DNA from: Liolophura sinensis
Lineage: Eukaryota; Mollusca; Polyplacophora; Chitonida; Chitonidae
Assembly (NCBI RefSeq): GCF_032854445.1
Contig: NC_088295.1
Coordinates: 92,807,805-92,871,804, forward strand
Length of the DNA stretch: 64,000 nucleotides
Reading direction: 5' to 3'
Shown: piece after piece, positions 1-64,000 of the stretch
Layout: the number at the start of each line of letters is the position of its first letter
Numbering within the stretch: position 1 is the first letter of the stretch
Position numbers and translations under genes: made by a program
The notes under the pieces: generated by a model
What the model was told of the DNA's origin: nothing
What the model saw: the letters and a program-made list of their open reading frames with translations, nothing else
Databases searched by the model: none

Positions 1-608
1 TGATAGCAGCTGACAGGCTCACCCTGGTAACCTGGGGTGGAGCTTGATAGCAGCTGACAGGCCCACCCTGATAAGCTGAGTGGAGCTTGATAGCGGCAGA
101 CAGGCCCACTGTTGTAACCTGGGGTGGAGCTTGATAGTAGCTGACAGGCCCACCCTTGGTAACCTGGGGTAGAGCTTGATAGCAGCTGACAGGACACCCT
201 GGTAACCTGGGGTGGAGCTTGATAGCAGCTAAGCCCACCCTGGTAACCTTGGGTGGAGCTTGATAGCAGCTGACAGGCCCACCCTGTTAACCTGGGGTGG
301 CGCTTGATAGCAGCTGACAGGCCCACCCTGGTAACCTTGGGTGGAGCTTGATAGCAGCTGACAGGCCCACCCTGATAACCTGGGGTGGAGGTTGACAGCA
401 GCTGACAGGCCCACCCTGGTAACCTGTTGTGGAGCTTGATAGCAGCTGACAGACCCACCCTGGCAATCTGGGGTGGAGCTTGATAGCAGCTGACAGGACA
501 CCCTGGTAACCTTGGGTGGCGCTTGATAGCAGCTACAGGCCCACCCTGGTAGCCTCGAAAGCTTGATAGCAGCTGACAGGCCCACCCTGGTAACCTGGGG
601 TGGAGATG
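1..608. repeat. Minisatellite, about 44-bp unit
   Basis: About 13 imperfect head-to-tail copies of a unit built around 'gcttgatagcagctgacagg' and 'cccaccctggtaacc'. The array runs off the left edge of the window. It probably lies in an intron of the IkappaB-like gene whose last exons begin at 1092. The ORF on the opposite strand is only the repeat read without stops. Confidence 0.9.
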
Positions 609-1091
609 ATTTGCCAGAGATGAGTCAGTGCTGGCTGACATGCCTGAACACACTGTTACCTAATGCAGAATGTGAACTAATACAGAATCATGTGAGGTCA
701 TGTGGTATGTGTTAATTTAAACACTCAGGCAGTGTTATTTTACATTGGAATGGCATCTGTTTATTGTTTGAGTATTTTATAATGTGTGTAATCTTGTCTG
801 TTACAGACAAAATTATGTAACTAAACTGTCATTATTTTATAAACTATTATCACATTTAGCCATCTTCACTGATATTGTTTTTCAGGTCACTGTATTGATA
901 TGTAGTTAGTATTAAAAATTAGCTATCATAAGTATTAGCTAAATCATAGCTAAATTGTTATTTATTTTATAAGGAACAAATGAGTTTTAACCCACTATCA
1001 CTAACTGTAATGTTCAGAGGTTTACGCTGGCTGCATTCTACATGCATGTGACCATAGCCATGTGAGTACAGGTCATACTGTCTGCTGGCAG
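609..1091. other. AT-rich intron sequence
   Basis: This is AT-rich sequence between the minisatellite and the acceptor of the first visible exon (ctggcag at 1091). No coding or repeat signal was seen. Confidence 0.5.
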
Positions 1092-4000
1092 GTACTTGCA
1101 TGTGGCTGTGTACCGCACTAACGCTTACATGCTGAGGGCCCTTCTGGAGCGCATGGTGAGGGAGGGAATCATTAAGAAGATGATGAACATATGTAACAAC
1201 CTCCATCAGGTGAGATAACTTCACTGGAGTAATGACCTATGCCAGTTGAGATAACTTCACAGGTGTAACAAACTTTTCAGGTGAGATAACTTCACAGGTG
1301 TAACAACTTTTATCAGGTGAGAGAACTTCACATGTGTAACAACCTCTGTGTGGTGAGATAACTTCTCAGATGTAACAGCCTTTATCAGTTGAGATAACTC
1401 CATCTCCATCAGGTGACAACTGCATAGGTGTAACAACTTCTGACAGATGACATAACTTCACATTTGTAACAAATTCTGTCATGTGACAGCTTCACAGTTG
1501 TAGAAACTTTTCTAATATCAGGTTAGATAACTTCACGGATGTAACAGCTTTTCTCAGGCGAGATAACTTCACAGGTGTATCAAATCTGAGGGGAGAATTT
1601 CACAGATGTAACAACCTCTGTCAGGTGTGATAACTTCACAGGTGTAACAACCTGCAACTTTTGTGCCGTAATGCTGAGCCACTTCCAGCTCCTCACAAAT
1701 GAATAAACCCCATGCCACATGGAGGATATGTGCACACACGTAGTTGTATGTTGTAGACACCCCTGTACATGGCTGTGGCAGATAACCAGCCCCTGATGGT
1801 GCGAGAGTTTGTGGAGTTTGGGGCAGATCCGGACTGTCTGGCACAGGTAAGGGACTGTTGGAATGCGTAACCTTCATCATTGACAATAAGCCTACATAGT
1901 ATTATAAGTGTGACATTTGCATCATTTTCGGCAGGCCTACATTATAAATGTGACATGAGCATCATTTTCGGCAGGCCTACATTATAAATGTGACATTTGC
2001 ATCATTTTCCGCAGGCCTACATTATAAATGTGACTTGAGCATAATTTTCGGCAGGCCTACATTATAAATGTGACATTTCCATAATTTTCGGCAGGCCTGC
2101 ATTATAAATGTGACATTTGTATCATTTTTGACAGGCCTACATTAGAAATGTGACATTTGCATCATTTTTGACAGGCCTACATTAGAAATGTGACATTTGC
2201 ATCATTTTCGGCAGGCCTACATTATAAATGTGAAATTTGCATCATTTTCGGCAGGCCTGCATTATAAATGTGACATTTGTATTATTTTTGACAGGCCTAC
2301 ATTAGAAATGTGACATTTGCATCATTTTCGGCAGGCCTACATTAGAAATGTGACATTTGCATCATTTTCGGCAGGCCTACATTAGAAATGTGACATTTGT
2401 ATCATTTTCGACAGGCCTACATTAGAAATGTGACATTTGCATCATTTTCGGCAGGCCTACATTATAAATGTGACATTTGCATCATTTTCGGCAGGCCTAC
2501 ATTAGAAATATGAACTTTGTACCATTGTATGAAGTATAATATAAATGTGACTCTTAGTGTATCATTGAAAGTGACATTTCTAGGTACATGTAGATCTTAA
2601 ATATGACAATAAGTATGTATGTAATTTGTGACACTTCCCTATTGACCATATAGATACATAGATATAGATGTACATGTACATGTATAAAGTATCATGAATA
2701 GCATCACTGATCTTAAGAAATTTCAAACATAGCAGGTGACTTAGTTGTTTAGGTATGTATTTTTGCATGGTCAGTTGCACAGGTCATTACCGTATGTGTA
2801 AGCCTGGATACCTGTATACTGAACATGAGAGAAAACACACTTTCTCAAGAAGACAATTCCTGAGGATTTGAGGAAGTCATTACTTTTTGCCGTTTCATTT
2901 ACAAACTTGAGACCTTGAGATTTTCGGCAGAGTAGAAACATGTATGAAGGCATAGCTTCTTTCATATTGTAATATCTTTGTGCATGTATTTATTTTTGTG
3001 GAGAGACTCAAGGAGTTTCAGGGGAGTCTGTCACCATTGCGCTTGCTGTGAGTTCCTTGACTGGCTTCTTCCCCAGTCGGACTCCTGCAGATGGCCATGG
3101 CTTTCCCCCCACCATTATGCTAGCCATCGTCATGTAAATGAAATCTTCATGAGTACAGCATGAAACACTAGTCAAATAAATAAATTTAATAAAATGTGAA
3201 GTTTATATTAGTGGTTTGGCCTCCCCCACTCCCCCTTCCAAAGAGTCCAATAACACTGGTTTAGGACCACATGGTTAACTTTTCCTGCTCAAGGAATACT
3301 TGTGGTGGTGCAGGTGTAAAGTGGAGCACCTCAGAACACCTCAGGATGACACCTCAGGACACACATGCATGACCGAAAGCTTTTTCTAGGTTATTTCCCT
3401 TGAAAGGGAAGCAAATGCGTGTACAAGGACAGACTTTACTTCCGTAAGTTTCATTTGGATGATGGTCTGCTCCAAGTCCCGAAACAGTATTGAATGAAAA
3501 GGAAAATGCCTCTGAAACCAAATATTCTTGTAACACAGTGTGATGATTTTGCTTCGCCACAGTGGCAATGTTTACAGAAAATAATTTCACCAAACTGATG
3601 TGTTTGCAAAATGTGACAATGGCAATCCATAGTGCTAGCTCAGGTTTCCTTTCAGCACCCACTTGTAGGGCTAAGCTCTTAGTCAGGAGGTCCCAACCCA
3701 GCTACCACGTGTAGGGCTCAGCTCCTAGTGAGGAGGCCCCAACCCAGCTACCACGTGTAGGGCTCAGCTCTTAGTCAGGAGGTCCCAACCCAGCACCCAC
3801 TTGTAGGGCTCAACTCTCAGTCAGGAGGTCCCAACCCAGCTACCACGTGTAGGGCTCAGCTCTTAGTCAGGAGGTTCCAACCCAGCTACCACTTGTAGGG
3901 CTCAGCTCCTAGTGAGGAGGCCCCAACCCAGCTACCACGTGTAGGGCTCAGCTCTTAGTCAGGAGGTTCCAACCCAGCTACCACTTGTAGCGCTCAGCTC

Positions 4001-6631
4001 TTAGTCAGGAGTTTGCAACCCAGCTACCACGTGTAGGGCTCAGCTCAGTCAGGAGGTTCCAACCCAGCTACCACTTGTAGGGCTCAGCTCATAGTCAGGA
4101 GGTCCCAACCCAGCTACCACGTGTAGGGCTAAGCTCTTAGTCAGGAGGTTCCAATCGAGCTGCCACATGTAGGGCTCAGCTCTAAGTGAGGAGGTTCCAA
4201 CCCAGCTGGCATGTGTAGGGCTCAGCTCTCAGTCAGGAAGTTCCAACCCAGCTGGCATGTGTAGGGCTCAGCTCTCAGTCAGGAAGTTCCAACCCAGCTG
4301 GCATGTGTAGGGCTCAGCTCTCAGTCAGGAAGTTTCAACCCAGCTACCACGTGTAGGGCTCAGCTGCCAGTTGTAGGGCTCAGTTCTAAGCCAGGAGGTT
4401 TCAACCCAACACCAAATGAAAGGCTCAGTTCTAAGTCAAGAGGTTTAATGATCTGTCCTTCAATTTTCATTAAAATGGCCTATTACCAATACAATCTTAC
4501 GTGATTTTCTTCTGCATTTGCCCGCTACCAGTAGGCTTACATTCTGTCATGGTTTTTCTTATATTTGCCTTCTACCATTGCATTCCGTGATAGCCTTACA
4601 TTTGCCTTCTACCATTACATTCTGTGATCGGCTTACATTTGCCTTCTACCAGTACATTCTGTAATGATTTTCCTTAGATTTGTCTACCACCAGTACATTC
4701 TGTGATCATTTTCCTTACATTTCCCTTTTACCAGTACATTCTGTAATGGCCTTACATTAGCCTTCTACCAGTACATTCTGTGATAATTTTCCTTATACAT
4801 TTGCCCACCACCAGTACCTTCTGTGATGGTTTTCTTTAGATTTGTCCACCACCAGTACATTCTGTGATCATTTTCCTTACATTTCCCTTCTACCAGTACA
4901 TTCTGTGATAGTTTTCCTTATACATTTGCCCGCCACCAGTACATTCTGTGATGGTTTTCCTTAGATTTGTCCACCACCAGTACCTTCTGTGATCGTTTTC
5001 CTTACTGATACAGTTTTTCATTTGCACATATTCTGTTATAGTCGCATAAAGTCTGTTCCGTTTTCGTTTGTTACACATTTAATAATCACAGTCTTTATCA
5101 GTTAAATATTTGATCACATTGACACCTTTTTCAGACATTTTATACTTTGGAATGTAATTTCAGCCGTCGGTATACTGAGAATAATAAAGCCTGATGTTGT
5201 ATTATAGTGCCAGTTGAACAATGGGATGAGGAAGGAAGTGAAGGCGGCCATTCACTGTGCAGCTCAGGGAGGTCAGGCTTTCACGGCCACATTGGCTGAG
5301 CTACTCAAGGCCAAGGGCATCAACCTCAACCTGGCCAATTCTGAAGGTCAGTCTGACATAACTTGGGACTGACACTGGATCTTAGTTGTGAAGACCATAA
5401 TTTCTCCACTGTAATAGCCAGTGTAACAAATCTCCATGTATATTCCCTTATCACTTCAGTGTTCTCAATCCAAATTTAAGAAGAGCAATTAATTCCCCAC
5501 TCGGAATTCAGGTGAATGTGTTCAGTATGTTATGACCTGGTACTCTATGGTTGGTAGTGTAAAGTCAGTTTCTAATATGATGCGTCCAAGTTTTGCTGTA
5601 AACAACACTTTTGATATTTGGATAGTATATATCCCCAAAACACTCTTCAATAATCATGACATCATATCTCTCCACCAGGTCTGACAGCAGTTCACTGTGC
5701 CATCCAGGAGCACGGGAAGATCCGTGGGGGTCATGTGATTAACAGTATCCCCACCGTGGAGATGCTGCTACGTGCCGGGGCTGATCCCAACATACAGGTA
5801 AAACTACACCTGTGTACATGTAAGTGGCCGCAAATGGCCTGATGTCTAGAGCATTCGCCTTGAAATCGAGAGACCGCATGATCATATCCTGGTCGAGTCA
5901 TACCAAAAACTTTAAAAATGGTACTTGCTGCTGCCTCGCTTGGCGCTCAGTAGAAAGATTAGAGCAAGGAAACATGACTGGTTGGCTTGTGTCAGTGTAA
6001 TGTGGATGGGGCTGTCATGTCTTTGTCTTCAGGATGATGCTTCTCTGGTGGCAGCACTTTGGTGGCATGAACTTGCACTGCCACAAGAAGACACAATATA
6101 CGTACACACGCCTCATGACTCCTTGCTGTCATATAACTGAAAAATTGTTCAGTACGCCATTAAACCCCAAGCAGACATAAATGTATGTAAGAGCTTTCAA
6201 GGAGGAGTACTGTCAAGATGAACTTACTGTATCCTGGTTAATATTACGCTGCAATAAGCACCTTCGGCTGGATCATGATAGGTCAATGTATAAACAGGTA
6301 ATAGTCAGGCAAAGTCATTTTGGTCTTGTTTGTAAAATTGAAAATGTATGTATCACTTTAATCAGAAATACTGATTAACTGTAATCTTGTTTCCTAACAG
6401 GACAAGAAGAGTGGTAAAACACCACTGATGTATGCAATAGAAACCAAGGACTATAACCTGGTGTTGACTATGGTGAACTTGATTGACAAGGACAAGCTGA
6501 GGCTGATGTTGAAAACGCAGACGTTTGACGGTAGCAACTGTGGAAAACTGTGCTCAGGATTAAATATGCTCTCAGATTTGGAAAAATGGAAGAAAATTAA
6601 TTCCTTGATTTTCTCTTCTGGAAGTGGATAA
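1092..6631 (+). CDS. IkappaB-like ankyrin protein, upstream copy (3' part only)
   Basis: Five exons assemble in phase: 1092-1209, 1757-1846, 5208-5346, 5679-5797 and 6401-6631 (TAA stop). Their lengths of 118, 90, 139 and 119 nt equal those of exons 4-7 of the paralogue downstream, so intron positions are conserved. They encode ankyrin repeats that continue a split DGDT motif, then PLYMAVADNQP, AAIHCAAQGG, GLTAVHCAIQEHG and GKTPLMYAIETKD. The sequence resembles nuclear IkappaB proteins (IkappaB-zeta/Bcl-3), which bind NF-kappaB dimers, mostly p50 type, and modulate transcription. The N-terminal exons are outside the window, so start, degrons and transactivation region cannot be judged. The C-terminal exon is 14 residues shorter than in the paralogue and diverges after about 50 codons. 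Nothing seen in these exons breaks the frame. It may be a full gene or a 5'-truncated duplicate. Confidence 0.85.
1195..1670. repeat. Minisatellite seeded on a 5' splice site, about 36-bp unit
   Basis: About 12 copies of a unit containing 'gataacttcacaggtgtaac'. The first copy spans the real exon-intron junction at 1209/1210. Both the last exon bases (taacaacctccatcag) and the donor (gtgagataac) belong to the repeat. Perfect CAG|GTGAGA donors recur at 1280/1281 and 1316/1317. Confidence 0.85.
1885..2520. repeat. Minisatellite, about 40-bp unit
   Basis: About 15 copies of a unit containing 'ggcaggcctacattataaat' and 'gtgacatttgcatcattttc', in the intron between the second and third visible exons. 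Many units contain a 3' splice-site-like 'cattttcggcag'. Confidence 0.9.
2521..3057. other. AT-rich intron sequence without recognisable features
   Basis: Low-complexity AT-rich sequence with a short (at)-rich patch near 2640-2690. No gene was seen. The ORFs here are short and have no recognisable product. Confidence 0.4.
3058..3185 (+). mobile_element. Degraded tRNA-derived SINE remnant
   Basis: The sequence resembles the 3' half of the SINE seen more clearly at 61780-62048. It has the 'gatggccatgg..ttccccccaccattatgct' block, the cgtcatgtaaatgaaat block and a (aaat)n-like tail. It is diverged and 5' truncated. Like other copies it ends with the sequence equivalent to 'gtaaaacaccaatcaaa'. 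Confidence 0.65.
3186..3650. other. Intron sequence, no feature seen
   Basis: Unique sequence between the SINE remnant and the next minisatellite. The ORFs on the minus strand (up to 102 codons) match nothing I recognise and lie inside the intron of the IkappaB-like gene. Confidence 0.35.
3651..4445. repeat. Minisatellite, about 46-bp unit
   Basis: About 17 copies of a unit containing 'gtagggctcagctcttagtc' and 'aggaggttccaacccagcta'. It lies in the long intron between exons 1757-1846 and 5208-5346. Confidence 0.9.
4480..5010. repeat. Minisatellite, variable 41-49-bp unit
   Basis: About 12 copies of a unit built on 'accagtacattctgtgat' followed by a T-rich block (ttttccttacatttgcc). Units vary in length. 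It is in the same intron as the array at 3651-4445. Confidence 0.85.
5347..5678. other. Intron sequence, no feature seen
   Basis: Unique AT-rich intron between the 139-nt and 119-nt ankyrin exons. No repeats or ORFs of note. Confidence 0.4.
5823..6185 (+). mobile_element. tRNA-derived SINE, second family
   Basis: A tRNA-like head (tggcctgatgtctagagcat, then a B-box-like 'ggtcgagtcatacc' near 5893) is followed by a body with 'tgcctcgcttggcgctcag' and a 3' end with 'catataactgaaaaattgtt' and 'cattaaacccc'. A related copy lies at 36080-36370 and shares the 'cctcgcttggcg' block and the 'gtcatatgactgaaaa..gttaaaccca' end. It sits in the last intron of the upstream IkappaB-like gene. The 71-codon ORF inside it is not a gene. 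Confidence 0.75.
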
Positions 6632-7850
6632 TATTTTACCACCCCTTTCAACTGAGAAACATGAAATTGGTGAAATAAATTGAGGTTCATTGCCAAATTA
6701 ATGATGAGAAATGTCGGACGGATGGGTTATATAATGGATTTTATCATCAGAACTGTTGTTAATGATTTTCTTTTGTTGTTTAGCATGTGTTACTGTTCAT
6801 TTCTCATGCATAAATAATTTGCTGCCTTTATGTTGCCTTGGTATTTACAAGGTCATCCTTTGTGTTACTGGTTAATTCGTATGAAGTAAGGACAGGTATA
6901 AGTGAGGTGGGAGAATGTTGGTGTTGGTGTCCGGTTAAGCCTTTTTTTCTGCTCCTGTATAATGGGTTCTCATCCATGGATTGAAGACTAGGCCTTTCTA
7001 AGCTCCCTGGTCTATGGCATGGTGTTCAAATGTACATACTCAGATGGAAAGTTAAGCTTTTTTTAGCTTCTGTATATTGGGTTCTCATACATGGATTAAA
7101 GGTTAAGCTTTCTGTTTGTGTAAATGTAAATACTTGAAGGCAAGGTTAAGTTTTTTTTAGCCCCTGTGTAATGGGAATTCGTACATGGATTGAAGTTAAG
7201 ATTTTTTTTTTTTACAGCAATGGAAATTAGTTGTTTTTTTTTCCAGTATTAATATCTGAGAGTAATGTCTGACAATGTCATTCTACTTCATTCTGGTTTA
7301 GGGGAGAGTATTTGTATTAATTTGAACATTATGCAGTTTTATCAGTCAAGCCAACATGGTTCTCTGAATGCCTTGTTTAATCACATTTCAGTACCTGAAA
7401 TTACATGATAACGCCCTTTGTGTTACTACATGTAGTTCTTTTACATACAAGAGAATGCCCTTTACATTATCCATTTTCAAAATCACATATTTCTACTGAC
7501 CAAGTTCATGATTAGAGCCATTTTGTTGAGTCCCCCTCGAAAATTATGCTCTTTTTTTGCGTGTATGTTTTGTGTTTGTTTTTTTGGGGGGGGGGTTGAT
7601 GGACTTTGACATAGTTATAATTCTGACAGATCAAACCAGTAATTAACTGTATTGCAAAAGCAGAGGCCACTTTCACAAAACTTTTGAAATTAATTTTTCT
7701 TAACTTTTCTCATACATAGCTTTGCCTCATGGCACTATATTGTGGACAATGTCTTTTACAAAAAGAGTTACAAGAAATGTGACGTATGAAGTTTTGTGAA
7801 AGTGGCCCCAGTTCTTTAAAATAGCTTGTTTCATATAGGTAGCTGATATA
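6632..7850 (+). other. 3' UTR and AT-rich intergenic sequence
   Basis: The first AATAAA after the stop is at 6674-6679, about 45 bp downstream. Later ones are at 9510-9515 and 9706-9711, so the 3' UTR could be short or long. Loose repeats occur at 6950-7210. No gene seen. Confidence 0.4.
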
Positions 7851-7854
7851 CCAT

Positions 7855-8350
7855 CCTTTGTTACTGGTCATTTCATATACCAAGTATCATCCTTTGTTTT
7901 TTTGGTTATTTCACACATTACCTGATAACACCCTTTGTAGTATTGGTTATTCACATACATAATATTATCCTTTTTGTTACTGGTTATTTCACATACCTAA
8001 TATCATCCATTGTGTTATTGGTTATTTCACATACCGAGTATCATCCTTTGTTTTATTGGTAATTTCACATACCTAGTATCATCCTTTGTTTTATTGGTTA
8101 TTTCACATACCTGGTATCATCCTTTCCAATACTGGTTATTTGTGCTTCAGTAACTGAATAATATTCTTTGTCTTACTATCATGGTTATTCAGTTGGTAAG
8201 CTTGTTACTTCACATACAGGATATCACCCTGCTATTTCACATACAGGATATCACCCTGCTATTTCATATACAGGATATCAACCTGTTATTTCACATGCAG
8301 GATATCACCCTGTTATTTCACATACAGGATATCACCCTGCATGTCTCTGA
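7855..8350. repeat. Two adjoining minisatellites (about 38-bp, then 27-bp unit)
   Basis: From about 7860 to 8160 a unit with 'atcatcctttgttttattgg' recurs. From about 8205 to 8345 a 27-bp unit with 'catacaggatatcaccctg' recurs five times. The two 60-codon ORFs over this stretch are the 27-bp unit read in two frames. Confidence 0.8.
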
Positions 8351-8814
8351 TTGTTTCACATAACCAAGAATTAACATTCTTGTATGGTGTTGCTGCATGA
8401 TTGTTTCACTAACAGGATATCACCCTTGATGTTGTTGGTCTTTTCACATACTTGATACAATTTTTTCCTCATGCAGCTGGTTGCTCAGCATATCTTGTAG
8501 TATCATGTATGGTACTTGTACTTGTTAGTTCTTCTGCCAGTACCTAAAAAAATCATGTGTATGGTAGGTTTTCTGAATTGATGGTTATTTCAGATACCTG
8601 AGAAAAACATTTGTGTTTCTGGCTATTTCACATGTAACCAGCTGGTTGTGCAGTTTCCTTAATGATGCTGGCTATTTCACATGTAACCAGCTGCTTGTGC
8701 AGTTTCCTTAATGATAGTGGTTATTTACTATTGCTCATAAAATATCTTTGTTTTGTAATTTATTTCTTATACATGTAGCTGATAATGTATAATTTGATTC
8801 ATGAATTATTTTAC

Positions 8815-9292
8815 AAGCCCGATAACATCCTTTGTGTGGCTGATTACTTCAGATATTGCCTGATAACATCCTTTGTGTGGCTGATTACTTCAGATATTGC
8901 CTGATAACATCCTTTGTGTGGCTGATTACTTCAGATATTGCCTGATAACATTCTTTTTGTGGTTGATTACTTCAGATATTGCCTGATAACATCATTTATG
9001 TGGCAGATTATTTCACATATTGCCGGATAACATCCTTTGTGTGGTTGATTATTTCACATATTGCCTGATAACATCCTTTGTGTGGCTGATTATTTCACAT
9101 ATTGCTGGACAACATCCTTTGTGTGGCTGATTATTTCACATATTGCCTGGTAACATCTGTTGTGTGGCTGATTATTTCACATATTGCCTGATAACATCCT
9201 TTGTGTGGCTGATTATTTCACATATTGCCTGATAACATCCTTTGTATGGCTGATTATTTCACATATTGCCTGATAACATCCGTTGTGCTGTT
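8815..9292. repeat. Minisatellite, about 41-bp unit
   Basis: About 11 copies of a unit with 'cctgataacatcctttgtgt' and 'ggctgattatttcacatatt', in the intergenic region between the two IkappaB-like genes. Confidence 0.9.
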
Positions 9293-10164
9293 TGGCTTGT
9301 TCATTCACTCACCTAACGTATCATCATATACATTTTACAACATCTGTTCTTGAGCATGTCAGATTGATCTGAAACTTTGGGAATGGTTTATTTATGTCTG
9401 CCTACACCTTGAAGGTGGTATATGTTATTGTCTGCCCTTGTGCATTTTACAGGTTGAAAATAAATATATGAAATATTACATAAATTCATGTTCACTATAA
9501 CTTAAATAGAATAAAGAACACCATATATCCTAGGGGGAAAATACATGCTAATTGTTGTATAGCTTTATTATATCATATTTTCTGTGGAAAATTAAGTTGT
9601 GTAGCAGTTTGCATGGCTTCAAACACGCTTGGTGTCACAACGACTACAGTGGCCTATTTGATGTAATTATTAAGCTGAGATGCTGTTGCTGCTTTTTTTT
9701 TATAAAATAAAGTTGAAAAAGAAAATAATTTACGTTTTGTTTGCGTTTATTCATTTTTCATGTGATGTCAGATATTCTGTGTTGAGTATTTGGTGATACA
9801 AGTTACGAAATGAATATTCAGTGTATACAATATTATGTTGACGTTTACAATAAATTATCGTCATGCAGAAATTTCCCGCTGATCATATTCTGTAAGATGA
9901 TTGGAGGACTAAATGTGTAGGCTCTGCATAGACGTAATAGGCTATTTTTAGCGGTAACATGGCTGTGTGGGACTACCGATGTAGGGGAGGCGTCTGTTGT
10001 TCTACAAACGTGACGTATGAACATATTTGATTCATTTTTTGTTCTAGCTCAGTGTCAACACACAAGAGAGACGTGTTTGATAGTTCAGATGTATCTAAGA
10101 TTTATTTTTTACATATTTTTGGACTACAATTTAGAAATTTGGTAGGGCCCGGTGTGGAGACTCG
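9293..10164. other. Intergenic AT-rich sequence upstream of the second IkappaB-like gene
   Basis: No ORF or repeat of note. Poly(A) signal-like AATAAA at 9510-9515 and 9706-9711 could end the transcript of the upstream gene. Confidence 0.35.
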
Positions 10165-10357
10165 CTGTAGGGGATTCCCCTTTTGACGTACCGGCCACGT
10201 GACACTTACGCTGGTCCAATCGATATCGTCTTCCTGTTATCCTGACTTATGCATGAATCTCATTTGAGAAATTGTGTCTCTACGGAAAGGAGCGAGTGTA
10301 GGAATTGTCCAGAAAATCAATCACAGTTTATCCTCTTTAAGAGGCAGATCGTGAGCG
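10165..10357 (+). promoter_or_regulatory. Likely promoter/5' UTR of the second IkappaB-like gene, with kappaB site
   Basis: A consensus kappaB site GGGGATTCCCC lies at 10170-10180, an E-box CACGTG at 10196-10201 and a CCAAT box at 10216-10220, all within 190 bp of the start codon at 10358. Local GC content is higher than in the flanks. No TATA box was seen. The kappaB site suggests that the gene is induced by the Rel/NF-kappaB factors its product should bind, as is known for vertebrate IkappaB genes. That regulation is inferred. The transcription start is not determined. Confidence 0.55.
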
Positions 10358-10439
10358 ATGAAGGTTGTAACGGAAGGATTAACGCAAAAAGGAACAGTGG
10401 ATGAGTCCACATCGTGCTACGAGAAGAAAAAGACAAATG
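10358..10439 (+). CDS. Exon 1 of the IkappaB-like gene (start codon exon)
   Basis: This is a short coding exon of 27 codons plus one base, ending AATG|GTAAGC. It is too short to show as an ORF on its own. The supporting evidence is that its trailing G plus the AT opening exon 2 gives Asp and keeps one frame through all eight exons. A purine lies at -3 of the ATG. Confidence 0.7.
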
Positions 10440-13400
10440 GTAAGCCATTTGAAAGCGACCGAAAACAAAAAACTACTTGTCCGCCGGGAATTTGTCTGTG
10501 ATGGTCAGTGTCACTGCCCGTGCCGGAGTGGGGAGTGGGGGGGGGGGGGGGGGGGTGAGGGTGCATATTGGAACTGAGATCGTGTCAGATGGAAACATAA
10601 TATCTAGGTAGTATCACAGAAATGTCACAAATCTGCATGTCACTTTTGCAGGGTATTAATGAGGTTACTGAGTAGTTAGAATATCAAATTGCCACCGGAC
10701 ACCTGATGCTTTGAACGTCCATTGACAATGTATGTTCACTCAAAAGTTGTCTTTGGCGGACACCAGTTATTATATGGAGAACGTCGGTCAACTAGTGTGT
10801 ATTACCTCAACACTCTGCACAGTACAGAACCACATGCAATGTTCTTCATAACTGTACTACATGTTTTGAAAGGGAAAAACAGAAGTAAACTTAAGTTGGC
10901 CATATCTATTTCTTACAGAATATACACACACTCTGGCTTGAGTTGCTGATCTGTTAATTTCATCAGGTCTGTAGCTGTAGGCTTGTTCATAGTCATTTAT
11001 GCAATATGAATCTGTTTTAAAGTTCTAAAGAACACAAGTGACATTGTAAAGCCCTAGATTGAACTTGGAGTGTCAAGTCATCTTTCTATTGTACTAGTAT
11101 AGTTACGGTACATTGGCAATCATGGTAGATTTATTTGATACACAATTTGATACACTCTGATTCTATTGTGGTATTTTTCAGAGAAAGTAACACAAGCAAT
11201 ATTGATGTGCAATCAACTACCCTATTTCTTCTAATTTTTAGGACAGATATAACAGCAAAGAATTACATTTCTCTCTCAGTTTCTTTGGGAAAGTAGATAT
11301 GAGTATGTTGTTCATTAGATGACCAGACGATGTGAAAAAAGAAATTAAACATTCCCGCTACAGTAAGATGTATATTGGTTAAAAAGAGCAGACCAGGTGT
11401 CCCCAAAACTGGAAGAATTAGGGTATTAGTAGTTTTTATTCATGAAGCCTGATATGAGAAAAATAGGTTAATGGTTTTAGCAAAACAAAAATGAAAATAG
11501 TATTTATTTTTTTATGTTTTTTTTCACATTTCCATAATTCCTCAACATTTTGGAGTATACATGAGAAACTTAGATGCAGTTTGTACAGTGCTGTATCTCT
11601 GTACCTTGCAAATTGAAGGTTTCAGAATGTATTTTCTAGGTTACTTGAGGTCATTTTTTTTCACAAATGTATATAGCTCTCCATGTCAGAATATACAGCG
11701 TGGCAACAGAAGAAATGCAAAAAATGAAATTTGAGTACAGAAAATACAGTGTAGCAACTTAACACAGGATGACAGACTGTACAAGCGTATAGTAGCCCCT
11801 GATACTAGTATTAGAACATTGTGCACACAAGGAAACATAAAACAGACGTGTAAAAAAGGGAATCGTCTAGTTCACTAGAACAGCATAGGACAACAGCAGA
11901 TTGATATTTATAAGGTTGATAATAAAATGAATGGTCATAAGTCGTATCAAGATTACATACATCCTGATTCTTGCTTAAGATACATGTGTGTTGAATCATA
12001 AAAGCATCCACTACCGGTACTGATCAGAGGGTCTGCTCTTATTAAATAGGAAAATATTTTGTGGTAACACTTTGTCTTCCAACTTACACCTGTTAAACTT
12101 AAAATCAAATTTGAAATAATGAAGAATATTTAATAGTATTGTGGCTCAATGGAAAAGACTTTTGACTTTGTCTATGATGTTAAACTTGCTAAGCATAATC
12201 TCACATTTGAAACATTGTGTACATATGTGTAATGATAGTGTGATATGTTTGGGCTAAATGGAAGATATACACCTTTATATAGGATAGAGAATATGAATAT
12301 GCAGGATAGAGTAGCAGGCGAGTTCAACTGCACTGAGGCATTATCTGAACATTGTGAGTTCTTCAGGCCAAATAATATCATTGAAGGCAGTCATCTTTAT
12401 CTTCAGTACATTTAGCCTGAGTTCAAACCACAGCCAAGGTGACAGGACAGGGTGTTGCACATACACGTTTATTTATTTATTACTTTATTTGATTGGTGTT
12501 TTATGCCGTACTCAAGAATATTTCAGTTATATGATGGCGGCCAGCATTATGGTGGGTGGAAACCCACGACCATCCGCAGGTTGCTGACAGACCTTCCCAC
12601 GTACGACATACGCATTTACATGCACCTACACTTTGAAAGCTGTTTACTATAGGAACTGACATGCATAGTCTTGTGTTCTTTGTCGTGGAACAATTGACTT
12701 AAACAGATCTGTGTCAGACAACTGCAGATCTATGTCAGAAAACTGCATAAATGTCTGGTGATTATGAAAAGACTTTGCATGGATCCCTAACTAGTTTTGT
12801 GCAATGATGCATGTTGTTTACATCCGAATGTACTGAGCAGTATTTACACTGTGGTGTGATATGGCTGTACGACAAACAGGTTTAGCCCTATTTTGACATA
12901 ATTAACAGAGAAGAGATAGTGCAGATAAAATCTGGCTAAATCTATGACCACAAGTAAGATGTTACATTTCTGACCTACATTTCAGAAGTTTCTGAGTGTT
13001 GAACCCTGTACCTGAAGTCTCCTGTACATTCCCACAACACTTCTCTGAACCCCGCCCCCTCCCACCCTGTCCCTTCTCCCCCTCCCACCCTGTCCCTTCT
13101 CCCCCTCCGGCCCTATCCCTTCTCCCCCTCCCACCCTGTCCCTTCTCCTCCTCCGGCCCTATCCCGTCTCCCTTTCCTGATAAATGCCCTAGTGTTGGGG
13201 CTTGACCTACAATAGGATAGCCACAGTCCACAAGAGTAAAGCTACAGCTTCCTGAGTATGACAGCAACCTACATTTTGAGGGGTAAAACATGGTAACTAA
13301 ATGTAGGCATGTTGGTAAGAGATCCAGTGACTGAACTTGGTGAGATGATGGTTAGCTAGTCCATGGTTTCTTGTTCAAAACATTGACAAATGTGTTCTGA

Positions 13401-16400
13401 TCAGTGGGAAGTGATACGGACAAGCAGCTATTGCCTTGAGATTTGGGAAACAGTTACCAGCGGATATTCCTGATCGTGTTAAAATGTTGAATGTTGTGAC
13501 TTTTAACAAAAGCGATTCTTTTATTTGACTTATAGAGTAGCTCATACTACATGTATGAAAGCTTCACTTGCATGGCCACAGCTAAGCTGGCTGGTGAATA
13601 GGCGGTACATGTAAGTCTCCTTTGAAATAGAATGCCCTAGTTATGTTTATCCAGTGCTATTATTAGTGGTTGTATGAAGACATCAAACTAATAGGCCAAG
13701 CTTAGAGACACAAGGAGTGACTGTCATCCTACTCTGTGTACTGAAGTAATTAGCCCACGTCATGAGGCTGATCAGCCAATCACACAGCCTCTGGCTTATG
13801 AGGGTCAGGAGTTAAGCCAGCCTACTAGAGCTGCTGTTAGCTGGCTGGCTCCCCATCACACATGATTCTTGTGTGACATACATATGATGTGTTGTGAGGC
13901 TTCTCTAATGCAGTGTGTGTGTGGCTCTCTCTAGGCTGTGGGTGTATGGATTAGGTCAGAGGTGATTTAATTTTTATATCGCCTACTAACTCCCTATTCT
14001 GGCTTAGACAGTTTTAAGAACAGGTGGGAAGTCATCAATGATTTAGCCAAACACTGAAATCAAGGTACATGTACCTCATTTTCAGATTTTCTACCTGTTT
14101 TCACAATTTCACCCATGTTAATTTCAACAGAAGGGTGCCTCACAGACACTGTAACTCTCCCTGACTAGACTTGTGAATGTTGTGGAATTCCATAAATGGA
14201 AAGGCGGTTTCCTACTTGGTAATTTCTATGTTGAGATACACCAAATGTCATATTACTGTTATTTCACATCTTTATGCTTGTGGATAAACTTTTGTATTTG
14301 TATGTCATGTTTTAATTAAGTAATAAATATTAATGTATTACATTATGTTCCATATATCTTAATTTGCATGACAAATTAGATTACAAAAAGCCTTTTCTGA
14401 TTTAATGCAATGAATTTGGCCACATGCTTTTTCAGTTGATAAGCTACATAATGGGAATGATACTTTTTTTCCTATTTTGTAGTGTGGGGGATGTTTTGGG
14501 ATAGAGGAGTCTTATTTGGTTTTATGAGGAATGTTCTGGGGAATAGGAGTCTGGTTTTGTTGTGTGAGGATTTTCTAGGGTTAAGGAGTCTATTTTGTTG
14601 TGTCAGTGATATTCTAGGGTAGAGGAGTCTCATTTTGTTTTGTGGGGCATGTTCTAGGGTAGATGAGTCTCATTTCGTTGTGTGAGAAATGTTCTAGAGG
14701 ATAGGAGTCCTATTTTGTTGTGTCGGGGATGTTCTAGGGTAGAGGAGTCATTCTGTTGTGTGGGGGATGTTGTAGGGTAAGGGAGTCTTACTTTGTAGTA
14801 TGGAAGTGGGGTGTTCTTGGGTAGTGGAGTCTCAACCCATTGTGTGGGGCATGTTCTAGGGAATAGGATTCCTATTTTGTGGTGTGGGGGATGTTCTAGG
14901 GTAGAGGAGTCCTAATTTGTGGTGTGAGGGATGTTCTAGGGTAGAGGAGTCCTGTGTTTTCATACCATGTTTCTATCTACATTTCAGATTGTCCTAATGA
15001 CAAAAAGGAGACCGTCATGCTAAAGAAAGAGGAGATAACCACTGTATGTAGTAACTGCGAGGATGATGGATCTGGTAGTGAGGACGAGTCTAATACCAAC
15101 GTCAAAGTGGGGAGCAGTCTGAGAGGTGAAGGAGATGAAGAGGACACAGTGGACACACTGACCACACAAATCATGAAAATGAAAGTGTCTACAACAAGCC
15201 AGAAGGGTGACTCCCTCCAAAAGGTGACAGACCAGCTGTCCATTATGTCTGTACATGAGGCCGAGAACAAGGATGGGAGGAAGAGCCCTCAGTTACTGTC
15301 CCGGGGCCCAGATGGGGGAAAACCCTCTGCCTACAGCCATTTGATGTATGGACAGCAAGACTGGTCACTTGTACAGGCTGATGTCCGCATGAAGGCCCAG
15401 TCCGGTAAGAGAGGATATGAGGATGAGATTAATCCCTACAAGTATGTGCGAAATGCTGAGCCAGTGGAGAATGGGGACTACACGGACATGTCCTTCATGA
15501 ATGCCATGTCAGATGGAATGACGCAGGGTTCCTCCATGCCCCAGTCTGTCATGACCCGGCCCCAGATGACCTATGGGATGGCCCAGAGGCCCCTTCACAG
15601 GCCTATGCCTCAGAACAACCTAAACCAGCCACAGACATCGGATTACCACGATGTCATGTCTAACTCCGTGCGCAATGTGATGTGTGGAGGTTCTGTGACT
15701 GTGATGCCCTCAGAGGCCCAGCAGTCCCTGTTTAACCAAGACCTGGCGAATCAAGGCACTGGCTGGGACCCTGATGGCCTGCTTGCCTTACTTGACTCCC
15801 CAGAAGATACCTTAACCCACCCTGCCTTTGAACAAAGCCCATTTTCACAGAAGAGCGGACTGTACCCCCAGCAGGTACAGAACCAGTTCCTAAAGGATGA
15901 GCAGATCAAGACACATCAGGTGAACGGCCTGGAGAAGTGCAAGCGCAATCATTCCGGGGAAGATAGTGGCTATGACAGCGAAGCCAGTCGGATGTCCTCC
16001 AGTAACAGCCCCTACTCCCAAGAAAGTGTGTTTTCCCCAGAGCCTGTGTCGTCTCCCCAGACAGGTGGGCCATCCAAACAGACGGCTTACGTGCCTCAGA
16101 TGGCTTACTCCTCCAACTCCAACATGGGGTCACCAGCCACCAACATGGCTGCCATGCCTCTCGCGTCTGGCATAGGATCACCACACTCAATTGATAGCGG
16201 CATCACATCAGACCTTGGAAGTCCTGCTGGTAGCTACATGTCTGCCATGAGTCCTGCAGGGAGCCATATGTCTGCCATGAGTCCTACAGGTAGCTACATG
16301 TCTGCCATGAGTCCTACGGGTAGTCATATGTCTGCCATGAGTCCAGCTCAAGTCTACAGTGCTGACTCCCCGACTCCTAGTCCAGGAACAATGGGGAACC

Positions 16401-19400
16401 TCCCAGCTGTTGATGGTCAGACCCCAGACTCTATCATGTCTGAGCTGACCAAACCTATCCCTCACTCACCCATTGACCATCTCATGCCCCCTGGACAGTA
16501 TATTGATGAACACTTGGGTGATCTCAAAGATATCTATGATGTCATTGCTTCAGATCTGAAGAATCAACAACACAAGCGAAATTCAGTAAAGGAGCCCGCT
16601 GACAGGGCTGCCAGTAGTATGACATCACATGGCAAAGTCGGGGTGTCCCCTAAAGCACCTGAACCAGAACCCAAGAAGACCGTACCTGAGGTGAGCAAAG
16701 CCCCAGGGATCCCTGCAACGAGCACCACAATGACACCTGTGATCCTCAAGCCTCTGACCACAGGTGCGCAGATGACCCCAGTTCTGACCCAGCCTCCTCA
16801 GGTGATACAGGTCGGCCAGGGAGGTAAGGTACCCGTCATGGGACAGCAGATCATGTCTGGTCAGAACATTGTCTGGGTTCCTGTAAACACTGCTCCACCA
16901 ATTATTGTAGTCCGACAGACTCAACCAGCCAATCAGAAGAAAGGTGGACCCTCCAGACCCAGGCCAATCCTTCCCAAAATGCCCAGCATTTCTCCTGGCT
17001 CCAGTAAGGCAAGCACCTCTGTATCTCCCTCCACAGGCAGGACTACCATCAACTCCAGTCCTCAAACCAAACCACAGGTAATTGCCAGTAACTCACCTGC
17101 TGGTATCACTGCCCTGGCTTCACAGTCTGGCAGTCAGCAGGCAGGGAAAATGGGAAGCTCTGTCTCCAACAAGACGGCTACCAGACCCATGAGTTCTCAA
17201 CAGCTGCAACAGCAACAACAACTACAAATGCAGGCGCATCAAGTTACACAAGCAGCAGCTCAAGGTAAACATTCTTCAGGAAGTAACTTATGATCAGTTG
17301 ATTTTACTGATGATCTTGTACTATGCTCACAGGTGTAAAAAAATGGCTGACTGTAATGGTAATGATAGGTAAATGTGTTGTAAGTATTCCAAGGCCCTGG
17401 ATATCCAGGTGTGAATACCAGATCTTTCTTTATTTACTGTTAAGAAACCATATGTCTCTATATTGCCAGGTATTATAAGTTTACCTGTCTGTATTTACAG
17501 GCATGATGAGGCAGCCAGGTATGAATGTACCTCACCACATGAACCCTGCCATGGACGGCTGTGCGCCCAACAAACTCAACCTTGCACGGCGTTACATCGC
17601 AGAGATGAAGAAGGAAGATCTGCATTTCCAGGACCAAGATGGAGACACGTAAGTTCAGCAGATCAAACACTTGATCCATCTTGACATAGTCACCATCTTA
17701 TTGATATTTAAAAGTCCATAGATTGAGGAGAAATTCTGTGTACAAAGACTCTGTGTACAAAAAAATCTATATATTTTCAGAGTGAATTGCTCTAAGCTGT
17801 ACTGTTGAGTATTTATTAAGACCGTGATGTTTCTTGCTCAGGTACTTGCATGTGGCCATCTGCCGCACTGACCCCTACCTGGTCAAGGCTATTCTGGAGC
17901 GCTTGGTCAGAGAGAATCTCATCAAGGAACTCATTGACAGACCTAACAAAAAAAGACAGGTGGGTAGCGGCTGAGAGAGAATATTTGTGAAAGGCGAGAT
18001 TCATTCTAAATGGTTCGCCAGTCCAGCCTAACTTTGGCTAGTTATAGCCTTATGTCTTCACATACATTTAGATTACATATTTTCTTTCTTATCTTTGTGA
18101 TCAATCTATTGTGAATGTATCAACAAAATACATTGTGGTATTACTACAAATTTTAATCAGCCAAATGTACCCTTCCTGTAATGACAGTAAGTATTAGTCT
18201 GAAATATTTTGTAGACACCTCTGTACGTGGCTGTGGCAGACAACCAGCCTGTGATGGTGCGGGAGCTGGTGCAGTGTGGTGCAGAGCCAGACTGTCTGGC
18301 AGAGGTAAGATAACACCTTCTGATCCAAATCTTGTCACACTGGGGCAAAACATTCTGCTAAAAACGCATTGTGACAGTGTTTAGATTACACTTACATAGT
18401 TTCTCCTGTAATAAGATTTTCTGCTCATTATTGGAATATGTTGTCATGTGAATGAAAAATTGTTAAGTACCCGGTAAAATCTCAAGGATACATACATACG
18501 TAACTGGAACACAGTCAGCTTTATGAGACCCTGCTGTCCAGCATTGTCACCTGTAATTGTTGAATCCTAATGAGTGAGCACTTTTCTATGTAAACTGTGT
18601 GCAGTGTGCCGTGTGACTACATTGCTCATGTTGTTGTATCACAGTGCCAGTGGAACAATGGGATGAGGAAGGAAGTGAAGGCGGCCATTCACTGTGCAGC
18701 TCAGGGAGGTCAGGCTTTCACGGCCACACTGGCTGAGCTACTCAAGGCCAGGGGCATCAACCTCAACCTGGCCAACTCTGAAGGTCAGTCTGCATTTCCA
18801 GGATTGATTGATACTATTGTTAAATGTGATAGTTAACGGCACTATAGATAGGCACAGTTTGTCATGACACTTCTTTATGTATTGCTTACAGACAGAATAT
18901 GATCCACTGGCTGTCAGTTCTTCAAGTCTAAATTTTAATCCTGTATAATTAGACCAGACAATATAATGTCAGAATGCAAAATAACCTGTTCATGCTCAGT
19001 CTGTAGTTTTGTCCCAGTACCTTCAGACTTTTGCTGGATAATTTGTGAAGCAATACTTTTATGTTCCTAACGGATAGTGATGACCTATAGCATTTAAATG
19101 ATAGATGTCTAATGATTCTTCCTGTTTGTCCACCAGGTCTGACAGCAGTTCACTGTGCCATCCAGGAGCATGGAAAGGTCCGCGGGGGTCAGGTGATCAA
19201 CAGTATCCCTACCGTGGAGATGCTGATACGTGCCGGGGCTGATCCCAATGTACAGGTAAGACTACACGTGTAGCTAGCTGTTTGCTGTCACAAAGAGATT
19301 CACTTCAGGGGAAGGTGCTTTTAAGGATTCTTTGAGGACAGTCTAATTACAAATATCTCTCCTACAGAAAGGTTAGCAGGAATTTTGTACTCTTGCCTGA

Positions 19401-21425
19401 TAATCCTTCCTGATCATCTTGCAGTCTGCTGTAATATATGTAGATTGATCCATACTGCATTCTCATTGGAGGGAAATTTCCCAGTCCTTACATGTGTGTT
19501 GTTGCTTGATGGCCTGTCTGAATGTCATTTGTGTTGTTGTTAGGTGGTCTGTCTGAAATTCATTTGTGTCGTTGCTTGATGGTCTGTCTGAATATGTCAT
19601 TTGTGTTGTTGTTTTGTCTGTCTGAATATGTCATTTGTGTCGTTGCTTGATGGTCTGTCTGAATATGTCATTTGTGTTGTTGTTTTGTCTGTCTGAATAT
19701 GTCATTTGTGTTTTTGCTTGATGATCTGTCTGAATATGTCATTTGTGTTGTTGCTTGATGGTCTGTCTGAATATGTCATTTGTGTCGTTGCTTGATGGTT
19801 TGTCTGAATATGTTATTTGTGTCGTTGCTTGACGGCCTGTCTGCATTTCATTTGTGTCGTTGCTTGAAGGTCTGTCTGAATATGTTATTTGTGTCGTTGC
19901 TTGACAGTCTGTCAGCATATGTCATTTGTGTCGTTGCTTGATGGTCTGTCTGAATATGTTATTTGTGTCGTTGCTTGACAGTCTGTCTGAATATGTCATT
20001 TGTGTCGTTGCTTGATGGTCTGTCTGAATATGTCATTTGTGTTGTTGCTTGATGGTCTGTCTGAATATGTCATTTGTGTCGTTGCTTGATGGTCTGTCTG
20101 AATATGTCATTTGTGTTGTTGCTTGATGGTCTGTCTGAATATGTCATTTGTGTCGTTGCTTGATGGTCTGTCTGAATATGTCATTTGTGTCGTTGCTTGA
20201 TGGTCTGTCTGAATATGTCATTTGTGTTGTTGTTTTGTCTGTCTGAATATGTCATTTGTGTCGTTGCTTGACGGTCTGTCTGCATGTCATTTGTGTCGTT
20301 GCTTGATGGTCTGTCTGAATATGTTATTTGTGTCGTTGCTTGATGGTCTGTCTGAATATGTTATTTGTGTCGTTGCTTGACAGTCTGTCTGAATATGTCA
20401 TTTGTGTTGTTGCTTGATGGTCTGTCTGAATATGTCATTTGTGTCGTTGCTTGATGGTCTGTCTGAATATGTCATTTGTGTTATTGCTTGATGGTCTGTC
20501 TGAATATGTTATTTGTGTCGTTGCTTGATGGTCTGTCTGAATATGTCATTTGTGTTGTTGCTTGACAGTCTGTCTGCATATGTCATTTGTGTCGTTGCTT
20601 GATGGTCTGTCTGAATATGTTATTTGTGTCGTTGCTTGACAGTCTGTCTGAATATGTCATTTGTGTTGTTGCTTGATGGTCTGTCTGAATATGTTATTTG
20701 TGTCGTTGCTTGATGGTCTGTCTGAATATGTCATTTGTGTCGTTGCTTGATGGTCTGTCTGAATATGTCATTTGTGTCGTTGCTTGATGGTCTGTCTGAA
20801 TATGTCGTTTGTGTCGTTGCTTAATGGTCTGTCTGAATATGTCATTTGTGTTGTTGCTTGATGGTCTGTCTGAATATGTCATTTGTGTCGTTGCTTGATG
20901 GTCTGTCTGAATATGTCGTTTGTGTTGTTGTTTGGTGGTCTGTCTGAATATGTCATTTGTGTTGTTGCTTGATGGTCTGTCTGAATATAATTAAGATTAA
21001 GCTTGCTTGGGAAGTTTTACCTTTTTTTATTAACCTCACCATCGAAATCTGCAGTGCATGTACATGTAAATGACAACTTAATGTTGGAATAAGGTCTCTG
21101 CCATTATGTGTACTAACACACTCTTGATTCACTGCGTTCATGTTTCCTGCAGGACAAAAAGAGTGGCAAGACGCCGCTGATGTATGCGATAGAAACCAAG
21201 GACTATAACCTGGTGTTGACTATGGTGAACTTGATTGACAAGGACAAGCTGAGGCTGATGTTGAAAACGCAGACATTTGATGGTAGCAACTGCAGCAAGA
21301 TCTGCTCAGGTCTGAGGGTGGAACCTGACGTAGAAGGCTGGAGGAAAATCAACTCACTGATTTTGTCCGTCAGTAATGGATCAGACTCGCGACTCTGCGA
21401 CAACATGCCCATGATACCCTCATAG
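10358..21425 (+). CDS. Nuclear IkappaB-like (IkappaB-zeta/Bcl-3-type) ankyrin protein, complete, 8 exons
   Basis: Exons 10358-10439, 14988-17264, 17501-17648, 17842-17959, 18215-18304, 18645-18783, 19137-19255 and 21153-21425 join in phase to about 1081 residues. The start (MKVVTEGLTQKG) has G at -3, and its one-base overhang completes an Asp codon at the 14988 acceptor. Residues 28-786 are disordered, rich in Ser, Pro, Gln and Met. DSGYDS (353-358) and DSGITS (430-435) fit the beta-TrCP degron. A 10-residue GSYMSAMSPT-like repeat occurs four times, and a Gln-rich run precedes exon 3. Residues about 831-1060 form ankyrin repeats with DGDTYLHVAI, TPLYVAVADNQP, GLTAVHCAIQEHG and KSGKTPLMYAIE, closest in memory to vertebrate IkappaB-zeta. 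The product should bind NF-kappaB in the nucleus and adjust transcription. The last ankyrin repeat is incomplete compared with vertebrate nuclear IkappaBs. Confidence 0.88.
12470..12606 (-). mobile_element. SINE fragment (tRNA-derived family), minus orientation
   Basis: It carries the reverse complement of the SINE 3' part: a (attt)n tail, 'gattggtgttttatgccgta', 'ctcaagaatatttcagttat', the gatggcggccagcattatgg block and 'ccatccgcaggttgctgaca'. Similar flanks (acatacacgttta at the left, acatacgcattta at the right) suggest a worn target-site duplication. The tRNA head is missing. Confidence 0.8.
13035..13175. repeat. CT-rich tandem repeat, about 24-bp unit
   Basis: Five or six copies of a pyrimidine-rich unit with 'ccaccctgtcccttctcccc' or 'cggccctatcccttctcccc'. 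It lies in intron 1 of the IkappaB-like gene. ORFs on both strands are the repeat. Confidence 0.8.
14480..14950. repeat. Minisatellite, about 40-bp unit
   Basis: About 11 copies of a unit with 'gggatgttctagggtagagg' and 'agtcctattttgttgtgt'. It ends about 35 bp before the exon 2 acceptor at 14987. Confidence 0.9.
14988..17264 (+). CDS. Exon 2 of the IkappaB-like gene: disordered N-terminal region
   Basis: This 2.3-kb exon encodes residues 28-786. The acceptor is ctacatttcag and the donor CAAG|GTAAAC. It contains acidic stretches near the start (CSNCEDDGSGSEDES), the degron-like DSGYDS at 15962-15979 and DSGITS at 16193-16210. It also has a coding 30-bp repeat at about 16227-16350 (MSAMSP units), a Val/Ile-rich segment (MSGQNIVWVPVNTAPPIIVV) and a Gln-rich run at about 17199-17225. 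Such regions often carry transactivation and turnover signals in nuclear IkappaB proteins. No domain is recognisable. Upstream in-frame ATG 14954 lies in intron sequence before the acceptor and is not the start. Confidence 0.85.
16227..16350 (+). repeat. Coding 30-bp repeat (10-residue MSAMSP unit)
   Basis: About four copies of a unit encoding Gly-Ser-Tyr/His-Met-Ser-Ala-Met-Ser-Pro-Thr/Ala. It keeps frame and so may vary in copy number between alleles. It lies downstream of the second degron-like motif. Confidence 0.85.
19500..20990. repeat. Long minisatellite, about 37-bp unit
   Basis: About 39 copies of a unit with 'gtcatttgtgtcgttgcttg' and 'atggtctgtctgaata', making up most of the last intron (19256-21152) of the IkappaB-like gene. 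Copies are very alike, indicating recent expansion. The minus-strand 62-codon ORF is the repeat. Confidence 0.95.
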
Positions 21426-22735
21426 GGGAGATAAACCTTCCTATGGCACAGTACTCATTCCGCCACATGGGGAGACAACTCAACATAAATGAGGCCTCAA
21501 TTTCGGGGTTAAGGGTCTTGAATAACACCAAAGCCTCTGGTGGTACACCAGATTTGTGTCACACCAACTCTGTATGACACCATTGTCTGGACCTCCACCG
21601 CTGGAAAGAGAGATGGAAGGACGCCATGCACATTTATGACCTACCTGTTGTTTTGATCTTGTTTTAAATCCGAGTCCTCTGTGTTGCTATACACATGAAA
21701 CAGAGAGAGAAATAAACTTACGCTCTTGCTGGCCTATTCAACATGTTTTGGGACACCAGACGTTGTCAACATGTACTACTCTCTTGTTGTTCCCCTGTGA
21801 AATCAGCACAGAGATAAGCTCTGGGCTAACTCGGGGAGCCTCCTATGCCCCACCCCCAATCACACACACACGCAAACACACACGCACACACACAAATCTC
21901 GCTGAGACATTCACCATTGTTGTCAAATCTTATCACTCTTATTTATTATCAGATTTTGTGCTACTCTCATGATATCCTGGAGGAGTCATGCCGTGTTATA
22001 TCCTATGCTCCTCTATTCTACACCATACTTTTGTACAAAGTAGCATTCTCATGCTCTTATGGTCTAACACACACAGTTTATGTATATATTTCTTCTCATT
22101 CAGAAATGGTTGAACCAGTATGCGTGTGAACATGGGAATAATGTCATTCATAAATGCATTCTCATTTTTTGTTTTAATTTTTGGCATTTCCTAACCATTT
22201 ACATGAATTGTTAAGATCATATTTACTCATGTTTTTTTCATATGTATTTAATAGTGTTGATCATGCTCATAAATATTTATTTTTGTTACATATGTTAGAT
22301 TTGTCTTGTCTGCTACCTTGTCTGCTATTGAATACAGTGGCATAATGCATTGTGAGTGTAGGTTGTCGAGGAGAGGACATGCATGGATGTACAGATACAG
22401 ATTGTGTGATCAAGTCTTTGGTAGACCAGGCTTCATGCGCATTACATTGAGCTGTTTATCAGCTAAACTGTTTGAACTGTGGTGCTCTGAATACAGATAA
22501 TGTATTGAAACATAGTTTACTGCGATGAAATACAAAATAACTACTGATGGGAGGAAATACTTCAATAAGTGATGTTTTTTTCTTTTAAAAATATTGGTAG
22601 TAGTAGTTAAAATAGTTGGTAGATAAGTACTGTAATTGTTTTAGTCTGTTAAGATTTGAATATTTTAACTAATTGTTGAAACTTGAGTGTCTGTTAATGG
22701 TCTGTTAATGCTAAGATTTGTGGATTCCCTGTACA
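21426..22735 (+). other. 3' UTR and intergenic sequence
   Basis: AATAAA at 21711-21716 lies about 290 bp after the stop and is the likely polyadenylation signal. A short (ca)-rich stretch occurs at 21858-21895. The rest is AT-rich, with no gene seen. Confidence 0.45.
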
Positions 22736-23185
22736 TGGTGTAACATGCTGTGCAGACTCTGTGTTATCTGGTCAGATCTAGTTAGGTCCAGATTGCCAGT
22801 CTTATTTGGTCAGATCTAGTCAGATCCATATTGCCATTGTCATTTGGTCAGATCTATTCAGATCCAGATTGCCATTCTCATCTGGTCAGATCTCGTCAGA
22901 TCCAAATTGCCAGTCTCATCTGGTCAGATCTAGTTGGATACAGATTGCCAGTCTCATCTGGTCAGATCTAATCAGATCCAGATTGCCAGTCTCATCTGGT
23001 CAGATCTCGTCAGATCCAGATTGCCATTCTCATCTGGTCAGATCTCGTCAGATCCAAATTGCCAGTATCATCTGGTCAGATCTAGTTGGATACAGATTGC
23101 CAGTCTCATCTGGTCAGATCTAGTTGGATACAGATTGCCAGTCTCATCTGGTCAGATCTAGTTGGATCCAGATTGCCAGTTTCAT
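22735..23185. repeat. Minisatellite, about 38-bp unit
   Basis: About 11 copies of a unit with 'tcatctggtcagatctagtt' and 'ggatccagattgccagtc'. The forward ORFs of 105 and 75 codons here are the repeat read through. Confidence 0.9.
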
Positions 23186-24185
23186 CACAGATGGATGACT
23201 TAACACATGACCAGAGTGTGATCACTCCACACTAGCACACTTCTCTGCTGCACTTAATGGAGCGACACTGTTTGAGAACAGGTTTCTTGTGTGAATATGT
23301 ACTCTGGGATGTTACAGTGCTTTGTTTTGTATTATTTGTTTATGGGTATTGTCTGTGTAAATATAGGAATTACTGTGTGCTTGTGAATGTTAAAACCACA
23401 CATGTACATATTATACCACAGACTCACATGTCACCATTTATCTTTGCCTTCCATATGAGTTGAGCTATCATGACTGGATTTGGACAGCTCATCAGTTGTA
23501 GAGGCAGTCACATGAGGCTGCCTGATGACTTCTTGCCATGGCTTCCTCACTGCAGCTTCCTTACCCATACAGGACCATGATGTCGGTAACCATAGTAACA
23601 AGGGATAACAGATTACTGTAGTCACCTCTTGTACCAAGAGCTGTGCTCATCTAATAAAGCAATATATTGACTTATACACAAAATAATTTCCATTCAGGGA
23701 AAGAATCTTTCTTCCACACCATACCATATTGTTCTAAAGAGATAGTATAAACATTATTTTTAAGAAGGACACCTCATTTTACATGCAACCTGAAAATGCT
23801 GTGGAAGTATCAGATGTTCTTAGTGACACACATTAGTACTTGAGTAGTGTTTGGTTCATTATTGTCTTGGTTAACTTTAAAGAGCTTTTCTTTCTCATGT
23901 TTGTTAATGCTATGAACTGTTGCCCTTAAAACATCAATAAAATGGCTCTTGCACTGTTTTAATGTGTCAGTGTCCCCTTTGTCCCATGTGGTTATATACT
24001 CTGCGGAAAGCAGAAACATTGTAATATATAAGAAGAAAACCTCTTCATCCAGTGGTCAAAATTGTGGATCGTCAGTCGGACAAACCAGATGTGGGTAAAG
24101 AACCGACTCTGGACAGCTCGATAACGCTTGTGTGGCTTTTGTGGAAACCACTTGTTTTACACCGGTAATAATTGTACTTATTTAC
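23186..24185. other. Intergenic sequence, no feature seen
   Basis: Unique AT-rich sequence. Short ORFs on both strands have no recognisable product. Confidence 0.35.
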
Positions 24186-24450
24186 TAGACTGATGTTTTA
24201 CGCGTTACTCTAGAACATGCCACTCATACAAGGGCGGCCAGCATTCTTGCAGGAGGAAATCGGACACAACCCTGGAGACCTTCCCTTGTACCTTTGCATA
24301 TCTGTAAGTTACTCGTGAAAGTTCGTCAACAACATGCCAAAGGTCCATGGTTTTCCCCGGGAACTTAATTTGTGTTTTACATCGTACTCAAGAATATTTC
24401 ACGTTTACAACGGCGGTCAACATCATGTTGCGGGGAAACGGGGGCATGGC
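24186..24450 (-). mobile_element. Two SINE remnants, minus orientation
   Basis: Two diverged pieces of the 3' SINE block occur in succession: 'gatgttttacgcgttactct...gggcggccagcattctt' near 24190-24260 and 'gtgttttacatcgtactcaa...acggcggtcaacatcat' near 24371-24428. Between them lies a stretch resembling the Gly/Asn-type SINE body seen near 27300 (caacatgccaaaggtc). All are old copies. Confidence 0.6.
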
Positions 24451-24639
24451 GTTCAACAAGCATCAAATGAATAAGCTGGGCGTTGTTACTTCAACAAGCT
24501 CATACCATTAGACATACCATTGGAAGACAACCCGAAGGTTACAGAAGAATTGAGCCGTTAGCCACTTAACACTCCTAATGAAACTTGGACTTACTGCAAG
24601 GATAAAGGTGGATGTCACTGAAAGAAACACGCCTGTTGG

Positions 24640-26050
24640 AAAGATTTGATTTACTGTCGGGATCGAACCGAATGTCACTGAGGCTGGCAGTATCCTTAAC
24701 TGACAAACGTGCCTGTGGAAATGGTTGGACATTCTGTATGGACAGAACCCAAGGTTATTGAGGGTGGCAGTATCTTTAACTAACACGTGCAGCGTTGAAA
24801 TGGTTGGACATACTGTCGGAAGAGATCTCAAGGTGATTGAATGAATGAATGCTTGGCGTTCAAGGCGATCGAGGGTGACGGTATCCTTAACTGACACACA
24901 CGTCACGTTGAAATGATTAGACAAACTGTCGGAACAGAACCCAAGGTCATTGAGGGTGGCAGTAAGTTTCAATCTCACAAACACGAAATTCTGAAAAGGG
25001 TGGACATCCTGTCGGAACAGAACCCAAAGGTGACAGTATCCTTAACTGACAAAAACGCTATGCCGAAATGGCTGGATATCGTGTAGGGACAGATCCTACG
25101 GTCATTGGAGATAGCAGTATCCTCTTGACTGAAGAAAACAGTTTGTGGAAATGGCTGTGCAGACAGAGACTAAGTTCAGTGAGGGTGGCGGTGCCCTTAA
25201 CTGACATACGTGCCATGTCGAAATGGCTGGATATCATGTAGGGACAGATCCTGCGGTCATTGGAGTTAGCAGTATCCTCTTGACTGAAGAAAACGGTTTG
25301 TGGAAATGGCTGTACAGACAGAGACTAAGTTCAGTGAGGGTGGCGGTATCCTTAACTGACATATGCGTCATGTCGAAATGGCTGGATATCACGTAGGGAC
25401 AGATCCTACGGTCATTGGAGTTAGCAGTATCCTCTTGACTGAAGAAAACGGTTTGTGGAAATGACTGTGCACACAAAGACTAAGTTCATTGAGGGTGGGG
25501 GTGTCCTTAACTGACATGCGTCATGTCGAAATAGCTGGATATCACGTAGGGACAGATCCTACGGTCATTGGAGATAGCAGTATCCTCTTGACTGAAGAAA
25601 ACGGTTTGTGGAAATGGCTGTGCAGACAGAAACTAAGTTCAGTGAGGGTGGCGGTGTCCTTAACTGACATATGCGTCATGTCGAAATGGCAGGATATCAT
25701 GTAGGGACAGATCCTACGGTCATTGGAGTTAGCAGTATCCTCTTGACTGAAGAAAACGGTTTGTGGAAATGGCTGTGCACACAGAGACTAAGTTTAGTGA
25801 GGTTGGGGGTATCCTTAACTGACATGTGCGCCATGTCGAAATGGCAGGATATCATGTAGGGACAAATCCTACGGTCATTGGAGTTAACAGTATCCTCTTG
25901 ACTGAAGAAAACGGTTTGTGGAAATGACTGTGCAGACAGAGACTAAGTTCATTGAGGGTGGGGGTATCCTTAACTGACATGTGCGCCATGTCGAATTGGC
26001 TGGATATCATGTTGGGACAGAACTGACAAATATACCATGTTGAAAAGGTT
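24640..26050. repeat. Satellite-like array, 155-bp unit
   Basis: From about 25080 to 26020 at least six near-identical units follow at 155-bp spacing ('gtagggacag' begins at 25083, 25238, 25393, 25546, 25701 and 25856). Units contain 'cctcttgactgaagaaaacg' and 'ccttaactgacat'. More diverged related units extend left to about 24640. ORFs on both strands here are repeat read-through. Confidence 0.9.
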
Positions 26051-27030
26051 CTGTTAGGACATAACCAAAGATCATCTTGGATACCTATAACCTTAAGCCA
26101 TCAAACGCGCCTGTTGGAATTCTTGGACACTTTCGTGACAGAATTCAAATAATATCTCCGTTGGCATAGTAGGTGGCTACAAACCTGAAGCTAAGCTTGC
26201 TACTGTGAGCATTCCATTAGCTGTGTCGGTGAACATTAAAGAGAAACGAGCATTATAGGAGATAGTTCAAAAGGTGTGTAAGTATAACAACTGTTCCGGT
26301 GTGAGGCCGGACTTTTAAGTAAATTAATGGGTCTGACTGATTACAGTAAAATATCCTTGTCGCGAAGAGTGTTAATGGTAGACTATAGTCCACGAGATTT
26401 AGAGGTGGGAGTAGGGGAGACAGGTGATGTCTGATCATTGGCGATTTACACCTGAGCGCTAATTTTGTACAATCCGCTGTCCCGACATTTTGAGAAAGTT
26501 GGTCAGAACTTGTCACGGGTAATGTCATCATTCGAACTGAAATAGGCACATCACTGTTGTATATAGACAAAATGTGTCACTGCTTCATTGACTGACAACT
26601 GCCTTAGCGGTCGCTGATAATTTAAGACTATATAAACACATGTACAGTAGTTACTTTTTTATTTCTGGAGTGGAGTGTATAAAAAAGAAAACCTTCTCAA
26701 CTTCTATATCTTCGAACTTTCGTTCTCATCAGAGAAACTGACAGAAGTATAATATATGAGAGCGTTCCTTTGAAAGACCGAAATGTCGAAGTTGCTGTCG
26801 AAATATACACAGTCAAAAAAAATCTGAAAACGAATGAATGATTATGGGTTAACGCGACTCCGCACTACTGCGGCTATATCGTGGGGGGGAAAGCGGAGAA
26901 GGTGTTAATTTATCTACTTGTTTCCAAAATAAAATGTACACAGCTTCCAAATGTACAAGTCTCCACGGAAATGTCTAGCAACAAACAAACCCATGCATAA
27001 CTTGTTTTATAGTAGGTAGAAACTATCCAT
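26051..27030. other. Intergenic sequence, no gene seen
   Basis: Unique sequence. A short stretch near 26860-26890 resembles an inverted copy of the SINE end 'ccacgatatggctg'. Nothing else was recognised. Confidence 0.35.
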
Positions 27031-27033
27031 CCA

Positions 27034-27445
27034 AAATGTTTAGTCGCCACGATATGGCTGAAATACTGCTGGTGTGGTGCTTAGCCATAGTCATTCACTC
27101 ATTCATTCATTCATCCATTCAGTGTTAACGTGTCTGCCTCACAATGGCTAAAACACATGACGTACGGACTCAAAACCGGCAAAGGACAGGGAATTTGTAG
27201 ATTGTCTAGTTCTCGGTGTATACGTGGGGTCTTTGTGACAATAAGTGGTCGATTGCACCTGTACAGTGAATGTCATGTAGGAATGCTCGTCAGGAACATG
27301 CCAAAGGTCGGTGGTTTACCCCGAGCACTCCGTTGGTCGAGTAAAGAATGACGAGATAACTCACTGATATACGTGTGTCTGTTTTCCTCCACTCATAAAA
27401 CCTGGGACAAGCATAACAGCTATATTAGAAAACACATCGCCAAGC
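27034..27445 (+). mobile_element. Remnants of a second molluscan-type SINE
   Basis: The 3' end 'cacgatatggctgaaatact' followed by 'catagtcattcactcattca' and an (attc)n tail ends near 27120. A further partial body follows ('gaacatgccaaaggtcggtgg', 'ccgagcactccg', 'cctccactcataaaacc'). These blocks are typical of tRNA-derived SINEs in abalone, scallop and related genomes from memory. Boundaries are uncertain. Confidence 0.55.
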
Positions 27446-30020
27446 ATCTAGCATTTAGCCTTATTGTGTAGCGTTAAACAGAACGACAACATCTAAATTC
27501 TGATATCTTAGTACCCCATTAGTTGCAAAGTATTAGTCCACGTACCATGAACATTAACTTCACTTTAAGCCTTGGCTAAGAAGTTATTCTGTCACTGGTA
27601 TATAGCTTTCACTTGTTGACTGGTCAACCCTTCCCTTGTTCAAGGCCAGCTTTTATGGCTTTATTGTCTGAATGGCTTGTGCTTGCAGTTGAATCCAATT
27701 GTGGTAGTTAGTCCGCCTCCAGTCACGACCCCACCCCACTCCCCCTGTCTCCGACACCCGCACACCCAGATCGCTTTATAATTTGACCTAGGATTACTAT
27801 ATCTTTAAAAAAATTCCACTGCAACGCAAAACCTCAGACAAATAAATACCGAAACTAAATTTAGTGATTTCTCCTGGCTCCAGCCAACGAATCATTAAAG
27901 CCCTGGCACAGACCACAGATGTATAGCACACATTTTTGCATCAGCAAGCAGGGCGTGGTGCAAGGATAGAAACCCGACTCCCAAATTCAGCTGATGTCAG
28001 CTCTCTGATTGGCTGCACTCTCAATGGTCAGCCTGTCCCGAGCCTGCTCCCTCAAGACCGAAAGGACATCGCACACACAAAGACGGCGTCACTTCGGCAG
28101 GGACGGGCAGCTAACAGCGTGGACTGCAGCGGCACTGGTGAGCAATATCCTTCTACATCTGTCTCGTGGAACGTTTTCTGAAACAGGAATAAAACTTTTC
28201 CACTCTGTTGTCAAGATAAGCGGGTTTTATCAAAAGTTCACGGACAAGAAATAAGGTGTTTTGTGTGATCCCCTGCTCCCCCCCCCCCCCCCCCCCCACC
28301 ACCCTCCGAACCAAGGGAAGCCTGTGGAGGGCTCGAGCTTTGTGTGGGGTCAGCCACGGGCTGTCCCGTCACTCCCAACTTTGGGAGACAAAGGTTATAC
28401 AAATACTTTTGACACTGTGCTATCTGCTAAACTCCTTGCTTAACACCGTAACCTCTTTTGCCGCAATTCAAAAATGGTGAGTTATTTTGACTTTGATATC
28501 TGGTAACCTCTCCGAAATCCCAACGTACGCTACATGTGCTCTTCCCGTCTTATCCGTCCTATCACAAAAATGTACGGGAATTTTAAAGTTCAGGTTGCTG
28601 TAACGTGGTAGACTGGCGTACCTCAATTCATTGAACAAACAACTTTTCGCAATGAATATCTGAGGTGGGGGCATTGACTAGCAAAAGAGTCGACCTACTG
28701 TTTAAAATTCCCAAATGTACGATTCCTTGTTAGATTGCCAGCATCAAGATTTGACTGATTCTTCTCAAATACATACAATAGGTTTCTCTTGAATTATTGG
28801 TTACCCAGCATGTCTTCAACACCACGGTATGCGACAAGCATGAATTGTTTACATTTGGGGGACCCGCTTCTCAGATATGTTCGTAGATAAATAAAGCTTC
28901 TCCAAGGCGAATTATGTCGTACACATCTCCTGAGGCGAACACAGTCGGTATATAGAAAATAGCCGTAAAATATATCCACTCTCCAAGTATGTATAGGACA
29001 CTTCACTACTCTCCTCCATACTGAGACTTGCAGGCACACCGAGCATACGTGTTTATCCACACCCCCTGGGCATCACGTGCAAAGCGCAGGTCTGATCACC
29101 AGTACTTAGCGCCCATGTAACATCTGTCACCTTTACCTATTAGCCACGCTAATCTGACGGACAGTTCAATAGGGATTAAATGAGACCATAGGAAAGATTG
29201 CTTTTCCAAGTCGTGTGAATTATAATTATTCGGTTAAACCAAGCCCATATTCGCAATAGGTGCGACATTCTGCAAAACGTTGATGTCAAAGATTTGATCA
29301 GCCGAACGACCGAGACCTGTCCAAATTAATCCAATAAGACTTCATTGACACCTGAGTGCAGAATTTCACTTTTAGAATGCTGATGTTCAGATTGTGTTCT
29401 TTCTATTGGTCTAGTATATTTTGTGGTGTGTGACTCGATGCACATGCCATATATGATGTGCTTAGCACTAAAACGGATTTGTACAGAGTGATAACCAAGA
29501 ACTTGATTAAACCTATTCGGCTGCCCATATAATCAGACCCTGAATTGCAAATTATTGCTCCACCCCTACCCCATCAGCTCATCCCAGGCTATGTATACAC
29601 TGAGTATGTGAAGCAGGGGTTGTGTGAAACCTTCAGGCTTACTCTAGCTGTTTGTCATTCTAGGGAGAGTATTACTGATGTAACAGAGGAGGAATGTGAC
29701 ATGTGGTTTCTTGTCAAAAATCGGTTTTAATCCAAACAAATCATCCAAGCCACAAAAGCTAAGTTTTACCTGGAAAGGTGTTCAGGTGACATAAATATCT
29801 TTTGGAGGGCTCGTAGGGGAAGACGGGGGCTGGGGAGGGGGTGGGTTTTCCCCGTGGGGCTGACAAAGGGGGACTAACTGTATTGTTATTCTGGCACTAG
29901 AGTGTGTTATTGTGCTGGCGGGCTTTGATGTAGGACGCTGGCGATTTGGCAGCTGCAAGGTGGTCAGCAGCGGGTGGGAATAGGTACAGGGGTAGGGGGG
30001 ACGGGGAGCACTTAGCAAGC
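27446..30020. other. Intergenic region upstream of the BTG/Tob gene
   Basis: A GC-richer patch at about 27930-28160 ends with a donor-like CACTG|GTGAGC at about 28139 and could be an untranslated exon. A C-run of about 18 lies at 28277-28297. No protein-coding exon recognised. ORFs of 60-88 codons here have no supporting features. Confidence 0.35.
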
Positions 30021-30026
30021 CTCACC

Positions 30027-30669
30027 TATAAAACTGTAAATGTTAGGTTGAGCATACAGACAAGCTGCGGAGACGGAGTGGCAATGGTGAGAAGTTGAAT
30101 TTATGTGATTGCAGAGCATGGATTGGGGGTGATGGCCCCAAATCAGATCAGTGATATTATCATTTATAACGAAGCTTTCTGGTGCATGAGCCTGCAGATG
30201 AAGACTACAGTTAAATTGCTACACATGTATTACGTATGTAATGTTCATATAATTGTCCAAGATAAATATGACTGTTGTCCAATTACGGTAATTTCGGTTA
30301 TTTCTTGATTTCAGGTAGCGGTAGAAGTTTACCTGGTGAGTGGAGCTGTTGTCTGGTGACGATATCCCAAGTATATTTTGACAGGTAAAATCTGCCAAAT
30401 TGGACTTGCGAACTATGTACCTGGGAACAAAGGAATAGAGGCTTTGAGAACAAAGGAATAGAGGCTGATATAATTGCTGGAAACTGTGATACTCCGCTGC
30501 CTACATATTTGATATTCGACTGTGCACACTTGGCTGTGATATTCGGCTGGCAACACTTTTGGTATTCGAGTGGGCCACACTTGTGATTTTCGGCTGGCCA
30601 CACTTGGCTGGCCAGATCTTAGCTGTGACATTACATTGTGATACTCTGGTACTGGCTCAAAGCAGAATT
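30027..30669 (+). promoter_or_regulatory. Possible core promoter and spliced 5' UTR of the BTG/Tob gene
   Basis: TATAAAA at 30027-30033 sits about 640 bp before the start codon. A donor-like AATG|GTGAGA at 30086/30087 and an acceptor-like tttcttgatttcag at 30314 could define a 5' UTR intron. The interval 30420-30610 contains short degenerate repeats (tgatattcggctgg). This layout is an inference from motif spacing only. Confidence 0.35.
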
Positions 30670-32852
30670 ATGAGGGAAGAAATAGCAGCGGCTGTCGTGT
30701 TTTTGACTCGCGTCTTGCGTGAAAACAGCGGTGTGCCGAAGGAAAAACTTGCGATCTTCTCAGACAATTTGTCCGCCATTCTAGTAGAACGCTTCAAGAA
30801 CCACTGGCACTCGGAGAAACCCAGCAAAGGTCAAGGTTACAGGTGCGTGCGTCTGTCCACCAATCAGCATCACGATCCCGTGTTACGGCGAGCCGCCAAT
30901 CAATCAAAATTGGAGCTTCACAACCTGCGTCTACCTGTAGAGCTTGTGTTATGGATTGACCCCATGGAGGTCACCTGTCGGTAAGTACAAAAACGTCATA
31001 CGCAAAAGTGTAGAAACTAAATGGAGAAATTAGGATGTTGCTACAATCCAGTTTTAGGGGGTGGTATAACACGACAAAATTTTAAAATTAATCTATGTTC
31101 AAGTATATGTGCAGTTTAAACAAACCAGGTAAGTATAATGTTGGACTGTTATCCCACTAATACGGTAGACTTTATGTGCTTCTCTCGCAAAAGAAAAAAG
31201 AGCACTTAAAAACTCGATTTTCTTTGTATTCACTTCTCAGGCTGTAGGCCTATTCCCCAAGACTATAATACTGGAATTTGATGTAGCAAATTTTTACTCT
31301 TTTTGCCGCCTTATAACTGATAAAAAGAAAATGGAACTATTTGCGCAGTGATATATATTCATCATCTGTTTCGCTTGCACCCAGGAAAGTCTGTACATCG
31401 TCAACCTGTGCACCGTTCCTTCATCCATTACCTTAAGCCGTTAGTCAGTTCACCGTTCCTTCATCCATTATCTTAAGCCGTCAATCAGTACACGGGGACT
31501 CCGTGGCTCACTTACCAATGCGGTCGCCGTCAGCACAAGCCCGGGTCATACTGTCTTCCTCTCAGGCCGTACCGTACGTAGGAAGGTCTGTCAGCAACCT
31601 GCCGATGGTCGTGGGTTTCCCAAGGGCTCTGCCCGGTTTCCACCCCACCATAATGCTGACCGCCGTCGTATAAGTGAAATATTTTTGTACGGCGTAAAAC
31701 ACCAATTAAATAAATAAATCAATAAATCAGTACACCGTTCCTTCATCCATTATCTTAAGCCGTCAATCAGTACACCGTTCCTTCGTCCATTATCGTAAGC
31801 CGTCAATCAGTACACCGTCCCCTCGTCCATTATCGTAAGCCGTCAATCAGTACACCGTCCCCTCGTCCATTATCTTAAGCCGTCAATCAGTACACCGTCC
31901 CCTTATCCATTATCCTTAACTCGTCAATCAGTACACCGTTCCCTTATCCATTATCTTAACTCGTCAATCAGTACACCGTTCCCTTATCCATTATCTTAAC
32001 TCGTCAATCAGTACACCGTTCCTTTATCCATTATCTTAAGCCGTCAGTCAGTACATCGTCCCTTCACCCAATATTCCACGCCGTCAGTCATTACGTCGCT
32101 CCCTCACCTATTAACCTAAGCCGTAAGTCAGTACATCGTTGCCTCACCCATTAATCTATTAACTTGGTCAGTATGTCGTTTCCGCACCCATTAAACCCAA
32201 GCCATCAGTCAGTATCTCGCTCCTTTGTCCATTAACCCAATCCGTATAGATAGTATCTAGTTCCTTCGTCCATTAACCCTATCCGTATACCGTATAGTTT
32301 CCCACACCCATTAACCCAATCCGCATAGTCAGTATCTCATTCCTTCGTCTATTAACCAATCCGTATACTCAGCATCGTTTCCGCACCCATTATCGTAAGT
32401 CGTAAATATCTCGTTCCCTCACCCATTTGTCTCTCCCTCTGTGTTTCAGGTTAGGAGAGCACAAGTGTAATCAATGTACAGTGGCGTGTTTTAAGCCTGG
32501 TCAGAATGAGAACAACGCCCTCACCCTGGACATTTCCTGTATGATGGAGAAGCACCAGGAAGATGACGAGAAGAACCTACAGTTCCTGGCCAGCCGACTG
32601 AACAAGAAGTCTAGCAGCTACCAGCCAAAGGCCTACTCCCCGACGGAGGAATGGCAGGAGAAGGGCTGCTACGACACGGACAAGGAGAGTTACCGCCAGC
32701 TGTGGATCACTGAAGAGTACGCCGACCCATTCCATTACCTGGTCAAGGACGTCCGCGACAAGCGCGTCTATCTAAAGCAACAACACAATTCCCATAACCG
32801 CCACCACCAGGCCCAGTGTCTAACAGCCGTACCACTACCACAACCCCCATAA
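30670..32852 (+). CDS. BTG/Tob family anti-proliferative protein (BTG3/BTG4-like), 2 exons
   Basis: Exons 30670-30980 and 32450-32852 join as CG|G (Arg) to give about 237 residues. The start MREEIAAAV matches BTG-family N-termini, so the in-frame ATG at 30559 is not preferred. Box A is seen as KNHWHSEKPSKGQGYRCVR and box B as LPVELVLWIDPMEVTCR, followed by LGEHKCNQCTVACF, which parallels RYGEKNNAFIVASF of BTG3. BTG/Tob proteins bind the CAF1/CCR4 deadenylase through this N-terminal domain and restrain proliferation. The second half is family-specific and basic. The frame used ends at TAA 32850-32852, but coherent coding sequence continues in the +1 frame to 33009 and includes a YYRPI stretch like BTG3 box C. 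The true C-terminus is therefore uncertain. Confidence 0.87.
31385..32430. repeat. Minisatellite, about 40-bp unit, interrupted by a SINE
   Basis: About 20 copies of a unit with 'caccgttccttcatccatta' and 'tcttaagccgtcaatcagta' fill the single coding intron of the BTG/Tob gene. The array is split by the SINE at 31494-31724. Units become more diverged towards 32430. Confidence 0.9.
31494..31724 (+). mobile_element. SINE inserted in a minisatellite
   Basis: A 'ggggactccgtggctca' head with an internal deletion of part of the tRNA region is followed by 'ccaatgcggtcgcc', 'ggtcgtgggtttcc', 'ccaccataatgctgac' and an (aaat)n tail. It is flanked by 'aatcagtacac' on both sides, which fits a target-site duplication, although the target is itself a repeat. 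Confidence 0.85.
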
Positions 32853-33009
32853 ACAGTACCTGACCTCCGCTTACAGCCGGGCCTCCACCGGTGCCTCCAT
32901 CCATCACGTCCAGGTGAGCAGTGGAGGAACAACCTACTACCGACCAATCGTCAAGAACCGTTACCAGTGGGTCCGCAGTGCCAACACCAGTCCAACCATC
33001 GCCGCTTAA
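32853..33009 (+). other. Out-of-frame continuation of BTG coding sequence
   Basis: In the +1 frame, codons from about 32824 to TAA at 33007-33009 read QPYHYHNPHKQYLTSAY, SRASTGASIHHVQ, then TTYYRPIVKNRYQWVR and a short tail. Codon choice is C-ending rich, as in the upstream exon. It looks like the genuine C-terminus of a BTG3-like protein separated by a single-base difference somewhere about 32780-32826. See the matching finding. Confidence 0.5.
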
Positions 33010-36000
33010 CCCATCCACGCCAGAATGGGCCAACAGGTGCTCTTCCTGGATCAGTCAGTGGTTTCATCCCAGATGTTTTTATCCGTTTTGGGGGCATTTT
33101 AATGTAGGCGTGGATGTTGCTTCACGTCTGTTCCGCTATGTTTTTATGCTGGATAGAAGATGATGACGCCATGGATGAATAGACCTCTCCAGTTAACTAC
33201 ACAAGATATTTGTATATATGTTCGGCCATAATCGTTTTTATCAATTTACGGCTTGTTAGTATATAACACAGTTGGTCACCCTCGGGCTCCTCCTGGGGTA
33301 TAGGGCGACCGTGGACCTTTCCCTACACTTGGTAGGATTATTTCTTGTTTGTTACGGACATTGTACATATAATGATGTAGCTCTACCAAAGCTATACACC
33401 TGCCTTACCCTGAATAATGACAGGAACGGTTTGTGGGACAAGGGGCTGGAACGAGACCGCGATCTGAGCGGTCGCCTGCGGGTCCCAGTGTTTCTAGTGC
33501 TTTGCTGAGGCCATGTGTAAATAACCAATCTAGTGTCTAAACGTGTAGGACTCTCCAGGCATACCTGGTTTATTTTTGTACAGTTTACGCATCATTTAGA
33601 GTTCTACTTTTATTTACTTTAAAGCTTTATTTTGTGCAAGAAACATTTGTGATGATGGTCCCAGCCATGTTGTATTTCAATTCCAAAAATGCTATTTGAG
33701 GCAAGTTTGTTGGAGAAAGGATGTCTGTTGAATTGTGTGTCTGTTCATTATGTCAGGTTCCCTGAAGAAACATGATGGAACTGTCTATTGAAATCCTAAA
33801 TTATTGCCCTATATTTTGTACCAAATCCAGATATTTAGGTGACGAATGGAAGGTTTTTATTAATGTTAATCGTGATGTCTTGTGCAATTGATAGTCACCC
33901 GCTCCGCTCATGCTGTAAGTATGGGGCTATTTAAATGTGGAAATTTGGACAGCTATATTTTAAAGGTATTATGATAATTTATGTATGGTTTTTTAAAACA
34001 CATCTTCTATTGTGATTAAATCCCACTCCAAAGAGTGTCGGAACTTTACATTCGTAACAAAAATCTCCTCGTTTGACATTTCTTCTTAGGACTTGATGAA
34101 AAATGCTGTCAGATCGTCATTAGCTTATAGATCTCAGCAATGGTATTTGTTTCGTCCGATTTTCTAGTCTTTGTATAGCCAGATTTTCTGCAGAAAACTG
34201 CCTGTCTTTTATTCCATATAAACACACAATATAGTGCTCCAATGAATTCGAGAATCTGAGGAAAACAAATGGAAACAGTCCGAACATGTCCGGTTTTTGA
34301 AGTGATAAAATATGTAAATGACCTGGCGCACTCAAAAACTGTTGTCCGCAATCCGCATCAAAGATATCCCTAAGTATGACGGAATCCAAGACTATAAAAC
34401 AACCGGTTAACGATTAATTTGTTTTTAGGACACCGCACAGTGTCTGGGTTAAGCGACACCTGGATGAGCTAGACTGGTCTTCATTTGTTTCGCTGTATAA
34501 TATAATGTACATATGGTATCCTCTTTCACACTATGGCGAGGTAGCAACGCCTCAACTAATTAGTTTGTTTCACATCTGAATTTTATCTTGCGCCTCCTTT
34601 GACATTAAGAACTGATCGTGGCCGATTGGTTCAGATGCACCTTTCAATTGCCATAGGTCGCGCGAGATTTGCGCCCAATCCCTATCCTAGACAGACAACT
34701 TGTGCACGCGGGGCTCTCCGTGTTCCCAGTGGACTATGGTCACAAGCGACTGACGACGCTCGTGTGACAGTTTGCAGAAAAACATTTTCAGGAAAAAAAC
34801 TTGTCTTTCGCCAATATGGTTTTCATAGCTTTATTCCACGTGTGGAGAAGTTTATCAGTAGCTAGCGTAAGTTTGGTAGTTTATCCCAGGCACTCTGGTT
34901 AACACTACCCATAAAATAGACCATCATCGTACAGATGAAATTCTTGAGTAAAACCACAGTGAATTAGATCTTCAACCTTAAATGGCGAACATGTATATGT
35001 ATACGTCACACATGTGAAAGTTAGCTGGTAAATTTACTCCAGGCCTACTGTGAAGTCTTCCATGCACACATAAAACTGACGGTCATCATATTCGTGAAGA
35101 ATCCAAGAGTTTATGGCGTTAAATACTCAAATACTGGTGTGGAGAAAGGCCGAGTAACCCTACATTCCCGGATAAGAAAGTACGCGAAGCGAATATACAG
35201 CTACTAGGTCTTCCTCCCACTTAAACGGTTGCATTAGTGTTCCATAATAAACGATTTCTGTGTTTAGCGGAGGGAGGAAGTGGGGATACGAAAGTTCGCA
35301 GATTGCACGGGGGCTATATTTTAACTTGGCTAATCAATTCAGATCTGCCAGACGAATTTAGGAAAGTACGGCTGCTGTACCTTCCGGAGGGAAAACTTAC
35401 GGTTTCTGAATAGTGACGTCACAACAAGCGTTTAAGACCTAATTACATCATCGTGGATTGTATACACGAGATGATATACTATTATATAACAAAGGGGACT
35501 GTTGCAATGATGTGACGCAATAACAGTTGAAGTGCCAAAATGGCGGAATTAAAGATGTGACTGAAATCAGAAAATTCGTCACTGGGCATACTGGTTTATG
35601 CACATAGTCCTAACAGCGCCCGCGTCGCCCTTTACCTTTCTCTTCACATCACTATCACCACTAGACAAGCTTGACTGTTGGAGCCTGTGAGGGGCATTGT
35701 TTAGGCTTTGCCACATCACTTGGCCTCCCGCGGAGCTATTTAATCAGCATTCATCAATAAAATTGTTTTACGTTCTTGTTAGAATCATGTTGTACATACT
35801 CTCGATAAAGTATTATTAGAGATATAGGTTGAGAGGGATTGTTTGTGTTTTCTGACATCACTTCCTGCCCCAACACCTTGACTCCAGTGACCTCGGCGTT
35901 GTTCAAGATTTCTGTACAATAATTTGCTATTGGTGGTACTGATGTAAAGAGAAAGGTACAGAGCGACGCATGCGTTGTAAGGGTATAGCTTATGTATTGC

Positions 36001-36079
36001 AAAACGTGCATCGGTTCCACACAAATGTACGTTACGAAGAACTATAAGTCAACACTTAAACGATTACCCACTTAACTTC
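33010..36079. other. BTG 3' UTR and intergenic sequence
   Basis: No gene recognised. ATTAAA near 34014 is a candidate polyadenylation signal. ORFs of 78-96 codons on both strands lack homology that I can see or any splice context. Confidence 0.4.
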
Positions 36080-36370
36080 ATTGCCTTGTAAAGCGGTAGA
36101 TCCAGGGTCAATTCTGGGTCGAGTCACACCTAAGATCTTAAAAGAGGAAGTTGTAACTTCCTCGCTTGGCGTTCAGACTGGTTGACCCGTGTCGGTACAA
36201 TGGCTCGGGCGGCGCGGCTTACTTGCCTTCGGTAAGGAGTCTCAGTGAAGCAGCACTAGATGAAAGAGCGGTAGAAATCTGCCCTGCAACAAGGTGGCAC
36301 ATTACATGCACACTAAGGATTCCTTCGTCGTCATATGACTGAAAATACGACGTTAAACCCAGTTGAGCCA
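36080..36370 (+). mobile_element. tRNA-derived SINE, second family
   Basis: A related copy of the element at 5823-6185. Shared blocks are the B-box-like 'gggtcgagtcacacc', 'cctcgcttggcgttcagac', 'ggttgacccgtgtc' and the terminal 'gtcatatgactgaaaatacg' plus 'acgttaaaccca'. The head is partly eroded. Confidence 0.75.
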
Positions 36371-37135
36371 TATTGTCACATGTAGATAGCATCATTTAGC
36401 TAGAGCCATATTGTCACATGTAGACAGTGCTCCTTAGGCTCGAGCGATATTGTCACATGTACATAGTACTCATTCCACTCGAGCTATATTGTCACATGTA
36501 CATGGTGCTTATTCGGTTAGAGCCATATTGTCACATGTAGATAGTGTTCATGCGGCTTTAGCCATATTGTCACATGTAGATAGTGTTCATGCGGCTCTAG
36601 CCATATTGTCACATGTAGATAGTGTTCATGCGGCTCTAGCCATATTGTCACATGTAGATAGTGCTCATGCGGCTCTAGCCATATTGTCACATATAGATAG
36701 TACTCATTCGGTTAGAGCCATATTGTCACATATAGATAGTGTTCATGCGGCTCGAGCCATATTGTCACATATAGATAGTACTCATTCGGTTAGAGCCATA
36801 TTGTCACATATAGATAGTGTTCATGCGGCTCTAGCCATATTGTCACATGTAGATAATGTTCATGCGGCTCGAGCCATATTGTCACATATAGATAGTACTC
36901 ATTCGGTTAGAGCCATATTGTCACATATAGATAGTACTCATTCGGCTGGAGCATATTGTCACATGTAGATAGTACTCATTCGACTCCAGCTATATTGTCA
37001 CATGACATTACTCATTCGGCCCGTCATGTTGTATGTAGATAGTGCTCATTCGGCTAGAGCCGTATTTTCACTTGTAGGTAGTACTCATTCGGCTGGAGGC
37101 ATATTGTCACATGTAGACAGAACTCATTCGACTCA
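36371..37135. repeat. Minisatellite, 39-bp unit
   Basis: About 19 copies of a unit with 'gccatattgtcacatgtaga' and 'tagtgttcatgcggctcta'. Because 39 is divisible by three, a frame stays open for 172 codons (36450-36968). This is not a gene. Confidence 0.92.
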
Positions 37136-38418
37136 TTATAGCAAAGGAAAATGCCAATTTTTAAAACTCTTTCAGCGATACAGTACTTCCTGGATATATA
37201 TACTTTTCAGCAAGCGCAGACAGTATTTCTGTAGATCTTATAAGACGTTTTTTTGCACAGCCAGAACTTACTGCTCGCTGACGGAGTGGAAGCATTGTCT
37301 TTTTCCGTATATATGGGGTGGCCATTTTGGTTTAACTCACACTAGGGCCATCACGTGATCTCCAACAACGTGAACCGCAAAATAGGTGGGGCGTTGGTGT
37401 TCATAATGTCAAATAACAACGTTTCGTTCCACATCACGAATGTGGCATTGCGTTATGGACGAACCCGGTGGAGTAGAGAGAGTAATTTGTGGGGTACAGG
37501 GGTTGAACGTAACCCTTGTCAAAGTCCAGAGGGACACAAAGCGTTCCATCGGGAAACACGAACTCTGGGATAGAGAAAGCCACGATGGGCTGACGGAGTT
37601 AATTGTTTGTCACGGGAAACAACTCGTTAGCACGAGACAAATACGTGTTCTTCACCGACTGAGTCACGATAGATGACCACCTCTCTTGTCGCTGGCAAGA
37701 CAGGCGTCTCTTCCGGTTAATTGAATGATGTCTTTAAGCATGGGCACATAACCAACTTAATTATAAAGCGTAAATTCTTCGTAGCCATCAATACATTGCA
37801 TGTACACTACAGAGCACGTAAATGTGCCAAATATAGTAATTCGGTATTTGGAGAATATATGAAGGCGTGCATGTGTATTAAATTTCAAGCAAATCGGACA
37901 TGGAGTTCTGGTGAAAGTCACTCTCAAGTGGTCAGGTCACCCAAATTTTTACTCGCTAAAGTTCGTCTCCAGGGCTACAACATACCCCAGTTTCACGCAT
38001 TTCTGTTGAGAACTTTTAGCTGTAGAAGTTTTCCAGCTTTGAAAAAATGTAAAAATGGGCGGAGAGCAAGCATGTCCTACTTTCGGTTTGCGGGCAACAT
38101 TTCCAGTCATGTAAAATTTGTCTCCTTACCTTGGGATGATGTTAGTCTTTAAGATTGCGTCTCTAGCGTACCTGGTTAAGGACATACGCCCACTTCTGGT
38201 TTTGAGGCCGTCGCTACCGGTTTTGCAAAACTTGCATACTCGGAATCCGCGTCCAAATCTACATCAGATAGCAATTATTTGCCTGGCGTCGTCTATAGTG
38301 TAGAGATTATTGACAAGACAAGTACTTTTTGGTCACATGACATTTTTATCCAATAGCGTGCTTGTACAATTTTCAACCGAGAAAGTTCTCATGAACAAAA
38401 TGAGCATGTCTGGGCTTG
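37136..38418. other. Intergenic sequence with unsupported ORFs
   Basis: The longest ORF (37721-38152, 143 codons) has no recognisable motif and no splice or promoter context. A second one lies at 37440-37676. I do not call either a gene. Confidence 0.4.
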
Positions 38419-38431
38419 TTCAACGGTAGTT

Positions 38432-38557
38432 GGTCTCCCAGCAACCTGTGGATGGTAGTGGGTTTCCCCTGGCCTCTGCCCTGTTTCTCCCCACCATGTG
38501 CTGGTGGCCGTCGTATAAGTGAAATATTCTTCAGTAAGGCGTAAAACTCCAATCAAA

Positions 38558-38596
<39 letters not shown>

Positions 38597-38597
38597 A
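38432..38597 (+). mobile_element. 5'-truncated SINE with target-site duplication
   Basis: The 3' part of the tRNA-derived SINE (ggtagtgggtttcccctgg, gtggccgtcgtataagtg, ggcgtaaaactccaatc) ends in a long (aaat)n tail. It is flanked by the perfect 13-bp direct repeat ttcaacggtagtt at 38419-38431 and 38598-38610. Confidence 0.93.
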
Positions 38598-38610
38598 TTC
38601 AACGGTAGTT

Positions 38611-39232
38611 TAAATTTCATCTCAGTTGCATCAGTTGGTCTGGAGAAGAAAATTTTCATGATTTCGCACAAAATCTAATATGGCCGCGAAGTCAGGCGAC
38701 CAAATGTTTGCAAAAGCTAAAAAGTACAACTTCAGATCCTTTCCTAAAACATACTGTAGTTTCAGGAATGTACCATTTTCTCACAAAATGTATCACAAAA
38801 TTGATGAGAATAATAATAATCCTAAAGGTTTCAATAGGGATTCGAGTCTGACTGGTTTGAACCCCTAGTAATAACGTGACTGTTGTAAATTCTGTCCCTT
38901 GGGTTAAACCAACATACAATGCAAAAATGAAGACAACGGTTTTAAGCATGACGTGACAACACAGATAGCTGAGCGATATGTGCATGAATAAGTGTTTATA
39001 GGCAGGTGAGTTGTGGGCCGATATCTGGTCGCTGTTAAAGAGAGGCGGGTTTATGGAGCCACAGGTACAGAGTTCAGCGACTGTAGTACGACACCATCTA
39101 GACCAGATTACATCTTCAACTGACAACAGTCACACCTCCGCCATTGCGACATACACTGACTACCTATAGAGACACATCCGCGCTATGGGTGGTATTGTAC
39201 TTAAAGCGAGACAAGAGGTGTAGGAGACAGAG
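38611..39232. other. Upstream region of the mucin-like gene
   Basis: No TATA box or clear motif was found. The sequence next to the start codon is GC-richer than the region before it. ORFs on both strands here are not supported. Confidence 0.35.
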
Positions 39233-42200
39233 ATGAGTGAGAAGAAATTCCCGAGAATGTCCGACTCATACGGTAAGTGTAGAACTCGTAAAAGCGTTAA
39301 TGCCAAACAAGAATGCTTCCATTGGTAAGGATATGGACAGTTCGAACCTTATTGTCACGTTGGTAAGATTTGCATCCACTGGTGTGGTAGTTTGGTAACT
39401 CACACCACAGGTCTGATATTCAATTAGACACTCTCCTAGATTCAATCTCCTCCATAGAAAATGGTGTATGATATCTGTAATTCCAAGTTTTGAATTGTTA
39501 ATGAAAAGAATGACATCCTGCAATGACCTAAATGTCTCTTGGTGTTTTAAATTCAACCTGTCCACGCCCTCTGTAGCAAGGCGTTAAATAGCATGGCCTG
39601 TTGCAAGGTAGTTTTCCTGGATGTCTTATATCTCCTGTTGTAATTTAACCTTTCCTGATGTTAAATAGGGAGTCCTGTCGCCATGCTGCGTTTCCTGACG
39701 TTATCTTGTGTGTCCTGTTGTAATGTTACGTTTCCAGACGTTTTCTTGTGTGTCCTGTTGTAATGTTACATCTCCTGTTGTAATGTTACATTTCCTGGTG
39801 TAATATTACGTTTCCTGACGTTATCTTTTGAGCCCTGTTGTAATGTTTTATTTCCTGACGTTATCCTACGTGTCCTGTTGTAATGTTACATTTCCTGGTG
39901 TTATCTTACGTGTACGGTTATAATGTTACATTTCCTGACGTTATCTTACGTGTGCTGTTATAATGCCACATTTCCTGGTGTTGTCTTACGTGTCATGTTG
40001 TAATGTTACATTTCCTGACGTTATCTTAGTGTCTTGTTGTCATGTTACATTTTCGGATGTTATCTTACGTGTCTGCGTGGTCTTTCACGTCCTTTTACTG
40101 GTATGGGTGTAAATGTCACATTTGGCTCCAGCAGAATATGTCCTAGTGTAGTTTACCATACACCGTTGTAGAGCTGTCGGAGCATAAATCGCATCCCCAT
40201 CATCTGTACGTGGAAGAGGCTTTCTACGATGGTCAGGGCTCCGCCTGGCGCTGTCTCAGGTGCGGGTCTCGTAGAGCTAAGGCGCTTTGGGTCCTGGTCG
40301 GTCTGCTTCTCGTGTGCGCCGCCCTCGGTGTCGGCCTGGGATTTGGCTGTGAGTTAAAAACCTACCCCATGTACTACCGTATACTCCATGTACTCACTTT
40401 CCTTACTAATGTCGCCTGACGAATCGGTGAAACTAAACTGTGGCCATGTTTATCTCTTAAATGCCGTTATTAAAGAACATGTTTAGCATACGCCATGCCC
40501 TTTCATTAATATTGCCTTTTGGCGATATAGCATGGTTAGCATAACCTGAAGGGTAGGATGACGCTAGAGCTTGGTGAGCATAACCCGGAGGATAACGTGA
40601 CTCTGTAGCATGGTGAGTAGAGTAACTAAGGAAAAGCCTGAAAAGGGGAAAAAAACACTGTAGCGTGGTGAGCATAACCCAGAGAGTAGCGTGACGCAAA
40701 AGTGAAGTTAAAATAGATGGAAAGTAACTTCGAATATTGAAATCATATTTCGGTCACTATGTTTGTGCCATCATCAATTTCTCTAATGATGGCACAAACA
40801 TAGTGACCGAAGTATGTACTTTCCTTCTATTTTATGCAAAACTGATCTGTGGAATCACTGGATAAAGGAAATTAACTATATAGCCTGACGAGTAGTGACA
40901 CCATAGTATTGTGAGCATAACCCGGACGGTACTGACACTATAGCGTGGTGAGCATACCCCGGGGAGTAGAGAGCCACTAATAAGGAAGTTAACTAATGCC
41001 TGAAAAGTATTGACACTGTTTAGCATGTTAAGCATGATCTGAAGAGTAGAGTGACGCTTTAGTATGAAGAGCACAACTGAAGAGTAGGAATGGTATACAA
41101 TGATGAGCATAGCCTTGAGAATAGTAACACTGAAGCATGGTGAGTATGACCTGGAGAGTAGGGTTGCGCTTTAGTATGGTGAGCACAACCTGAAGAGTAG
41201 TGACGGTATAGCGTGGTAAGCACAACCTGAAGAGTAGTGACGGTATAGCGTGGTGAGCACAACCTAAAAGTTGTGACGGTATAGCATGGTGAGCACAACC
41301 TGAAGAGTAGTGACGGTATAGCGCGGCGAGCACAACCTGAAGAGTAGTGATGGTATAGCGTGGTGAGCACAACCTGAAGAGTAGTGACGGTGTAGCGTGG
41401 TGAGCACAACCTGAAGAGTAGTGACGATATAGCCATGCATTCAGACGGTGCACTTATATATATGTTAACAGCAAGGAAATCGAGCCATCATATAGCCAAA
41501 TCAAATCGAAAGGAAGCCTTTACATAAGTCATTCTAATTCCTTTTGAGTTACGTGATATGTATATGTCATTATATTAAACAAAATTTACTGTAGAAAATT
41601 TTCACTGTAAAATGTATGTTTAACGTTTGCCGAATGGTTGCTATATATTTGACAAATTCATGAAATGACGATGTGATGAAAGGCAGTTTGTGTACAGTTG
41701 CAGGTAAAAATTCCGCTGAAAAGAACGAGTTAAGGTCTCACCAATCCTCCACAGACGGTCAAACCTCACAGAAATCGATAACAACGTCAGCGCTCTCTAC
41801 ATCAGATATGAATTTAACAACTATGCCCACATCCGGGTCCCCTTCTTCAATCGCAGCATCTAGTGAGTCTTCCGAAAGTTCCCCCATGACGAGTTCCACT
41901 GATATAATCATCACGGACCTTCCTACTACCACAAAAACCATGGAGTCCAACTGGACCTTCCCAAACGAAACCACGGACATGTCAACATCGCCTGGAGCTA
42001 CGCCAGATACGACAGAGAAGGTGGTCACGAACACGACAGAGGAAGGTGTTACGAACACGGCCTCTGTGAGTGTAACAACCACAGCCCGGAAGACCACAAC
42101 CCAATATCTGGCCTCCACTCCCACGAATTATACAGAATCCACGAACGCTTCAATAGCCTCAAATACGAGTGATGTTCCAACACCTACCATGCCGTCAATC

Positions 42201-42614
42201 TCCGTCAGCTTGACTTCTAATGAAACCCCATCACCAGCCACGATTTCACCTGTAATCACATTGATGTCATCGGCGACACCAATGCCCACAGTAGAGTCAA
42301 CGGCGACTCCAGTGCTTACAACAGAGTCAACGACGACATCAGCGCTTATAGTAGAGTCAACGCCGACACCAGTGCCTACAGTAGAGTCAACGGCGACACC
42401 AATGCCCCCAGTAGAGTCAACGGCGACACCAGTGCCCACAGTAGAGTCAACGGCGACAACAGTGCCCACAGTAGAGTCAACGGCGACACCAGTGCCCACA
42501 GTAAAGTCATCGACCACAGCTATGCCCACAGTAGAGTTAACGTCTTCATCTCCTACGGCTGAGGACCATACAATGCTGAGCAGTATAGTCCCATCAGCAA
42601 GCAGTGGTTCCTAG
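39233..42614 (+). CDS. Mucin-like Ser/Thr-rich type II membrane protein, 3 exons
   Basis: Exons 39233-39272, 40172-40348 and 41704-42614 join in phase 1 at both junctions to give about 375 residues. Residues 1-50 are a short cytoplasmic tail starting MSEKKFPRMSDSY, with Cys and a basic RCLRCGSRRAK just before the membrane. Residues 51-72 are one hydrophobic segment (ALWVLVGLLLVCAALG) with positive charge on its N side and no signal peptide, so a type II orientation is expected. The rest is Ser/Thr/Pro-rich with several N-glycosylation sequons (NLT, NWT, NYT, NAS) and about nine copies of a 10-residue PTVESTATPV-like repeat. This suits a heavily O-glycosylated surface mucin. No enzymatic or lectin domain is visible, and I do not recognise a named orthologue. 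Confidence 0.72.
39600..40085. repeat. Minisatellite, about 40-bp unit
   Basis: About 11 copies of a unit with 'gtgtcctgttgtaatgttac' and 'atttcctgacgttatcttac' in intron 1 of the mucin-like gene. Confidence 0.88.
40480..41440. repeat. Minisatellite, about 40-bp unit
   Basis: Copies of a unit with 'gcgtggtgagcacaacctga' and 'agagtagtgacggtata' fill much of intron 2 of the mucin-like gene. They are regular at 41130-41440 and diverged before that. The minus-strand ORFs of 125 and 141 codons are the array. Confidence 0.88.
40707..40838. repeat. Foldback element with 26-bp perfect inverted arms
   Basis: Left arm 40750-40775 and right arm 40787-40812 are exact reverse complements, with an 11-base loop. 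Imperfect outer arms (aaaatagatggaaagta and tactttccttctatttt) extend the pairing. It lies in intron 2 of the mucin-like gene and interrupts the minisatellite. It may be a MITE-like insertion or a transcribed hairpin. Confidence 0.8.
42275..42545 (+). repeat. Coding 30-bp VNTR of the mucin-like gene (60-bp higher order)
   Basis: About nine units encoding a 10-residue Pro-Thr-Val-Glu-Ser-Thr-Ala-Thr-Pro-Val pattern. Lines 60 bp apart are almost identical, hinting at expansion two units at a time. Length polymorphism is likely. Confidence 0.85.
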
Positions 42615-42837
42615 TCCAGCGCAATCAGTCATGAGAACTTTCCAGCTTAATAATGCTGTGATTATGTATCTTTATGTGTAACCATCGTTTTGTTGGTATT
42701 TTAGAATCATATATAACCTACCATGCTATTATCGTTGAATGCTAGCAGATCTCTTCACAATGATATTTCCACATCCGAAAGAAGGTTATAAAACAATTTT
42801 CTTATTACTCAGTAAGTGTAACGAACCCTTATCCTTC

Positions 42838-43400
42838 CTTCTCCTATGCACGGTATTGTACTGTGTGATATAACATAGCCTTTGTCTCGCTCATATCACA
42901 TCTCCTATACACGGTATTGTACTGTGTGATATAACATAGCCTTTGTCTCGCTCATATCACATCTCCTATACACGGTATTGTACTGTGTGATATAACATAG
43001 CCTTTGTCTCGCTCATATCACATCTCTTACACATGGTATTGTACTGTGTGATATAACATAGCCTTTGTCTCGCTCATATCATATCTCCTATACATGGTAT
43101 TGTACTGTGTGATATAACATAACCTTTGTCTCGCTCATATCATTTCTCTTATACATGGTATTACACTGTGTGATATAACATAGCCTTTGTCTCGCTCATA
43201 TCACATCTCCTATACACGGTATTGTACTGCGTGGTATAACATAGCCGTTGTCTCGCTCATATCACATCTCCTATACACTGTATTGTACTGCGTGATACAA
43301 CTTAGTCTTATTCTCGCTCATTTCACTTCTCCTATACACGGTGTTGCACTGTATGGTATAACGTAACCGTTATATCGCCATGTCACTTATACACTATATT
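42838..43400. repeat. Minisatellite, 61-bp unit
   Basis: About nine copies of a unit with 'tcgctcatatcacatctcct', 'atacacggtattgtactgtg' and 'tgatataacatagcctttg', downstream of the mucin-like gene. Copies decay to the right until about 43700. Confidence 0.92.
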
Positions 43401-43834
43401 ATACTGCAGGACAGAAACATTGCCTCTCTGTCGCTTATATTCCTTCTATGCACAGCGATGAACATTGTGATAGAAGTTGCCTTTCTCTCGCTCTGTATAC
43501 GGTGATGTACTGTGTGATAAAAGTATTATCTCGCTCTTATCTTCTTTTCTCCTATACATACATGAATATTCTACATACTCTATTTGACCGAAAAGGCGTA
43601 GAGTTATACCTCGCTCTTATGCTCATTTCTCCCGTGCACGGTATTGCTCAGTATCACAGAACAAACACACACTTTACCTCGCTCATATCTCCTACACACA
43701 CTGTTTCACATATCTGTATTAAATGAATTTCACCTTTATCGTGCTTTTTACTTTTATTTCTCCTATGCAGGGTATTGTACAGTGTGACTTCACAAGTTCA
43801 CAAAATCACAAGTTTACTGCACTCATATCCCCAC

Positions 43835-44695
43835 TTCCCCTTTGCGATACTGTACTGTGTGATAGAGGTTATCCTGTCCTCACTTCCTCTTCACGATATA
43901 ATACTGTCCAATAGAGGTTATCATATCCTCCCTTCCTCTTCACGATATAATACTGTCCAATAGAGGTTATCATTTCCTCCCTTCCCCTTCTCGATATTGT
44001 ACTGTGCGATAGAGGTTATCCTATTCTCCCTTCCCCCTTTGCGATACTGTACTGTGTGATAGAGGTTATCCTGTCCTCACTTCCTCTTTACGATATTGCA
44101 CTGTGTGATAGAGGTTATCCTATTCTCACTTCCCCTTTACGATACTGTACTGTGTGATAGAGGTTATCCTGTCCTCACTTCCTCTTTACGATATTGTACT
44201 GTGTGATAGAGGTTATCCTGTCCTCACTTCCTCTTTACGATATTGCACTGTGTGATAGAGGTCATCGTATTCTCACTTCCCCTTCACGATATTGTACTGT
44301 CCAATAGAGGTTATCGTATCCTCCCTTCCCCTTCACGATATTGTACTGTCCAATAGAGGTTATCGTATCCTCCCTTCCTCTTCACGATATTGTACTGTCC
44401 AATAGAGGTTATCATATCCTCCCTTCCCCTTCACGATATTGTACTGTCCAATAGAGGTTATCATATCCTCCCTTCCTCTTCACGATATTATACTGTCCAA
44501 TAGAGGTTATCATATCCTCCCTTCCTCTTCACGATATAATACTGTCCAATAGAGGTTATCATATCCTCCCTTCCTCTTCACGATATAATACTGTCCAATA
44601 GAGGTTATCGTATCCACCCTTCCCCTTCACGATATTGTACCATGTGATAGAGGTTACCCTACCCTCACTTCCCCTTCACGATATTTAATATTCAC
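43835..44695. repeat. Minisatellite, 49-bp unit
   Basis: About 17 copies of a unit with 'cgatattgtactgtccaata' and 'gaggttatcatatcctccct'. It shares 'ttgtactgtgtgata' with the 61-bp array to its left, so the two may have a common origin. Confidence 0.92.
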
Positions 44696-45840
44696 GCGCG
44701 GTTTCGTATCACTTTAGCGTGCTTTTCAATATGAGTTATCGCTGCTTCTGTTGTGTCGGGTTGATGACATGGCCTCATAATGAACGGCATTTGACAGAAA
44801 CTCAGTGGATATCAGATGGCTGGCAATCTTCCAGGACCGTACAGACCTGTACCGTCAGTATGTGTCCATCTTCCCGCACTGTAACGTGAGTTAATGACGT
44901 CAACATTGCCATTCAAAGATATATGTCCCCTGGACGTTCATATATACACTGATCACTTGGACATAAGCACGAAGAAACAATGGTATGTGGATAATATATG
45001 AGCGTTTTCCTTAAATTATATTTGTATCTTTGCACGGGTCACAAAAATCGTCTGTAGAGAATATGTCTTTTTTTTGGAACTGCGCAGTTAATCCCATAAT
45101 GAGTGAAAACGTACTTTGTGACCCCTGGCTATTAAATACTCAATTGCTTAGAATTATATTTTTCTTTCTGACCAGTTCTAATGTTTAGGAAAATGCAATT
45201 CTTACATCATAAGAGTGAACATACAGGATAATTTGTAATATGTTTCTTTCACAACCCAAATTGTAACTTTAACATGTATACACAATACACCCTTGTGGAG
45301 AAAGATATCCAAACATGACAATTTCGGGGAAGTGTGACGTGTTTAAATTATGAGCACGTCATATATTTATTTTGGATATATATTGAATTTGTTTTGCACG
45401 TAAAGAAAATGCCAGAAACATCATGTGTAATTTAATGATCATACCTCGCTCTAGAAATGCCATGCAGTAGTTCTGTTATCTGGATAAAACTTCAATTTAG
45501 CGCTGAGTGTTTTCTTAAGGATGTTTACAAATGAATAAAACCTGACAAAGTTGTTTGACTTTTCATGCAGTTGTTGTTTCGTTCTGTCATTGTGCGAGAG
45601 AGCCTTTGAAATGGGTTGTTTTATCCACATTTCGTGGTGTTTATCATACAGTCTACCTTTTGTCAAGCAAATAAGATCCATGGGAAAACGCCGCCAAAAA
45701 GCGAAGCAAAAGCTGAATTACCTCGTTTTACCTCGTTTAAGCTGGTCAACCTTGTTTCGTCCCGAATTAAGATCACAGTAAGAATGTTCAGGTGGTTACA
45801 GTCTGGATGATAGGCCTACAATTGTCGCTGGTTCATATCT
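44696..45840. other. Intergenic sequence, no feature seen
   Basis: AT-rich unique sequence. The overlapping ORFs near 45451-45810 on both strands are short and without recognisable product. Confidence 0.35.
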
Positions 45841-45844
45841 CAAA

Positions 45845-46130
45845 CCTGTTTAATTCTCCTGGAACTAGTATGGCATGTAGACACTCTCTGAGTGCCCTTC
45901 TGAACTAGTATGACATGTATACACTCTCTGAATGCCCTTCTGAAACTAGTATGACATGTAGACACTCTCGAAGTGCCCTTCTGAACTAGTATGACATGTA
46001 GATACTCTCCGAGTGCCCTTCTGAAACTAGTATGGCATGCAGATACTCTCCGAGTGCCCTTCTGAAACTAGTATGACATGTATACACTATCTGAATACCC
46101 TTCTGAAACTAGTATGACATGTAGATACTG
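45845..46130. repeat. Minisatellite, about 41-bp unit
   Basis: About seven copies of a unit with 'ctagtatgacatgtagacac' and 'tctctgagtgcccttctga'. Confidence 0.88.
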
Positions 46131-48496
46131 GTCTGATATTCTGGTAAGCAATTTAAGACAAAGCAGAGACGAAAGTGTCTAGTAACACATAACCAGTAAA
46201 CTTGATCCTTAGTGACATATTTCAGCGCCTAAAGAGTTAAGTTTTATGGTTATATTCTGTTAGTTAGTGAGCGTTGGAAGGGTTCGAGACAATATATTAG
46301 CGGACAGTCGCAGGTTGACATATCCACATTGTAAGCTAACACATGTCCGTGGCTATTATATCAGTTAGTTCCCCATGACAGGTGTGTAGAGTTGAGTGTA
46401 TACAGAGCTGAAGTCCCTCTAGACCCTCCATTCACCTGGCAAGCTGACCTGATTACAGGTAAGACTTCTCGTCTCTTTCTGCTGTCGGAATCGATAGTTG
46501 TGTGTCATGGCCACCACTGCTAGCTCTTCGTCCATACCACACCTAGTTTAGTTTTAGCTCCGGACCCAAGCAGTAAAAAGCCTGACACTACGTCGGGAGT
46601 ACCCGTCACGTGCCCTGGACACCAGACCCAGAGGGTTATCAGAGGGTGGTAGGTAGAGCGGCGGATACCCATACAGACTGGTCATCGTGACAGGATACAC
46701 CATACAGGCTCTGGACCGGGGCTGCAGAAGTCAGCGGGTAAGTGGGTTGTGATTTAACTGCCCGAAGTTAGCAATTCCCACTCTCACAAAACACATATAC
46801 GGACAACCAACCTTTCACCGGGACTCCCCATGACAGCATCTCCGGTCTCGGGTCTCACACCTGTTGTGGCTCGAGTACATTGTAAAAATATCATCCCGAA
46901 TCACATCCAAGCATTAATGTCAGTTAAAATTGGGCAAATTCAGACATCTGTTTCAAAGCGTGAATGTCTTTCACAACGTTCTAATTATCAGCAGTCATTA
47001 AAGTCATCAGGCAGAACATTGAATGTTCACGACTGCTGACGCTTAAGCTGGAATTTATCCTACAATTGTGAGGGCAGGCAGGCCATTCTTAAGCTAAATG
47101 CGTGGCTATGTGTTATACCCGCCGGCTTCACACAGGCGATCACTTTACCTACAGACAATGTAGGCCTACATACCAGCGACTCTGCAGCTACATCTAACCC
47201 ATTCATATGGCTATCCATATGACACTGGTAGAGTTAATACAGCTCACGCAGTGCTGTATTATGAAACCCTAAGGGTAAATTCTACAGCTACTCAGTTCAT
47301 ACACGTATCAGTTTATTTCCATTAAATGAATTTACATGACAAGATCTCCAGGTATATATGTGAATAACATACTGTGTGGTTAGAACCAGAGCACATATTT
47401 GCCCAACAGCTCCCTTTTTTCAGACACTAGAGATAACCTATATATTGTCACCACGATTCTGAATATTCTCGCACATTACAAAGACCCACAGCTAGTTTGC
47501 CACAGACGTACGTGTGCAGTGTACATGCGCCTTATATCTCTGGTCATATTGTTACGGTCCCGTGTCTGGTACACCTGTTTGTTACACCGTGTCTGGTACA
47601 CCATGTTTGGTACACTTTGTCCGGTATATCTCTCTGACGGTACACCTACTTGCCTGTAAGACAGGTCGTTAATTAGACCCGCTAATGAAGTGTGAACATA
47701 AGCGGTGTTAAGCTCTGTATCGTACCACAAATACAACAAACATTCAGTATGTAAGTCTATAACAAGGCCGCGCGGGGCACGTGCATCATCGCCCAGAATA
47801 GCTGACGGTGTCATTCTGACACACGGATGAGGTAACGGAATTGCATGGGTTATGTAATAGAACCTTTAAACAATATGACTCTTTTCCACGGCTAGCCTCT
47901 ATCCGTGTAAGTGTAAGTCTCGGGTCTGGCTGAATGTCTCTTAATTTAGGTATGAAAGATAGGCCTAACGACGGTGTTGGCGGCGTGGATGACAAGAAAG
48001 CAAGATACTAATGAAGGTTGTATAATACAGGCATGTTTACTGGCCAGGACTGACGATCATCACAAGAACAATGCATAAAGGGCTCCGGGTGCTTTTTCTT
48101 AATATGAAGTAAATATTTAATTGACCTAACATATTAACGTCAAAAAAAAGCTTCTCAACTTTCGTTTTGGGTCTTAAAATGGCTTTAAAATACAGTTTTC
48201 ATAAGGCCTAAATTAATTAGCCTACTTTGGTGACGCCAACGGTGAAAACTGTCAAAGCAACTTTGTTGAGGGGAGAGCCCGAATTGGTGGCTGTAAGCTG
48301 GTCTTGCGTGCCCAGTGTATTCACAGGTGACGTCATGTCCGCATATTTCTGACCATTGACGGAAATTATGCATAGAATAGAGGGGTTATTAAGAAATAAA
48401 AAAATGTCTCAAAAATGACATTTTTTGGCATATCTTTCTTAATTATCATTAACAACATACGTTTAATGACAGTACCTTGTTATGTAGCCTATCTTT
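46131..48496 (+). other. Upstream region of the Ig-STAND gene, with possible 5' UTR exons
   Basis: No coding exon recognised. Two strong donor-like sites follow GC-richer sequence: GATTACAG|GTAAGA at about 46458 and CAGCGG|GTAAGT at about 46738. With the acceptor-like tttaaatgttttag at 48867 they could form untranslated exons of the next gene. This is speculative. Confidence 0.3.
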
Positions 48497-48507
48497 AAAG
48501 TGGAGCG

Positions 48508-48694
48508 GCCAATGCGGTCGCGGTGAGTTCAAGTACAGCTCATATTGGCTTCCTCTAAGTGAGAAAATCTACCTGCGGATGGTCGTGGGTTTCCTCCGCG
48601 CTCCGCCATGTTTCCTCCCACCATAATGCTGGTCGCCGTCGTATAAGAGAAATATTCTTGAGTACGGCGTAAAACATCAATCAAACAAAGAAAT
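48508..48694 (+). mobile_element. SINE with target-site duplication near the Ig-STAND start
   Basis: Part of the tRNA head (aatgcggtcgcggtgagttc), then 'ggatggtcgtgggtttcctc', 'ccaccataatgctggtcgcc' and 'ggcgtaaaacatcaatcaaa'. It is flanked by aaagtggagcg (48497-48507) and aaagtgcagcg (48695-48705), a worn 11-bp duplication. It lies about 200 bp before the start codon of the next gene. Confidence 0.88.
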
Positions 48695-48873
48695 AAAGTG
48701 CAGCGAAAGAGGAGACAACATGTTTGATCAGCTGGCAAAACGAAAAACTGCCAGCTATTCCATCTAATGACTGTCATTAAGTCATCCCCAGTTGGTTCGG
48801 TGTGTCAGTATGGGAGTATGTTCAAGATATTCGCAATAAGTCATTTCTTTACCTTTAAATGTTTTAGGTTTCC

Positions 48874-48888
48874 ATGGTGATGGACTGA
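48874..48888 (+). promoter_or_regulatory. Four-codon upstream ORF
   Basis: ATG GTG ATG GAC TGA ends 13 bases before the Ig-STAND start codon. It follows an acceptor-like site at 48867, so it would lie in the mature leader. It could lower translation of the main frame. Confidence 0.35.
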
Positions 48889-48901
48889 AAGAAAAAGAGA
48901 A

Positions 48902-51900
48902 ATGGTGATGTACCTTGTGGGAATATTGGTTTTTATGACAGGTAAGAGAAAATGAAGAGATATTATGGTAGTAAAATTTGCCCCCTACAAACTTTGCGTC
49001 CCAAAGAGATAATATCCAGAGCAAATAGTGTGTTGACAACAAATCAAGTTTACAAAACCTATCAATCCATACCACGTCACTTCATACTAAAGCTTAATTT
49101 CGACGTCAACAAGTCAACAATATCTGGGTATCTCACATTACCACAGTCTACGGTCAGACAATATCTGGGTGTCTCCTCACTCCATTACATCTCATATTAC
49201 CACAGTCCTCAGTCGGACAATATCTGGGTATCTCACATTACCACAGTCCACAGTCAGGCAATATGAGGGTGTCTCCTCACTCCATTACATGTTATATTAC
49301 CGCAGTCTACAGTCAGACAATATTTGGGTGTCTCCCCACTTCATGACATCTCACATTACCACAGTCTACAGCCTAACAATATGTGGGTGTCTTACAACAG
49401 TCTACGGTCAGACAATACCTGGGTCTCTCCCCGCTTCATTACACCTCATATTATCACAGTCTGCAGTGAGACAAAATATGGGCATTTCCCCACTCCATTA
49501 CACCCCATATTACCACAGTCTACGGTAAGAGAATATCTGGGTGTCTTCTTACTCCATTACGTGTCACATTACCACAGCCTACGGTAAGACAATATCTGGC
49601 TAAGACAATACGTGGGCGTCTTCTCACTCCATTAAACCTCGCATTACCAGTCTACAGTCAGAAAATATGTAGGTGTCTCTTGGTTCCATTACATCTCATA
49701 TTACAACAGTCCTCAGTCAGACAATATCTGAGTATCTCACATTACCACAGTCCACAGTCAGGCAATATGAGGGGTGTCTCCTCACTCCATTACATGTTAT
49801 ATTACCGCAGTCTACAGTCAGACAATATGTGGGTGTCTCCCCACTTCATGACATCTCACATTACCACAGTCTACGGTCTGAAAATGTGCGGGTGTCTCCT
49901 CATTTCGTGACATCTCACATTACCACAGTCTGCAGCCAGACAATATGTGGGTGTCTTCTCATTTCATGACATCTCATATTACCACAGTCTGCGGACCGAA
50001 AATATGTTAGTGTCTTCTCACTTCGTGACATCTCACATTACCACAGTCTACAGGCAGACAATATGTGGGTGTCTTCTCATTTCATGCCATCTCACATTAC
50101 CACAGTCTACGGTCAGGCAATATGTGGGTGTCTTTTCACTTCATGACTCACATTACCGAACTGTACAGGGATTAACTGTGCTCTCTCGGACGGCCTTCGA
50201 GTTTTTTTGGGAACCATCTTCATGTCCATTCCTTAACTCTCTATTTTCTCAGATCTGAGCCTTGGAGTGGAGATTTTCCCCCCGTCACAGGAAGTGATCA
50301 TACAAGCGAGGGTGGAAGAAGTCACTCTGCCATGTAGCTACCAGTCTCAGGGGGCCGCGGTCCGTACACAGGCGACCATCCACTGGACCCTCGGAGACCG
50401 TGACGGTCGACTGATCCTCTCAGACCAGTACGCTAATGGGGTCCCGGGAGGGCGATTTTCCGGGCGAGTCCGGCTCGGTCAGCGGGCGGATCTGATCCTG
50501 GCTCAACCGATGGTCTCAGACAGTGCCACATACACGTGCTCTGTGCATATACCAACAGACACGATTCCCACAGCCTGGGGAAAGGTCATTCTGGTCGTCA
50601 CCGGTAAGTGCTGCTCGTGTGCCCATACCTAGAAATGTTCCCATGAATGGTACAAGTGGAATACTTGTAGTAGTGCTGCAAGTGACATATCAAGTGATGG
50701 TACAAGTGACATACATGTTGCGGGTAAACTCACATACCTACTGCTGGTACAGGTGACATACCTAGTTCGGGTACAAGTGCTTGTACAAGTGACATACTTA
50801 GTGCTTGTACAAGTGACATACTTCGTGCTTGTACATGTGACACACCTCTTGCTGGTACAAGTGACATACCTAGTGCTTGCATAAGTGACATACATGTTGC
50901 GGGTAAACTCACATACCTAGTGTTTGTACAAGTAACATATCTAGTGCTTGTACAAGTGACATACCTAGTGATTGTAAATGTGAGATACCTAGTGCTGGTA
51001 GAAGTAACATGCCTAGTGCTGAACCAGGTGACATATACCTAGTGGTGGTAGAAGTGACATGCCTATTGTTGATACAAGAGACTTACCTCGTGCTCGTACA
51101 GGTGACATACCTAGTGCTGGTACAAGTATCATTCCTAGTGCTGATGCAAGTGATATACCTAGTGCTGGTACAAGTGATATACTTAGTGTTGGTACAAGTG
51201 ACATGCCTAGTACTGGTAAAGGAACTGACCCAGTGGTGGTACAAGTGATACACTTAATGCTGGTACAGGTGACATACCTAGTGCTGGTAGAAGTGACATG
51301 CCTATTGTTGGTACAAGTGACATACCTAGTGGTGGTACAAGTGACTTACCTAGTGCGGGTAGAAGTGACATGCCTAGTCCTTGTACAAGTGATATACTTT
51401 GTGCTTGTACAAGTGACGTACCTTCTGCTTGTACAAGTGACATACCTCCTGCTGGTACAAGTGACATAGCTAGTGCTTGTACAAGTCACATACCTAGTGC
51501 TTGTACAAGTCACATACCTATTGAGGATGCAAGTGACATGCCTAGTGCTTGTACAAGTGACATACCTAGTGTTGATGCAAGTGACACGCCTAGTGCTGAT
51601 GCAAGTGATATTCTTAGTGCTGGCAAATGCGATATACCTAGTGCTCGTACAAGTGATACCTAGTGCTGGTAAATGCGATGTACCTAGTGCTGGTACAAGT
51701 GACATACCTAGTGCTGATGCGAGTGACGCGCCTAGAGCTGATGCACGTGATATGCCTAGTGCTGGTATAAGTGTCATACACAGGGCTGGTATAAGTGTCA
51801 TACACAGGGCTGGTATAAGTGTCATACACAGGGCTGGTATAATAACATATCATTTACTACAGGTTTAGTGGGATGAGAAGACACACTTATAATTATTAGT

Positions 51901-54900
51901 ACGCATTGGTAGCGTACGGAGACTATGGATGCGTTTCCTGTGTTGTAGAATGCGCTCGGCCGGACACCGTTGCAGTGGGGATCTGCGTCACGCTGGACAT
52001 CCTGCTCCTTGCCTCGGCCATCCTCTGGTTTGTCCTCAGTGCGAGACGGAGGATCATGGAGGTCAAGCTGTGTGAGTCTTCTCTATCGTCTGTAATCACT
52101 TCATGTAAATTAACCATTTGATGAGTTGTTGGGGTTAACTACTAAATCCTGCAGGAAGCGTAAAACTGTATACTTATAGCCTTCACCATAAGTTAGGTGC
52201 ATAAGCTACGCCTTGAAAGATGGCCATAAGAACTGTTTATGACAGAAGCTCCTCTTCAAAAACAACCTTAAAAGTAACTGTAAAAAGCACATATTTATGG
52301 TCATACAAAATTGTTCCTTTGGGATAGCCGATTTTCTTTCAGTGATTTACGATTGTAATCGTAATCAAGGATTACATTATCTGTTGCGGCCCAGCTTATT
52401 GCCTGTCCTATGTTCCCAGACCGTCGCATCTTACGCCTGGTGGCAGCAGCCAGTGCGCTTGCGTGTACAGTTAGTGCCATCGTCCTGATCATCTATGTGT
52501 GTCAGGAATGTGTCCAGAAATTACAGCGTAAGTTAGTCTTGTCCAATTTATTAATTAGATCTGTCCTTAGAACTATCGGAAATGTACCGATAATAGTCAT
52601 CGACCATTCTGCTAGCCCAGAAGACTGGCCGAGGCTTCCCACCCACTGTATACAGGGTAAGATGCAGCCCTCCCAGCTTGCATCCTTCAAGCACTGGTAT
52701 GATTGGAATCTTGTAACAAGTCATTGCTTCCTAAGCTAGTCATTCGCCTAACTAGGAAAAGGATAAAATGTTTCAATATTAGGTAAGTTTGTGAATGTGT
52801 ATTTGGTGTAATGAGCAACTAAGTACATTATAGAATTGTGAAGCAATTTCTAGTTTCAATGTAAAACATGAATTATCTGTGTGTGTTTTCCACGGACAGG
52901 TCTGCGCGTGGCCGGGATATTATTCTGTGTCCTTAGCTTGTTTCTGGCCATCCTCTACTGGCTTCTCACGGCGAGGAAACTCCGAGGTAACACACCGCAC
53001 CCCTGGGGTAGTTGTCATATAGTGTGTTACATGATTTACTCTCAATCCTGATATAATGCCAGATGGAACATTCTCCACAGAGTACTAAAAACATGGTTCA
53101 CACATGACATCACATGTACCACTCCTGTACCACATTCATGAGGGTAATGAAAACAGTCCTGATATAATACCATTTGTGTCACACCTTAGGTAACGGAAAT
53201 AAACTCCAGACGCAATACCATTTGTGTCACTCACTAGGTCAGTGAACGATACCCCGGACGCAATACCATTTGTGTCAGACGCTATGTAATGGAAATACAC
53301 TCCAAACGCAATACAATTGGTGTCACTCCCGAGGACGGTAAAACATACCCAGAAACAATACCATTTGTGTCACCCTAGGTAATGGAAATATACTCTACAC
53401 GCAATACCATTTGTGCCACACTTTGGGTGCCACACCATGGGTAAGGGAAACATTAGACATTACTCCATGTGCACCACTCCCCAGGTAATGGAAACATCAG
53501 ACATACCTCCACGTGTGCCACTCCCTAGGTAATGGAAACATACCCCAGACGTAATGCCACTTGTGCCACACCCTAGGTAATGGAAACATCCTCTAGATGT
53601 GCATTGCTCCCTAGGTAATGGAAAGATCAGACATATCTCCATGTGTTGCTACTTCCTAGGTAATGGAAACATGAGACATAACTGCATGTGTGCCACTCCC
53701 TAGGTAATGGGAACATTAGACATAGCTCCATGTGTGCCACTCCCTAGGTAATGGAAACATGAGACATAACTTCATGTGTGCCACTCCCTAGGTAATGGGA
53801 ACATTAGACATAACTCCATGTGTGCCACTCCCTAGGTAATGGAAACATTAGACATAACTTCATGTGTGCCACTCCCTAGGTAATGGAAACATGATACATA
53901 ACTTCATGTCTGCCACTCCCTAGGTAATGGAAACATGAGACATACCTCCATGTGCACCACTCCCAAGGTAATGGAAACATAAGACATAATTTCATGTGTG
54001 CCACTCCCTAGGTACTGGAAACATGAGACATAACTGCATGTGTGCCACTCCCTAGGTAATGGGAACATTAGACATAACTCCATGTGTTGCTACTTCCTAG
54101 GTAATGGAAACATGAGACATAACTTCATGTCTGCCACTCCCTAGGTAATGCAAACATGAGACATAAATCCATGTGTACCACTCCCCAGGTAATGGAAACA
54201 TAAGACATAATTTCATGCGTGCCACTCCCTAGGTAATGGAAACATGAAACATAACTGCATGTGTGCCACTCCCTAGGTAATGGGAACATTAGACATAGCT
54301 CCATGTTTGCCACTCCCTAGGTAATGGAAACATGAGACATAATTTCATGTGCACCACTCCCTAGGTAATGGAAACATGAGACATTACTCCATGTGCACCA
54401 CTCCCCAGGTAATGGAAACATGAGACATAAATGCATGTGTGCCACTCCCCAGGTAATGGAAACATGAGACATAACTGCATGTGTGCCACTCCCTAGGTAA
54501 TGGAAACATGAGAGATTACTCCATGTGCACCACTCCCCAGGTAATGGAAACATGAGACATAATTTCATGTGTGCCACTCCCTAGGTACTGGAAACATGAG
54601 ACATAACTGCATGTGTGCCACTCCCCTAGGTAATGGAAACATGAGACATAATTTCATGTGCACCACTCCCTAGGTAATGGAAACATGAGATATTACTCCA
54701 TGTGCACCACTCCCCAGGTAATGGAAACATGAGACATAACTTCAAGTGCACCACTCCCTAGGTAATGGAAACATGAGACATAACTGTATGTGTACCACTC
54801 CTTATGTAATGGAAACATGAGACATTACTCCATGTGCACCACTCCCCAGGTAATGGAATCATGAGACATAACTTCATGTGTGCCACTCCCCAGGTAATGG

Positions 54901-57900
54901 GAACATCAAACATAGCTCCATGTGTGGAAATAGTCCAGATTTTATACTACTGTGATCCACTCTCTGGATGATGGAAATACACGTAGTCCAGATGTAATAT
55001 CAGACGTATTACAGGGTACACTTCTACGCAAGTCGTAACACGATGTTTGTCTATACCCCAGCTTCCTTTTATGACATTTCTACGCTTTGTTCTATAGGCA
55101 CTGACGGCCAGCCTGTCCATAACTTCCCGCATGATGAGCTCGAGTCCGCTGAAGGTAGGCAACATGACGCCTCAGTATATTTTATTTCTCCTGACATATA
55201 TGATTAATTTTGTTCACTGAACCAACCTCGAACTTTTCGCTCATTTTGGGACGATTACATTCATTTTAATGTTGGGGAGCACATCAACATAGTAAAGTGT
55301 ACGACGCGTATTGTCAAAGTCAGATCTCATCAGTGAGCCTACATTAAAGGTAAGCCCTGACCAGCCACCTGGCGGCATATGTTTTGTCCACACACTCATT
55401 CGGACACTCATTTCATTAACCCTCACTTCTTATTTCAGTTGTAAAACAGGAACTACCAGTTTATAAAGAGAAAGGCAAGCCATTTATTAAAATACATCTG
55501 CATATACTTCCGTCCGTCCACCTTATTTGCCTTGTAGTACATTACTGCATTCTTATGTGTACCTTGTTCCATGCATTTTCTCTGATTTTTTTAGTTATTT
55601 TGAGTGATACACCTTTTTGTGGAGTGTTTCTGACGTGGTTTACGTGTTGTGTATGTATGCAACCGCATAAGGTATTAGCGAATGCTACCTGAAGCAGACT
55701 CATTGAGTTAAAACTGCATTATGTAAAAACTGTAGAACAAGTTTTCACAAAATTCTGTTGTGTTTGCATGTACTATAACAACTGGACTGGCTGTTTTCAA
55801 CCTAGAATCACCCGTTATATATGCATGCGTGATTCATTTTATTTTTAGATGATCTTTTCGCTTCCGTTTGGGCAAATGTTCCCAATGCGAACAAATCTCA
55901 CTGCTTACATTTACAGTAGATAATTGCACGCATTATAGCCTAGGCCCACAGAATGTAGACCCTGCCTAAAAAGTGTTTCTATCTAATACGACAGGGAAAC
56001 GTCCCAAGTTGTCGATAACACTTATCCCTCGTCATGAAATCCCATCTGAAACCGGTGGACTCCCATAGAAGTAGAACTATTGATATAGTTTCAAGACGTG
56101 CTTTTGTATTTAGAACTCTTTATCTAGCCTTTATCTGTATCAGCGGTTACCTCGGTAGCTTCGGTAGAAGTGGAAATGGTATCACTGAGCACTGCTTTCA
56201 ATGTAGTTCGCCGTGTATACGGTATTGTTTGTTGTTTAACCAGCCATGCTGGAACACCACAGGCTGGGCTCAGGGTCGGGCTCAGCCTCTCCCACGGACA
56301 AGGTCAGCCATGGGGACTTTCCTCCAGACATTGACAAGACTCGCTATGATGATATGGTGAAGAGTAAGTATGTACTCAGGATAGTCAAAGTTCAAGGTCA
56401 GTTCTGTCGGGATTAAGGGGTACTGCACAGGGACATTCGCAAAACGATGTTGACGTAATTTGAAATTTTTTTATTATGAAATAAAAATGCATACATTATC
56501 ATTTCCATCTGATAATGAGCAGACTATTTATCCTGGTGAGTTTTGGTTTCGTGTCTATGGTAATCAAGGCATATATTAGCTGAGTAGGTTGACATTGTCA
56601 CAGGTAAAACCATAACGTCAGAGAAATTTCTCTGGTCGTAACACCTTGAAGGCTGCATGTGTTTTAGCTTTAAGATAAGAGTTTCCCAGGACGATCTAAT
56701 CAAAGACTTGCCCAAGTACAACAACGGACTGGGTTGCCTGATTCTATTTCGTGTATCACATGTCTTACAGTTCTTCCAAACAACGACACAGGCCCGAGAG
56801 CTCGTCGCTTCGAGGAGCTGAGGACCAGAGAGGCATTACCTTCACAGATGGACAGATACCTGCCAGAGCCAATGCAAATCATGGGTAAGATGGCCGACAC
56901 TGACGGCAGAGGCACAAACATGTGTGATGTGTCTCACGGGTAAACATACGAGGAGAATACTAACATGCACTGATGAGCTAGCATAGTCAAGTAGATCTAC
57001 ACGACACAAACCTTATGTATTTCACATACTCATCATTAATTTATCATTCTACCGTAGAGAAGTTCCTTGATGATATATTCAGAGTAATAGGTTATGAGAG
57101 TTAAAATTTTCTTCAGCTAGCCTTGAAAACATCGCTGTTCCCCAGTTGGCCTTGTATATACTAATCTAGCAGGCAATGGAAGATATTGCCGCCGCGAACT
57201 TGGCCTGGGAACTAACATCTTGAAGAGGTATATACAGGTTTCTCCTTCTGGTTGTGCAATTTGTGAGCTGTGATCGTCTAATTCGAGTGTCTCAAGCTAT
57301 CTGTGGAAGCCGCTGTGATGTCTAAACGCTATCCTCCATCTTTTGATCCAGATCAATACGGTGCCGGACGATCCCCGACAAGTGTCGGACCGGATGAAGT
57401 CTTCTACCCACCTCGTGGTCCCACAGCCGCCACGAGACTGAAGGGAGATAACGACTTGAGTCGGGCACCTGTTGCTGAGACCGGCATTCCTCCACGGTCA
57501 TCTGGGAGGCCCACAGACACCCAGATCACCTTCAGGCAGAATGGTGGGGTCAACAGACACAGGCCAACAGAGACCGCTGTAGATCCCCATCCGTCCAGAC
57601 CTAAACCCCCGGCCCCTCAACCCCCGCCGCCCCAGGAACCCGCCCCACGTAAGGCACAGCTGAGTCTCCCTGCTACAGGACAACCAGGTGAGATGTGACG
57701 CAGATAATAATTGTAAGAATTGTGGTAGTAAATTGGGAATGTCGGAAATGCTTCATTTCGGTCCTTTTAAATTCTGATATGTTAGTAGTTACGCGTAAGC
57801 TAAAAGTTATGTCAAGTTCAAGTTTTAAATGCAGCCAGAAACCTGTTAGAGTGTACAAGAATATAGGTGGTCTGTTTTTGGTAAACTGTAACGTGTGACT

Positions 57901-60412
57901 ACATCTGTCTGCTTTCTATTTCCATGTTCAGTTCTCCTGCGTGACAGGAGTGCCATGAGGAAGGCCCGAAGCATGGAGGTTTTGAAGAGGGGTCTGTCCC
58001 TACCTGTCCTCAACGTGGAACGGAGAAGCCTGCCACTAAGTATTGAGGAGAAAAGTAAGTTGTTCTCAAACTTTTGTTTACTTGTGGGGTAAGTTATTCT
58101 CAAACTTTAGCTTATTTGTGAGGTAAGTTATTCTCAACTTTAGTTTATTTGTTGGTTAAGTTATTCTCAAACTTTATTTTATTTGTGCGGTTCGCTATTC
58201 TCGAACTTTAGTGTATTTGTGTGGTAAGTTATTCTCAAATTCCTAGGTGTACCCTTGAAAATAACTGTATCCATTTAAACTGCCCAAATGTACGATGCTT
58301 AGCGTATGATTCGACTGCTAGTACTCTTTCCGCTGTTTTTAAAGTGGAATTCAACTGACCTATGCTTGATTTTTCGTTACAGTTGACCAGGACATTTTCT
58401 TAGAGGACTGCAAAAAAGTCGCCGATTACTTTGTTGAGACAACGACGTACCAGGCTTTTGCTAAGCTTCTAAGGCACAAGGACACTCGGGGTGTGACACT
58501 GACAGGTGGTCCAGGGACAGGAAAGACCGCCTCGGCCATGTATGCCGCCTGGATACTCCACTCTGCCGAGGGTTATCTGCCCCTGAAAGTCAGGACGATA
58601 GCCGAGATTGAGCGGATCTATATAGAAGGCTTAAAGTTGGTGTTTGTTGTCGATGACCCATTTGGGAAACTCTGTGCCTCGTCAGAATTGCAGCAATATT
58701 GGCGGTCTTCCGCTAAACGATTGCAAGAATGTCTTTGTACAGATAACGTTAAAATAATAGCCACTGTTCGTACTGATATTTGGGCTGCATCTCAGTACAG
58801 CGTCATGCGATACCCGCCCTTTTCTTCTGCAGTAGAAATCTCCGGAAAATTGGCCTTAGGAGAAAGACGTTCCATGTTGGAGAAGCACCTCGGCTTGATA
58901 GGTATGCACCCGAGTGATCCATCTTGGGCAGATACTGTCCGATTAATGACTCTGCCTGCGGTCCCGCCGCTCTTTCCTCTCTGCTGTCATTTGGTGAGAA
59001 CGTCGGAAAGCTTCAGAAACTCCGCCACGGCCCTCTTCTACAAACCCATGGACACAATGAGGAAAGACATGTGCAATCTGCGGAAAGAAGATCCAGCGGC
59101 ATTCTGTGTTCTTTCTCTGATGTTAGTTCATGGTGGTAAACTGAGCCGAACGGTGTTGTCCCGGCCATTGACTGAGCTCCCCTCCACGGAGCGTGACAAG
59201 ATTGAACAGATCTGGAAAATGTGTAGTAAGAAACCGTCTTCGACATCGCCCTCTCCCGAGGAGTTCCAGCAGAAAGCTGACAAGTTGGCCAAAATTTACG
59301 TAGAAAAGACTGAAACCAGTCTACAATTTTCACTGACGTCATTTGCCGACGTGGCTTTGTTGGAGATGGCTGATCTAAACATAGAGCTGGTGTTAAGATG
59401 GTGTCATCCTGATGTCATAGCTGGGAAGTTGATACCGCAGGGCAGTCAGCCCACGACGTCACAGACCATGGTGGTCGTCAGCCCCAAACACTGGCCCCAA
59501 CTAGCCAAAGTTCTGACAAACGAATTTCTGGCTGGCAATGTGAAGGCCATTTTAGACAACCCTTCCTGGAAATCCGAGGATTTCGTCCTTTCTTGGAAGA
59601 AGCACATTGTGACTGATGCTGTCCGAGAGAAGCTTCGCTCTGTGAGCGGGTCGTGCTCTCAGGGAGAGATCGTCCACAGGGCCGCTCGTCAGGGCCTTTT
59701 GACCTTCCTGCGTGTTCTGCTTCAGGACGTCACTCTTGGCAAGAACGGCGTGCGCCTGCGCAATGAGTACGGACAGAGTTTACTTCACTCGGCTGCTACG
59801 GGGGGTTGCACCAACACAGCTCAGTTTCTCCTGGATAAGGGTTGTCTGGTGGACGCTGTCAACGACGCCGGGGAGAGTCCTCTGTACCTGGCCTCCCTTC
59901 ACGGACACACGGCCGTGGTGGACCTCTTACTGCAAAACAAGGCGAACCCTGATTTGACCAACAGACTGGGCCTGGGTCCTTTACACGCAGCCGTTTTCGG
60001 GGAGCGTACGGAAGTCGTCTTCACTCTCGCCTCACACGTGGCCTTGGAAACTTTAGGTGGATCGTCACGAAGTAAGATTGCAATCACGTCGTTCAGAGAC
60101 AAATTCTTGTCTACATTAAAACACAGTGGTCTTCATGAGGCGGCGAGGACTGGCGACCTTGTTCGTATTCATCACCTGCTGGACAATGGCTTTGACAAGA
60201 ACGCGCAGAATAAGTACGGCTGGTCGCCGCTCTACATAACGGTCATACTAGGCCACGTTGAGGCGGCGGCGCTGTTCCTGATCAGGGGAGCCAACCCCAG
60301 CATAACGAGTCGTCAAGGCTCAGCCCCGCTTGACGAAGCCTGCAGCACATTCAACGACCCGCTTGTGGCTTTGCTACTCTCTTACGGCACGAAGAGGAGT
60401 TCATGTATTTGA
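48902..60412 (+). CDS. Ig V-set / transmembrane / nSTAND3 NTPase / ankyrin receptor-like protein, 12 exons
   Basis: Exons 48902-48941, 50253-50603, 51949-52071, 52420-52527, 52900-52986, 55098-55154, 55439-55474, 56244-56363, 56771-56884, 57352-57687, 57932-58054 and 58383-60412 join without a break (all phase 1) into about 1174 residues. Order: signal peptide (1-17); V-type Ig (C41, W58, DSATYTC with C109); hydrophobic segments about 138-160, 178-199 and 211-230; cytoplasmic linker with YDDM (302-305) and a Pro-rich RPKPPAP (428-434); P-loop NTPase with Walker A GGPGTGKT (540-547) and Walker B VVDDPFG (D589, D590); ankyrin repeats from about 927. The NTPase matches nSTAND3 in motif order. 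STAND proteins are nucleotide-driven switches, many of them innate immune receptors. A surface receptor passing Ig binding to a cytoplasmic switch is the inferred role. One intron uses a GC donor. The start has G at -3 and +4. Confidence 0.85.
49100..50160. repeat. Minisatellite, about 59-60-bp unit
   Basis: About 17 copies of a unit with 'ctcacattaccacagtctac' and 'ggtcagacaatatgtgggtg' fill intron 1 of the Ig-STAND gene. ORFs of up to 119 codons here are repeats in shifted frames. Confidence 0.92.
50253..50603 (+). CDS. Ig V-set exon of the Ig-STAND gene
   Basis: One exon encodes the entire domain, residues 14-130, flanked by phase-1 introns (the classic shuffled Ig layout). V-set marks are VTLPCSY (C41), IHW (W58), GRFSGRV and DSATYTC (C109) with a closing GKVILVV strand. 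Spacing between the cysteines is 68 residues. It is the only Ig domain I can find in the gene. Ligand unknown. Confidence 0.88.
50640..51850. repeat. Minisatellite, 24-bp unit
   Basis: About 48 copies of a unit based on 'gtacaagtgacatacctagt' plus 'gctg' in intron 2 of the Ig-STAND gene. Because the unit is a multiple of three, frames stay open on both strands for up to 159 codons. None is a gene. Confidence 0.95.
51949..52986 (+). CDS. Three consecutive transmembrane exons of the Ig-STAND gene
   Basis: Exons 51949-52071, 52420-52527 and 52900-52986 each encode one hydrophobic helix and each is symmetric (phase 1-1). Helix 1 (VAVGICVTLDILLLASAILW) has Asp147 inside and RRR after it. Helix 2 (LVAAASALACTVSAIVLIIY) is preceded by RRILR. 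Helix 3 (VAGILFCVLSLFLAILYWLL) is followed by ARKLR. The positive-inside rule fits a three-pass protein with the Ig outside and the NTPase in the cytosol. Inclusion of only one helix 1- or helix 3-type exon would give the same end topology, so alternative splicing is possible. Confidence 0.75.
53150..54930. repeat. Minisatellite, about 48-bp then 44-bp unit
   Basis: About 35 copies of a unit with 'ccactccctaggtaatggaa' and 'acatgagacataactccatg' after five or six longer variant units (53150-53420). It lies in intron 5 of the Ig-STAND gene. Nearly every unit has a donor-like TAG|GTAATG. Minus-strand ORFs are repeat. Confidence 0.93.
55475..56243 (+). other. Intron 7 of the Ig-STAND gene (GC-AG)
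   Basis: The donor reads GAGAAAG|GCAAGC, and the acceptor tttgttgtttaaccag at 56243 keeps phase 1. The interior is AT-rich, with no repeat array. An ORF starting at 56034 that crosses the acceptor uses a different frame and is not the product. Confidence 0.7.
58055..58235. repeat. Tandem repeat of the 5' splice site, about 34-bp unit
   Basis: Five copies of a unit with 'gtaagttattctcaaacttt' plus 'agtttatttgtg' begin exactly at the donor of exon 11 (58054/58055). Perfect GTAAGT hexamers occur at 58055, 58089, 58123 and 58224. Confidence 0.88.
58383..60412 (+). CDS. nSTAND3 NTPase and ankyrin exon of the Ig-STAND gene
   Basis: A single 2-kb exon encodes residues 499-1174. An N-terminal FVETTTYQAFAKLL helix leads into Walker A (58505-58528; Lys546 codon at 58523) and Walker B VFVVDDPFG (Asp589 codon at 58652). 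KIIATVRTDIW follows as a sensor-like strand, then a winged-helix-like all-alpha region to about residue 920. About seven ankyrin repeats then run to the C-terminus, including GQSLLHSAATGG, GESPLYLASLHGH, GLGPLHAAVFGE, SGLHEAARTGD and GWSPLYITVILGH. Repeat 4 is followed by a short non-ankyrin insert. Both catalytic motifs look intact. In-frame GTG 58493 is internal, not a start. Confidence 0.9.
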
Positions 60413-61125
60413 ATTTGTACCTCTGTTTGTATTCCACACTAATCAAAGGATGAAAATCAAGGATAAATTAAAAGCTTTACATAAGTAATGGTAGACGTGT
60501 ATAGGCCTACCGAGAACTCATGAACTGTTCACGTAGACAACTTTTGCTCTCTGTGGTACAGAACACACGATATATCTAAGCAGTTAACGAATATAAATTT
60601 CTATCTATGTGATATTTTTAATTGGTTTTATCTACTCAAGGTTTCACAAGGTATTTGTAGTATCAGAACAATTACTGTTACTCTTTCACCACAATTGCCT
60701 GAATAGTGCAATTTATTGATTATAATAGTTTGTACCGTGTGAAAGCCGATGGTCACATCGTCGTCTTACATGTATATTGTGTAGGCCTACTTGCCATTAG
60801 TGACGTCCACAAATGTAAAAAATATGTCTGGTGCTACTTTTTACAGGTTGCCCACGGCTGAGCGCCATGCCACCGGCTGTGTGCCCACTTTAGCGATATG
60901 CAGATATATTTACTTATACTGCAACTCCATCTCTCCCAAGCTGCTTGTTTGGCAATGATACTTTGGTGAGCTTTGGTTTCTAGTCTGTATATTATGATTA
61001 TGGATGGAAAACCTGCATCCCTTCCATCTTTAACACAGATATGCCACATACACGTACCCCAACTATTCGCTGTGAAAGTATCATGTCCAACATGAATATC
61101 CATCATGTATGACCGTGTATAATTT
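60413..61125 (+). other. 3' UTR and intergenic sequence after the Ig-STAND gene
   Basis: No canonical AATAAA close to the stop was seen. AATTAAA near 60465 is a weak candidate. The minus-strand ORF at 60834-61106 has no supporting context. Confidence 0.4.
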
Positions 61126-61127
61126 CA

Positions 61128-62350
61128 TCCATGAATATCCATCATGCAAAGCCATTGTCGATGTCCATCATGCAAAGCCATTGTCGATGTCCATCATATA
61201 AACCTATTGTCTATGTCCATCATATAAGCCTATTGTCTATGTCCATCATCTAAGCCTATTGTCTATGTCCTTCATGTAAGCCCATTGTCTATGTCCATCA
61301 TGCAAAGCCATTGTCGATGTCCATCATATAAACCTATTGTCTATGTCCATCATATAAGCATATTGTCTATGTCCATCATCTAAGCCTATTGTCTATGTCC
61401 TTCATGTAAGCCCATTGTCTATGTCCATCATGCAAAGCCATTGTCGATGTCCATCATATAAACCTATTGTCTATGTCCATCATATAAGCCTATTGTCTAT
61501 GTCCATCATCTAAGCCTATTGTCTATGTCCTTCATGTAAGCCCATTGTCTATGACAATGTAAGCCCATTGTCTATGTCCATGATGTAAGCCCATTGTCTA
61601 TGTCCATCATGTAAGCCCATTGTGTATGACAATGTAAGCCTATTGTCTATGTCCATCATGTAAGCCCATTGTCTATGTCCATCATCTAAGCCCATTGTCT
61701 ATGACAATGTAAGCATATTGTCTATGTCCATGATGTAAGCCCATTGTCTATGTCCATCATCTAAGCCCATTGTGTATGATTTTTTTTTTTTTTTTTGATT
61801 GGTGTTTTACGCCATACTCAAGAATATTTCACTTATACGACGGCGGCCAGCATTATGGTGGGTGGAAACCGGGCACAGCTCGGGGGAAACCCACGACCAT
61901 CCGCAGGTTGCTGTCAGACCTTCCCACTTACGGCCGGAGAGGAAGCCAGCATGAGCTGGACTTGAACTCACAGCGACCGCATTGGTGAGAGGCTCCTGGG
62001 TCATTACGCTGCGCTAGCGCACTAACCGACTGAGCCACGGAGGCCCCTCCATTGTGTATGACAATGTAAGCCTATTGTCTATGTCCATCATGTAAGCCCA
62101 TTGTCTGTGTCCATCATCTAAGCCCATTGTCTATGACAATGTAAGCCTATTGTCTATGTCCATCATGTAAGACCATTGTCTATGTCCATCATGTATGACC
62201 ATCTATAATTTCATCCGCGGATTTCCATCATGTAAGCCTATTGTCTTATGTCCTTCATGTAAGCCTATTGTCTATGTCCTTCGTGTAAACCCATTGTCTA
62301 TGTCCATCATGTAAACCCATTGTCTGTGTCCATCATGTAAGCCCATTGTC
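61128..62350. repeat. Minisatellite, 26-bp unit, interrupted by a SINE
   Basis: About 35 copies of a unit with 'tgtccatcatgtaagcccat' plus 'tgtcta', including a short variant 'tatgacaatgtaagcc'. A higher-order pattern of about 130 bp recurs between 61130 and 61545. The SINE at 61780-62048 splits the array. Confidence 0.93.
61780..62048 (-). mobile_element. Near-complete tRNA-derived SINE, minus orientation
   Basis: Read on the minus strand: a tRNA-like head beginning ggggcctccgtggctcagtc (A box) with gagttcaagtccagctcatg (B box), then the conserved body (ggatggtcgtgggtttcccc, ccaccataatgctggccgcc, gtataagtgaaatattcttg), ending in an A-tail (the T-run at 61780-61796). The perfect 13-bp repeat ccattgtgtatga lies at 61767-61779 and 62049-62061, though the target is repetitive. 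This is the best-preserved copy in the window and therefore the youngest. Confidence 0.93.
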
Positions 62351-62589
62351 TATGTCCATCATGTATGATGTTCACCCTGAACGTCCATCATATATGTCCT
62401 CCTACGTCCTTCATGTAATCATTCATGCTCATTATGTATGTTCAGGTCTATGTCCATCATTGTGTTTGACATGCATGTCCCAGAGTAAGTCTATCATGTA
62501 TGTCCATGTAGGTCCATGTGACACGTTTCCTTATATGTTTCTGATGACTGACCAGAACCTAGGCAAACTTAGACGCAATATCGGGCCAT

Positions 62590-64000
62590 ACATACCATGT
62601 CATGCATGTATATCTAACTTCAGACGCTGTGGCGTGTGTGGCTTATGAATCGAGTACCAATGTACATCTAGCTTCAGACGTTATGAATTGAGTACCCATG
62701 TACATCTAGCTTCAGATGCTGTGGCCAGTGGGTTATGAATCGAGTACCCATGTACATCTAGCTCAGACGCTGTCATACGTGGGTTATGAATCGAGTAACA
62801 ATGTACATCTAGCTTCAGACGCTGTGATGTGTGGGTTATGAATCGAGTACCAATGTACATCTAGCTTCGGACGCTGTGATGTGTGGGTTATGAATCGAGT
62901 ACCAATGTACATCTAGCTTCAGACGCTGTGCGGTGGGGGCTATGAATCGAGTACCAGTGTACATCTAGCCTCAGACGCTGTGATGTGTGGGTTATGAATT
63001 GAGTACCAATGTACATCTAGCTCAGCCGCTGTGATGTGTGGGTTATGAATCGAGTACCAATGAACATCTAGCTTCAGACGCTGTGATGTGTGGGTTATGA
63101 ATCGAGTACCCATGTACATCTAGCTTCAGACGCTGTGCGGTGTGGGCTATGAATCGAGTACCAGTGTACATCTAGCCTCAGACGCTGTGATGTGTGGGTT
63201 ATGAATCGAGTACCCATGTACATCTAGCTTCAGACGCTGTGCGGTGTGGGTTATGAATCGAGTACCAATGTACATCTAGCTTCAGACGCCGTGATGTGTG
63301 GGTTATGAATCGAGTACCAATGTACATCTAGCTCAGACGCCGTGATGTGTGGGTTATGAATTGAGTACCAATGTACATCTAGCTTCGGGCGCTGTGATGT
63401 GTGGGTTATGAATGCGTACCAATGTACATCTAGCTTCAGACGCTGTGGACAGTGGGGTATGAATCGAGTACCCATGTACATCTAGCTCAGCCGCTGTGAT
63501 GTGTGGGTTATGAATCGAGTACCAATGTACATCTAGCTCAGACGCTGTGATGTGTGGGTTATGAATCGAGTACCAGTGTACATCTAGCCTCAGACGCTGT
63601 GGTGTGTGGGTTATGAATCGAGTACCAATGTACATCTAGCTTCAGACGCTGTGATGTGTGGGTTATGAATCGAGTACCAATGTACATTTAGCTTCAGACG
63701 CTGTGATGTGTGGGTTATGAATCGAGTACCAATGTACATCTAGCTTCAGATGCTGTGGACAGTGGGCTTTGAATCGAGTACCCATGTACATCTAGCTTTA
63801 GACGCTCTGGACAGTGGGCTTTGAATCGAGTACCAATGTACATCTAGCTTCAGACGCTGTGGGGTGTGGGTTATGAATCAAGTACCCATGTACATCTAGC
63901 TTCTGACGCTGTGCGGTGTGGGTTATGAATCGAGTACCAATTTACATCTAGCTTCAGACGCTGTGGACAGTGGGTTATGAATCGAGTACCAATGTACATC
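62590..64000. repeat. Minisatellite, 52-bp unit
   Basis: About 26 copies of a unit with 'gtacatctagcttcagacgc' and 'gtgggttatgaatcgagtac'. It runs off the right edge of the window. Minus-strand ORFs are repeat. Confidence 0.95.

Follow-up and report, generated by a model that had tools for sequence, protein, structure and literature searches.

A probable single gene of the chiton Liolophura sinensis encoding a V-set immunoglobulin domain, membrane helices, an nSTAND3 NTPase and ankyrin repeats

The window, namely the whole 64-kb stretch of Liolophura sinensis DNA under analysis (C1:92807805-92871804), contains twelve exons on its plus strand that assemble into one frame, from a start at 48902 to a stop at 60412, coding for 1174 aa (Table 1). 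An earlier note, made from the letters of the window, had claimed twelve exons with agreeing phases and a single frame, and this is borne out, since 11 out of 11 introns of the chain are in phase 1. With every intron in this phase, the skipping of an exon preserves the frame. Genome searches were performed on the L. sinensis assembly (609 Mb, 632 contigs); the published assembly is described with 632 scaffolds (PMC11068029), and a separate notice corrects the species name (PMC12441733).

Table 1. Positions of the exons of the candidate receptor gene, of other features of the window, and of the exons at the second locus, pC2b (TM, transmembrane).
Feature	Position	Strand	Description
Exon 1	48902..48941	+	putative signal peptide (MVMYLVGILVFMT), 40 nt, phase-1 donor 11.0 bits; no coding signal; least certain start
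Exon 2	50253..50603	+	V-set Ig domain (LPCSY..HW..DSATYTC), phase 1-1; Pfam 36.9 bits
Exon 3	51949..52071	+	TM1, 123 nt, phase 1-1; 123-nt TM1 counterpart in paralog pC2b
Exon 4	52420..52527	+	TM2, phase 1-1
Exon 5	52900..52986	+	TM3, phase 1-1
Exon 6	55098..55154	+	juxtamembrane, cytoplasmic, phase 1-1; strong splice sites
Exon 7	55439..55474	+	tentative, 36 nt; GC-AG donor (55474); frame holds if skipped
Exon 8	56244..56363	+	linker; NCBI protein begins at its Met (56246)
Exon 9	56771..56884	+	linker
Exon 10	57352..57687	+	Pro-rich linker; acceptor chosen to reproduce NCBI protein
Exon 11	57932..58054	+	basic linker
Exon 12	58383..60412	+	nSTAND3 NTPase, middle region, about 7 ankyrin repeats, stop TGA
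Intron 1 minisatellite	49112-50147		period about 59
Intron 2 minisatellite	50679-51839		period about 24
Intron 5 minisatellite	53166-54926		period about 44-48
Intron 11 minisatellite	58055-58239		period about 34
782-aa open frame	14945-17293		no Pfam match at E<=0.05
BTG-family exon	30490-30984		Pfam PF07742, 123 bits
Candidate TM exon	40237-40348		upstream of receptor gene
Ser/Thr-rich, mucin-like open frame	41664-42614		upstream of receptor gene
pC2b V exon	C2:16067933-16068274	same as rest	phase 1-1; Pfam V-set 31.6 bits
pC2b TM1	C2:16070436-16070558	same	123 nt, phase 1-1
pC2b TM2	C2:16071320-16071430	same	111 nt, phase 1-1
pC2b TM3	C2:16073236-16073340	same	105 nt, phase 1-1
pC2b nSTAND3	from C2:16078823	same	phase-1 acceptor (by eye)

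The closest protein is LOC135481784 (P0001), an uncharacterized L. sinensis protein of 906 aa, whose NCBI model consists of exons 8-12 only and omits exons 1-7. With acceptors at 56244 and 57352, our model reproduces the NCBI protein exactly, from residue 269 to the C-terminus. In the unspliced frame, a stop lies 9 nt upstream of the NCBI start Met in exon 8. The phase-1 acceptor of this exon, which at 5.5 bits is the lowest of the chain, falls two bases before that Met, so that joining to exon 6 or 7 keeps the frame.

The exons were confronted with chance expectation using splice matrices of consensus values. A strict scan for TM exons (donor and acceptor of at least 4 bits, 60-150 nt, helix score of at least 2.3) recovered, on both strands of the 64 kb, the three TM exons of the model as sole phase-1/1 candidates; among 20 shuffled versions of the plus strand, one strict TM exon appeared in two cases and none in 18. 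When all phases were admitted at helix score 2.3, the window gave nine overlapping candidates on the plus strand and none on the minus strand. A laxer scan (helix score of at least 1.9, up to 170 nt) of the 20 kb around the gene added five overlapping antisense candidates, the repetitive translations of which look, by eye, like the intron-2 minisatellite. The GC content is 52-61% in exons 2-6 and 8-12, against 31-46% in the 150-bp flanks. Phase-1/1 exons with a GC content of at least 52% and splice scores of at least 5 number 33 on the plus and 25 on the minus strand of the window, and the gene span holds 17 of the 33, including exons 2-6, exons 8-11 and overlapping variants; exon 7 was not recovered. 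Codon usage gives no signal for exons 1 and 7 and a value near zero for exons 4 and 5, while exons 3, 5 and 6 each have one or more alternative frames that outscore that of the model.

Tandem repeats are abundant, with 88 rows across the window, and the minisatellites flanking the V and TM exons could help exon duplication. Apart from the BTG-family exon and the 782-aa open frame, the window carries a candidate TM exon and a mucin-like frame that perhaps belong to another membrane protein (Table 1).

With regard to the encoded domains, the Pfam search of exon 2 places the V-set score above its cut-off of 26 bits. The Cys-Trp-Cys core is present by eye, and the best PDB sequence matches of this exon are T-cell receptor alpha and antibody light-chain V domains. 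Three Kyte-Doolittle helices, scoring 2.51-2.55, occupy residues 142-229. In exon 12, nSTAND3 (PF20720) reaches 77.1 bits against a cut-off of 27.2, over residues 21-174 of the 680-aa ORF, and the refined protein has the Walker A motif GGPGTGKT at 540 and the Walker B motif LVFVVDDP at 584; Ank_2 scores 100.8 bits in the same exon, where the ankyrin repeats were counted by eye. The V-type Ig domain, the three hydrophobic helices, the nSTAND3 NTPase and the approximately seven ankyrin repeats of the earlier note are all confirmed by these searches. Its 'membrane-bound NLR-like receptor' stands in part: the predicted topology fits, but the Pfam results (exon 12 scan and NCBI protein list) include no NACHT, LRR or death-fold domain, so that this is not a classical NLR. 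Exon 12 gave no NACHT match even at E<=1, and the precomputed Pfam list of the NCBI protein (exons 8-12) comprises ankyrin models and PF20720 only, with neither DED nor TRADD-N. PADLOC returned ankyrin matches plus two weak ones over the NTPase (28.8 and 11.9 bits), and NCBIfam returned matches far below cut-off only. The mean pLDDT of AlphaFold models was 37.0 for the Ig exon (single sequence) and 36.5 for exon 12 (3 sequences), values too low for judging a STAND fold with its winged helix.

Seven nSTAND3 loci above the cut-off are present in the genome, window included, and the six others were read over 20 kb upstream and 5 kb downstream. One of them, pC2b on scaffold C2, harbours a V exon, three TM exons and nSTAND3 on one strand, collinear with the window gene (Table 1). 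The two V exons share 35% identity over 95 aa. In a 4x4 matrix of module scores between window and pC2b, every row peaks on the diagonal in both local and global alignment, the TM3 peak of the global matrix by one point only. Out of 5000 shuffles, the local score was reached or exceeded by 0 for V, 35 for TM1, 17 for TM2 and 34 for TM3, and the global score by 0, 1, 1 and 105, respectively. By arithmetic, with 15 others on a 28.4-Mb scaffold, a given place on C2 has a chance of about 0.005 of being preceded by a same-strand V exon in the 20 kb upstream. Near the pC2b V exon no convincing signal-peptide exon was seen, and a Pfam search of the sense strand over about 14 kb downstream gave no ankyrins. 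A VWA exon and a weak TSP1 match, situated some 8 kb past the nSTAND3 exon of pC2b (C2:16083823-16093822 stretch), probably belong to a different gene.

At the remaining five of the seven nSTAND3 loci, the 20 kb upstream contained no match to V at E<=0.001, and there was no comparable TM array. A match to the window V exon at pC7 (E 0.16) was disregarded. No Pfam match was obtained in the 10 kb directly upstream of pC1b, pC8 and pC7; at pC1a, a hydrophobic phase-1/1 exon lies 15 kb upstream, in the midst of exons resembling by eye a phosphate-transporter gene. According to BLAST, the closest paralog of the window nSTAND3 is that of pC1b, which has no V or TM exon, and not that of pC2b. Since the pC2b NTPase is closer to that of pC1a than to that of the window, NTPases may have been exchanged between chassis.

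The genome search with the window V exon yielded at least 17 further matches at E<=0.001, 16 on C2 and one on C347; two near-identical copies lie on C2 at 26287415 and 26295133. Nine of the 18 V loci were read, window included, each with at least 10 kb downstream: beyond the window and pC2b, these are V1, V4, V5, V6, V7, V11 and V17. In all nine, one or more TM exons come after V. Non-overlapping phase-1/1 TM exons number two each in V1, V4, V6, V7 and V17 and one each in V11 and V5, that is 12 in the 70 kb downstream of the seven further V exons, with none antisense. As controls, eleven other stretches gave two in 220 kb of strand-length (one being the pC1a exon), and positions 1-48000 of the window gave none in 96 kb of strand-length. 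In all phases, with V5 restricted to its first 3300 bases, the seven loci have 37 overlapping sense candidates versus three antisense; 18 of the 37 come from V1, and phase 1-1 is the commonest class (12 of 37). One of the two TM exons of V1, which is AT-rich, may be there by chance.

Under strict settings, three helices are found in three of the nine loci (window, pC2b and V7), joined by V4 when the acceptor threshold is lowered to 3.6 bits. V1, V6, V11 and V17 have two each, and V5, whose downstream DNA is largely minisatellite, has one. As an even number would leave the following module outside, either helices were missed or the chassis varies. The modules themselves differ: nSTAND3 in two loci, a propeller-like region in three and nothing recognised in four, namely V1 (Pfam scan) and V5, V6 and V17 (reading of open frames). 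In V7, a single open frame spans the third helix and the propeller-like region. The same is true of the second helix and the propeller-like region in V11, where a weak donor (3.2 bits) after the helix means that the link could be spliced away. The V7 region matches Pfam NHL at 22.2 bits (cut-off 20) and that of V4 reaches 18 bits for a propeller model, below the cut-off; V11 and V4 share with V7 33% (E 4e-61) and 27% identity (E 2e-30), respectively. A BTB-BACK open frame lies about 4 kb beyond the propeller-like region of V4 (positions 7975-9417 of that stretch), and an integrase-like open frame of a retroelement was noticed by eye near V6 (C2:25144130-25154129).

With its homologous V exon followed by same-strand phase-1 TM exons, the window gene fits this pattern and, judging from sequence, probably belongs to a V-plus-helices family whose inner modules are exchangeable. 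In the window and pC2b, both ends of the V and TM exons are in phase 1, and 1-1 is also the most frequent class of TM exon elsewhere, so exon shuffling could exchange modules in frame. We tentatively put forward, at slightly under even chances, that these loci form a clustered family of chiton surface receptors with one V domain, up to three helices and an intracellular part swapped between loci; the swapped parts would, with the same reservation, include nSTAND3 with or without ankyrins, an NHL-type propeller, and others.

We regard it as likely that one gene codes for a membrane receptor of about 1174 aa, made up of a signal peptide, a V-set domain, three TM helices, a tether, nSTAND3 and ankyrins. 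The predicted domains, the phases, the helices, the collinear paralog and the V family can be read in the DNA itself, and from them we strongly infer the covalent V-TM-nSTAND3 linkage and its topology. The earlier note had also proposed a single gene with Ig V, helices, nSTAND3 and ankyrins, which the comparison with pC2b and the V loci of the same genome supports well, though the NCBI model splits it. With V outside and an odd number of helices, the predicted order places nSTAND3 in the cytosol. The receptor would thus have an N-terminal signal peptide, an extracellular V-set domain, three TM helices and a long C-terminal cytosolic part comprising a Pro-rich tether, the nSTAND3 P-loop NTPase and the ankyrin repeats. 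A ligand on a microbe or another cell would cluster the V domains, bringing the STAND modules together and favouring an NTP-bound oligomeric state, while the ankyrins and the Pro-rich tether would recruit partners. Given that no enzymatic or death-fold effector was found, the output after NTP-driven oligomerisation is likely scaffolding; our best guess, by analogy with the sea cucumber protein AjNLRC4, is something like cytoskeleton-driven uptake.

Protein searches were made for related architectures. Among 5229 candidates of about 163-520 aa (a range that excludes a lone Ig exon of about 130 aa), none matched the V/TM part at E<=10. Among the 7991 scored candidates sharing most words with the query, 15 matched and none aligns before residue 269: P0001 and 14 ankyrin-repeat proteins covering 15-20% of the query, from residue 533 on. 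In a further search, two of the 7996 best word-sharing candidates matched, P0001 and P0016. The latter has 704 aa, is 89% identical to the query and derives from a 5755-bp contig; its N-terminus seems, by eye, to come from reading through the last intron, and it therefore probably represents genomic DNA of a related chiton. No other Ig-TM-nSTAND3 protein was found among the best word-sharing candidates scored. As no protein of the lengths searched was found to contain the V/TM part, the annotation seems incomplete, wherever the gene boundaries lie.

Ten of the 15 listed matches are TANC-like, most of them named TANC2. TANC-like proteins are cytosolic scaffold proteins; they match the chiton protein over its P-loop region and ankyrins (residues 533-1172), and none aligns with V, TM or linker. 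CD47 has an IgV ectodomain, five TM helices and a short tail, and resembles the chiton protein in carrying IgV on a multi-span membrane part, whereas in the latter three helices precede a tail of about 940 aa. With regard to the NTPase, nSTAND3 is that of bacterial Avs5, an immune protein which likewise combines PF20720 with C-terminal repeats but has a Sir2-like effector, Ig and TM being unmentioned in the accessible part of that source (PMC12931631). The nearest designs come from the sea cucumber Apostichopus japonicus. AjNLRC4 unites an extracellular Ig part, membrane helices and an intracellular STAND-class NTPase, as is predicted for the chiton protein, and differs by a NACHT instead of nSTAND3, two Ig-type domains, and two predicted TM helices, one of them after NACHT; the word 'ankyrin' is absent from this echinoderm study, in contrast to the ankyrins of the chiton (PMC8699970). 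Its authors describe a phagocytic receptor that binds Vibrio through Ig, with Ig-mediated microbe binding, dimerisation and actin-dependent uptake (PMC8699970). AjNLR-new similarly has Ig, TM and NTPase in one membrane protein, but with NACHT rather than nSTAND3, and its authors put NACHT outside and Ig inside (PMC13133943). Among molluscs, the NCOA6-clade TRADD-N receptor-like expansion of Crassostrea virginica combines a Cys-rich ectodomain, TM, DED and TRADD-N with variable C-terminal modules (PMC8195603). It recalls the chiton family by its constant ectodomain-TM part and its variable modules, STAND NTPases and ankyrins included, and departs from the chiton protein by its Cys-rich ectodomain, single TM helix, DED and TRADD-N (PMC8195603). 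A literature search lying mostly outside subscription journals brought up neither an Ig-nSTAND3 protein nor a chiton V-TM family. The earlier note's remark that this is not known as a described family agrees with that search for the exact combination, but similar designs are published. The architecture is a probable single gene and a new combination within the known ectodomain-TM-STAND receptors.

It is possible, though we would not expect it, that the locus gives two products, a long membrane receptor starting at exon 1 and a short cytosolic nSTAND3-ankyrin form for which an internal promoter at exon 8 would be used. The NCBI model begins in exon 8, and yet this exon has a usable phase-1 acceptor, and the common phase keeps the frame on skipping; on the other hand, the NCBI start may be a mere ab initio choice. 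Such a scheme is compatible with the single gene and refines it. Somewhat more doubtful is a genuine receptor serving adhesion, allorecognition or neural recognition instead of antimicrobial defence. V domains are established in all three roles, and the Pfam list of the NCBI protein holds no death-fold domain, but STAND modules and clustered V-gene expansions (here, one scaffold has 16 of the 17 matches) are characteristic of immune families. The antimicrobial function reported for AjNLRC4 (PMC8699970) points the same way, and its transfer to the chiton protein is by analogy. The ligand, the switching and the immune role of the single-gene receptor are inferred only, and it is a plausible immune receptor.

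We consider it improbable that two neighbouring genes are involved, one for a short Ig-V protein with three TM helices (exons 1-6) and one for a cytosolic nSTAND3-ankyrin protein (exons 8-12), a division that the NCBI model implies. The exon 8 Met and the stop shortly before it, the lack of a V match upstream of five of the seven nSTAND3 loci and a possible termination after exon 5 (read-through stop at 53049, AATAAA at 53198) would suit such a division. Against it, no annotated protein with the V/TM part was found among the candidates searched, so that the annotation seems to have missed exons, the V-TM-TM-TM-nSTAND3 order is met again at a diverged locus of a different scaffold, and helix and cytoplasmic module share an open frame in V7 and, less clearly, V11. 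A reading of the 5' exons as relics that have ceased to be spliced to the nSTAND3 gene, as their omission by NCBI and near-zero codon scores in exons 1, 4, 5 and 7 might suggest, is very hard to reconcile with intact open frames, splice sites intact except for the exon 7 donor, and conserved V residues.

NLR-class proteins are usually cytosolic sensors, and a surface V receptor wired directly to a STAND switch would merge both halves of innate immunity in one molecule. The present case also suggests a way in which such receptors can stay hidden, namely the loss of 5' exons in automatic annotation. If the single-gene reading is true, the Ig-TM-STAND design is present in molluscs as well as in echinoderms. 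On the more tentative reading of a family with swapped intracellular parts, a molluscan system would connect one recognition chassis to various cytosolic machines, an NLR-like switch among them. The clustered V family offers a testable system for the swapping of intracellular modules in immune receptors.
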